Of a stretch of 64,000 bases of DNA, positions 1 to 64,000 are shown piece after piece. Made by a program: the position numbers and the translations under genes. Under the pieces are notes generated by a model. The model ran no database searches, had not been told where the DNA came from, and was given only the letters and a program-made list of their open reading frames with translations. Position 1 is the first letter of the stretch, and each line of letters starts with the position of its first letter. The stretch is from Diphasiastrum complanatum (lineage: Eukaryota > Streptophyta > Lycopodiopsida > Lycopodiales > Lycopodiaceae), in the NCBI GenBank assembly GCA_029204225.1, contig CM055113.1, forward strand, positions 22,515,605-22,579,604, written 5' to 3'.

Positions 1-880
1 AGTACAACTGAAATTTGAGCTCAGAGGCTAGAGCTGAATCCAGATAATAGATTATATTTATTAGTGACCACTAACTACTTAGTACTAAGTTCTAACTACT
101 AACTAGTGAGTCGTGACTACAGTCCACTTACTAGTCTGATACAGACTACGTAGTACTTAGGTACTAGGACTGTAGATTGTAAATTGTAATTTTGTTTCAA
201 AGTTGAAACTTGAAAGTTGAAATTCAAACTTATTTGCAAATTGCAATGTCGAGATCGAAGAAAAGAATAAACAAGAAGGTTATGACAATGTTTGAGAAAG
301 CCAAAAAAGTTTAGGTTAGAAACTTAGATTTATCTTGCATCTGTCATCAATGATCATCATTCATCATTCAACATTGAAGTTTTAACATTGAACATTCTAT
401 TATCTATATGACATATGTAACTACTAAGTTCTAATTAGTAACTTCTAACATAATATATTAAAGTTTCAATACCAAAATCAAAATTGTAAAACTTTAAAGT
501 TTAAACTTTAAACCTTTAAGGCTTTAACCATTAGTAATTAGATAATCGACTAACATTAAACAGACTACATATAGTACATACTACAGTTAAAACTTAACTT
601 CAGGAATCAGAAACTTGAAACTTGAAACTAGATTCTAGAATCCATAATATATCATGATTCATGAATCATAACATAATGGTAAATACATATGCCAGGTGCC
701 TCATGAGTCCGGTCACCAATGTAATGCGCAATGTGTCTGATGATAAATCATGATGTGTACATACTATAAACAGCTCAAGAGTCAATGCTCATCTAGTGAC
801 ATGAACATTTACAGACTAGTAACTACAATGATCTAATGTACAATCATCTGACATCAATGAGCACTGAGCAGGCTGCAGTG
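1..880. other. AT-rich intergenic DNA, no gene seen
   Basis: AT-rich sequence with many short, imperfect repetitions of words such as ctaactact and gttctaac. No open frame of interest, RNA gene or element end could be recognised. It may be the 3' flank or non-coding tail of the hAT element that follows on the minus strand. Confidence 0.5.
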
Positions 881-886
881 AGCACT

Positions 887-3800
887 CTAAGCTCTCCTAC
901 GCCTAAGTCTCCTCCCACTCGTTGGTGTTGTGGAGCCTGCTGTGGCCTCTCGAGTGGCAGGCTCAGCTGCAAAATCCTCATCAGAGACAGAGGTATGACG
1001 CTCCTCGTCCTCATCCCCGCCCTCCTCGGACTCCTCATCCTCATACTCCTCCTCTGAGGACCCTGACCCTGACCCTGACGATGCCTCAGACTCAGACTCA
1101 GACTCGTCCTCGGGGCTATGAGCACGGGAGCTGCTACCCTCTCCTACCCTCCTCCTACGCTCTGCTCGAGTGACAGGCCCTGCACAGTGCACACAAAGAG
1201 GGACAAACGTGTTATTGCCTGCAAATTAGTAAATTACGATAATTAGTTCGAATTTCGAAAATTTAATTCAAGACCTTAGACAATCATAATTTCTCACCTG
1301 CACTCTACATGGCCTCCTCATGGAGGAATGCGTACACGTCCTCCTCTGACTGGTCTCTCGGTGGCAACTCTGGAACCTTTGCCACATCGATTAGATCGGG
1401 ATTAACCTACCCACATGTCACAATGCACATTGAATTCAAGACAAAATTTGGAGGGCGGAGTCCCAACTTCCGACAAAAGTTAAAATTTAGCTACAGTCTA
1501 GTATCTACTATGTAGTATATAGTATGATCTATTTAGTATCTACAGAGTCCTAACTACCAACTGGGTCCTGCCACCTGGGATGATGGATCACACGTTAGAA
1601 TTTAGAAATTACAATTTATGGCTTACAAGTTACCTGGATAGGCTTTGAGGTGGTCTGGAGTCTACCCAAAAGTCTCAGGTTGGCGTGTACGTACACCAAC
1701 CTCTCCAACTGTGCTGATCATAGTCGATTCCTCTTCTTCGTGTGAATCATGGAATGGACACTCCAGTTCCTCTCACAAGCGACTGTCCTATGAGAGAATC
1801 CTGATGGCAAGGCGAAGAAATTTGGGAACATCAATCCCCAACTTCGACCACCATGACACGGGACGTAGCTGGCCTGAATCACAGTTCAAAGGGCAGTTAG
1901 TACTTACTACTAGCAAGTTGCAACCAAGTTCCAACAAGTTACAATATGATTGACTAACTGTGCAGTAAAATGTGAAATAACAAGTTCAAACTGTAATGGA
2001 CCATGCCACATGGTCAGTTTATTACCCTCTCTCAAAAGCGACGGGCCAGTGGAGAACTCCAAGGTCTCCTGCCTGAAAATTTGAAGCTCATCCAGCAAGT
2101 TATCCTGCTCACGTACATCAGGATAAACTCGGGAGATATAGGCATTCCAACCATCCATGAGCTCCCTATCTGTGAACTGCTCCTCATTCCTCCAAAGTGG
2201 ATGGAGTATGTGGGCCATGGCATGCAGGGGCCTATGAAACCACTCCCACCTGCTCAACCAAAGGAGCTGGACCTCCGCAAGCTTGCAAGAATCAAGATTG
2301 AAGACACATTAATAATTATACTATACAACGGCAACAACCATCTACCTCAAGCCCTGATGAACTTTCAGCAGTCGGTCCAGGACCAGGAACATAAATGCAA
2401 ACCTGCATAGGGCACAAGTGACAAGTTCTAAGTTCAAACTTCTGACAACACAATACATGGCACATGCATGAAATATTTACCACTACAGTCTACTAACTAA
2501 ACAGTAAATACTTACCAACAGTCTACGAAAGCACATTCAAATTTGAGTTGCAACTTGCAACTTGCATACCTGGTGGGGGCAGGTCTCAAGACATCCAAGG
2601 TGGACTGTCTCCTGAACATGGCTAGGTCCCTAGGCTTCTTGGTGACAAATCTCACCAAGACCGTGCAGTACGCACCACCTCTACAATCCATGGAATCTTG
2701 GCCACATCCTCGACCAACAAGTCCAGGCAATGTGCAGCACAAGGTGTCCAAAAGATGTGGGGGTAGGTCTCATTAACGAGCCTACCCATGGAGACGCAGT
2801 TTGACGCATTATTATTTGTGACCACCTACCTGCACAACCATACAATGCAATGTGGATGACTTTCGAATTCCGAATTCAAGTGCTCAGTGGCAACTGCTTA
2901 GTGAACCATAATCCATTGTTAATCAATCACCATTGAACAATGAACATTCGACATTGACATTTACAAATTACCTAATACCATTTAACATAGTAGGTAAACC
3001 GTAAATTGTAATAAGTATAATATATATACCTATACAACGTGTTGTGGTCCGACCTCCTCAATGGTAGCTCGAATATGTGAGAACATGTACTCGCCCGTGA
3101 CTGCCTCCCCAAAGGTGTCGATGGATCTGAGAAACATCGTCCCCATGCATGAAGACACCAAGATATTCAATATGTGGCGCCTCCTCGTATCGCTCCAACC
3201 ATCAGATATGATGGTGCAACCATACCTAGTTGAAAGTTCAGAGGTGACAAGTCACGACTCACATTGCATTGTTGCAGTGTTGCACAACTTAGTAACTTAC
3301 AAGTTGAGGTGACAAAACAAGATGATAGATCCGAGAGGATAGATCTTAAATTGTAATTCAAATTTCATGGCTAATTTCAATGATAAATGATCATTTGAAT
3401 ATTGACAAATTACAATCATGATTCATGATTCATGATTAAACATAAATAGCTAGCTGCAATTAACAAGTAATAAGTATGCATTGTGGCATGTGCAGTGCCA
3501 CCACAATGCACATGGCACAATGTATGAAAACTTAATGTACAAATTACGATGTACATACTTATTACTAAATAATACATAATACATATCAATGATCTCAGAT
3601 CAATCATCATAAAGTCTTTAAAGTTTACAATGCATAAATTTAAAAGGATAGTAGTACGTACTGGGCCCATGCCTTTCTGAGAGGCTCTAGCTTCTGGTCA
3701 ACAGAAGCCCGCTCATCAAGAAGTCCCTTCGTCCTCAGGTGCTCACAAGATGGCCCCGGCCATACCTGCCCAATCGCACTCACTGCACTCATCGCCCTCC

Positions 3801-4558
3801 TCCATGTCGGGGTCCTAGCCAGATGAAATGGCAGATCGCAGGTGTAGAACAACTATCGAACGGCAACCTCTGCCTCTGCCATGGCTCTGGGAGCGAAGCT
3901 GGACACATAGTACTCCCTACCCCCCATCTATGTAGTGCGGCCTCGTCCACCTCTCCCTCTCTCAGGTGGATGATGTGGTGCCGGTATGGTCATGGCTGGA
4001 GGTGGTGTCAAAGATCCTGCACCAAAAGGCGGGTCAGGCCAGGTACTAGGCCCTGCCTCATCTGCAACTCTGTCCTCTGAGCGATGGGAAGCGAGGGGTG
4101 AGCAGATGGCAACTGGGGTGTGTGATGTGGCCTCTGGCTCTGTCGCCGTGACTGCATCTCAATCTGCCAAAAAAGACAAATTTGAAATTACAATACAATT
4201 TAGAAATTAGAATTTAGATGATCAATGAAATTAAAACTTCAGACTTGTGAGTTAAAACTCAAAACTTGATCAATGTTTGAAGTGTAAGAGTCTTAGAGTT
4301 GAATGTTTACCTCTCGGTCTGGGCCCCATCCTCGAAGGGCCAACCTCCTCCGATGCGACAAGAGTGAGTAGCGTGTCAGGAGCATGCATGCAAGGGGCAA
4401 TCTCGTACCCCCTCATACATAACAAATGTGGCCGGATGCGTGTGGGCCCTCCAGTGTAAGACTGGTGACAGTATCTGCAAGTCCATCTCTTCATGCCCGA
4501 TGTGCCATAGGCCGCAGCGATGGTGACGTGATCCCACAAGGGATCCCTATCCCTCGGC

Positions 4559-4560
<2 letters not shown>
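887..4560 (-). pseudogene. hAT-superfamily transposase (BED finger, DUF659, hAT C-terminal), decayed
   Basis: Minus-strand transposase readable in pieces. A BED-type zinc finger exon lies at 4560-4311 (WTCRYCHQSYTGG, a following HL, then APC) and ends at a GTAAAC donor. A segment at about 3860-3650 contains LFYTCDLPFHLAR. The DUF659 core at about 3233-3050 contains YGCTIISDGWSDTRR. At about 2755-2555 there are FWTPCAAHCLDLL and then, in another frame, LRPAPTRYA. The hAT C-terminal region includes RPLHAMAHILHPLW (about 2235), PVSWWSKLGIDVPKF (about 1870) and LERLVYVHANLRLLG (about 1700), followed by a CAG/GTAACT donor. An Asp/Glu/Ser-rich tail lies at 1192-887. The protein is a DNA-binding cut-and-paste recombinase. 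A stop precedes LFYTC and a frameshift falls near 2650, so I call it inactive. Terminal inverted repeats were not located. Confidence 0.85.

Positions 4561-4563
<3 letters not shown>

Positions 4564-4625
<62 letters not shown>
4564..4625. repeat. (TC)n microsatellite
   Basis: About 31 uninterrupted TC dinucleotides just upstream of the putative start of the hAT transposase (minus strand), followed by a short imperfect TC extension to about 4645. Confidence 0.95.
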
Positions 4626-4626
<1 letters not shown>

Positions 4627-4802
4627 GCCTCTCTCTCTCTCACACAGATCTCTCTAAGTTCTAAGTTCTAACTAAACTCTAATAACTACTAACTAGTAAC
4701 TACTAACTCGGACTAACTCCTAAGTTCTAACTTCTAACTAAGTAGCTACCCAGGTCCCACACCCCTCTCACAATGCCCAGGCCCCACATTGAACCCCATC
4801 AA

Positions 4803-4975
4803 AATTCAACACACACACAATGTCACACACACACAAAATGTCACACAATGCACACACACAGACTACAGTGCACACACACAATCTCAGTGCTCACACAAAC
4901 TCACAGTGCACACATCTCAAAACTCACACACACACACAGTGCACACATGTCACACACACACACAAACACACATGA
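4803..4975. repeat. Degenerate (CA)n-rich tract
   Basis: Cryptically simple sequence made of repeated cacacaca runs separated by words such as atgtcacac and agtgcacacac. Open frames here only read His/Thr-rich simple sequence and are not credible genes. Confidence 0.85.
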
Positions 4976-4979
4976 GCCA

Positions 4980-6890
4980 AGATGTTCACAGGCACAAAGA
5001 TATTCATAACTATGAGCATACACTTGAGGAGGTCAAGAAAACAGCACACAAGCTGCAAAAAGTAGCAATCCTAGTGTTCCAACACCAAACCACACCATCA
5101 TGGCTCTTGGCAACCCATGGATTTGGGTGATGATCCAGAATTGCCACAATTTCCAAGCCCAAGTCAAAACATTTCATAGAGAAATTTGATGGTCAAAGTG
5201 ATGATGATACAATGGATAAATTGGACATTGGATAAAAGTGGCACTATCGAGTCTCAAAAAGTTAATTATGCATCTCAAGGCCACAATGTACAAGTGGTGA
5301 ATTAAGTGTCGTAAGAATGGTGAAACATTTTACACTTGAAATTTAAAGGGCTTAAACATTAAATTCACACTACCTAATGAGATAACCAAGGGCAGAAAAG
5401 GCTGAAGCTAAAGCAAGGCCACATGTTGATATAAAGGTATGCAAATAAGTATCGCCATTTGTGATTGTGATTATTGACATGGACATTGGTATGCAAGTGT
5501 TGTCAATTGGGCTAGGGCTAACAATCTTAATCATGCTATTGAGCTTCCAAGTTGGAAGACACAGCCTTTAGGTTTGGGATTTGTAACCCGAATCTGTAAG
5601 ATGAGATACATCAAGCTGAAGTTTGGTTCATTTATGTTTAAGAGAGAAGTTTCTTTGTGTTCCCTTGCAATTTTTTAATGAAGCTATGCAATAAAGGTTA
5701 GAAACTTGTCGAAATTAAAGTTTAAGCTCCAAATATGTCTATGAAAATCCAACCCTTCATAGTGATTAGCCTATAGCAGTTTATTAAAAATATGGTCTAG
5801 CCCTCATATGAAGAGTTTAGCCTCTTTCTTGAATGAAAGTTCGTTGGAGAGTTCCCTTTCTAACTAATCATGTTTTCCTTCTACAAGAAGGGTGGCACGT
5901 CAATAGCACTTAGGCTATACCAGCATAGCACTTAATATTAATCACATCTTATTGTTTGTCTTAGGCATTACTTTACTTGTAGTTAACTGAACGTAGTCAC
6001 AAGGACTCAAGAAGGGACCTGTCAATAATCATGGTGAGTGTTAAACACAATAAGTGTGCCAATAAAGAATCCCATTCTTTTTCCATGAGTCTTCAACGTC
6101 TTCATAACATATAACATGTTTTTGAAGTTCAATAACTTAGCATGTTCTCCAACAAGCTAGTAAACTGCAATTTAGAGCTCGAGCTGTTCATAAAAAGCTG
6201 TGAAGCTAACAAGGCAGATCGTGTATTCGTGTAAACTTCTTGCCAACTCTCACAAAAACTCACGTGTGGCCTGTCAACCAGAAAAGTTTCCTATACTCTG
6301 ACCAAACAAATATGCTCATATGGCATTGCAAGTTCCTAAAATGCCAAAGAATCAAACTAACCTTCACCATTTCCAAATGTATCTATCGTTACACTGTTTT
6401 ATCCTTAACACAGAACCTGGTGTCAAAAGAACCAAACCTCAAGGTAATACTGAATCAGCCAGTGTGAATAACCCTAAAGACAATTATCGGAAGAAGTGGT
6501 GTTTTGCAAAGGCACAACTGCTAAAGCTTTTAAATTTTTTACCATTGAAGCTTGTATAAGTTACTTTAACCTACGCAAATTTTCAGCGAGCTTTGCAGCA
6601 AAACAGCAATGCTACTCGGAAAGAAAACGGAGACAAATAATGCTTTGCTAAGGGTAGACGACACAGCAGGAATATAATCGGAAGTAGCTTAAGGTTTTTG
6701 CAAGCATTGTGCATAAGCTGGCGAGTCTTGAATCCGAACAGATAGATCTATGACAATGGGAGTACACGTTCACTCGTGACAGAATGCAAGAAACACTGGG
6801 AGCATATATGGAACGGGATGTCTAAGTTTTAGTGCTAGTACTAGACATGCGCCTCGGTTTGATTGAAAAAAATTCTGAGCAGCAGCTTGA
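4980..6890. other. Intergenic, no gene recognised
   Basis: No intact open frame, RNA gene or repeat boundary was recognised on either strand. The sequence is AT-rich and has the texture of old, decayed repeat DNA. Confidence 0.4.
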
Positions 6891-8442
6891 TGACAAACTT
6901 AAGCTGAATAATAACAATAGCAAGATGCAAAAACAGAAAGCAAGCACAGAACAGCAAGCACACCATACACTTGCAGCTTACCTTCCACATTTAATCCGTT
7001 GCTATTCAGCCTTCCGAGAGCAGTAAAAGCTCCACCGAGCATAATAATAACAACAAGATACGGCAACAACAAGTATGAGCTTCCCATGCCGAATGCACCA
7101 TTCCAAAGCAGCATCAGCATCATCGTCATCCAGAGCGCCCGCGGCGCACCTTGATCTTCATATCATGAAGCCAGCAGAACGCCGTAGCTTCGCTAGTTTG
7201 CTTTGTAATGGCAGCGATCGCGCAGCAGATCGAGCGAAAAAGGGCGGGCATGGATCGCGATCATTTGTGGCTGCTTTCCTTTCTCTTCTCTCTCTTTTTT
7301 GTGTGCGTCTCGTACATTTCTGCGTGCGAGGAAGCATGCCTCCGGAATTTAATTAGTCTTTTTTGTTCTTGTCCGAAGCTGGTCAGTAGCCAGTCAAAAA
7401 TGGTCAGTGGCCAGTCAAAATGGTCCCTTGCATTCCCATCTTGGGTCCTTGGTCTTCCCCATTTTACTGTTTTTACTTGGGAGGAGTGTATTCCCTACTC
7501 TTGAGTCTTGGGAGGAGTGTATTTCCCTACTCTTGAGTCTTGAATACTTGGGTGCCATGAGAGGTAGTGTTCCCGAAACCTTTTTGAGTTACCTTCAAAA
7601 GATTTGGTTTTTTTAAAGTTTCTCTGTTTTATGAGAAGTATTACTCTTTAAAGGGTTTATTTGCCTAGAAAAGTTGTTATTATTTTCATGATGTCGATTT
7701 TGGAAAAAAAAGGTACATGTTTCATTCCTATACTTTGTTATCTTTCTCGAGCACTCGGCCACCCCACAAGTGCCCCCATCTTGACTCGGCACTAGAGAAG
7801 ACAATGCTCAAGATGCTCAAGAAAAGTGACAAGGTATAGGGATGGAATCGACAGTATTTCTCAAAAATCGGCATCATGAAAAGTTTGACGACTTTTTATA
7901 CATATGCATATAGCCCTCTTATGAGTAAGTCTTCAAAAACTCAAGAAGCTTTAGTGCAAGTTTTTTGAAGATAACTCAAAAAAGGTTTGAGAGACACAAG
8001 TCCTTTGACATGGGTCCATTGACATGGGTCCAAGGTCTTCACCATTTTATTGTTTACTTGGGAAGAATGTATTAGTGATCTTACTCCCTACAAAGGACCC
8101 TCACCCTAATACAACTATGGAGCATGATTGCATACTGCATAAGTATATCTTTGCCTTGGAACCCTTCTTCATAGTTGAATTAGGGTGGAGCCCTACTTAC
8201 ACCCTCAAAATACTCAATACCAAGTTTCGACCAATCCAATTTCCATTTTTTTTGTCCTCATGTCTTGTTTGTTTTAATCCAATTTTTATTTTTTTGTCCT
8301 CATGTCTTGTTTGTTTTAGGTGCATATACCAACGTACTTAAAGCATCAATCTCATTTTTTTGGCCTTGTCTTGCAAATTCAATACTATGAAATAATGTGT
8401 ATGCATGGGAAAAAGTAGAAATGATCTACAATCAAGAAAGGC
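6891..8442. other. Intergenic with short local duplications
   Basis: Two adjacent copies of a roughly 31-bp word (containing ggaggagtgtatt and ctactcttgagtctt) lie at about 7479-7542. A diverged copy of the flanking text, containing cattttattgtttacttggg, recurs at about 8040-8070. The word ctcggcactagagaa at about 7783 recurs near 52330. No gene was confirmed. A short minus-strand hydrophobic open frame at 7129-6899 is discussed under findings. Confidence 0.4.
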
Positions 8443-9790
8443 ATGAAGGATCTCTCTCTACTCTCATGCTTCCTAATGCTTGGCTTGGGGGTGAAGCTTC
8501 TAGATATTGATTGGTTGCTTCTACTTGGTTGGGTGGTTTCTCCAATAGTGTGTTCTCTATTGTTTTGCCTTGTAAGTAGGATCTTGAGGTGTTTCTTTTA
8601 CATTGGTATCAGAGCAAGGCTTACGAGTGCTACTTTTCATCGAAATTTTGATGTGGATCAATTGGAATTCTCTTTCAGGTGGAGAGCAAGATTGCAAGTG
8701 GGTGTACTGTCCCAGTTTCCCTTTGCATGTTGCTAAGATCCATTTCTCACAAAAAAAAAATTGGGTTTTATTTTGTGATGCTTTTTTGGAACTTTTTCTT
8801 GTGTAGCTCAATTCTTGTGTCTGATTTTGATATTTTCATATATCATCTTTCCAATTAACTTTTATAGAAATTGGTAATTTCTTTAAAAGGAGAGGTGAAG
8901 TGATGGGATAAAATTCTATCTGAGGATCTATTGGTTGCATAGTTTTCAGAAGAGAACCAAGTGTGGTATAGAATGAGATTTTTTTGGAAGTACTTTCAGA
9001 TAGATTCAGAATAAGATACCAAATTGGAACATTTCGAATAAGAGAAATTCTCTAGGGATCGTGTGAAACAATCTGGAACTAAAACTGGTTTGGAATTTGA
9101 ATCATTGTCTATAAGTAGTACACTAATTACATTTTGATTGGAATGGGAATAAGTTTGATCAAAATTTAAGTCTGGAATGTCTGTATTAGATCAACCTGAT
9201 CTTAGTTTGAGTACTAGGATCAGGGAGGGGTTGATTGAGAGGAGGAAATTATGTTATTAGAGGTAAATTAGGTTGGAAAATTGGTGAGAGTGAATATGTT
9301 ATTCGTCTCAGCGATTTCCCAAATATCTTATTTACTCATGAGAAATAGGAATTCTTTTGTAGATGAGTGACAAGATTCTCAATGAGATAGTGAATAACAT
9401 ATGCGGATTTGGAGGAATCTGCCAGATAAGAATATGTTTATGTAATGGGTCATAGTGAGATTATTCACATATGTGCACAATTAATCTTGTATGAATCTAT
9501 TGTATATTCCTGGTTACTAGGGTTATTTGGTGCACTTAACCTAGTCGGTGAACATAAACATATGTTCAAGTATTGTTGGAACAAATAGTTGCAAAATTAA
9601 CGGATTTTTCTATGGAAGATATATTGGTGAACTTATAAATGATTTGGATAAGAATCTAAATGTGGTGTTATACTAGTATCATTGAGGATATGCAATTGTG
9701 ATAGTTGATTATATTTGTAAAATTAGTCCCTAAAAGTCAAGTGCACTAGTTGTTTACTCCCGATAGATAAGTATGAGCAAATCATAGTCA
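8443..9790 (+). mobile_element. Non-coding LTR element (family A), 5' fragment: U5, PBS, internal region
   Basis: From about 8443 the sequence tracks the end of the 5' LTR and the internal region of the complete element at 35121-38774, for example gattggttgcttctactt and ggatcttgagg. The LTR ends in TTACA just before TGGTATCAGAGC (8604-8615), the primer-binding site complementary to plant initiator tRNA-Met. Homology to the internal region at 35638-36890 continues to about 9790 with substitutions and small indels. I find no coding capacity, no upstream U3/R and no 3' LTR, so this is a truncated copy. Confidence 0.8.
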
Positions 9791-11876
9791 TTAACATATT
9801 TACATCAGTATGAGATGAGGCAATTTTTTGTGACCATAGCATCTAGTTGATCCTTGACAATGAAAAGGATATGTACGACATTTGACATTAATTTAAAAAA
9901 CAATCAAGAGTTGGTGCTATGAATATAAATGTTTGAATTTTCTTACAAATTGAAGTGCCTCACGTGATATGCATTAATGCCAGCATACTTTGTTGTCGAA
10001 AAAATCCACAATAGATAGCCTGGTCCTCTTTCAAAACTTTTCAAAGACACAAAAATATCGTGACATTGTTACTAAAATTATCAGAAGTAGTTCTTATCTT
10101 GTTAAACTTCATGCCAATTTACAAACATACGATGAACATTAATTAATAAAACCAAATCATACATGGAATTTTGCCAACCAACATGTGTCATTCTTTGATT
10201 GCATATTGAATGTCAGATCCACTATAATTTTTGAATTGTATAATGAATAGAGTAGTCTAGTTGTTCCGATTTTTTCTCCTTACAATTCACGATGAATAAT
10301 TTTTTTGCATTGACTTCATCCTTATATATATTATAATAATTAATCATGTATGATTTTTTATATCTATAAGTAAAAGTTTGGACTCAATAAATTCTAATAT
10401 TTTAGGTGTACATTTTATGTTTGTAGAATGATTCACTCCTCTCATCAAGACAAGATCTTGCTTTTATTTTTTAAAAGGGACAAGAAGTGGCTTACTAAAC
10501 TTCACATGTGTTAATGTCTCTTGTACAGTCTATAACAATGTAGTGCGTGTTTTAGGACCAATTCTAGAATCATCACATGTACCCTACACAATTGTTGCAT
10601 CTAAGACATGTTGCACATTCTTTAAAATCATTCCAAATTTAAATTTCTATCCTTTCCTAACATCAATGCTTTTGTAAATTTTGATGACAATATAAACTCA
10701 AAGAATCTCCAATGCTTGTAGAGGGGGTCTAAGCGTTCATTTGGCTGTGCCATGTCACTAGCACAAGAAATTTTTTTGGTTGAGAATGGTGTTCCCTCCG
10801 AATTCTTGGAAGATTTTTTAAGGGTAATCTATAAATCATCCATCCTTCACTACTATTTGTTGATGCTTTACATGCTTATTGAAATTTTATTTGGTTAGCT
10901 CATTAAGCTACATGTTGTCGCTTGATTTTGAAAAAGTGGTTAAATATGATCATCATATTGTACTTTTGTTCAATTGCATTCCATCTTATGAAAAGGACTC
11001 TTGAAATTTGATGAGAACATTGAAGCACATAAGATGGAACTTGGAGAAAGTTATTGTTGACATATTGACTGTTGGATCAATTTAACCCATAGATCCAAGA
11101 AGAAAAAATTTCTGGATTTATAAAAATACTAGTCAATTCTTGAAATTTGGGCGCAATTGATAGAATAAGTTGTTGGGGGTATTGTCAAAGGTTGAGTCAA
11201 TTTGAGATGCATAAAGTGATGAAGCGAACATAGTTTTTGGAGTATTTATTGATCTAGACATATAGTGAGAAGACTACTTCAAGGAAATTTGCAAAATCAA
11301 ATGCACAAAAAATATGACATTGAATTGTAATGTATTGGGATTGAGAACTGTTGTTGCAAATCTTCAAAAGACTAATCAAGCTATGCTGAAATTTGTTGAG
11401 GATTAAGAAGAAAAAAAGCATTTATGTTGTTTTTGAGGTCAAACTTCTTGAAAAAGAAGATACATATAAGAGGATGTGATTGAATTTCTAAGAAGAACAT
11501 AAGATGATCTGTTTTCACAAAGTGGGAACAAGAAAAAAAAGATTCAACCTCTCAAGTAAGTATTTTATTTGGGCTTTTGGAATTGTTCTTGTGTTTGTTG
11601 TGTGCCATTTGAATCTGATCAAATTGAATATGCCTTGTAGATCTTCTAAACTATCCATTGAAGAACATGTTGAAGTATATAGTACTTTGGACAATAAATG
11701 AGCCTTCAAAAGATTCCAAGAGAGATTTATTTATTGATCTATCTATCTATTGCAAAACTAGACTCCAATCCCTTGATCTAGATTACAATTTAGATCAAAT
11801 CAAGCAAACTCGACACCACATGTGTGTGGTACGGCCTCTAGTATAGCCTGCTAGCTGAGAATGATCCTAATCAAAT
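9791..11876. other. AT-rich decayed sequence, no gene
   Basis: AT-rich DNA without an open frame beyond chance length and without recognisable domains. It lies between a family A fragment and the Copia LTR and is probably retrotransposon-derived, but I cannot assign it. Confidence 0.35.
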
Positions 11877-12220
11877 GTTGTTTACTATTGCATCATAAGA
11901 TTAACACAAAAATGAGGGAAAAACTTGAGATAGTCCAGAAGCTCTCAAATCTTGAACTTACATCAATGGAATGATAGATTGAAAGTACAATAGAGATATT
12001 CTCCTCGGCTGGCTGGTGAAAATCTAGCATTTTATTAGGTGTTTAATCGGCATTTGGAATCATGACCAACTAACCTAAATAATCTCTATGATTGTGATCT
12101 AACCTACCTAGGCCTATTCTTCACACGCGTGAATAGCCTATACATGTGTGGGACCCACTTGTGTACAAATTTACAAGGTTTAATCAAGCTATTATTTGCT
12201 AATTTTGACAATTTCTGACA
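11877..12220 (-). mobile_element. Copia-type 3' LTR, minus strand
   Basis: Read on the minus strand, a purine tract (TGAGGAGGAG, 12230-12221) is followed at once by TGTCAGAAATTG. This is the usual junction of polypurine tract and TG-starting LTR in plant Copia elements. The LTR then runs through a non-coding stretch that includes the palindromic word CACGCGTGTG near 12125. The distal end is placed at about 11877, near AGTAAACAACA, from inspection only. Decayed pol lies upstream at 12623-13369, which fits the order of a minus-strand element. Confidence 0.6.
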
Positions 12221-12622
12221 CTCCTCCTCAAATTTAGCTTGATAAGACTATATACATCTATCTTAGATTGATTAATGAAAACTCTTAGAAGAATTCCAGC
12301 CACAAACAAGGTTCCTAAGGAGAATGATGTGAAGGATCTTTCACCATCTCTTAAAAGATCTCTTACAAAATGTTCCATAGATATGTCTTCATGCATGCAT
12401 AGATTCATATGAGATTTTTAAAGGAATAAAGTAGCTTGATGAGTTGACATGTAAAGCAATGATCTTTAGACTTCAATCCCCAATGATAAGTTAAGATGGC
12501 CGAGATCTAGCATATTGCACTTTCTTGATGCTTGCTTCAATGTAGCACATCTGAAAGCTATGCACCATGCCAAGCTTTGAATTCCAAGGCATTTTGTACA
12601 CTTGATGATATATCAATTGAGC
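12221..12622. other. Remnant between Copia pol and its 3' LTR, no gene
   Basis: About 400 bp between the polypurine tract and the last readable pol segment, where the reverse transcriptase and RNase H part of a Copia element would be expected. No recognisable motif survives, so most of pol is deleted. Confidence 0.4.
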
Positions 12623-13369
12623 TTATAAGTGCATAAGGAATTTTTCCAAATTCACTTGTCTTGCTTTATCCATATAAGTGAGCCTTGATGGCTCCATCTT
12701 GTTACTTGAAGACTTTCTTGGAGTCCTCGGGTCTTGAGTTTGCTCCTCCTCTTGACTTGACTCCAAGCCATCAATGATTTGGATTGGTTGATGATCCACA
12801 CATGCTTCTTCAAACTTATAGTTCTTCCCTTCAAAGAAGATTACATCTCTACTAATTACAACTCTCTTAGTAGGGGACATGCAAATCCAATAAGCTTGTC
12901 TTGAAGAGCAATATCCCACCATTATTCCTATCATTGATAACAGATTTTATTTGGTCCTTACTTTGGAATGATCATGCACAAAGCATGTGGACTCAAAGAT
13001 TTCCAAAGAAAACATACTAAACGATGCTTTATCCTTTATGACACCATTAATCGAACCATTACAAAAATAGTTATCCAATGAGATTGGTTTATCAACAACA
13101 AATGTAAATTGGAAAGCATTCAACTTCATTGTCTTGTCATATCCACATAATGTACTAAACATCATGAATGTTGGAGATAAGAGACAAGTCACTTCATGTC
13201 TTCTAACACTATCTATGAAGTATTTACAGATAGTAGAATCTGCATTGCACCTTACACTTGCAAAGACATAAAGCATACCAAAATGACAATGACAATCATC
13301 TTTAACCACAAAAAACTTTAGATTATTGTATAGAATCACATCTAGATACCCAAATCTTGCTGAATACAA
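12623..13369 (-). pseudogene. Ty1/Copia pol remnant (region after the integrase core)
   Basis: Two minus-strand open frames, 13369-12947 and 12934-12623, separated by a stop. The first ends in EIFESTCFVHDHSKVRTK and the second reads MVGYCSSRQAYW and then RRVVISRDVIFFE-like text (KRVVISRDVIFFEGKNY). Together these match the conserved segment of Copia polyproteins just after the integrase core (FGC-FVH ... VGYS ... SRDV-F-E). No integrase catalytic residues or reverse transcriptase motifs survive nearby. The higher-numbered part of this region also resembles the internal region of the family A element. Confidence 0.65.
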
Positions 13370-13560
13370 ATTCAGTTGATATTCTTGGAATCATTATGAT
13401 TTGCTATCCAATTGAGCTCTCTGGGACCCAATCACTAATGAACTGTGTATCTTCCTCCATTAAGGAATACTCCATACCAAGAATATTGTATATCCAATGC
13501 ATATAACTTAAATTGATGAATCTTGATGACTCACAAATCATGTGTCTTACAAGCAGTGCT
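13200..13560 (-). mobile_element. Family A internal-region fragment, inverted
   Basis: The reverse complement of this stretch matches the complete element at about 36980-37230. Shared words include gtaagacacatgatttgtga, ggtatctag and gatgattgtcatt, in the same order. It joins the Copia pol remnant without an obvious boundary, so family A may derive from a Copia element that lost its genes. That derivation is inference. Confidence 0.6.
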
Positions 13561-13654
13561 GGTTGTGATGGAGGTGGAAGGTGATTTGTTGGAGGTTCAT
13601 GGCAGTTGCGATGGTTTATGGTAGTGTAGTTGGCGGTTTGTGTGGGTGAATACA

Positions 13655-15379
<1,725 letters not shown>

Positions 15380-16154
15380 AAGAAGCTTGGCCTCCTCAAC
15401 AAATAGGCTTGCAAAACTTATGGTACTCACTTGTCTAAAAAACTGGATGTATGGATATTCAAGTGGCTTGTAAAGAATCTATAGATTGTATATTAAAAAA
15501 TCTACTAATGTGGAACAGTCAGTAGGGTCAACAACGACACTAAATGGTGTAACTATGGGCTGGGTATGATCTTTAAACTTGACTTTTAAACTATGTACAT
15601 GTGAAAATTTTGGTTTTCTAACCTTCGTACGCCTATCACCAATGATTGGCTCAATGGGAGGTCTGCCACATTGTTCAATATCTAAAATAAGAGTAGTTTC
15701 TTTAGTTTTTTTCTTTTTCTTTTTGTGAATAAGTGTTCACATTTTAGCCACATCTCTGCTAGTTGAGTCAAGAGTTATGGTGGCACCATTTCTAAAACAA
15801 GTTAGACAACTCACAATGGCCCTCAGTGCTTCACCAAAGAAGTTTCACATGCTCACATAGATGAATTTTCATAAAGCCATCTTCCAATATGTACAGATAA
15901 ACTTTGATATCCAGGGCTTTCACAGGAACGTTCGTGAAGCCATCATTCTCATATGCAACCGTTACCTTGTAAAGCACACATCCTTGGCAATTAAAGGTAC
16001 ACAACCCTTTGCTAGCTCTCGCAGCATTCCAAAGAAAAAGCTCCGTGAGTTTTTGTCCCTCATAGCCTTTCTTAAAGTAAAACATGTGGCATGTCATGTC
16101 CACCCTTTGTCGATAGGCGGGGTTGACTGGTGACTGAACCCTAATTTGAGCCAT
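15380..16154 (-). pseudogene. Decayed coding sequence of unknown family
   Basis: A minus-strand open frame begins MAQIRVQSPVNP at 16154 and runs 107 codons to 15831. A good splice-acceptor-like sequence (tttgtttttag) lies just upstream on that strand. Past the stop, protein-like text resumes in another frame (GEALRAIVSCLTCF, then RPPIEPIIGDRRTKVRKPKF, then FSVVVDPTDCSTLVDFL), interrupted by a stop after VAKM and another after FLIYNL. The total is about 250-260 codons of coding-like sequence with one frameshift and at least two further stops. I do not recognise the family. It could be a host pseudogene, a captured gene fragment or an element-encoded protein. Confidence 0.45.
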
Positions 16155-16922
16155 TTGTTTGAATCTAAAAACAAAAAGCAAAGATATCATAATAAATTGG
16201 TGAATTCCAAAATTTAAAGAGATTATTTTTTTTGCATATAGAGTAGTTGTGTGATAACAATTCAAGTCTGTCGTCCCTCCATGACATAACAATATTTTCT
16301 TGTACATACATTCTAGTCTTAGCTTTGTTCAGTGGTAGCTTTTTAAGGCACTTAGGTGCTTGTTGTGACACACAATGACAGGGGGTGGGAGCCATGAGAG
16401 CAGAGGGGTCTAATGGGCACAAGGAGAGCAAGGCGATGTGTGATTGAGGATGCTGGGCTGCAATTGCCAAGTTTCTTTTAGGAATTCATGGGCTTTTGAA
16501 ATGTTTTGCTCCCAATACAATTTTGTTGTGATACAAAAAGAGAGAATAAAGTAGGCCAGGCCCCTCCATTTGTATGTACTACAAAAACTGATTATACGAG
16601 GCACTGAGATGATAAAGTCCCTCACCGTTGGATATACAGAGGAGCACTCAGATTGTGCCGAGTGTAGGCAGAGCTAGCTCTCCACGTGGAGATCTGACGC
16701 GTGGCAAAGATCCAAGTGGGCGGATGCAAGAGACCTCGTTTGGCTGCACCTTCAAAAGTAATCTTGAAAGCACGGAAAGATCCAAAGCCTACCACCGTTG
16801 GATGCTGCTTAAAACGTTCAGATTTTGCCACGTTTACAATGGAACTTTTAGTGTGAGACGTGGCAAATACTAAGTGGTCTGGCGTCAAATTTAATGTGCC
16901 ATTAAAATCCATCAATAGAGCA

Positions 16923-16923
<1 letters not shown>
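16155..16923. other. 5' flank of the ALDH10 gene
   Basis: Upstream region of the dehydrogenase gene, with the words ccacgtgg (about 16682) and cacgtttac/gacgtgg (about 16828-16862). The ACGT-core motif CCACGTGG is a classic plant G-box. That it serves this gene is inference. No TATA box was identified with confidence. Confidence 0.4.

Positions 16924-16982
<59 letters not shown>
16924..16982. promoter_or_regulatory. (GA)n tract in the 5' leader, abutting the ALDH10 start codon
   Basis: About 29 GA units with one interruption (agcgag) run directly into ATG at 16983. In plants GA/CT tracts in promoters and 5' leaders are binding sites for GAGA-binding BPC proteins. Length variation here would alter the leader but not the protein. 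The regulatory role is inference; the position is seen directly. Confidence 0.6.
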
Positions 16983-16987
<5 letters not shown>

Positions 16988-19900
16988 GGGTATTGTTGTT
17001 CCTCGGTTTGAGCTCTTCATCGATGGCCAGTGGAAAGCTCCCATTCATGGCAATCGCATTCCTGTCATCGATCCTGCCACTGAACAGATAGTTGGTATCA
17101 ATCAATCAATCCGTTATTATTATTATTATGCTTTGCCATCCTTTCTTCCATTTGTTCATATCAGTGCTTTGATTTTGCTTGGATCGCTCCTTTTGTCTTA
17201 GATCTACGCTAACATCCGTTTCATTTGATCGGCAGTTTGATAATGTCTGTTATATTGGATTGAATAGAGCCGGTGGTAATCTGTTTATGCATTTTGTTCA
17301 TTTCTTGGAGTCGTGAATGTTTCGGCTTAAATGTAATGTTGAACGTTCGGCAAATAATCTTGATGGAACCAATTGTTGCAAGCTCATATCCGCTGAATTA
17401 GCAGTTATTGCTTGCAGAGTTAATAGCATATTTCCAGATCCCTCTCATTCTTGATCCTGTTTTTGTGTGAGATGCCATAGGCTTCCATGACTTCTTTGTG
17501 CAGACTCTTCATATGAGCTTGTTTTTCTTGATGTTTTCATTTTACTGATGTTTGGAACTGTGTTTGCAGGTGATATACCGGCTGGAACTTCGGAGGATGT
17601 TGATGTCGCTGTCAAAGCAGCTCGGGCAGCATTCTCAAGAAATAAAGGGCAAGATTGGGCACGTGCTCCGGGCAAAGTTAGGGCTCAGTATCTACGAGCC
17701 ATCTCTGCTAAGGTAGTTTCAGCCGTAACCTTTTTCAAGCTTATATTGTTGCTCCTGCTGGAACAGATATTGAGTGTAATGTGAGAAAATGAACAAGAAT
17801 AACTACAATTTTCATGGAAACTTGCTTTCCTCATTCGTAAAGTTTCTGGGTACCAGAGCATACTAGAGACAGGGGCCATGCATGCTTCATCACAATGACT
17901 TTATTCATTTACCAATTCAAGTTGTGTGGAAGTTTCTGTTTGAAGTTTCAACTCTAATCAAATGAAAGTATTAAGCACGGATTGCAAGTAGAAGAAGCAT
18001 TCTCAATAAAAAGAATTTCTTTTATTGAGAATGTTCACGCTTGGAATTTGACGCGCACACTCACCTTTCAGATGAAAAGGCTTCTCTTGGTTTTAACGTT
18101 CACATGACATGCATATCTGAATAAAAATATAAAAATGTGAGAAGATTTTACCTTTTCTAAACACAATCAAAACTTCAAAGTTTTGGCCTGGTATGAAGTT
18201 TAACTTTCAGAATTTACCTTTCAAGCAGAGGGGTAATATTTCAGTTTGCTTTTCACTTGACACGTTGCAATTTTTTGGTCCTTTCTTCGAAGGGCAAATA
18301 GGCCTTCAAAGTGCATTACAGCTTGCAAATGGCAAAAACAATATGAATATGGATTTGCATGGAAAAATAGGGTTGCTTGTAAAGTCAACATTGTGAATCT
18401 GTTTATACGAAATAGAAGTACACTCTGGTTTATATCAGGTTTGCCAATCGTTCATACGTGCAAGTGAGAAAATAATTGTATGCCCTACATGTGACCTATT
18501 GACTCATAAAATTTATCTGTTCGTCCATGAGTTTGTTTTTCATTGCTGGATCATTATAGGAAGGATATGTGGGCCCTTTATTTGTATTATTAGTTTTGTA
18601 GTATCAAGCACATAGCTGGGTGAACTCTAGCCTCCTCTTTTGCGTTGGTGCATAATACTAAGAAAAAGGTTACGCAAAATGAATACAAGGAACCAAGATT
18701 TGAGTTAGAAACGTTGATGGCACCAATCTTCATTGGAATCATAAAATTCTACTACTCACAAGAAAGAAGGTGCTAGCAATATCTTTATTGAAATTCAGTC
18801 TTTGTTTGTTGAAGAAAGCTCGATTGCTTGTATATTATCACATATGATCTATGCTTTGCGACAATATCGTAAGGTTGTGTATTTTCCTAATGTTTGGTCA
18901 TTTCTGCAAAAATCTTTAAATGCAGTTCGAATGTTTATTTGTTATCTTGAATGGGACGGAGGGACTCTCAATTGTCTTTTACTTGCTGTCAATATGCAAA
19001 AGCTCAAATTTCAACCTTCTAACTTGAGCCAATGTGGCCTTCGAAGTGAAGTTAGTTTCAGTTGGATAAGAGGTTTAAGACGCTTGAAATTTTGTGTCTT
19101 CTTTTTGGACCAACTATGTTATAAAGAGCAATTCGAAATCTCTTAGAGATATACGGTTTTGATCAGAAATCTCAGGACGTGTTTCCTGTCCATGAAATGC
19201 CCATCGGATAGTGCTTAGTTCTCAGGCTACTGGTTTGCAGGTCTTAGAGCGAAAAGAGGAGTTGGCTCGACTGGAAGCTCTAGACTGTGGCAAACCTGTT
19301 GATGAAGCAGCATGGGACATGGTACTTTATTGGCTTTGCTCATATATGACTAGCATCCTTTCTGAACCTTAAGAGCTAGATCTGTGGACATTAAGGAAGA
19401 TCACATGTGATTATATCAATGTAGTTTGTAAATTTGAGCTTGGATCAAATTTGTTATTATGTCTAGCAACTAGACTCAATTTTGAATAAACAGTAACTAG
19501 GAAGAAAAAGTGAATCATGATGTTATGTGTCACTTGCTTATTGAACATTATTTGGATGCCCATCAGACCATGATGTTGTTATTTGGAAGAGATTGTGTTA
19601 TGTGTACTGGGGTTTTCTTATAGTGGTTTTATTGTTTTGGAGACTTTCAGGATGATGTGTCAAGATGTTTTGATTATTACTCTGATCTAGCTGAGGCTCT
19701 AGATGACAAGAACTATGCCGCAGTGGAAATACCTTTGGACAAGTTCAAGAGCAATGTGCTGAAGTTTTCTTATAGTTGTTTATTTTTTCGAGACTTTCAG
19801 GATGACGTGTCAGGATGTTTTGAGTACTATGCTGATCTGGCTGAGGCTCTAGATGACAAGAACTATGCCACATTGGAAATACCTTTGGACAAGTTCAAGA

Positions 19901-22900
19901 GCAATGTGCTGAAAGAGCCGATTGGTGTTGTGGGTCTGATTACACCATGGTTGGCTCTTACTCCTATAGTTTTTCTTTTTGCTGATGACATTGTTTGTTT
20001 AAAGATTGTACGAGCTTTGATGTTTGCCACTGTGTCGATTGTGAAGCCAACCATCCTACAAAAGGTTGTACTTTACATTCTTTGGAGATTGTTTTTATTA
20101 AGTATGCTTTGTTTTTGTTTTTGCATGTCTTGATCTTTTCTAGGAAAATCAATCAAAAGACTTCCAACAACAGCGATAATGAGTCAAACATTAGCTCTGA
20201 TCATCGTGGTTGAATCCAGTATTTTATAAATCATCTCTGACATATTGCAATAATGCAACTGATGAGAAGCTCTGCTGTTATGAGGAATGATTATTCATGT
20301 TGCTTTCTTCTGTCATCCAATGTCTGTCTTTATATTTACAGTAATGTAGAAGAACACGTATGGTTACAGTAGCTTCCTGAGGTATTCATATATTATTGCT
20401 TCTTCTGTTTACCACTTTATGATATTTAAATGCTAGTTCTCTGTTTAAGACCTGGATGTTGAAATCAGGAACTACCCTCTTCTTATGGCCGCATGGAAGG
20501 TTGCGCCAGCTCTTGCAGCAGGATGCACAGCTATCCTAAAGCCATCAGAGCTGGCTTCTGTGTAAGCTTTTTTATTGATTCACAAGCTCATCTGATTTTA
20601 GTCTACAATTTGGCAGTTTGTTTTGACCTTCATCTGTGGTTTTGTGCAGCACATGCTTGAAATTTGCATCCATAATGCAGGATGTTGGCCTGCCTCCTGG
20701 AGTATTCAATGTTATTACAGGACTAGGACCAACAGCTGGAGCACCATTAGCATCACATCCTGGTGTGGACAAGGTGATCTGTTGGCTTAACGCAGTTCAT
20801 GGGAACTGCTTTCTAACATGTACTCATTAAGTTGAATATTGGAGAGCTCTTCTGGTTACTTACAAGTTATGCTTGTATGTGTTGTATTCCAAAAATACAT
20901 GGATGGGGGAAGGTAGGGGGTGTGCGTGTGTGTTCGTATTGCACCCCCTGCACGTCTGTGTGGATTTATGTTGTCTGCTGCTCTGGGATTTTACAATCAT
21001 TTAGTGATGTATATGCTATTCAATCTGCAGTTAGCATTCACTGGCAGTACAAGCACAGGTCGCATGATAATGACAGCAGCTGCACAAAACATCAAGGTGA
21101 CTTTGTGACAGTACAAAATGACCATAAAGAGTTCCTATTAGTTTTTGAATTGATCAACTACACCACTGTTTTGCATGATGTACGTTGTACTCTTAGTGCC
21201 CAACTGGATTCTGGCTATAATATGTCAACATTTAAGTACATTACTAAATATCAAATAATCGATGTTATCTGCACTGTGAATGGCAGCCTATTTCTTTGGA
21301 GCTTGGAGGCAAGAGCCCTATCATCATCTTTGATGATGTAGATGTTGAAAAAGGTTCATAAACATCTCTTTCTCTCTGTGTCTCCTGTATGACTCTTATC
21401 ATTTTGTTTTCATTTCTATGAAAGAGCAGATAAAAGTAGCTATTTATATTATTCATGGATAGTAAAGTTTGCATATCTTATATTGTCTCTGTTTCAGTTG
21501 TTGCTAGTAAGATGTCTCTGACCTTGTAGTTATCCAGGAATGCCTCTAAACCTTTTGATGCATTTTCAGCTGTAGAGTGGACGATGTTTGGAGCTTTTTG
21601 GACAAACGGTCAAATCTGCAGTGCAACGTCACGTCTTTTGCTCCAGGTGCTTGTGACAGTATACATTCTATAGAAATATTGATCTTTTAAGTTCTTCGAT
21701 TTTGCTCTGTATTTGACATAGGCAGTAATGTAAGGATTCATTGTTATTTCTTCCCTCATTCCATGTCTAGGCTTTGCTATGAACAAAATCAAATTTCCTG
21801 GCATACGGCAGTTCAAATGCATTACGGAAAGTCTGTAAACAAAAGCAGGTGAGGTGTTAACCAAATTCTTTCATGCAAAGCCATATTTGAAAAGAAATTA
21901 AGGGAGTTACCTGGTTTCACTGGTGTGAAGTAATCATAATGACAATACTACTTATGAGAATACTTATTGTAATGATAGTTATCACTAAAATTTCCATGCT
22001 TGCAACTAAAGAAGTGAACTGAGGCTTTTACCTACACAGCATTATTACCACAGATAACCTTTTTTTCTCCACCTAAAATCTGCTTGGACATACCTTGGCA
22101 GAAATTCATCAACTGTTATGACAAAAAATTGGACGGTAGAAAGCAAAGCCTTTTGCCCTACAAACTACCGAAAGCCAGAAAGAGAAAGATCTATGTGACT
22201 AGCGTGTGCACTGTGAAAGCCTGCTGCCAGACAGGAGATGGAAAAGTTCAGGCAGAAGTGCTATATAAGGGCTTGTAAAAGTAAGGAACTTAGTTTGATC
22301 GTGTGTATCTACATTAATGGCTGCTATAAAGCTGCTTGGTGCAGTGACCTTTTTTCTACATTTGAAATCAATATATAACCAGGTCAAGAATAATTGGCAA
22401 TGGCCATATAGCATGACTCTATCATGGAATCTGCTGTGCAGGATCTAATACAAATATTCACTTTGAATGCTTAAAGTGTGGGCAATAGATGAATGCAATC
22501 AGACTCAGCTGCAGCTGACTCCCAATATTAGAATCCCCTATGGTCATTTCTGGGGATGCTTTCAGGTTCTGCAATTAGTTTGGCACATGGGAAGAAGGAA
22601 ACAGAAAGGGTTATCTTACTGTCCAATTAAGAGGATTGGACTCAAAAACTGATTGGCCCTCTCAACGCTCACAACGATAAGATCAAATTTCTGTGAAAGT
22701 AGCCAGAGATTTCCTAGTATTAGTAGATTGCCCCAATCTACTAATACTAGGCAACCAGTGCTGCGAAATGTGTTGATGATGACTGCTTCTGATTGTTGTC
22801 ATGAATTTGAAAATGTGCAATCATTCAAACTACACCATATAATATAGAATAATTCCATCTAACTAGTCTAGAGAGAACATTTTAAAGATTGATCTCCCCG

Positions 22901-25900
22901 TTTTAGGCTACAAGCTTCACAAGAAAGTTGGAGAAGTTGATCTTGTTTGTCTAGGTTGTCCTTCAATATTGTCATAATTAACTGACGCTGGAGTGATTCT
23001 TATTTCATGAAAGCATATTCTTAGGCAGTTCAAAAATTATATTGAAAGATATTATGAGATGCACTATTGTTTTTCTTTCAGTCCTACAGACATTATCAAC
23101 ACTATTTGTTTTGCTACTCGCATTATATTTTATACAGTCAGATGCATGTCATTGCATTTGTTGCATGCCATAATGATGAAGTTGATGGCCTTAGACTTTG
23201 TGGGAGAACTCCATAAGATTGAAGATTACCTTCTTTGTTATGTTAAGTACTATCCTAGACATGATGTTGATGTACAGTTTTTTTCTTGTAATTCTTCTTA
23301 AGTGCACTACAGGTTTTCATTAAGAAAAGTGCAACCGGTTTACAATTTCACAACTATACTAATTTGCGGCCCTTCGAATAGAAAAAGTACCATCAACTCA
23401 TCTAACTTGGAAAAGCATTCTTCCGAGTCTTGGCCAATAGCTTTAAATAATGCATTAAGAAAATGGATTTATGCTTATTATTGCAGGAATCAATTGCACC
23501 GTCCTTTTTGAAGAAACTGGTGGAATGGACTGAAAGTATAAAAGTCACCCATCCCTTAGACAAAGATTGCCGGCTTGGACCAATTGTCAGCGAAGCACAG
23601 GTAAGATGAAGGCAAGAGAGAATGCACCTTAATTTCTATCAATAACATTAAACTTTCTTACTTGGAGATAATATTTTTTGTTTGCATGTCATCACTCTTT
23701 ACTATCTGAACAGAGTGATTCTCTAAGCCAAAGGACTTTTTCTGAGACAGTAATACACTACAAAAAACTTAAGCACCATAAGATGTAAGAAGAGAATAAC
23801 TATTAACAATTTTGCTCCTTTTCTCCATACATGTAGGTTACAGTTGATAAATGGAAGAGGTAACAATAATCCTTTGTGTATGCCTATAGCATAGTTGCCT
23901 GTTCCTGACGGGATGCGTTCCAGAATGTGCTCCGTTCCAGAACGGACCCCCTTTAGTTTCATTAATTAGTACGTACCGTTTCTTAATATAAAAGTGCAGA
24001 TCAAGGAGTCAATGGACAAAAGATAATCACATCATCAAAAGGAATCATCATTATCAGCATCAGTACTCTCGATGGCTGCATGCATCGCTAGGAAGAATAC
24101 AATTGAATTCCTCATCTTCACTTCTGTATCTTCCCTCATTTTATTTGTTGGCTTTGTAAGTTGGCGATGGCTGCATGAATCGCTATGAAGAAGACATAAT
24201 CAGTGCTCATCTGGGGGATTCGCTGATGGAAGTAATGTTAGAAGTTTAACTTGCCAGAGTTTCATTGTATGGTGAAGCCATAGCTTGTGATGCGCCTATA
24301 GCTACATTCTTTGATTGATTTTCTGAATTTTTCTTTCGAGTATTTAGGTGTGAGATGTCAGTACGTCAGCAAACAGTAAATTCAAAGGATTGGAAGAGAG
24401 AAGGAACTGGCTGAGAGATATGAAACTATTAAGAAAAATGAAAAGAATATGAACTACTCAAAATTGCTATTGTTCTATGACCAGTACTCTAATGGGTTTG
24501 GTGTAAAATTTGTATGGATCTGGCTGCGCTATCATTATGAACTGAATTGTACATGGTAGCACCAATGTTTGCCATCATTGACAAGTGTAGTTTACAGTGA
24601 AAGCGCCATTCAGTTTGTCTAGAATTTGGCTGATCATGATCGTGCTGTTGTGTTCAGTTCTTATAAGGGCACATATTTTATGAGTAGTTTGAATGATACT
24701 GGTACCTAGGATCAGGATAATACCTGCAGATGGGCTTTGTTAAAGAGGTCAGTGATGAGTTTGGTTGCTTAGTGGCACTGCGAAGGTTTTTGACCTGGCC
24801 AACGACGCTGACCCCATGGTGGGCGTCCATTGGCCACACATGTTCCCATAAAGTACGGGCATCAGGAGGGACGCATGAACATCCATACCACTGGGGGGGG
24901 GGGAGGGGGAGGTGTTGAGTGGGGTGGGTGGACGAGGGCTTCGCGCATTGATAAAGCCTTAGCAAAGTGCGATATATTTTGTGATCGTGGAACAGGGATT
25001 TTTTGCTTCTGGGATGTATAAAAGACGTTCAATGCATGGCAGTTTGTCAAGGCTCCACATGGCTCAACCTGATTGGTCAGGTTTAAACTGCTCCCATGTG
25101 CATCGATGAGTTTGTGCCTGCGACTTAAGTATTCATGCTATGGAGATCAATCAATGGAGGCAGAGGTTTTTTAAGAAAAGAATGCATGATATAAGTCTCT
25201 TGATGAACAAAATGTAGGGAATCAATAAGTTGGGCTATCTCTCCTGTGATATATTCTCTTTATTTGTCAGACAATATTATTTTTGAATGCATTTTGGGTT
25301 GCGGACAAGATTTTTCCGGAACGCAAGTGTATGTATCGACACTCATTATCCCGTGGCCTACATGGCTGTATTGGGCTGGGACGGACTACTCCAGCTACTT
25401 TGTGGTAAAGTTTCTGATGACACATCTGACATACATGATGTCCTCTAAAATTTTATTACAAGTTTTTTATGTCCGTGTGATTCAAACTTCAGATCTCAAG
25501 GAGACAAAAGTTGTCGTCAACCAACAGATCACATTTTGCTATCCGTTGTTTGGTAATAGGAAGCATAGTCATTTATGATAGACTTCTAATTATGTTGGAA
25601 GCAGATTTGCGTGCATTGGTTGAATCTCAAATGAAAAGTGCCAAGTTCCAATTTAGCTCCTGACATGTTTAGAGAGAGCAAATTTCCCACGTGGTTTTTG
25701 GGAAGGAATTTGTAGGATGTCCAGCTTTCAAGACTAAAAACACCCTCAAAATGGTCCTCAGCTGACAATAGCTGTTTTAGTTTTTGCAAGCTTTTTAGTA
25801 GGAGAACTTGGAGGAGCAGAGTTCTTCATAGTTGGGCTGCAACGGATTGCATTGTCATTAGTATCTTTGTTGGAAAATTTTGATAGTTTTCTGCTTTATT

Positions 25901-28900
25901 ATTCTCTTTGTGCATAATATTAAATTTTGCTATCATGGTGGTAGATTGTGTAGTTTGTATGAAAATTTGTGCTTCCGGAAAAGTCTTCATTTATTTTTGT
26001 CATTTTTATGTTATTTCAGTCTTAACTCTCTTACCCGTTTCCATATCTTGAGAGGAAGAATGGCTTTATCTTGATAATTATGATACTGTAGGATTCTCTT
26101 GACAGCCATGTGGAGTTAAAGAGATGAATGCTGGAAAGGAGTTTGACCGATGAAAATTGGGTGCTGGAAATTTTCTGATGGCAGACCTATTGTTCCAGTC
26201 AAGTGCTAAAGCAATCTTCCTTGATTTTATAATCATTTCAAAGAAAATCTACCAAGACATTGACTAACCTATTTTGCTTTCTGGTCTCCTTTTCTTATCA
26301 TGTAGTACAAGAAGGTGTTGAAGTACATCTCCAATGCACAGGCAGAAGGAGCCAAGCTTCTTTGTGGAGGCAAACGCCCAGCTGTAAGTCTCATCAGGCC
26401 AGAACTAGCAGCACATATACCAATTTGAAATTGCCATTTACTGGACATTACTGATTATAATTGTTACAGCATTTGGAGAGAGGGTATTTTGTGTCAGCAA
26501 CTGTGTTGGGCAATGTGACACCATCTATGCAAATCTGGAAAGAGGAAGTTTTTGGCCCTGTTTTAAGCGTGACGACCTTTAACACAGAAGAGGAAGCACT
26601 TGAGCTGGCAAATGACTCCTCGTATGTGTTTCTACTACACAACAATAAGATGACTGGGATGCAAGTTTTACTTGGTTTAAGTCCTTCAAGTCTAAGAATA
26701 TTGTTAGACTATGAAACTCACCTTTTAGACTTTTTCCGGCTGAGGATTTATTAGTCACAATTATCGGATGCATTACTTCATGCTACATAGGATGAACTAA
26801 AATATTTCTTTCATGTTGGGAGTATAGGTATGGGTTGGCAGGTGCTGTTATCTCCAAAGACACTGAACGTTGCAAAAGAGTGTCAGAGGTATGAGTCATT
26901 CTGTTGCTTGGTTGAATTTATTGAAACTGATTACATTTGTACAATTCAGCTGTAGTAGCTTATTTTATCCCATTGAATGTCTTCAGATGTGGGTTGCTCT
27001 AAAATTTTAGGTCCATTTGTATCTTGATCAAACAATGAGTCTTATTCTTTTAAATAATCATATCAAATAAGTTATTAGAGCCATTTCTCCTCTTTAAGCT
27101 AAATCCTTATGCTTAGGATATGAATTCAGATGCTATATACACATTTCCCAATAACTTAAAACAAACTTTTAATCATCAGCGGGAGGTATGAGTGTGTTTT
27201 GATCATACCCGAACTTGGGAATCAAATTAGATGCCAGAGCTGATCACCAATACTACACAAAGATGTGAACCTAGTATCTAGTATCTACTTTGGGATATGC
27301 AGCAACTTGTGCAGAGGTTTGGAAGAACTAGTATATCAAGTTTCAACCCTTGGGCATCTGTCAGTAGATGTTAAATCTGATAACAGAACATTTGTTATAG
27401 ATAGTATGATGTCAGAAGCGAAAGGTCAAAGTGTGGAATATATTTTGGTTTAAGAAGCTCGTATGTAAGTGTTCACCTTTAAGGATGATGATGCAATGGA
27501 TGAAGAAAAATTGGATAGGAGTTCTAACACATGGAGGTAAGCCAAAGCAAGATGGATGCGTGAATGGGGTCAATAGAATATCCTATGGGTACTCGAATCG
27601 ACAAGGAACCCTGTGAGGTTCCATATATTGTGGCTGCTGAGTCAAACCTCATTGAAGCCATATCCGTAGTTACTATAAGTAAAGGGAAAGCCACATGATT
27701 TCCTGACAAGTAATCAGGACTGCTCAAGAGCAACAATATTGCTCATGAATGATTCAAGTTTGCTTTCACCTCTCTGCAAAGAGTCCCTGTTTGTTTGTTG
27801 TGATATTAGATGCATCTCACTTGTAATATTTCATTGCATCAAGTATCAGATTAAATGACTTCAGATGCATCGGCTTAAAAAGATACTAATACGGTCATTA
27901 GCACAAGGAAGGCAAGTCAGTAGAAAAATACTTCATGTGCTCCAATGTTGGAAGAATGTTGGGAGCTTCAATGTTTTGTGGCTGGTGATGAAACCTCATT
28001 GAGCTCATAATTGCAAGGTATTGTCAATGAACATGTAAGCACACAACATCCTGGCCAATGATCGTGAACGCTCAAGAATAATAAGATTTTGCTCATTAAT
28101 CGTCAAATTTTGCTTTGTGCTGTGCATAGGGTTCCTATTTGTTTGCTGTGAGAAGAGAAGCAACGTAATAGTAAGCAATTTGCTGCATCAAGTGTAAGGT
28201 CAAATGCCTCCAGCCTTTATAGTTTAAGTGAAGAAGTTCTTGGCCACCTAGTGCCTGCTAAGCTTATAAATGCAATAAAAAAGAGGGACTCCTCCCTCCA
28301 TGCAGACCTTAGCTTGCATGTCTGTTTGTTATGTATATAGCTGGTTGGCATTGATAACTTTGTTAGAATTTGTATTTGGAAAGTCGAAATGGAAATTAGA
28401 AGTAGACAAGGCATTTTTGGGATTGGATAAGGTAGCTGAAACTCATGACTCATACTCGTAAATTTTTGCTTGTCTTCAGGCTTTGCAGGTTGGAATTGTG
28501 TGGATTAACTGTTCTCAGCCTGTTTTTGTCCAAGCACCATGGGGAGGCACAAAGTGCAGTGGATTTGGTCGGGAACTTGGTGAATGGTAAGTGTCTTTAT
28601 CACTGCGCCTGGTTGATTTTTTAAGAAGTTATTGATGTAGAAAAGCTGTGGCTAATCCCATCGCTTTAGAGCAATTTAGTACATATTGAGGCTTACGTTT
28701 TGAATTCGCTGCTTTTGCAAATTGCCAAAAACCATAAGTCTGCATTTGTGTATCCTTGACATTTTTCTCACAAGAGTTGTCCATCTAATCACCTTTCACA
28801 GGCGAATGAGGTAAGCTTCTGACTTCTTATTCTTTATATGCAGGGGCCTTGAAAACTACTTATCCGTCAAGCAAGTTACGCGCTACATTTCTGATGATGC

Positions 28901-28934
28901 CTGGGGATGGTATCCACCACCCTCTAAGAAATGA
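16983..28934 (+). CDS. Aminoaldehyde/betaine aldehyde dehydrogenase, ALDH10 family
   Basis: NAD-dependent oxidation of aminoaldehydes (polyamine catabolism) or betaine aldehyde (glycine betaine synthesis). Exons: 16983-17094, 17570-17712, 19241-19321, 19801-19949, 20469-20561, 20650-20773, 21031-21096, 21287-21353, 21570-21646, 23487-23600, 26306-26383, 26470-26621, 26828-26888, 28480-28586, 28844-28934. All introns are GT-AG, phases match, and the sum is 1515 nt (504 aa), the family's usual length. Landmarks: ITPWN (N163), FTGSTSTG (237-244), ELGGKSP (E261), GQICS (catalytic C295), [15 protein letters not shown] and GFGRELGEW. The residue equivalent to spinach 441 is Ile445, which in this family points to aminoaldehydes rather than betaine aldehyde as preferred substrate. 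The C-terminus PPSKK is not a canonical SKL peroxisomal signal, and no clear transit peptide is seen. An extra copy of exon 4 lies at 19651-19763. Confidence 0.95.
17713..19240 (+). other. ALDH10 intron 2 (1.5 kb)
   Basis: Begins gtagtt and ends ttgcag. AT-rich with no recognised element inside. Open frames here are short and lack domain signatures. Confidence 0.8.
19612..19913 (+). repeat. Tandem duplication of ALDH10 intron-3 end plus exon 4
   Basis: The unit consists of about 37-39 nt of intron end (gttttcttatag ... gactttcag) plus the first 113 nt of exon 4. It occurs twice, with the exon parts at 19651-19763 and 19801-19913, exactly 150 bp apart. Both copies keep the same acceptor, and the translation [12 protein letters not shown] is repeated. 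The 37 nt joining the copies is open in frame, so using the first acceptor and reading through adds exactly 50 residues. Splicing the first copy straight to exon 5 would also keep frame but would lose 12 residues including ITPW. The second copy gives the canonical protein. Confidence 0.9.
21647..23486 (+). other. ALDH10 intron 9 (1.8 kb)
   Basis: Begins gtgctt and ends ttgcag. It separates the catalytic-cysteine exon from the ESIAP exon. It contains a short perfect foldback at 22713-22751; no other element was recognised. Confidence 0.8.
22713..22751. repeat. Perfect 18-bp foldback in intron 9
   Basis: The arm CCTAGTATTAGTAGATTG (22713-22730), a 3-nt CCC loop, then the exact reverse complement (22734-22751). 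The arms are identical, so the structure is probably recent or maintained. It is too short for a typical plant miRNA precursor. Confidence 0.9.
23601..26305 (+). other. ALDH10 intron 10 (2.7 kb, longest)
   Basis: Begins gtaaga and ends atgtag. Contains a G-rich tract at 24893-24931 and a self-similar stretch with cgttccagaa-type words near 23905-23945. No transposon ends or coding sequence were recognised. Confidence 0.75.
24893..24931 (+). other. G-rich tract with quadruplex potential
   Basis: A run of eleven G, then agggggagg, then gagtggggtgggtgg within 40 bp on the sense strand of intron 10. The spacing satisfies the usual four-tract quadruplex pattern. Such a structure in the pre-mRNA is possible but unproven. 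Confidence 0.7.
26889..28479 (+). other. ALDH10 intron 13 (1.6 kb) with an old internal duplication
   Basis: Begins gtatga and ends cttcag. Two diverged copies of the same text lie at about 27625-27870 and 27975-28210. Shared words include aaacctcattga, ctcaagagcaa/ctcaagaataa, attttgctcat/tattgctcat, gtttgctgtg and gcatcaagtgt/gcatcaagtat. The copies are too decayed to assign to an element. Confidence 0.6.
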
Positions 28935-31900
28935 CTGGCTAATCTTGACAGGCCTCTATGCACCCTGTAAGAAGTGATATAGAGCCTTGGGTTTGTTTGT
29001 GTCTTGTGTTGCAAGGGAGGGAGTAGGATATGTGAAAGCATGTTCTAACTTCTAAGTTAGGGTCGTCACACCATTTTACGAGCATTACTTTGCATAATAA
29101 TGCAGGAAACATGAAATATTTATCAAGTGGAGAATCACAGCATTATAAAATCCTAGCTCTTATGCTTTGATGTTTTGGTTGCTAGGTGAAAATGTTCACA
29201 CTAAGTCTAACATTTTCACAAGGGGTTTCAACAAGTGAACACTCTTGAAAGTGAGCACTCAATCATCTCACCAGCTTGCCACTTACTGCCCCATTGCTTG
29301 ACATGACCTAAACACTCTAGAATGATATGTATCTTGTAGTATATCAAAATCCATGAAGCTTAGAAAAGCCATTATACTTTGTTACCTTGTACAACTAAAT
29401 TACCATACTTCCTAAATAGCAAGACGCGGTCCTATCCAACTTCAATTTAAAACATGAGTTTCATAAGTCTAACTAGGGAGGGTTCTTTTGGCGAGCATTT
29501 TACTGAACATCTATACAACTATGAGCTTTCATGAGATTTTGTGGAATTGGTGGTCTTGTGATGACCTTACCCAAAAGCGAACTTGGTAACACTTAATTGA
29601 GTAATATTGAGTATAAGACGAGTGCTTAAATGGGTATTAAGATGCCTTATAGTGGTCTCTATTTGTTTGGATCATTGACATCAAAATGATAGTTATGAAT
29701 ACTAGAATCGAAACTCACATATAGATCATGGACATGTCTGTCACATATTTTAGGGACCATGAGGAGTAGCCTATTGATCAAGACATGCATTTTATTCATT
29801 GTGAACATGAACATAAGTATGATGATGGAGCTTAATAGGACGTGGTTCAACATATTGCTTTTATAGGTCCAATATATTGGTGCCTTGTAGCTTTATATTT
29901 CAAGCACCATTTGTAAATATACATATCTAAATCATGTGGATGTGATACTTTAGGCATCAAACAAAGGAAAATGTAGTTTATAAGCAATCCATTTGAATTG
30001 GAAACATTGAATTGTAGCTTGAGCTTGGACACAATACATTGGAACACGGCATTTTATTTGCACCAAAGATTTCGTAGGTTCTCCAAATGTTATTTAGATT
30101 GTGGCTACTACCTTAGCAATGTCTTATTTAGATCCTAGTTCACAACAATGCATGAAAAACTTCCACATCCTTATTGTTGGTTGTTAGAAAAACATGTTGC
30201 TATTATGGTCAAGTCCCAACACTCAAAAATAGGAAGTATGAGTATTTGTATGTTTTTCCATTGAATAGATGTTTTTGAAAATCTTGACATGAGCACGTCG
30301 TGTTGCTAGTTATGTGCACATCGTAACAAACGTTAGAGTCAAGTGGAGAGTTTGTCTTTGTCTTAAAAAGTTCATGATTTTATGTCCTCAATCACTTCCT
30401 TAGTTCTTACCTAGATCTTTGATCATTCGGGCTTGTGCTTCTTGAGATTATAGGGCATGTACTTTGAATGACGGGCATCTCTGCTAGTCAGTCATAGAGG
30501 TTGCGTTTCTGTCCTCGCATCTTGTGCTTTTTGGAGCCACCAATTTTTGGTATCCCTCCTAGAATGACCAGCTTTACCTCCTAGTGAAATTTTGTTTCGA
30601 TAACTGTATTTTTCAATTGTGTCAAGTTGGTGCTTTTAGCAATAGGTAAAGGTTTAGTATCTTTGTAGGTGTGTGTGGTATGCTCTTTTTAGAATTTCAT
30701 TTGTGGCTGCAGTTACTGTTGCAAAACACATCATTGTTGGGTCTTTTCATTTGGATGGATTCTTGTAGAGTAAAAACTTGGCGCATAAGCTCTTTTGGTC
30801 AAATTTGGTATTAAACGAGCACACTTTCCTTCTCGTTGTATCCAACCCATACACTTTCACTTGAATATTTGAGGACCAGCCTCTTAACCAACAAGAAAAG
30901 CTCAAACCACAACAGGGATATTTGTTTCTTTAGTTTGCCATTGATGAGGGGCACATGAAAAAAGATTTTTCTTTTTGGACAATCCCTCTCTTTGCATGTA
31001 AATTTTGTAGAGTTGATTGCTACTACTGTTATCTACATCCACAATCAAAGATGACCTTTTTTTGACAAACAATCTCCTTGTCTTTATCTAAATCTATGGT
31101 CTATCAATGCATTGGAATATCTAACATTTCATGCACTGTTCGTGACAACTCCCTTAGTCTGGTTAAGTTGTGAGATTCACTTATGCTAATGGGTATTTTG
31201 AGGCTTGGGCCTTCAAGTGTCTACCTACCATAAATGCATGTTGCTTTGCATTTTGTGGCAGAACGTCAATCAGGAATATGTTGCTCTTTTGTCTTTCATT
31301 TGCTAGCTAGCTACCATGATCTCGACAAGTTTGTTCAGCATCTACTAGTGCCATAATACAAGAATATGATGCTCTTTTGCACTTCATTTGCTAGTGCCAT
31401 CCACCCCCTCCAGAACTTGTATAAACAAACCAAACAAGATTCAAATTGTACTCATGTAATAGTTTTTAAGATACTAAAATATAGGCATGTGGACCTACAC
31501 ATCGAAAACATGATTCTCCTCGATGGATGATCCAAAAGTTCCGCCAACTCATCTAGCTATCCATGGATGGTAGATCTATTTCTCTCACCCTCTCGGTCCT
31601 CCACAACTATCAAATTAACATGTAATGTGAAATTGCCTCCTCTCTTATTGTAGTTGTCTTCCATTGCTCACGCGTTATTTTGTGCTCAACTTGGTGATCC
31701 TTGAAAACAAACTATTTGATGTGCATGTGCAGGGCTTTACTTCCAATGGAAGAGACATGATTGTTCTTGTCCAAAAATCTCATTATTTGAGTCTTTTTCA
31801 AAGACGATGTGTACAACTCTTCAATTGACATCTCCAATTGACATGTGCCTCATCTCTCACAAACCCTCAAAAGTCTATCTTGCCATGTCCCAATCACACC

Positions 31901-34389
31901 AACATGGAGTTTTATAGACTCCAAAACAAAACCTAAAACTAGATGCCCTCTTTTTTCATTTCACCTATGGCCATTGTAAGTTCTTGAATGTTATCAAGAC
32001 ACATCAATACTTACATTAGCCTAACAAAAGATAATATTGCAAAATTTATATGCTCTATGTTGGAAGCTAGTATATTGTATTCACAATACTCAGGATCACG
32101 CACGTTACATGCCAATGTCGATCAGAGCCCATCAATCATCTATTGTGATCAAATTCCACACAAGCATTCTTTAAGCCTCCATTGTTGGATTGCACATCCT
32201 AGTAATAAGGTCAATTTCTGAAGCAGGTCCTCCTGTGAACATCTTGAAAACATAGCAACGATCATCAAACATACGTTGATCTAGGAATCTATTCCAAAGG
32301 AAGGAATGTACATTGACTTTTCTTCAAAAGCAACAAATTGTCCATGTCCAGCCCATTGCCTATGAGCATAGGGGGGCATGGAGTCACTCCATGCATTTGT
32401 CACCATTCGTCATAGTATGTGACACATGTCAGATGAGTGTACATAAGAATTTGACTAAACAACATGAGAAACAACATAAATAAAAATAGCACACGTGTTA
32501 ACCCACTAGAGGTTGTTATACTTTCAATAAGCAGCACCAACACCTACAAGAAGTTAGAGAGCTTAACATCACCAACAGTTTCCTCTTGCAATTGATTGTT
32601 CTTGATGATTGTTGGCATGATCAAGTCCTTCGCTATTGTCATTTTCAATTCCTTGGACCAGTAGATGTCTTTGTCTTCATGGGTCAGTCCTTGGTTGAAT
32701 GTCATGGCCATGTTCACCAACATGTAGCATAAGCTTGGGCATCATGTAGTACAAAACATGTGCCAATGCAACTTCATGGTTCTTGAAGAAATGACAAGAA
32801 ATTGTTCACACCATTATCTGCCATCAAACCTATGGGGCACCTCTTTATCGAAAGCCCCAAAAAATGATGTGTTTATTTTTCTAATAATTTTGGGAGCAAG
32901 TCACTTTCTGATACTCCAACAAACTGATATAGTAGTTATCTTGCCAACCCCTTCAGATGTTGCTTGGTCAAAAAATGCTCCTCATACTTCTATTCCATGT
33001 TGTTCATTGTAATTGTGTTGTCGAATGTGAGGGGAAATACAAAAACCATGTCACTACTGTAATGTCTAGAGAGTTCTTCAACAAAGTGACATATTGTGAT
33101 ATTTTCTAGTAACTTTTTCAATGTGTTCTATCTTGGTTTTGACAAAATAAGTTCTACAATGCTGCATCCCTTTGTTGTTGTCGTGCTAAAACAATGTTCC
33201 CATTTTTGTCTTAGGAAGGTTCCAATATGTACTATAAACGTTAATAGTCTTTGGTGTCAATATGGTATTGATGAGTATAGGGGGATACATGCTATCAAGA
33301 ATTCCACATTTCTTGTCTCCCTAGAATAATAGGGCTCTCAATCAAATACATGATCTAGTTGCCAAAGACCTTGCAAATCTCACTCGTTGAAACGTTTTGT
33401 ACAATGATAGAGTCTTTAAGTATATTTTGGTCATTGCCCTCCAACTCGATGTTGTTTTCATCCGAACATTGGTTGAGCGTATTGAGACCAAGTGTGTGTG
33501 ATCTACATTAAAACTAACAATAGCCTCTATATTGCAATATAATTGTGAAAAAATTGGATCTCTCTATATAACCTATCTGATTGTTTAGAATTTTATTAGG
33601 ATAGCAAAAATGGCCCGTCAACAAACCTCCCTAATTTGACAACAGATAACATTACAAATGATGATATAAGAATGATTTATCATTAAAATAAGTGCAACAC
33701 CATGAATCATTATGTTTGTGACCTATTTGACAAAGCTTTTAAAATTTATAAATACCAAGGAAAAGCTCTCATTTATATATCTAAACACTTCAAGACATGC
33801 AAGCATTTATTCAAGTGAAATGCGATTCCATGTGCAAATTAAGTATAAATTAAAATCCACATTAATGTTCAAATTGTCTTATCATGTATATGTGTTTCAT
33901 GCTAATAAGGAGTGACCTTATTGACTACATCAGGGAACCTATATTGCACACACAAGTATGCAATCACTATATGGACCTATTATAAGATTTTTAGGTATAT
34001 TGCCTCAATGTGTTATTTTCTTTTGGGCAATATCACGTTGACTCCAAATATTAAGAAAACTCTATCAACCAAACTACTTATAGTATACAATCAACCACAA
34101 AAAAAATATTACATTGTCAACCACAAGAGGGATTATTGGATAGCTTTTGATGTGCATTTTACAAGCATTGTTGTTATTGTACCGTCATATGCCTTCACAT
34201 GGTATTTATTTATAGGATTTTTGCAAGCAAGACCCTTCATGTTTTTTCTTTTCAAAGTGCAATCCATGGGGAAAATGCCCATGTTCATATCAGTGCCATA
34301 ATTTTTCTATCATAATTATCAAAAAAGTGAAATTGTAAAAGTCATCTATCTTGAGGTTTGGGGGTCCTCTTTCAAAACCACTCTTTGTA
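28935..34389. other. Intergenic, 3' of ALDH10; no gene recognised
   Basis: About 5.4 kb of AT-rich sequence. The first few hundred bases will include the dehydrogenase 3' UTR, but no poly(A) signal was chosen with confidence. Some minus-strand stretches near 32640-32760 look faintly coding-like in broken frames. I cannot name a family and found no element ends. Confidence 0.35.
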
Positions 34390-35029
34390 CACTTGTAAAT
34401 TAGTGATTAGGCCAAAATTAGAGTTGGATTAGCTCGTGGTAGTGTAGGCTAATTACACTTGGCTTGATGCTAGAGGATTAGTGACATAGCACCTCTCAAT
34501 TTCATTTGTTAATTTGGGCCAATCATAATGTGAGGTGCACCAAAATGGTCCAATTATTGTAAGAGATGGAATGTAGGTGGTCCAATCATAGTAAGAGGTG
34601 ATGTTTTAGAGGTCCAATCATTTTGCACCATTTCCACTCTCTTGGATCTCGAGCTACTATGAGTGAGAGTGAGATTGAGTTCACATTCAGTGTTTTGTAG
34701 CAAGATTAAGATGTAGCAAGCTCCAACACTTAGAATAATTTTGACATTCTCTCTCTACCCGAAAGCTTGATGTAGCATTCTCTCTCTACTTGAGAGCAAG
34801 CTAATTTTATACCTATTTTTTTTCATCCAAAGTTGCCTCTCATTATGTATGATGAATGGTTTGTGATCGATGCATGTGTAGAGTGCTCTTGTTTTCAAAC
34901 TAGATTTTTGAACTAGATTGGTAGTATCTTGTGCAAGATAGATCTATGTGCAATCACACACATTTTAGAAAATGATTCACATTGTTTGAGATGTTTTCAC
35001 ACGTGTGAAAAGTACACATGTATCAGAGC
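34390..35029 (+). mobile_element. Old LTR and primer-binding-site remnant
   Basis: TGTATCAGAGC at 35019-35029 is the plant initiator-Met primer-binding site with one G missing, directly preceded by a CA end (gtacaca). The LTR would lie upstream; its left edge is not determined. It holds a perfect 18-bp palindrome at 34994-35011 with a CACGTG core. The leader that follows is interrupted at 35120 by the family A insertion and resumes at 38780. Confidence 0.5.
34994..35011. repeat. Perfect 18-bp palindrome with CACGTG core
   Basis: TTTTCACACGTGTGAAAA reads the same on both strands. It contains the G-box core CACGTG and sits 8 bp before the degenerate primer-binding site, at the end of the presumed LTR. 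Confidence 0.85.
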
Positions 35030-35120
35030 CTACCTAAGATTGATTTGTATCTATCAAGTGTGATGAGATTTTTGGCTTGAAATCTAGTTTTGGAGGGTAT
35101 AGTTGCATCTCGATAGCTAT

Positions 35121-35624
35121 TGTTATGTCCATGACCAGTACATAGGATTCAATATACTCCTATCAAATACAGGATACTCCAGTGAAACAAGCTGTTAGTT
35201 ATGCCACGTCATATTGGATGTAACCCGAAAGTAACTAATATCCTTGTAAGGCCTGGAACACACTAAATAGAGTTAGTACAAGGTTTGGGATCGTATGTGC
35301 ATGTGTAGAGTTATCAATAGCAATTCTATGAATAGAGGATCCATGCGTAGAGACTATATTCTAGATGAATCTATGTATAGGGGAGTTGGGACCTTGCATG
35401 ACTAAGTGCGCAGGTGGTTCTAGGCTTTATATAAGAAGCCAAACTCGCCCTATTACCTCACCTTATGGTTGATTCATTGCCAGGCTCTCACTCTACTTTC
35501 ATGCTTCATATTCTTTAGCTTGGGAGTGAAGCTTTTAGAGTTTGATTGGTTGCTTCTACTCTGCATAGTGTGTTTTCCATTGTGTTTGTCTTGTAAGCAG
35601 GATCTTGAGGAGCTTTCCCTTATA
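35121..35624 (+). repeat. Family A 5' LTR
   Basis: 504 bp from TGTTATG to CCCTTATA. Matches the 3' LTR throughout, for example cgaaagtaactaatatcctt and gtgcatgtgtagagttat. A TATA-like TATATAA lies at 35428-35434. The end is TA rather than the usual CA and was fixed by the target duplication. Confidence 0.85.
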
Positions 35625-35625
35625 G

Positions 35626-35637
35626 TGGTATCAGAGC
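35626..35637 (+). promoter_or_regulatory. Primer-binding site (initiator tRNA-Met)
   Basis: TGGTATCAGAGC, the standard plant LTR-element priming site, one base after the 5' LTR. Confidence 0.9.
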
Positions 35638-38284
35638 CAGGCTTACGAAGATGGGAGAACTTCGAGAAGGGCTACTTTTTGTTGAAATTTCGGTGTGGAT
35701 CAATTGGAATTCTCTTCCAAGTGGATAGCAAGATGGCAAGTGGGTGTACTATCCCAGTTTCCATTTGCATATTGCTAAGATCCCTTACTCTCAAATTTTT
35801 TTTGGGGTCTTATGGAGAATTGTTCTAGAATTACTTTGGTGAATTGACTTGGAATTTAGATGAATTCTAAGGTGATCAGATTTCAATTTCTTAAACCTAG
35901 GATATCTCTTGTGCATAAATGGATTTCAGAGGAATGATAGTACTATCACTCGGGTTGGAAATATTTGAAGGAAAAGTCTTGTTTGTAATAAAGTAAATCC
36001 TTCTCTGGATAGCACTTATTACTGACTTTTCATGGATTTAGATATTTTCATATATCATCTTTCCAATTAACTTTTATAAAAATTGATAATTTCTTGAAAA
36101 GGAGGGGTGAAGTAATGGGATTAAATTCTATTTGAGGATCTGTTGGTTGCATAGTTTTCAGACGAAAACCAGTTGTGGTATAGAAATGAGATTTTTTTGG
36201 AAAGTAATTTAAGATAGATTTAGAGTAAGATACCAAATTGGAACTTTTTGAATAAGAGAAATTCTCTAGGGATTGCGTGGACAATCTAGAACTAGAACTG
36301 GTTGAAATTTGGATCATTATCTATAAGTAGTACAGTGAAAGGTCAAAAGTTACTAATTCCATTTTGATTGGAATAGGAGTAAGTTTGATCAGGATTTAAG
36401 TCTGAGATGTTTGTATTGAATCAACCTAATCTTAGTTTGAGTACCAGGATCAGAGAGGGGTTGATTGAGAGGAAGAAATTATGTTATCAGTGGTAAATTG
36501 GATTGGAAAACTGTTGGGAGTGAATGTTATTCGTCTCAGAGATTTTTCGGATATGTTATTTGAACATGAGAAATAGAAATTCTTTTGTAGCTGAGTTACA
36601 AGATTCGCGGTGAGATATGTGAGTAACATATGTGGAATCTGGAGGAATCTGCCAGATAAGAATGTGTTTATGTACTGGGTCATAGTGAGATTATTTACAT
36701 TTTTGCACGAGTAATCTTGTATTGTTGGAACAGATACTTGCAGAGTTAACGTATCATTTCTATGGAAGATTTATTGGTTAACTTATAAATGATTTAATCA
36801 AGAATCTAAACGTGGTGTAATACTAGTATTATTGAAATCTGCACCTAAACATTTAAGAATTCTGAATCATTGGCAATCAACTTGAGTAGTTGGTTACTCC
36901 TGGATGAAGTTAATGGGTAAAATGGTCAGTGTGAATAGGATTCACCACAAACTGTTTGTTTTAAGTTACATTGCTTGTAAGACACATGATTTGTGACTCA
37001 TCAGCTAAAAATATGTGCATTGAATATACAATATTGTTGGGATGAGTATTCCTTAGTTAAGGAATAGACTCAGCTCATTAGTGATTGTATCCCAGAGTGC
37101 TCAATTGGATAATAACTGAATTGATATTCAACAGGATTTTGGGTATCTAGATTGAATTCTAGATGGTATTCTAAAGTTTTTTGTGGTGGTTGAAGATGAT
37201 TGTCATTTTTTCTTTTTGGTATGCTTTCAGTCTTTTCTGTTAGAAAATCCAGTTTGTAGAATGTTCTTAAAATCTAGTATTTTCCTAGTGCAAAAGATTT
37301 TGGAATGATTCTTACTTTTTCTGAATTATGTTGGTCATATACTCCAGTACCCTGTATTGATTAAGTATGGTTTTAGATTCCAGAAAAATATGATTGACGA
37401 AATCATACGAATATGAATATTTATGATTGATGGATCATAGATAGATACTTAATTGTTGTTAGTGGATTATAAGGAATTTTTATGATTCTTAAGTGTGACG
37501 ATTGATTCTTGATCTATTAATTGAGAAAGAATTCAAATCAATGTTTTGAATCTCTTTAGCCCATGGACCTCACAGACATTCTCACAAGATAAGTTTTTTT
37601 TTTTCTTGTGGAGAATTTAATTTATCTAGTGGATGTTATTCTGCTATAGTTTAAGTTCTGTAGATGCTTGTGTACAGTTCTTTTGATTGGATCTCCAGTT
37701 ATCATAGGGGACAAACAAATCTATTAAGATGAATGATTGTTATTTTCTTGCATTTAATGCTAGAAACAGGTGCATTTAACTCAAGAAAGTACCTAGGATA
37801 CTCAGAGTTGAGTTTTAATCATTTTATATCTTGATGATTCTCCTAGAGATTCTAGTTGAATGAATTATTAGATTTTACAATTCTGGATTCTTAGGGTATA
37901 TGTACTTGAAAGTATATTGAATTGTTTGCTAGAGTTTGTGGATAATTTCAGATTGTAATTATTATTATTTTTTAACTTTAATCTCCTAAGTGGGTATATT
38001 TCACTCAGTGTTTCATGTAAGTGTTATACGTGAAGGTGATATTACTAATTTGTGATGAGTGTAACCTAGTTGAGGAAATTTATCGCCTAGTGTACTTTCA
38101 AAACCTGAGTTTGTACTCCAGGACAGAGGTTAAAATGGCTGAAACTCAGTTTTAACTCTGAGAACTTGTTTGATAAGAAAGTCAGACTAAGGATAATGAT
38201 TTGCAAGGTTATTGAAGAAAGTTAAAGGAACTGCTCCTGTAATTCTTTCATGTTTTGGGACAAATCAGATTAAGGAGGGAAGAA

Positions 38285-38774
38285 TGTAATGTTCGATACA
38301 TGACCAGTACATAGGATTCAGTATACTCCTAGTCTTGGATACATGGTAGTCCAGTGAAACAAGCTCTTAGTTATGCCACGTCATTCTAGACGTGACCCGA
38401 AAGTAACTAATATCCTTGTGAGGTCCAAAACACACTAAATAGAGTTAATACAAGGTTTGGGACCATATGTGCATGTGTAGAGTTATATGATAGCAATTCT
38501 AAGAATAGAGGATATATGTATAGGGGAGTTTGGGAGCTTGCATGACTAAGGGCATAGGTGGTTCTAGGCTCTATATAAGAAGGCTAAACTTGCCCTACTA
38601 CCTCACCTTATGGTTGCAGACTCTCACTCTACTTTCATGCTTCATATTCCTTGGCTTGGAGATGAAGCTTGTAGAGTTTGATTGGTTGCTTTTAAATGGT
38701 TGGGTGGTTTTTTCATAGTGTGTTTTCCATTGTGTTTGTCTTGTAAGCATGATCTTGCGGAGCTTTCCCTTATA
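38285..38774 (+). repeat. Family A 3' LTR
   Basis: 490 bp, starting right after the polypurine tract and ending CCCTTATA before the target duplication gctat. Relative to the 5' LTR it has a 5-bp insertion near its start and a deletion of about 30 bp near 38517. Confidence 0.85.
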
Positions 38775-38779
38775 GCTAT

Positions 38780-39240
38780 CAAGGGGATTTTTGGATCAAG
38801 AGGGATCTAAATCACATTGATTATATCCATACAGAATACATTGCTTAGACACGTGTGAGATCAGTCAACTTTGACTTATTGGTGTATCTCCAAGATTGGT
38901 GTGTGATAGCTTGCTAGGAAGCTAGTGAAGTCTTGTTTGTGTTGCAACCTATTTCAACTCAATTGGATGTGTCTTGTGGAATCCATAGCCATTTGAATAG
39001 AGGTGGGTAGGGCACATCAATTTTGACTCACGTATAGCTTGTTTGATAAAGAAAACTCATGTTTTTGCTTGCCAATCTTGACTAAGTGAGATCTAGGTGT
39101 GATTTTGAGTCCATAGCCACATAGTTTCATACAATCAAGTAGATTTGTGTCTTTTGTGATATCTTTGAGTGTTATACACGTGCTTAGAAGAAGGTGCATC
39201 AAAATCTTGTGGTGCTTCATCTTTGAAGAGAAGCTACATC
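38780..39240 (+). mobile_element. Continuation of the older retroelement leader
   Basis: Follows the family A target duplication and appears to continue the leader interrupted at 35120. It is non-coding. The right-hand limit is uncertain; the assignment rests only on the nesting. Confidence 0.35.
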
Positions 39241-39522
39241 TAGGTTGAGAGAGATTGTCATAGCTATTGAGATTGTACTCTCAATTTTGGTTTTCCACAT
39301 ACGATCATCATCCAATTTTAGTATCTTGATCGTCGATTACTGATCTGACAACGACTAGTTGCTATAAGAGATTCTTGAACTGGTTTATGTGATTATGTAG
39401 TGAATCACCATTATAAATTTTGAGTGAGAAGAATTTTTTTCTAAGATATTTTGAGTACTAAGGATATTCCAGACTTCTTTCGAAGTTTGAGCTTCATATA
39501 CATGGCTAATTCAATGAGTATT
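39241..39522. other. Intergenic, nothing recognised
   Basis: AT-rich stretch between the nested LTR elements and the minus-strand Copia gag. No feature was identified. Confidence 0.4.
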
Positions 39523-39816
39523 TCATATGTTGAGAATGATCAATGCGAAAGCTTTACCATCCTTCAGCTTCCATTTGGAGATTATTCTGTCATTTACATC
39601 GAGCTTGTCTTCGATACTTGTGACAACCTCCCATAACTCCTTGGCCATTAGCATGATTTTCATCTTAAATTTCCACAAGTGATAATTGAATCCATCTATG
39701 ATAAGACCAGCCTTACTATGAGAATCCATATGAAAAAGTCTTTCAATAGTTATTAGACTATCAATACAAAAGAAAAAGAAAAAGAATATAGTGTTATTAT
39801 CAAAACAAGAAAGCAA
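39523..39816 (-). pseudogene. Copia gag N-terminal fragment
   Basis: Minus-strand open frame of 97 codons containing DGFNYHLWKFKMKIMLMAK then ELWEVV, the N-terminal signature of plant Copia gag (N-Y--WK--M with a downstream W). It lies just downstream of a primer-binding site on the same strand (39897-39886), as expected for a 5' Copia end. No nucleocapsid knuckle or pol follows, so the element is truncated. Confidence 0.7.
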
Positions 39817-39885
39817 TTATTCTACTGATTTGATAGAATCATGTTCTGCAAAAAGATTCTGATATCAAACAAGCTCTGAAACTAA

Positions 39886-39897
39886 GCTTTGATACCA
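39886..39897 (-). promoter_or_regulatory. Copia primer-binding site, minus strand
   Basis: On the minus strand TGGTATCAAAGC follows an LTR-like CA end. It is a variant of the initiator-Met site common in plant Copia elements. The gag fragment begins about 70 bp downstream. Confidence 0.75.
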
Positions 39898-40260
39898 TGT
39901 CGAGGGGAAAATGCAGAAAGGGATGATGTATGTGAAGATGCGGCATGAAGATCCGAAAGGTCGGGGATCGATGGGCTCTACGGAATGAGACTTTTCCCTC
40001 GGTGCATAAACTATGCTTATCATATTCAAATTAGAATAATGAGTCGAATGACTCGGCTGATTCTACTTGATCCTATCTTCAAAGTCGTCAAAATTGACGA
40101 GATTGATTACGTAGAAAAACACAAAGTCGTTAGAGTGTTGATTGTGGAAGCATTAGGTAGTTCAGAGAATTCTATATAAGAGCAGTATCAAATAGAAAAG
40201 TTAAATAGAGAAGCATACATGTATACTGTTATAAATCTGAACGCCATAGAAAGTGCGACA
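39898..40260 (-). mobile_element. Probable Copia 5' LTR, minus strand
   Basis: Lies upstream (minus strand) of the primer-binding site and ends in CGACA. A TATATAG word on that strand near 40170 could be its promoter. The outer edge is a rough estimate, as no second LTR is present for comparison. Confidence 0.4.
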
Positions 40261-42956
40261 TGAAGATGAAATTTTTCCATTGTTTCAAAATTATTACTAG
40301 TAACAAGATGAAAGGTTCTACAAGATGAAAGATTTCAAAATATTAGAATTTTTCGAGAGCTCTTTGTATCTCCCACTCTATATTTGACAAACATCTCAAT
40401 TTCATAAGTGCGTTTTGAAGGGTAGATATGTGAAAAGTATGAAACAAAAGTAGCTTTCATTATTAAGGATTTCACACAATTTGAAGGGTGTTATATGGAC
40501 TGAAAGATTAATCACCTTTCAATTGGAATGGCTAAATGAAAATGCATTTCTATGGACAGGAAAATTGTCTATGAAGGTTCGAGAAGACTTCAAAACGCAA
40601 AAAATGCTCAAGTTAACCATACGAAATAGATGGTGGGCAACATAATAAACTTTCAATAAAATGGCTTTCTAAATGTTGTCGATATTCTCTATCTCTCTCT
40701 ATGTAATCTCTCTCTAAGTCAAACTTCTTAAAAGGCCCATTTTGAGACCATATTTTTTGTATTGTATATGCATGTAAACTATGATGAGTTGGACAAAGCA
40801 AGCCTTTTTTTTAAAAGTGTGAGCAACGTTAAAAATACTTTTAGAATATTGACAAAAAGTATTGTGCTAAATATTCTAAGCATGCTTAATGCGGTGCAAG
40901 CAAATTGTAGAGTATGATTAGATGTACTCTTGATCCTCTAAAGCATGCTAGATGTCTCGTTTTCACAATGAGCTTGAGAATCTAATCCAAGTCTCCTTTG
41001 CCATAGGTAAACTCTTATCCAGTTCTACTAGGGTGTGGGGATTTGGACCATTGGTGTCTTTGTTGAGGGTTTATTAACTTTATAGAAAAAAATTCGCTAG
41101 ATTGGTATTTACAATTTTCAAATTTGAGAGCGGAGGGCTCTTGGGTTTTGGTCAATAGTTTTTGGGCTATCAATAGATTAGGTATGTGGTCATATGCATT
41201 TGGTATTTGGCACGCATCTATAGAGAGTATTGTATGGCTATATATATGAGTATCAATCTTTTGGCATTTCCCTGTAGTGTCGAGTTTTGATATACATGTG
41301 TATCAATATATCCATTGAGTATAACACCCATTTATTTTATACCCACCCATAAACCAAGTTTGTTGTAAAGAAAGGGCATGGAGAAGATGGTATAAAATAA
41401 ACTTGTGTGGGGTAGGTTGGGGGGATAAAATGACGTTTGGTTTTTCGGGCTTGCCTTATTCTATGTGGAGGATGACGGATCAATGTATTTTGCACCATCA
41501 ATGATGGTGCATAGATCATCCAAGGGCCATCACCTCCCCCTTCTACTCCCCATCTCTCCTTTAAATGGAAGGGCCCCTGCACCGCCACAATAGTGGTAGT
41601 GCAAAATACGCTCATTCAAAAACGACCATGAGTAGTTGGCGCCTGGTATAAGTGAGGCCTCTCCTTATGGGTCTAATTTCTCTTAGCAATCTCTAGTAAC
41701 GCCTGCCTGCCCAACGGCGGGCAAATTCAAATGTGAGTGTTCGTGCCCATCCCCCGGTCCGCCCCCGTCCCCGCCCCCGCCCGTGGCCTTCACACTTCCC
41801 CAGCCTTTTTTACTTAAAAACATGGGTTTCCGGGCAGCTCACGCTGCCCGTGAGAGCGTGACGGGGCAGCGTGAGCTGCCCAAGAAACCCAAATAGTTTT
41901 AGTATATATAGATATTATCTCATAATGATGACAAATAAGCCTCCACCTCAAGCATGAACTTGAGAACAAGATGAATGCATCTCCAAGCAAGCCTATCAAG
42001 CTTGCAATTTGAAGAGTCAAATCAGAGCTGCTTTTTCAGACCTCTTAAATTGATTCTTTCATTCTTTTGTCTTTGCTAATTTACAACTAGAATGTCAATA
42101 TGGCCTTCACCATCACAAATAGAATGTGAGTATGGCCTTCAGCAAGATCAACTGTCATCTAGCATATCATTTTGAAAGGCAGAGATGCCTCTGAGAATAA
42201 AAAAGTACTTGGGTTTCTCAGTCAGCTGATCAGGAACCAAGTCCTGCTGCAAGTCTACAGTATTATATCATATCACCCGTAGATTGATCTCTGATCTGAT
42301 CACTGAAAATAGAAGAATTTAAGCAATTGGGTGATGAATGAATTTGTCGATGATCCATAGTAATGGTAAAGACAAAATGCACGTGGGGCCTTGCAGAATC
42401 TTTTGAACGTTATTTGTTTAACTTGTTGTCTATTCTGGTTGAGGGTGCTCTAGCTTTGGATTTGATGGGCGGAGAGGTGAATCTGATCTATGAGCTGTAA
42501 TTAGATCCTAGCATTAAGGAAGTTGTTGTTTGTGGGTCTGAAGTTGAACCAAAGGATGTTGAGAGGGTCATTCTGTGACGATGGTATCGTTTATGCTTGG
42601 CAAAGAAAAGGGTCGCAGAACTAATTCCAGTTTTTGTGTTAGTTGGTTTCCTGTAACTGCCGCATCATCTGCTGTGGCAATTGAAAAATCCAAATTTGTA
42701 GATGCAGATCAATTGGAGTTTGGCTCCACCATAACTCAATTGGCATGGTTAGAGCTATGAATTAGCAATCAATGGTCACGTTGCGTTGCATCCGCTGTAG
42801 TTACGTATACTACATCTCCATTTAGCATTATTGTGATAGGAAAGTAATAAGCCGCAAGCTGTAGCTGTAGCTGTTGTCTGCTACAAAGCCATTGTCAGTT
42901 GTGTTTCCATCGATATCATTTTTTCAAGGTGCAATTATTGCAGCCACGGATGTATC
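40261..42956. other. Intergenic and 5' flank of the polygalacturonase gene
   Basis: No gene recognised. Notable local features are a C-rich run (41748-41783) and a 67-bp GC-rich hairpin (41824-41890). The stretch before 42957 serves as 5' flank of the GH28 gene; no core promoter was identified with confidence. Confidence 0.4.
41824..41890. repeat. GC-rich hairpin, about 28-30-bp arms
   Basis: Left arm 41824-41851 and right arm 41861-41890 pair almost perfectly, with 2-3 mismatches or bulges around a short GAGAGCGTG loop. Each arm also contains its own small palindrome, GGGCAGC-TCAC-GCTGCCC, so the site could fold as one long stem or as two small ones. It could be an element end or a foldback. 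No target duplication was found. Confidence 0.75.
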
Positions 42957-45193
42957 ATGACCAGCACGTTGCAGCTCCTTGCCCACGGTTCCTTGATTCT
43001 AGTACTTGTTGCTATATGCATAAGGGCGGAGCAACAAAAGCTGAAGAACATTGGAAACCAGCATTCTCAAAATTTTGTTCTTGCTCACGAAACACCATCC
43101 TATGTTCCAACTAAGCCTAATTCCACGACTTTTAATGTAATGTCGTATGGAGCACTAGGAGATGGTAGAACAGATGATACCCAGGTATGAGACCAAAACT
43201 GCGCGCAAGCCTGTCATGTCTTGATGGATCTTTCATATTTCAACCTCCATTGTAGAGCTGATAAATTGTGTCATATTTTTGAATGTGAATGATTACTACT
43301 CATGGAAGTAGTCAAGCGATTGGCATGGACTCCAATGTCTTTGCTGAATTTAGGTTTGTACCACTATGTAGGCATTCTTGAGTGCATGGGATGCCGCCTG
43401 CTCCGTGCCATTTGCAACGGTGGTTGTACCTCACAATGGCACATTCCTCTTGCAGCCGGTAACTTTCACAGGCCCCTGTGCTTTTGGAATCACTTTTCAG
43501 GTACTGAAACTATATATGCCAAATGCAAGAGGCCCCTAGTTCTCCTTTTCAGTGGCTATCTGCAGAAATATTACCTGATTGTAACTACCAGATTAACATG
43601 CTCATTTCTTACCTGCTCCAAAATCACGCATTCTCTCGTAGATCCTTGGAACTATTGTGGCACCAGCTGCCGTTGCTTCTTGGAAAGGGAATGCTACTGC
43701 GCCTTTCTGGATCGTATTCAGCGAGCTTGTCAACTTTGGAGTCACAGGAGGTGGTAAAATAGATGGCCAAGGCCAACAATGGTGGCTTCGCTCATGCAAG
43801 ACGAACTCAAGTAACGTAAGCCTTACTATTGCAGCTAATCTCTAATTACCTCATGATCAGTAACAAAATTCGCCTGCTTTCTGGTTGTTACGTGGATGAT
43901 TTCCATGGACGGATGATTGTGCTTCATGTTCCACTAGTTTGATCTCATATTTCATTTTCAATGCAGGCATGTGATGTGGCTCCCACCGTAAGCTCCTTCG
44001 TCCAGCTCATATGTATCTGAAAGCAGCTACTAGTACTGTACAAGAGATCTAATTCATGTACAGAATTTAAATTCTGTTTGCTGATTCGCCTCATTTGTTA
44101 GCATTTACCAGTACTTGAAATATGTATTTTGTTTCTTTTTTTCAGGCAGTAACACTTTTTGAATGTTCAAACGTAACGTTAGGAAATTTGACTCTGCAAA
44201 ACGGCCAGCAAATACAGCTCTATGTCTACTTAAGCAGTAGAGTTCTTATCTCTGGCCTTCAGATCAACACTCCATTCAGTAGCCCAAATACTGACGGCGT
44301 TCATGTCGGCTTCTCTAAATTTGTGACAATTCAAAACTCTAACATCACAACGGGTAGTTCAGAAAACTCATGTTCCACTCGCAATTTTGCAATATAGGCA
44401 CAATTTTCCTTCAGCTGTATACTCAGCTAGAAGCTGATGTATGTCATGTGTGTTTGTGCTTAGGGGATGACTGTATATCTATTCAAACAGGAACTGCACA
44501 CATGCAGATTACGAACACAACCTGTGGACCAAGCCACGGAATAAGGTAGCAACAAGGGGGTATAGAAACGGAGTGATTTTCAACATATAGCTCTTGGCAT
44601 GATTGCTTACTGTCGATCAGGGTTTCCAAAAAATTAACCATATCAAGGCTTGTGTTATGTTAAGCATCGGTGGGCTGGGAAAAGATCACACGGATGCCCA
44701 AGTGACGGATGTTCATGTGGACGGCGTGACCTTGAGTGGCAGCACTAACGGGCTCAGAATCAAGACATGGCAGGTAGCTTTCCTTCCTCAACATGCTTTG
44801 AAGATGATTGCTCGTGGAATCCCTAGCTGCTTGACGATTACTCATTGATAGATCCATTCTCTAGCGGATAATTCTGGTGTGAATACATGATGGACGCGAT
44901 CTAGCAGTTCTACAGTTTGTTTATGGTTTTTTTGATTGCACAGGGTGGGCAAGGTTTAGCCTCTCGTATTCACTATCAAAATGTACGCATGATCAACGTT
45001 GCCAACCCCATAATAATAGATCAATTCTATTGCGATTCTTCAAAGCCTTGCCGCATTCAGGTAAAATTCGAAGTTACCTCTATTTGATGCCACTGGCATC
45101 AAAGCTCATGCTTTTGAACGCATTCATGAACTAGCGTGCAGTACAGGCACATGCAACACAAAAAACAATTGGTAGAAGCAATGTGTACTATGC

Positions 45194-45235
<42 letters not shown>

Positions 45236-45236
45236 C

Positions 45237-45323
<87 letters not shown>

Positions 45324-45596
45324 ATCTGATAAAATGGGTTTTTGATGTAACTGCAGAAGTCAGCAGTGAAAGTGAGTGATGTCACATATATAAACGTAAC
45401 AGGAATATCATCAACCCGAGTGGCTGTCAACTTCAACTGCAGCCGCTATATAGCATGTAGCAATATAACTCTACAAAGAATCAACATCACCTCATCCATG
45501 CCAGGCAATGTTACCTCCTCCTGCCAGAATGCACAAGGTTCTGCAATTGGTGATGTTGCACCCAAGAGCTGCCTATTCAACATCACCACATACTAA
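42957..45596 (+). CDS. Secreted GH28 polygalacturonase-like pectinase
   Basis: Hydrolyses alpha-1,4-galacturonan in pectin at the cell wall. Exons: 42957-43184, 43372-43500, 43642-43815, 43967-43987, 44146-44353, 44464-44545, 44665-44773, 44944-45060, 45357-45596. All introns are GT-AG, phases agree, and the total of 1308 nt gives 435 aa, normal for plant GH28. The N-terminus has a signal peptide (hydrophobic [10 protein letters not shown] before RAEQQ). After it come [18 protein letters not shown], then the four GH28 motifs: SPNTDGVHV (N232/D234), GDDC (D255/D256), SHG (H278) and RIK (R312, K314). The third motif is normally GHG; here Gly is Ser277, while the His remains. Several N-x-S/T sequons fit secretion. 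It stands alone, with no neighbouring pectinase gene. Confidence 0.95.
43967..43987 (+). other. 21-nt micro-exon of the polygalacturonase gene
   Basis: Encodes only ACDVAPT, between atgcag and gtaagc. It supplies the conserved Cys and APT segment that precedes the beta-helix in plant polygalacturonases, and both flanking introns are phase 0. Skipping it would keep the frame but remove the cysteine. Confidence 0.85.
45193..45320. repeat. (TG)n(GA)n compound microsatellite in the last intron
   Basis: About 12 TG units change directly into about 50 GA units, interrupted once by gacagac. It lies in intron 8 (45061-45356) of the polygalacturonase gene and ends about 36 bp before the last exon's acceptor, a position where length change could influence splicing. 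Confidence 0.9.
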
Positions 45597-46159
45597 CCAG
45601 CTTCAAGCTAAGATGCATGGAAATCAGCAGCCTTGCAAATCAAATCAGTTCATCTTGATTCTAGTTTCATACTCAAAATAAGGTGAAAGGCTTAGCATGA
45701 CTGAGTATTTCAACCCAGTTTTGTGCATAGCTTGTAGACATATTAGTGTAGGTTGACCATTGTTTGGTCATCCATTCTTTCCTCTCCACTCAAAATCCAG
45801 ATTGTATAAAATAATTGCCATTTTTATGTAAGTTTGAGGATTTTTTGAGTCATTTGTAATTTATCATTCTTTCCTTGGTATGGGCACATCTTTAGGTTTA
45901 CCTACAACTTGGGATATGGGAAATTAGTTGACACCAATGACACCCTAGTGGTGTTCATCATGTGACTTCCATTGTCCTCAACTTCTCTCCTTATGGCAAG
46001 AGATGAGAGTACTCTCTCCTTATGGCAAGAGATAAGAGTACAAAAAGCATGGATGTTATCGGCTAACAGCAACCTATGGTGGTGTCATCCTCCCTCATAT
46101 TCCCTCCCAAGAATGATTTACAAGGGAGGTGGACCCACCTCCATATTAGGATCCTAAAC
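45597..46159. other. 3' flank of the polygalacturonase gene
   Basis: Presumed 3' UTR and short intergenic region. A 30-bp word (ctctccttatggcaagagat...) is tandemly repeated at about 45984-46043. No further gene. Confidence 0.5.
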
Positions 46160-48518
46160 TTTTGTGAAGACCCAAAGCATTGGTCGAAAATCAGACAGGT
46201 AGGAAGATCAAAGTCCTAAGATCAGATAGTGGAGGTGAGTACAAGTCTAATGACTTCAATGATCTTTATGATCAATGTGGGATTAAAAGACAGTTTACGA
46301 AAACTCATACTCCTGCTCTCAATGGTGTAGCTGAGCGCAAGAATTGTACGATTGTGGAAAGTTCCAGATCTATGCTAACTGAGATGAAACTACCAAAAGA
46401 TTTTTGGTCAGAAGCATGTAGCACGGCAGTCTATCTTCAAAATAGAATCCTACCATTGCCATACCAAAGATAACACCTGAGGAAGCATTCATGAAGAAGA
46501 AGCCAAAGGTGAACCACTTGCGAATCTTTGGATGTAAGGCCTTTGTACACATTCCTAAAGAGGAAAGACGTAAACTTGATATATAAGCTATCAAGTGCAT
46601 GTTATCTTTGATGAATCCAAGATGTATGAAGACGAAGATGCTGAGAAGATAGACACATCCAGTGGAAAAGATGGTATAGTGAGGATACCACCTGATGATG
46701 ATCCATTCATTGACCTTCCGATTGATGAACATGAGGATACATCTCAAGATACTACTACTCAACCTCAAGAGATAGGTTGGAGAAGTAGGGACAAACCTTT
46801 TGGTGCAAGAAGGATTGAAGTTGCAGGTGACAAACGCAAGGAGAAGGATGTATCGTGGGATACATTTTTCACCAAGAAGCCGATCACCTTACAGGAAGCT
46901 CCCTAAGTGGTTTGAGAGATTGTTGGAGAGTCGCGACATGGATGACTTTCCAGGATCATCTAGCCAGGGAGAGCTACAAAGATCAACAAGGGAGAAGACA
47001 CAATCTGAAAGGTATGAAGCAAATTATGCTCTCTTATCTAGCATTATTCAAAGCAAAGAACCTTCGACTTATAGTGAAGCGAAGGATGATGACATTTGGG
47101 TCAAGGCCATGGGAGAGGAGATGGAGTCAATTGCTAAACATAACACATGGGACTTAGTAGAACCACCAGTTGACAAGAAACCCATTGGTTGCAAATGGGT
47201 ATACAGGACTAAATATCATGCAGATGGAAGTATAGCAAAGCATAAGGCAAGATTGGTGATCAAAGGATATGCACAAAGTAAAGGCATTGACTATGAGGAG
47301 ACCTTTGCTCCAGTATGTAAGTGGAATACTCTACGTCTACTTGTTGCTTTAGCTTCATATTTTGGTTGGCCTTTGCATCAGATGGATGTGAAATCTGCTT
47401 TTCTAAATGGTGAGTTAGAAGAAGAAGTGTTCATGGATCAACCTGAAGGCTTTGTAGCGAAGGGACAGGAAAATAAAGTATGTCGCTTGAAGAAAGCGCT
47501 TTATGGTCTTAAACAAGCACCACGTGCGTGGTATAGCAGGATTGATGCCTACTTTCGTTCAAAGGGATGGTGAGAACACATTTTGATCCAAATCTATATG
47601 TCTTATGCTTTGATGGTATGGTTGCTTTGATTGCTCTTTATGTTGATGACTTGATTATTACGGGAAATAATCAAGAGATGATAGACATGATCAAAAAAGA
47701 CCTCATGGAACAATTTGAGATGACAGATTCAACCTGATGCATTATTGCCTTGGAGTAGAAGTGTGGCAAAGAGGACATGAAGTGGGTTTAACACAGGTGA
47801 AGTATGTCAAAGAGTTGCTACACTGGTTTAGGTTGTAGGATTGCAAACCAATGAATACTCCTATTGAACCAGGTAAAAAGCTTTATAAGTTTGATGAGTC
47901 ACAATCATTTGATGCTACGTTGTATAGACAGTTAGTAGGGAGCTTGATTTACCTTACCACAACTGGACCAGATATATGCTATGTTGTTGGCATTGTAAGT
48001 CAGTTTATGACAGAACCTACGGAAACGCATTTTGCGTTATGTGAAAGGCACTTCAGAGTATGGCTCGATTTACAGGAAGCATGATGGTTTACCTACGTTG
48101 TGTGGCTATGTGAATGCGGATTGGGGAGGTGACTATGATAATCGTAGATCCACCATAGGGTATGTATTCCAGTTTTGTGGTAGTTGCTTTTTCTGGTCTA
48201 GTAAGAAGCAAAGTACAATTGCTCTTTCCACAACAGAAGCAGAGTATAAGGCAATGTGTAGTGCAGCACAGGAAGCTATATGGTTGAGACATATCTTGGA
48301 AGAAGTTGGCATGAAGCAGAAAAATCTCACGACTTTAAATAGCCACAGTCAGAGTGGCATTCAGCTAGCAAAGAATCCAGTGTTCCATGCGAGAACTAAA
48401 CACATTGAGATTCAGTATCACTTTATACGTGAGAGGCTACTGAGTCGTGAAATTCATGTTGTTCATTGTAGCACAGAACAACTAGTTGATATTTTCACTA
48501 ACAAACTTAAAGTATAGA
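46160..48518 (+). pseudogene. Ty1/Copia pol (integrase, reverse transcriptase, RNase H), broken
   Basis: Starts inside the integrase core (LRSDSGGEY, then THTPALNGVAERKN), so gag, protease and the first integrase Asp are missing. A frameshift near 46470 precedes the FGCKAFVHIPKEERR segment. The reverse transcriptase segment runs from CKWVYRTKYHADGS through QMDVKSAFLNGELEE and LYGLKQAPRAWY, has a frame change near 47570, then YVDDLIITGN. Stops follow near 47737 and 47838. RNase H reads ADWGGDYDNRRSTIGYVF, TTEAEYKA and HIEIQYHFIRE to the end at 48518. At least two frame changes and several stops make it non-functional. Confidence 0.92.
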
Positions 48519-48610
48519 AAATTTTGATAAGTTTAGATCAAAGCTTTCTATACTTTAAGTTTGTTGACTTTAAAGCTATGTATATGACTGTATAAAAAGT
48601 AGACTCTACT

Positions 48611-49040
48611 TTAAGGGAGAGAATTAGAATTAAAGTAGAATCATTGTGTTACTGTACTGTAGGTCCTATCAGTGGATAAGGATCAGTTGGCCTTGCCACG
48701 AGGCAAGTCGACAAGACATGCGTCCCGCCAACGGCAACCTGGGTCATGCATGGGTTGCCTGAGTGAACAACTATATGTACAATGTAATTTCATTTAGAGA
48801 AATATAGTTGCTATGTGAGCTTGCTGTGAAGAGTATTTTCTGTTTGTGTTAATGTGTAGCATGATCTGTGTTCCTGTGCAAAGCAAATTCTAAGTCTCCA
48901 CTCTCGACCGAGGCTTCACAATCCTATCCTAGCCAAGCTCCATGACTCCCGTCTGGACCGGACGAAACCTTGTTTCATTTATCTATTGAAACTCCACACT
49001 CACTCTCGCCATAACCTATTCGCAATATTCTGTAAGTCTT
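48611..49040 (+). mobile_element. Copia 3' polypurine tract and probable 3' LTR
   Basis: About 100 bp after pol, TTAAGGGAGAGAA is followed by TTAGAATTAAAG. Plant Copia LTRs often begin TGTTAGAATT, so a TG appears to have been lost. The LTR-like, gene-free stretch extends to about 49040, where the minisatellite region begins. The right edge is approximate because the 5' LTR is absent. Confidence 0.55.
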
Positions 49041-49091
49041 GAGTTAAATTTCAACTGATGCTCATCGATCAAATCTCACCCGGAGCATCTG

Positions 49092-49390
49092 TTCAGATCT
49101 CCACCGACGACCTCAAGTCAGATCTCGCCCGATGCCCTTGCGTCAAATCTCGACTGACGCCTCGCGTCATATCTCGACCGACGCCTCGCGTCAGATCTCG
49201 ATCGACGCCTCAAGTCAGATCTCGACCGATGCCCTCGCGTCAGATCTCGACCGACTCCCCGTGTCAGATCTCGACCGACGACCTCGCGTCGGATCTCGAC
49301 CGACGCATAATCTCGGATCTCGACCGACGTATAATCTCATATTTTGACCGCATAATCTCAGATCTCAACCGACCCTTGAGCCGTCGAGAC
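49092..49390 (+). repeat. Minisatellite array 1, about 11 copies of a 24-25-bp unit
   Basis: Unit approximately GTCAGATCTCGACCGACGCC plus 4-5 bases. Copies drift toward the right end, where cataatc replaces cctcgc. Its reverse complement carries the core TCGGTCGAGATCTGA, the same core as the arrays at 58.2-59.1 and 59.7-60.2 kb, which read in the opposite orientation. Confidence 0.9.
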
Positions 49391-49454
49391 CATATTCACC
49401 CGCACTATAGCCATTGCGACCGCCTTCCGTAGAAGCGACCGCATTAACGAGGAA

Positions 49455-50093
49455 CTAAATTATGAACATGGACTCAGTGGGTTGCTCTTGTACATGACTT
49501 TTTAATCTTTTAAATCGTTCAATGTAGTCACGTACTTTCTCGTCTTTCATCATTTTGATGTTACTTAGCTTGAGAAAAGGACTTTCTATCAAGCGAAATG
49601 GCTTGAAGCGTTTGATAAAGGCCTCCTTCAAGAGTGACCAGTCACGTTTATCTTTACGATCAAGGTTCAAAAACCATTCTCGTGCGCGATCGATCATGGT
49701 CATCGAGAAGAGCTGTACCATGGCGTCTAGTGATGTCTCGCCATAGACATCACATGCATTCTCAAAGACTTGAAGAAATCTTTGAGGATCAGTGTTACCA
49801 TCGTACTTAGGTAAATCTAGCTTTGGGTTACGTTTTTCAATACGTGGAACATTATTTGCAAAAGCTCTGTTTAAGTGAGCTCGTGCATGTGAAGATTCGG
49901 CATCATGAAAATGTGGTCATTCATATGGAGCTTCATAACGCATGGGTTCCCATTTGTCAAATGGGTTGGTGGATGGCTCTTGGACTTGGGATTTCAGCCT
50001 GGAGTATCTATTAAATCGAGCCTGTTCGGTGGATGGGAAGACCATCTCTGGTAGATAGTCCTCTGTGGAATTCGGATCATAGGGACTATCCAT
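49455..50093 (-). pseudogene. Ty3/Gypsy gag (retrotransposon gag domain), one in-frame stop
   Basis: Minus-strand frame from ATG at 50093 to 49455, about 210 codons, with a single internal TGA at 49919-49917. After the stop it reads LPKYDGNTDPQRFLQVFE, then AREWFLNLDRKD, then LKEAFIKRFKPF and VRDYIERFKRL. This is the typical capsid-like retrotransposon gag domain of plant Gypsy elements, which packages element RNA. The frame ends just beyond the domain, next to minisatellite array 1, with no nucleocapsid knuckle, protease or pol after it. Truncated fragment. Confidence 0.82.
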
Positions 50094-50224
50094 AACAACT
50101 TTAGAGTACCTTAGGATTGTGGAAATTAGGCCTCGTGGACTTGTTGGTAACTTAAGTCGTTGGACAGTATGTTTGGAATGCGGTTGCTACGGTTGTAAAA
50201 GTGGAAGTGGTGTGATTGCAATAA
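50094..50224. other. Short spacer upstream of the Gypsy gag
   Basis: About 130 bp between the gag start and the inverted family A fragment. No feature. Confidence 0.4.
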
Positions 50225-51370
50225 AGAGTTCCCTGTGAATTCTCTTCACACTGCTTATTTATCCAATTAATTTCTAATTAGGAGTAATCCAATTACTCAA
50301 GTCAATTGTAAATGATTCAGAAATCTTAAATGTCTAGGTGCAAATCTTAATTATACATGTATAACACCACATTTAGATCTTCTTCCAAACCATAAATAAA
50401 TTAATGAATTATCCTTTCCATAGAAAGAGACATTAACCTGCAAGTAACTGTTTCACACATTACTTGTTCATATGTTTATGCACTTTGACTAGTTTAAGTA
50501 CACGATATAAACTCAGTACATAGGAAACACATAGTAGATCTACAAGATTAAAATGTACATAAGAAACTTATCCAACTATGTTCCTATACATAAACATAGC
50601 CTATAAACTGACAAAAATCCACAATCTGCATATGTTACTCACATAATTCACTGAGAATCTTGCAACTCAGCTACCAAAAAGCTCTATTTCTCATGAGTAA
50701 ATAATATATCTGGGAAATCTTTGAAGTGAATAACTCCACATCACAAGTTTTCCAATCGTCTACCTCTTATTAACAAAATTTCTTCTACAAATCAACCTAC
50801 AATAGATCTTAGCGTACAAACCCAGATTAGGCTAACTCATACAGACATCTTTGGACATAGAGTTAAGATTGAAGCTTTATTGCAATGATCCAATCCATAA
50901 CAAAATGGTACTTGGCAATAATCAGTGAATCTTAATTTAATCTTTATCACTGCTTCTCATATTAATGAATATCTCACAGCTCAATAACCCCAAAACTCCT
51001 CTAGTTCTAGATTACTCAAAATAATCACTTAGAGAGTTTGTCTATTTCAAACTGGATAGTTCTACCATTGCACACATACAAGATTTTTTTCCCAAAATCA
51101 ATGCAGCTGGCTGATTCCTCGAAAGACTTATTTCTTTTTTTTTTTTCCCCTTTTAAAAAAGAAATTTCATAATTTCGATTTAAAAGTTCCCAGGAGACAA
51201 CGTATAAGATATCAGAGATTCGAAAAAGTCAATAATGAGTATCCAATACTATTACAAACAAGACTTTTTTCTCAGAATCATTGTTCACTTATTCACTGAA
51301 TCTGTGAACACGTTTTTCTCTTTTTGTTGCTTATCTCTCTTGGATTACCTCTGTTGTTATAGTTCTTTGT
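50225..51370 (-). mobile_element. Family A internal-region fragment, inverted
   Basis: Read on the minus strand, this follows the internal region of the complete element from about 35960 to 36900. Shared words include gtcttgtttgtaata, gaatctgcca-like text, and the hallmark spacing around tctatggaaaga. No LTR is attached on either side. Diverged, and without coding capacity. Confidence 0.7.
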
Positions 51371-52956
51371 GATTATTCTTCTTATTAGAACGTTTACAGA
51401 GCAGAAGCAATATTCAAGGATGCATTACGTATTTCCCAGCCTGTCAGTGGATAACTCAAATCCGATACTCAGCTACATGCATGCACTAGCCATGCAACCA
51501 TCTACGGCTCAAACAAATCAGCATTCAGCACAGAGAGCAATCCTACTACTAACTACTGAATCAAAAACTAGAATAGCTACTGAAACCAAAACCAGATTCA
51601 AGAAACAAGAAACAAGATTCCTAATAGCATTTAACAATCTAGAAATCAAGAAACATACATTACTTGATGCCTAAATTATCCAAGAACATCAAGAACTAGA
51701 ATGTCGAGACTATGCAAGATTTACACCACATTTCTAGCCTCTATAGTTTACTCAAATGCTGATTTCTACAAGATTCCACAAGCAAGAATTGAAGCTAATC
51801 CACAACTAAGCAAGAACAAGAAACAAGAATCTAGTTAATTCACAAGCAAGGAATCAAGCATGCTCATAGAAATATCACTCAAGATCATTGCCATGAACAA
51901 GGAGCTTAGTGATCTTCAAGAACTCGTGGAGGATCCTCTTTATTAGCTCAAGAGAACTTGAAAATACAATCAAAAGCTAACTCACAAGAGAGGGGGGCCC
52001 TTAAATAAGCAAGAAGGCTGCCCATGTGGAGCCCATGTGGCAATTCCACTAAATTAGAAATTACATGTGAAATTTGCCCTTCCACTAGAGGTCACCATCA
52101 AAAGGTGGCTCACTCTTACTATTTTAAGGGGGTCTACATTTATTACAACTATTCAAGGAAATGTTACTAGCTCCTACATGGTCATTCCTTCTTTGGGATA
52201 CACCATGTAGGCTCACATAGTTAATCACTATCTTCCTAGCTAGTATTTCCTTGGCTCTCAGCTTCTTCTGCTCTCTTCCTTCTGAGACCTCTTCGGTCAT
52301 GGGTGAGAGATAACTTATGTCTTCAGCTTGGCTCGGCACTAGAGAATCGGCGAACATTATCCACCCCTAATCTGTTGCAGGACCCACTGCAACACCGGTG
52401 ATGTCTTCCGCTTGGCACTTGGAAAAGCGTGGATTTTCATTCGCTTCCGTAAAACCAGGTGCTTATTATCCGCAAAATTTATTCGCCAAAATTGGAAGTC
52501 CCTCAATTGGCCGCTACATACCAGCCCTCTTGAGCACTTCTTGTGAATCTTGTTCGCCTCATCGTCGCGCCGTTTGCTTTCGCTCGCTCATCTTCCGGCC
52601 CAGGGCTTCAAAAACTTGGAAGTAGAGCTTACTTTCGAAATTAAGAGGCCCCAGATATTCTCTTTTTTTTTCTACGAAGCCCATTATCTGCAATACTCGG
52701 CACTTTCCTGCACTCAAAGATCCGCACTTGACTTGTATTTGTGTCCGAAGTCTAGTAACTGTAGCCTCAGATCATCTAGGAAGGTTCTCTCTGTAATTTT
52801 CGAAATGACTGGCCAGTTTACTAACTCCACTTGAGGCTTTTCCACCGGCCATGGGTTTCTGCGTTTGAGCGGCATGTAAAAAGGATCCACTCGCTTTCAT
52901 GTCGGTGCCCTCAAATATTCCTGGAGTCGCCTACTATCCTTCAGGACTTTGCTTCG
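51371..52956. other. Gypsy/LTR debris, no assignable gene
   Basis: Mixed repeat-like DNA. A 77-codon minus-strand frame at 52357-52124 (SLVPSQAEDISYLSP, then REQKKLRAKEILARK) is charged and could be element-encoded, but I do not recognise it. Its start coincides with the word ggctcggcactagagaa, related to a word near 7783. Further minus-strand frames to 52950 are broken. Confidence 0.35.
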
Positions 52957-53466
52957 TCATTCTGGCTGCGGTTGTAGTGCGGCAACGATCTCGGCCCTGG
53001 TGGAGTATTGGCTTTGATCGATGTCTTCTCTGCCGCCCCTCATATTGGGAGGGTATTTTCTTTCAAATCGCTCTGATTCCCTTGTATCAGTCAATTTACT
53101 TCTAGGCCAGGTAGGGGAAGTTGTCCTACGCGGCTGGGGCGGCCTTGCCAAATAATCATCAAGGGCCTTGGTGCCCGTGTCTTTCTCTTTTGCTCGCTCT
53201 CTTGTCAACGGCTCACTTGCACCCGTGTCTGGCCTGGGCGAGAATCTTCTTGTCTCCGGTTGGTCAGCCAGGAAGTCATCATCGGCTCCAATGTCTGTGT
53301 TAGTTTCCAGAACGTCGGGGATGGAGTGATTTGGGGAGAGAGGTGCGGGGGTGAACGGTTTAGGAGGAGGCGGAAATAATAAGTTATACGCAGCACCAAG
53401 GGAGTGGAGTTGTTGGAGGAACTCATCCCGTCGGGCTTTGTCAGCTGGACCTTTTGATGGGCCCAT
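52957..53466 (-). pseudogene. Element-encoded charged ORF downstream of a Gypsy leader
   Basis: Minus-strand open frame of 169 codons rich in Pro, Arg, Asp and Glu (KARRDEFLQQLHSLG, PPPPKPFTPAPL, RERAKEKDTGTKAL). It has no recognisable domain. It follows the Ala/Gly-rich frame at 53937-53581 and the leader at 54293-53938 on the same strand, so it probably belongs to the 5' part of a Gypsy element, perhaps a gag N-terminal extension. I cannot tell whether it is still intact. Confidence 0.4.
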
Positions 53467-53580
53467 TATTTGACTAGGAGGTGATGAAGAAAGGGGAGAT
53501 GGAAGAATTGGATAAGTTGGAATGAATGTTTCAGAGAAATTAAATGCGGAGTAGGAAGAAGGGTTAAAGGTGGGAGGGGG

Positions 53581-53937
53581 TCAGGGAAAGCTCATGGAAG
53601 TAGCACCGGCTCTCTGGCCACCCGATCCTGAGCTACCGTCTGATCGGTGGGTTTGCCCGTCCTGATTCTCTGCTCCATCATTCCCATCATCATCTCGTGG
53701 CTTCGTTACGTGAGCACCTGCTTGGGCCTTGCACGCTGTTGTAAAGCTATCTTCATAAGCTTTACTTATGGCATCACTGGCGCCAGCATTGTCCCCGGCG
53801 CCAGCAGCGTCCCTGCTACTCCCGGCGCCAACGATGCTGGCGCCACTGTGACCAGAATCCAGCCGGCGCCAAGTTCCTATGGCTGAAAATCTTTGATCGG
53901 TTCTAGCGGAGTCTAGAGAGCTTAGATCGATGTGCAA
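53581..53937 (-). pseudogene. Ala/Gly/Ser-rich ORF at the 5' end of a Gypsy element (left copy)
   Basis: 118-codon minus-strand frame beginning MHIDLSSLDSARTDQRFS, followed by repeated GAS/GAG segments encoded by many GGCGCC words. The same start and first 65-70 residues occur on the plus strand from 56058, in the opposite arm of the inverted repeat. It lies about 355 bp after the primer-binding site, where an element's first frame is expected. Function unknown. Confidence 0.5.
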
Positions 53938-54293
53938 TCACCTCACACGATCTAGGCATGATTAAAGGAAGCCTGGTAATCAATAAATTCTAGAGAGAGA
54001 ATATGACTTTCTAGAAAGAGAAAATTATAGAGAGAGAAAAACGTGCTTTACCAGCTTGGGTAGAGTGCTTGGTATGAGGGGGGGTGCCGAATCACACCAA
54101 TACTATAGGGGAGTGCGGGTTGCGACTCAGGGCGAGCTCCAACCAAGTCTCAGCCTCCCTTGCTTGAATGTTGTCATGGCTCTCGCCTTGGCATGCTAGC
54201 GCCCCGGAGACTAGGGTCGGTCACACACTTGAAATATAACCTTCTCAGATTTATTAATAAAGTGAGATTTTTCTCAAACTGACTCTGATTACC
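53738..54293 (-). mobile_element. Gypsy leader, left arm of a head-to-head inverted pair
   Basis: Reverse complement of the right arm at 55727-56258. Shared words, read on the minus strand here, include aaaatctcactttatt, tgtgtgaccgaccctagtct and gcatgccaaggcgagagcca. It starts at a degenerate primer-binding site (GGTAATCAGAGT) and ends in the Ala/Gly-rich frame. The LTR sequence beyond the primer-binding site is not shared with the right arm. Confidence 0.8.
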
Positions 54294-55724
54294 TTCTGGA
54301 TTTCAGTGTTCGTTAAAAGCGCCAGTTGTAAGGCCGCTTCAAAATTTTTAAGTTGGCACATAGTTGAGGGTCGTATCCCGGGACGCCAGCGGTATGTCGT
54401 CGGGACCATTCGGTCCGTGGCCAGCGGTATGCTGTCGAGACCATTTGGTCCAGGAACTGGTTGTCTCCATATCTATCGCGGCATGTGGTAACGGAGCCGA
54501 CTGGCCGGTCAGCTATGCGGATCTCATGGAAATGGCCACGGTTTGGGGTTCATCAAGACAATTGTTGTGCAAGGTGTTGCCCACAGTGTAAGCACGGGTG
54601 CGTCCACGGTCGGGGTGGTCGACAGAACGGGGGACTTGATGAGTCAAGGTGTTGCCCTTGAGGTGTAAGCACAGTCAATTCTCGCGGTTTGGGCCTGGCG
54701 CCGTCTGCATGTAGGACAGATGAGGCAAAGTGCTGCCTAAGTAGGTGAAAGCACGGTGGGGTGCGGGGTGACATATTCGAACTGTACGGTCCGTTGGCGA
54801 GACCATCTCAAAGGGGGACCTTATCTTTGTTACTTGTTAGTAAACCTGCCTGAGTGTCTTACTTGTATGTATTCGTGGTGAGTCTTAGTACTCGTGCTTT
54901 GCCTGGTTTGCATGATTGCTTGTGATACAAGGAGCTGATGGCTCGAGAAGGAACCTTTCTTTTGAAGGCTGATACCATCAAACAAAGAGGACTACAGAAT
55001 CTGTGGGGCGGATTTGCAGTTCAAGTACTCGCACGTGAACGGCAACGAAACAACTCAATGTTTGCAAAGGATGGATGGCTAGCCTGTTTATTGGGTTGGT
55101 TTCATTTGCGACAACGCCCACTAGACGCAAGCAGGAAGTCAAAAGTTGGAAAGGGCAATTTTAGGGGAGATCTTCTATGGAGCAGTTGGTCTTCATTTTG
55201 GGACGGCCACCTTCGGAACTGAAAACTCACTGAGCATGGGTGATATCTAGTATCAGTTGGGTTTTTCCTCAAAGGGAAAAGACTAGGATCCTCTTCAGAG
55301 ATTGGCAACAAGTTGGATCGAGCCATAATCCTAGCAGATGGGAAGCAAAGTGTTGGAAAGGCTTTTTGTCCGAAGAACTCTACTCTAAGTCCGATCAGTT
55401 GATTTTATAAGTGGAGGGGAACTATCACACACACCTCTCTCTTGGGGCAAATTTTGAATGAAAGTTGATCAAAACGGGGGAGGTGACCTAGCCATACTCA
55501 CACAAGGAGACTGGCGAACTTTGGATCTAATAAGTTGACAAGTTTTTGTTGTGGAAAGGAAAGCTTGTTATAGGCTTTCTCTGGACCAGCAATGATGAGG
55601 AAACATATGAGTACGCTGGCTTGTGTTACGTGTAAGGCAGCTGATCAATGAAGGAACTGTGAAAGTTGAGTCTTGCATGAGAGACTTGGTATTTCGAAAC
55701 CCTTTGGGATGCCTGCGCTACATG
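54294..55724. mobile_element. Opposed LTR-like sequences between two Gypsy leaders
   Basis: Spacer of the inverted pair. On the right, an LTR ends GCGCTACA at 55722, two bases before the primer-binding site. On the left, the mirror-image LTR would begin at about 54294, but its sequence differs. A roughly 25-bp word (ccagcggtatg ... gaccatt) is repeated at about 54382 and 54421. No gene. The outer starts of the LTRs could not be placed. Confidence 0.5.
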
Positions 55725-55736
55725 TGGTATCAGAGC
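55725..55736 (+). promoter_or_regulatory. Gypsy primer-binding site, right arm
   Basis: TGGTATCAGAGC, the initiator tRNA-Met site, two bases after an LTR-like CA end. Confidence 0.85.
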
Positions 55737-56258
55737 CAGGTCGAGGAAAATCTCACTTTATTGATAAATCTGAGAAGGTTACATTTCAAGTGTGTGACCG
55801 ACCCTAGTCTCCGGGGCGCTAGCATGCCAAGGCGAGAGCCATGACAGCATTCCAGCAAGGGAGGCTGAGACTTGGTTAGAGCTCGTCCTGAGTCGCAACT
55901 TGCACTCCCCCACCCCCTCATACCAAGCACTCTACCCAAGCTGGTAAAGCACGTTTTTCTCTCTCTAGAATTTTCTCTTTCTAGAAAGTCATTTTCTCTC
56001 TCTAGATTTTATTGATCCCCAGGCTTCCTTTAATCATGCCTAGATCGTGTGAGGTGATTGCACATCGATCTGAGCTCTCTGGACTCCGCTAGAACCGATC
56101 AAAGATTTTCAGCGATAGGAACTTGGTGCCGGCTGGATTCTGGTCACAGTGGCGCCAGCGTCGTTGGCGCCGGGAGCAGCAGGGGCGCTGCTGGCGTCGG
56201 GGACGATGCTGGCGCCAGTGGCGCCGAAAGTAAAGCTTATGAAGATAGCTTTACAACA
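55727..56258 (+). mobile_element. Gypsy leader and start of first ORF, right arm of the inverted pair
   Basis: Plus-strand copy of the leader in the left arm. It contains the frame starting at 56058 (MHIDLSSLDSARTDQRFS). Homology stops abruptly at about 56258 (gctttacaacac), where an unrelated minus-strand frame takes over, so this arm is truncated or recombined there. Confidence 0.8.
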
Positions 56259-57349
56259 CACGTCGTGTCCCATAATTGGTTCACCTTGTCCAAGACTTGT
56301 TGTAGGGCCTTCATTGTTTTTTCAAGCTGCTTCTGGGACTCCAAGATGATCTTCTCTTGTTTCGCCACAATGTTTTCAAAACTCTTTTTATCTGCCTCTC
56401 GCTCTTGGATCAGTCTTATGTATTTCTCTATCCGGATGGTTGAGGCCTGTGGGGCCTGGATTTGAATGTCCTCGGGCTTGACTGGAGGAGCATTGACTGT
56501 CATTGCACCCGATGATCCGTCTCGTACTTGGTCGATTTGGACCATCTGGTGCTTCAGTTGCTACTGGACCTCTTCCAAGGTGGTTTTCTGCCCGGCCATC
56601 ACGGATCTGCTTTCTACTGCCTCTTTTTCTTTTTCTTTGGCCATCCTTTGATATCGTTCAATCTCTTGGTCTTGATGTTGGACCTTGCTCTCTAGAACTT
56701 GATGTTGGCTCACCAACCAATGCATGTGGTAGCTCGTTTCGGATAGGCCAATCATTGAGCGTTTGGCTGCTTCAGTGAGCTTTTCAGGGTTAGAGAGGAT
56801 TGGTACCTGATCTGGGGTGTGGGATGGTGAGGCTAAACCAAAAAATAGGCGTGGTGTTAGAACTGAAGATGGAGGTGGAGGTGGAGGTGGGGGTGTCTGA
56901 CTTCTTCTTGGTTGCTTCCCCTTTTCTGGTTTGTCGTCGCTTATCTCCATCAGGTCCGCAGCATCAAAATATTGAGATGTGTCCAATATGTGGACTTGCT
57001 AGGCCTGGGCTGCTCCTGTGTCTTGGGGACTGGATATCCCCACTCCTCCCCCCCCAAAAAAAACTTGTGCCAGTGGTGATGCTGGTGGCATTGGCATTGT
57101 AATCAGTGTGGGTGGGGTGGTGGCCTCATCTGGCTGACTTGGGACTTGAGGTATTGTCGTGTCAGGTGCCAGTGTGGATGTAGTTGCTCCATCACCCCCG
57201 TCGATGACATGTGAGGGTGACGAGTGTTGTTGTGATGCTGTGGACGAGCTGCCACCATCTGACGTGGAACCATGTGAAACTGATCCCACCGGTGATGTGC
57301 TCCCAGCTTGAAGCTTCTCTTGTTTTCGTTGTTGCCGTGTACCTGGCAA
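56237..57349 (-). pseudogene. Coiled-coil ORF of a retroelement, two internal stops
   Basis: A single minus-strand reading frame of about 370 codons, broken by stops at 57001-56999 and 56563-56561. Order: a basic start (MPGTRQQRKQEKL), a Ser/Thr/Pro-rich segment, a proline run, then heptad-rich helical segments (VLESKVQHQDQEIERYQRMA, IRLIQEREADKKSFENIVAK) typical of a coiled coil. It ends at the recombination joint with the right leader arm. It looks like a Gypsy gag N-terminal or accessory protein. The family was not identified. Confidence 0.5.
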
Positions 57350-57861
57350 CTGAGCCCTTGAGGTATCTGCATGTTGAGCTTCGGAGGTTGCAGCTGCTTG
57401 TGGATTCTGGGGTGGTCTTCTTGGTTTGTGTACCAGAGGGAGGATACTGATATTGACTCATTTGGCCTGGGACCCTGATGGTGAAATTGTCCTTGCACGC
57501 TTGGGTTTCTTGTGTTAAATGGGAATATCCCATGCCTTGTCCGCAAGCTGCAGTTATTGTTGGAGCTTTGGCCCATTTTGTACTTGATGCAGAGTGATAT
57601 TTGTCATCAGATATCCTAATATCGTGATAGGCTACTTGTGCTTAATGCACTCATGAAGACAATTCGAAACAAACTGTGCCCAATCATAGAGGTTCTAGGC
57701 ATGCAGTCGTGAATCTACCATCATGTGAAACAGGGACATGGGTACTCTCAGCACTTTCATTCGAGGCTTCTGTGTGCATCTGGTGAGATATGCACATGCT
57801 GCTTGAAGTTGTTTGTCGTTGATTGCTTCCAGCTTGTACCCATCCTTGTTCTTCCACTTGG
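57350..57861. other. Spacer, no confirmed gene
   Basis: Open frames overlapping 57576-57103 on the minus strand are out of frame with the coiled-coil reading and have His/Pro/Gln-biased composition. I treat them as shadows. Nothing else was seen. Confidence 0.35.
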
Positions 57862-59060
57862 TCACAGAGAGATCAATATATTTGAATATGTCGTTTGCTC
57901 TATCTTCTGGAGTGTCCTTGTGACAGTGTTTGGCCCTCGTGGAAAACCATAAGGTTGCAAGTCAGCTGCCGCAAAAGATACATTATAGACATAATTCCTG
58001 ATAGGGAGAACTATGAATTGACATGATCTTGTTGTGGTATGATAATTGGCATATGCCATGTGTACCAAATAGGGACTTTGATAACCTATCAAGACAGGGA
58101 TCTGAAATTCGATTTCCTTGAATAAGGACTCCGCCTGCTGGTACCAGGTCTGCATCTATGTAAAGTCAAGCTTGCACAGCTGGATGTCGAGCTTGCTTGC
58201 TTCGGGATCATCTGAACTGGAACTGGGGTTGGACGACATGGTTGGAAAATGGAAGAAGGAGGAATCTGGAAAAACTGCTTCGGTTGAGATGGGAAAGGTT
58301 GGGCTCCGGTTGAGATCTGATGGAGTGGCTTCGGTTGAGATCTGCTGGGTTGGGCTTCGGTTGAAATCTGATGGAGTGGCTTCGGTTGAGATCTGCTGGG
58401 TTGGGATTTGGTTGAAATTTGATGGAGTGGCTTCGGTTGAGATGAGAAAGGTTGGGCTCCGGTTGAGATCTGATGGAGTGGCTTTGGTTGAGATGGGAAA
58501 GGTTGGGCTCCAGTTGAGATAATTGGGGTTGGACGACATGGTTAGAAAATGGAAGGAGGAATATGGAAAAACTGCTTCAGTTGAGATGGGAAAGGTTGGG
58601 CTCCGGTTGAGATCTGATGGAGTGGCTTCAGTTGAGATCTGCTGGGTTGGGCTTCGGTTGAAATCTGATGAAGTGGCTTCGGTTGAGATCTGCTGGATTG
58701 GGCTTTGGTTGAAATCTGATGGAGTGGCTTCGGTTGAGATGGGAAAGGTTGGGCTCCGGTTGAGATCTGATGGAGTGGCTTTGGTTGAGATGGGAAAGGT
58801 TGGGCTCCGGTTGAGATAACTGGGGTTGGACGACATGGTTAGAAAATGGAAGAAGGAGGAATCTGGAAAAACTGCTTCGGTTGAGATGGGAAAGGTTGGG
58901 CTCCGGTTGAGATCTGATGGAGTGGCTTCGGTTGAGATCTGCTGGGTTGGGCTTCGGTTGAAATCTGATGGAGTGGCTTCGGTTGAGATTGGAAAGGTTG
59001 GGCTCTGGTTAAGATCTGATGCAGTGGCTTCGGTTGAGATGGGAAGTGGTGGTGCAGAAT
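57862..59060 (-). pseudogene. Repeat-encoded protein plus non-repetitive C-terminal domain, one internal stop
   Basis: One minus-strand frame runs through the array from about 59050 to 58156 (stop) and continues in the same frame from MQTWYQQAESLF at 58155 to a stop at 57862. The array part repeats SDLNRSPTFPISTEATP and related 17-residue units. Each 300-bp block begins MSSNP. The 97-codon tail (IPVLIGYQSPYLVHMAYAN, NVSFAAADLQPYGFPRG) looks like a folded domain, but I do not recognise it. Either the single stop is a late nonsense mutation or the tail is a separate remnant. Confidence 0.5.
58229..59060. repeat. Minisatellite array 2 with a 300-bp higher-order period
   Basis: Unit about 25-26 bp (GGTTGAGATCTGATGGAGTG plus gcttc), alternating with a shorter GGTTGAGATGGGAAAGGTTG variant. 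The word ggacgacatgg starts each higher-order block at 58231, 58531 and 58828, giving periods of 300 and 297 bp. Both are multiples of three, so the minus-strand frame stays open. Confidence 0.92.
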
Positions 59061-59674
59061 GGTTCCAAAAGTGTGGGGGAAGGGATGTATGAACGAGTTT
59101 GTAAAGAGAGTTATGTGGAAGATGGTTGTGTTGGGTAGAGCTGTGTGGGTGATGAAGTAAAGGTGGGTGAATAGAGTGAGGTCGAGTGAAGAAGATGGCG
59201 AGTGGAATAGGAGGAAGTGGAGGTGTTTGACAATGTTTTTAATGTTATGGATGTGTATCTATCAGGGATGAAGCAGGTTGAAGGTGTATGATGTGTGATT
59301 GTGATTGTAGGATGTTCAATAGTGTGACAGGAGCGTGATAAGTGCTTGTGTGACACTACCCCTCAGCATGCAAAACTTGAGATATAAGGTATTCTACCGG
59401 CGACGTTTGTGTTGAAGATTTCGGTGATGGCGCTCATAAGGGAGTGATAACGATGGGGAGATGGTGTGAAGATGATGACGGGTGGATTGAATAATCGAGC
59501 GCCAGGATCGGTGTCAAGAGCAAAAAGATCGCCGCAGATCATCGCCAGAAAACGCTTTAGCCTCGCACTTCGCTGAGGTGCGAATGGCTTTGGTGAGAGG
59601 GCATTTATTGTCGTCGTCGTCTGGTTGCAAAGGAGATGGGACGTGCTGGTTCGTAAAATTCGAATATATGTCCT
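59061..59674. other. Spacer between two minisatellite arrays, no gene
   Basis: The minus-strand frame at 59356-59111 is a Ser/Thr-rich low-complexity reading. No RNA gene or element end was recognised. Confidence 0.4.
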
Positions 59675-60220
59675 CCGGTCGAGATTCGAAATGACTGCTC
59701 TGGTTGAGATCTCACAGAACTGCTCCAGTCGAGATTCGAAATGACTGCTCCGGTTGAGATCTCACAAAACTGCTCCGGTCGAGATTCGAAGGAAGGCTCC
59801 GGTCGAAATCTGAATGAACTGCTTCGGTCGAGATCTGAAGAAAGGCTCCAGTTGAGATCTGAAGGGACTGCTTCGGTGGAGATCTGAAGGAACTGCTTCA
59901 GTCGAGAATTGAAGGAATTGCTTGGGTCGAGATCTGAAGAAAGGCTCCGGTCGAGATCTGACAGAACCGCTTTGGTCGAGATCTGAATGAAGGCTCTGGT
60001 CGAGATCTGAAGGAACTGCTTCGATCGATATCTGAAAGAACTACTTTGGTCGAGATCTAACAGAACTTCTTCGGTCGAGATCTGAAGGAAGGCTTCGGTC
60101 GAGATCTGAAGGAAGGCTCCCGTCGAGATCTGACAGAACCGCTTCGGTCGAGATCTGAAGGAAGGCTCTGGTCGAGATCTGAAGGAATTGCTTCGGTCAA
60201 GATCTGAAAAAAATCTCATG
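59675..60220. repeat. Minisatellite array 3, about 22 copies of a 24-26-bp unit
   Basis: Unit approximately GGTCGAGATCTGAAGGAAC plus tgcttc, with variants ggaaggctcc and cagaaccgctt. The minus-strand frame stays open for 218 codons (60261-59605) although the unit is not a multiple of three. It therefore cycles through three peptide readings (ISTEAFLQ, DLDRS, FRSRPE). Confidence 0.92.
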
Positions 60221-60564
60221 ATGCATAAATGGATCTGTTTGATGCAAGTGAAGAACTCCAAGAAAAATAGGACTGTAGCTCACAGTAGAAGTTCTTATAA
60301 AAGAGGTGTATCTTGAGAAATGTTGGTTACCTTGAGATACCAGTGAGACAGAGATGAGGTGGCCGAAGTGTGAGAATGATTTCCTAAGGTGTAGCCTATC
60401 AGTTGTCGATCTAGAACACCCATGACCCGTGAGTATGAACAGAAGAAAAAAAAGAAAGAAAAAAATGCATAGAATGTACATAAGTAATGATATGAAGTAT
60501 AAACAAGGAACAAGGTGAACAATAGGCGAGATGTACAAGGAAAGGAATAATATAATATTAAAAA
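60221..60564. other. Region after Gypsy pol, possibly start of 3' LTR (minus strand)
   Basis: Follows a purine run on the minus strand. No TG-starting LTR edge could be confirmed. No gene. Confidence 0.35.
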
Positions 60565-60576
60565 CCCCCTTTTTTT
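60565..60576 (-). promoter_or_regulatory. Candidate Gypsy polypurine tract
   Basis: On the minus strand AAAAAAAGGGGG occurs shortly after the end of pol, the expected place for the plus-strand primer. What follows is TTTTTAATATT, not TG, which weakens the call. Confidence 0.45.
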
Positions 60577-60599
60577 ATCTTTTTCAAGGGAAAAGATCC

Positions 60600-63500
60600 T
60601 AAATTGGGTCAACAAAGAACAACTCTTTGTAGTACCGTCGTAGACGACCACCGTTTACGACAGTGTCTAGGAGTGTCTCGTCAAGTGTTTGTAACTGGAT
60701 TGCACCATTAGGAAATATTTTGTTAGTAACGTATGGCCCTTCACTTCTAAACTTCAACTTGATGGGGTGCTTCTTTGATGTATAAAGAAGTACCTGGTCA
60801 CCTAAATGTAAATCTTTATTGCGTAGGTGACGGTCATGCCAGGCTTTTTGGCGTTGTTTGTTAACTAGTTGTGCGTGATAAGATATTAGTCTTGTCTCGC
60901 ATAACTGGGCTAGCGTAGGTGACGGTCATGCCAGGCTTTTTGGCGTTGTTTGTTAACTAGTTGTGCGTGATAAGATATTAGTCTTGTCTCGCATAACTGG
61001 GCTAGCGTAAATAGCTTGGTTTTGACTTGTTGTTCGATTGAAGTTTTTTCACAGAGATCTGTTGAAAAAGCCTCCGTAACTCGTAGTGAAGGTACTAAGA
61101 ATTTTACGGGCGTTACCGCTTCTTGACCGTATACTAAGTGGAAAGGGGTTACCCACCCAGTGGCTTTCTTCGGGGTGGTGCGGTAAGCCCAGATAGCTGA
61201 GAAAAGTTGTTTTCCAATCAGAGCGACTGGTTTTAACTATCTTGGTTAGAATCTTACAGATCGTCTTGTTAGTTGATTCAGCCTGGCCATTACACCTAGG
61301 ATAGTATGGTGTACTTTTTCTATGAACGACAAGGTAATGGCGCAGGAGATTATCAACGACAACATTTAAAAAATGCGTGTCGCGATCACTAACAAGCTCA
61401 ATGGGACAACCAAAACGGGTAATAATATTTTCGTAAAGAAAATGTGCAACTGTTTTTGCGTTGGCGTCCTTCGTTGCTCGGGCCTCTACCCACTTAGTGG
61501 CGTAATCTGTGGCTAGAGGATGTATTGAACTTGGGTATGTTCGTTTTTGGACTGATGGGTCCAACAAAGTCAATCCCCCACTTATGGAAGGCTTCGCCTT
61601 CTATAATGGGAGTCAATGGTGTGAAGTCTGCTTTGGTATTTTTCTTTGCTCTTTGACAGACATCACATGCTTTAATGACAGCAAACGTGTCTTTAAACAA
61701 AGATGGCCACCACAATCCTGCTCGAAGGATAATCCACCTTGTGGCTTCAGCAGAAAAGTGGCCACCTCCGATGCCCTCATGAGCCTGAGATATTATCGGT
61801 TGTATCTCAGATTCATAGGCACATCGTCGAATAATGTCGTCAACGTCCCTTTTGTAAAGTTGTCCCGCAATTAACTGAAAGGGCGCTGCTTCTATGAAAA
61901 AAATTCTTTTTTTCATTGTCCACAGACCTTCTTTTAGTCGGCCTGTTGTGAGGAACTGAGTGATCTCCTCAGCCATAGGGGTGTGGCATGCATTAGGAAG
62001 ATCAGTGTAGTTGCTTTTTCAGCACTTGGTAGTCTGGAAAGGTGATCCGCCATGAAATCTTGGGACCCGTTCCGAACGACTATACGGAAATTAAATTCCT
62101 CCAAAATTAGTAGCCATCGAGCTATTCGTCCCGTCTTACAGGACTTATTAACGATATATAGGAGTGCTTGATGGTCTGTGTAGAAAGCAAAGGTCTGGCC
62201 TAATAAATAATGTCGTAGTTGTTGTACCGCATAGACCATTGCCAATGCTTCTCTCTCGGTAGTGGTATAGTTTACTTCAACAAGCACCAGTTGCATGCTT
62301 AAGAAACGTATGGGAAAGTCCTTGCCATACTCGCCTGGTTGTGCAAGAAGACCCCCAATGGCATACTTACTTGCGTCAATATGCACATGGAATTTTGTCG
62401 TGTAATCTGGCGAGCGGAGTATGGGAGCCGTTGTGAGTGTTGTCTCCAACTCCTCAAAGGCCTTAATTCGTTCTTCGGTCCAGCGAGGATCTACCACAAC
62501 TAAATAAACGAGACATGCCTTGCCGGCATAGTCGATTATAAAGATGCGATAGTAGTTGGTATGACCGAGGAAGACATATACTTCCTTCACTGTTGCAGGT
62601 AGGGGCATGTCCACGATAACCTTGATTTTTGACGGGTCGGTAGAAATATCGTCCTTTGATATTATATGCCCGAGTACAACCCCGTGGGTGACCCATATTT
62701 GGCATTTATCAGGGTTTAGTGAGATGCCGAACCTACGATAGTGAATGAAGATTTTCTCCAAGGCATCTAGGTGCGTAGCAGCGGAAGAATGTACACCTAG
62801 ATCGTCGAGATAAATCTCCACGACCCGATGTAACAGATCTTGAAAGGCCAGTTGCATGACCCGTTGGAATGTTGAGGGGGCATTACATAAGCCAAAAGGC
62901 ATAATGCTATAAGCGTAAATGCCACTCTCTGTGGCAAAAGCCGTTTTATGTTTATCTTCAGGGGCTATTTGAACAAGGAAATAGCCGCTGAACCCATCCA
63001 AGAAGCTGAAAGCTTCAGCTCCTGCCATTTCCTCTAATATTTGGTTGTTAGGGGCAAGGGAAAATGGTCTTTTTTTGTAACCGCATTAAGGTTCTTGAGG
63101 TCAATACAGATACAAAGCTTGTCATTTTTCTTGGGTACAACCACAATGGGTAATACCCAATCAGTATGTTGGACTTCATAAATGAAGCCAGCATCCAACA
63201 ATTTCTTAATATCTTCGTCGATCCTCTCACGATAGACTGGGTTACTGCGGTAAGGTTTAGCTCTAACGGGCTTAGCATTGTCCTCTAGAGGAATCCAATG
63301 TACTACTATTTCAGGGGGGATATTTTTCATCTCGGTATAATTCCATGCAAATACATCCCTGTATTTGTGTAATAAAGTCTCTAGATCAGACAGTTGGATT
63401 GATGACAAATGTGCACCAACATGAACTATTTGATCTATGTCCTCATCATGATCTTTAAGGTTTAGTGGAATTGTCTTAGCGGGTCCTTCAAAGGAATTGG

Positions 63501-63900
63501 AACTTGGTGTAGGTTCCCGATGTGGCTGTGGTAACTGGATAACAACGTCATCCAGTGTAAAGTCTTTGAACTTCTGTGGATGATCGAAAGGTGGGTCCAC
63601 AAAATGTTTTGGGACTTTAGAAATCATTTGAGGTGATTCTTTATCAGACGTGGAAGCTTTGTCGGAGTGTTTGTTGTTTTCCCCTCTGATAAGGGCTTGA
63701 TTGGCTGCTTAAGCTTTGCACGCATCTGTTTTTGTCGCTCGGTTAATTTTGTAGCAATAATGATATTTTTTTGTAATCGAGGTTTTTGTGATTTTTGAAT
63801 GGGTGGTGTTGTGGCCTCAGTTACCATATCATCGTCGATTGTATCCTAGACTTCATCGGAATACACGTCCCAAGTATATAGTCTGGTTTTGGGCCTATAT
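60600..63900 (-). pseudogene. Ty3/Gypsy pol (RT, RNase H, integrase), broken
   Basis: Minus-strand pol that enters from the right edge. RT begins around 63290 (KPYRSNPVYRERIDEDIKKL, VVVPKKNDKLCICIDLKNLN), is frameshifted near 63040, and continues in the frame 63028-61934 with FLDGFSGYFLVQIAPEDKHK, MPFGLCNAPSTFQRVM and the catalytic YLDD. RNase H follows (HVHIDASKYAIGGLLAQ, FYTDHQALLYI). Integrase zinc-binding text (HEGIGGGHFSAEAT, CDVCQRAKK) and GIDFVGPISP are in 61976-61494. The rest of the core (VSDRDTHFLN, GQAESTNK) is in 61573-61049. Frames change near 61990, 61530 and 61150. A 92-bp tandem duplication disrupts the C-terminal end. No chromodomain was seen, and RT sequence style suggests the Tat/Athila branch (inference). 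Non-functional. Confidence 0.92.
60821..61004. repeat. Perfect 92-bp tandem duplication in Gypsy pol
   Basis: The block starting gcgtaggtgacggtcatgcc (60821-60912) is repeated at once as 60913-61004, with no difference noticed. The period of 92 is not a multiple of three, so it shifts the integrase C-terminal frame. Identity between copies implies a recent event or an assembly artefact. Confidence 0.93.
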
Positions 63901-64000
63901 GCTTGTGTGGTTGGTACTTTGGATGTTAGTTGGACATGAGCCAACGTTCCTGGTGACTTGATCTCCTTAGGAATGACTTTGGATGGATAACGTTGAGCAT
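63901..64000. other. Window edge inside the Gypsy element
   Basis: Probably the protease/RT linker part of the same minus-strand Gypsy element, which continues beyond the window. No motif was assigned. Confidence 0.35.

Follow-up and report, generated by a model that had tools for sequence, protein, structure and literature searches.

A partial tandem duplication of exon 4 in an ALDH10 gene of the lycopod Diphasiastrum complanatum and its possible splice outcomes

Introduction

Does a gene that carries most of one exon twice, in frame, make one protein or two? The question is raised by an ALDH10 gene of Diphasiastrum complanatum, found in a stretch of 64,000 nucleotides of contig CM055113.1 (assembly GCA_029204225.1; the whole stretch is hereafter called the window), in which the end of intron 3 and most of exon 4 are repeated. 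Tandem exon duplication is described as a source of alternative splicing by Kondrashov and Koonin (2001), as cited in PMC2674458 and PMC3266260, and the same connection is made with a citation of Letunic (2002) in PMC3266260. An initial annotation of the window had proposed that this gene might supply both active and inactive subunits of an oligomeric enzyme. Here we examine the extent and origin of the duplication, the reading frames that it creates, the splice signals that it carries and the protein that its use would yield.

Results

Gene model and identity

The ALDH10 model extends from 16983 to 28934 in 15 exons, with GT-AG borders at 14 of 14 introns, and encodes 504 amino acids when exon 4 is entered at 19801. 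The features of the gene and of the duplication are as follows.

16983..17094, plus strand: ALDH10 exon 1 of the spliced model, with the start codon at 16983 and a GT donor; the protein matches plant ALDH10 chains
17570..17712, plus strand: ALDH10 exon 2, spliced model
19241..19321, plus strand: ALDH10 exon 3, spliced model
19603..19611, plus strand: upstream breakpoint, TGTACTGGG, resembling TGTGCTGAA at 19755-19763
19612..19650, plus strand: intron 3 tail of copy 1 (39 nt), with acceptor 1 (AG at 19649-19650, 8.0 bits)
19651..19763, plus strand: truncated exon 4, copy 1 (113 of 149 nt), with 9 differences to copy 2 in 113 sites
19764..19800, plus strand: linker, a former intron tail of 37 nt, open in frame (12 residues) and ending in acceptor 2 (8.8 bits)
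19801..19949, plus strand: copy 2, the complete and conserved exon 4, residues 1-49 matched by 8 of the 8 PDB sequences found
20469..20561, plus strand: ALDH10 exon 5, spliced model
20650..20773, plus strand: ALDH10 exon 6, spliced model
21031..21096, plus strand: ALDH10 exon 7, spliced model
21287..21353, plus strand: ALDH10 exon 8, with ELGGKSP, spliced model
21570..21646, plus strand: ALDH10 exon 9, with NGQICSATS, spliced model and PDB alignment
23487..23600, plus strand: ALDH10 exon 10, spliced model
26306..26383, plus strand: ALDH10 exon 11, spliced model
26470..26621, plus strand: ALDH10 exon 12, spliced model
26828..26888, plus strand: ALDH10 exon 13, spliced model
28480..28586, plus strand: ALDH10 exon 14, with an Ile aligned with spinach A441, spliced model and PDB alignment
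28844..28934, plus strand: ALDH10 exon 15, with the stop codon, spliced model

Among the best 60 of 75 PDB matches, the 504-residue protein scores 737-837 bits against eight plant ALDH10 sequences and at most 461 bits against the next matches, which are named betaine aldehyde dehydrogenase. This bears out the ALDH10 identity that had been assigned to the gene, as the match is full-length and stands above those to other ALDH families. The form that contains copy 2 alone aligns with 3iwj at 837 bits with no insertion, and the match of the protein to PF00171 scores 580 bits. The catalytic motifs PWN, ELGGKSP and NGQIC are all kept in the 504-residue model and align with the PDB chains, the Cys of NGQICSATS in exon 9 being the catalytic one.

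The gene shares its full-length match, the motifs and the Ile at the spinach A441 position with plant ALDH10 proteins (3iwj, 4i8p, 4a0m and others), and differs from them in its extra, truncated copy of exon 4; in addition, its TKCSGFG segment has a Cys where five aligned plant ALDH10 chains have Arg. An Ile at the A441 position is associated with low betaine aldehyde activity in a review (PMC7823795), which suggests that the predicted enzyme would have low activity with this substrate. In sequence, the gene resembles an ordinary one for an aminoaldehyde dehydrogenase. The candidate reading of the gene as a pseudogene is ruled out by its 15 exons, its 14 GT-AG introns and its open frame of 504 residues.

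Extent and origin of the duplication

Tandem Repeats Finder reports a repeat of period 150 at 19612-19913, with 2.0 copies and 91% matches, and an ungapped comparison of 19635-19763 with 19785-19913 gives 92%, confirming that the end of intron 3 and most of exon 4 are present in two copies at a spacing of 150 bp. The similarity of the two copies is far beyond chance. The duplicated unit starts about 39 nt before the end of intron 3 and takes in 113 nt of exon 4, which is 149 nt long. Within it, the exon parts (19651-19763 and 19801-19913) are identical at 104 of 113 sites and free of indels, and the intron tails, 39 nt in copy 1 and 37 nt in the linker, are two substitutions and two single-base gaps apart. 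Adjacent homologous copies within one gene, the mark of a tandem exon duplication, are thus present. The description of the event as a duplication of exon 4 needs the correction that 113 of the 149 bases are covered; copy 1 lacks the last 36 nt (12 residues) and has no real donor of exon 4.

The locus is represented by a single assembly, and an assembly or sequencing artefact has therefore to be weighed; no sign in support of one was found, and with nine differences in the exon parts and four in the tails the copies have diverged more than a simple assembly duplicate would, which makes an artefact highly improbable.

The word TGTACTGGG (19603-19611) lies directly 5' of the unit and TGTGCTGAA (19755-19763) forms the end of copy 1, and the sequence that follows is in both cases GTTTTCTTATAG. 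Because the breakpoints have an imperfect 7-mer in common (TGTACTG and TGTGCTG), the duplication probably arose by slippage or unequal exchange at similar short words. The junction was placed inside the exon, and copy 1 therefore has an acceptor but neither the end of exon 4 nor its donor. All nine differences fall within the first 73 of the 113 exon sites, and the final 40 nt are identical (nominal p = 0.02, for a stretch chosen post hoc), a pattern that could reflect partial gene conversion.

Paralogue and direction of change

A search of the genome (1.745 Gb in 5176 contigs) identified a paralogue on contigs C13 and C10, in stretches that are 99.76% identical over 19.7 kb. Both copies of the paralogue have a single exon 4 of 149 nt with a GT border as in the window gene, and within 20 kb around each no further exon-4-like piece was found except a 17-nt match (E = 0.34). 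In the C13 copy almost every exon is covered by matches, the exception being residues 236-255 (exon 7), for which none passed the threshold. As both copies of the paralogue have a single exon 4, the duplication is most simply explained as a derived state that arose in the lineage leading to the window gene. We conclude that the partial tandem exon duplication at this ALDH10 locus is real, derived and of an already known kind.

With the paralogue as outgroup, eight of the nine differences can be polarised, six being derived in copy 1 and two in copy 2; this polarisation rests on a single outgroup, whose exon 4 shares only 75% identity with its counterpart in the window gene, and it can err. The changes in copy 1 comprise three that alter a residue (Gly to Arg, Glu to Asp and Ala to Ser) and three that are silent, and those in copy 2 comprise one of each kind, the former being Val to Leu. 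The Glu and the Ala that were changed in copy 1 are invariant in the paralogue and seven aligned plant ALDH10 chains, and the Arg of copy 1 stands at a site that is Gly, Ala or Ser in the same set; at this site the paralogue codon is Ala, and its base is that of copy 2. Copy 1 also scores lower than copy 2 against all eight of the plant ALDH10 sequences found.

The 6-to-2 imbalance between the copies is not significant (p = 0.29). The raw pairwise counts, five nonsynonymous differences per 88 sites and four synonymous per 23, lean towards constraint without reaching significance (Fisher p = 0.087), and the three residue changes among the six on the copy 1 branch are compatible with neutrality (p = 0.18). 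These two values do not demonstrate purifying selection on copy 1, although some constraint on it may exist; the numbers are small, and none of the statistics sets copy 1 apart from neutral decay. It may be added that the absence of indels from the exon parts and the derived Val to Leu change in copy 2 count against regarding copy 1 as a pseudo-exon.

Reading frames and the linker

Joining exon 3 to 19651 and reading through copy 1 and the linker gives 554 amino acids without a stop, and joining exon 3 to 19801 gives 504; the spliced translations agree in both respects with the initial annotation, which had described a stop-free linker of 37 nt and these two lengths. The luck required for an open linker is not great, as a shuffled linker of 37 nt is open in 55% of cases and one third of linker lengths preserve the frame. 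In a neutral simulation with substitutions only, started from the present frame, the 50 additional codons stay open with a probability of 0.77 after six substitutions and 0.70 after nine. Because a stop-free frame is this common under neutrality, no function can be read from the open state of copy 1 and linker. If the original intron tail was 37 nt long, the addition was in frame from the outset; if it was 39 nt long, the addition amounted to 152 nt and broke the frame, so that the present in-frame state arose later, and it could then have been reached through small deletions.

Splice signals

For splice sites we used a scoring matrix derived from the window ALDH10 gene's own introns, a small set whose scores serve as a guide only. 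The two acceptors reach 8.0 bits (acceptor 1) and 8.8 bits (acceptor 2), against a span of -0.8 to 10.7 for the 14 real acceptors, and the upstream acceptor that had been proposed is thus present. Since acceptor 1 is reached before acceptor 2 in transcription and is almost as strong by score, the long form could be frequent, which argues against copy 1 being a mostly skipped pseudo-exon.

The donors are a different matter. Scores of the gene's 14 real donors run from -1.35 to 9.2, with 3.86 for that of exon 4, and nine GTs lie between 19651 and 19800, of which the three in phase with exon 5 score -8.2, -2.2 and -2.2, below all 14. Copy 1 thus has its own acceptor without a credible in-phase donor and does not qualify as a mutually exclusive exon. 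The initial annotation had suggested that copy 1 could be spliced straight to exon 5 with the frame kept, by implication from 19763. The frame is indeed kept from each of the three GTs, among them GAA/GTTTTC at 19763, which would close an exon of 113 nt, but since all three are weaker than every real donor the product is unlikely to be made. It would also lack 12 residues, and that copy 1 serves as an alternative exon for a shortened subunit is in our view barely credible.

Three other GTs, at 19656 (2.35), 19755 (0.82) and 19777 (-0.93), fall inside the span of real donor scores, and all are out of phase, so that their use would shift the frame and lead to decay of the mRNA, making copy 1 a poison exon. 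Against this, the real exon-4 donor scores higher than any of them, and the GTs at 19656 and 19755 also occur in copy 2, in stretches identical between the copies, so that splicing from them there would destroy the working exon; a poison exon is accordingly a very remote prospect.

Because copy 1 has an acceptor without the exon's donor, two splice outcomes matter most, both of them in frame, and the plausible in-frame fates of copy 1 are skipping or fusion through the linker to copy 2. These outcomes invite the reading that the two acceptors are regulated to supply active 504-residue and inactive 554-residue subunits in set proportions, with mixed oligomers tuning the enzyme. The good scores of both acceptors and the openness of both products would fit such an arrangement, but an open frame is expected by chance and copy 1 is altered at conserved sites, and we think it quite improbable.

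The long protein

A model of a bacterial homologue, 52% identical in the best segment, has a mean pLDDT of 74, with values below 50 at residues 121-137 by the insertion point. Only its helix 93-119 was used, and this helix runs across the site of the exon 3/4 border. The 99-residue piece encoded by 19651-19947, folded alone, reached a pLDDT of 49 and was left unused. In the 554-residue chain, copy 1 would complete the helix, the linker would follow, the second half of the helix would be repeated, and the normal chain would then continue. Such a protein is expected to fold poorly or to have reduced or lost activity.

These structural considerations bear on the reading that acceptor 1 is the main or sole acceptor and that the 554-residue protein, with its insertion of 50 residues, is the normal and tolerated product. 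It can draw on the position and near-equal strength of acceptor 1 and on a 150-nt addition that is open and in frame throughout. The insertion would, however, repeat half a helix and the next segment inside a conserved fold, and no insertion is present at the exon 3/4 border in five aligned chains, of the 75 PDB sequences matched; we therefore consider this reading unlikely.

Discussion

We suggest, with a probability of roughly 0.68, that copy 2 is the working exon 4 and that copy 1 is a pseudo-exon, skipped in most transcripts and perhaps retained in a minor isoform of 554 amino acids. A partial tandem duplication copied the 3' end of intron 3 together with the beginning of exon 4. The downstream copy, which retained the whole exon and its donor and remains near the family sequence, would then have continued as the working exon, and the upstream copy, with its own acceptor and without the exon-4 donor, would have become a diverging pseudo-exon. 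The bulk of the mature mRNA would join exon 3 to 19801 and encode the 504-residue aminoaldehyde dehydrogenase, and some may be spliced at 19651 and continue through the linker to give the longer protein. The duplication, the frames, the gene model, the single exon 4 of the paralogue and the direction of eight of the nine changes come directly from the sequences, and we infer the usage of the splice sites, the fate of the long product and the mechanism of the duplication.

A bolder proposal is that a frame-preserving accident has turned this locus into a two-product gene, in which near-equal acceptors 150 nt apart select between the normal subunit and a longer one that repeats half a helix together with the segment after it, and the mixture tunes the activity of the oligomer; we regard this as very doubtful. 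Whatever the proportions, the locus offers a modest natural experiment on the choice that plants make when two near-identical acceptors lie 150 nt from each other, and it would alter knowledge of ALDH10 only if the long form turned out to be both produced and stable.

Among the papers listed in literature searches, no title or opening of an abstract described an exon duplication in ALDH10; two of these papers, PMC3591102 and PMC2588449, concern the transcripts or splicing of BADH. The mutually exclusive exons of MAF1 in Arabidopsis, as described in PMC3266260, offer a likeness in a plant gene with alternative use of two neighbouring exons; those are two separate exons with transcript evidence, whereas copy 1 in the window is truncated and is described from genomic sequence. 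With tandem exon duplications as a class, the window locus has in common adjacent homologous copies in one gene and a length difference that is a multiple of three. It differs from them in that its unit begins in an intron and ends in an exon, and it is a clear example of an exon duplicated in part, the copy having an acceptor but not the donor of the exon.

Paralogues and repeats

An ALDH10 paralogue is present on two separate large contigs of the same assembly (C13:13646001-13666000 and C10:4338001-4358000), and comparison of its surroundings on the two gave 99.76% identity across 19.7 kb, a similarity that would fit either a recent duplication, whether of a segment or at chromosome scale, or haplotypes left unresolved in the assembly. 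Searching the genome with two pieces of the window ALDH10 gene identified no near-identical twin of that gene. Its intron 10 contains a short direct repeat (24070-24212; two copies of 48 nt, 95 nt apart, 79%), which is possibly a further local duplication within the gene.

Domain matches (retroelement pieces) and Tandem Repeats Finder (repeats) yielded these features in the window:

46776-47573, RVT_2 (copia-type reverse transcriptase)
49455-49916, Retrotrans_gag (gag)
61494-63085, RVT_1, RNase H and integrase zinc domain
60821-61009, perfect tandem repeat, 92-nt unit, 2.1 copies
58221-59045, array of ~25-nt units, core GGTTGAGATCTGA / GGTCGAGATCTGA
59673-60210, array of ~25-nt units, same core
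49093-49373, array of ~25-nt units, same core, opposite orientation to the other two arrays

The three arrays, with their common core, look like a single satellite-like family at three sites.

Features of the encoded protein

The window ALDH10 protein, as modeled, ends in SKK (exon 15, 28844-28934). In many plant ALDH10s the C-terminus is the peroxisomal SKL, so the targeting of this protein may differ from theirs. Exon 14 (28480-28586) encodes TKCSGFG, whereas the C13 paralogue and, among the matches listed, five PDB plant ALDH10 chains have KRSGFG.
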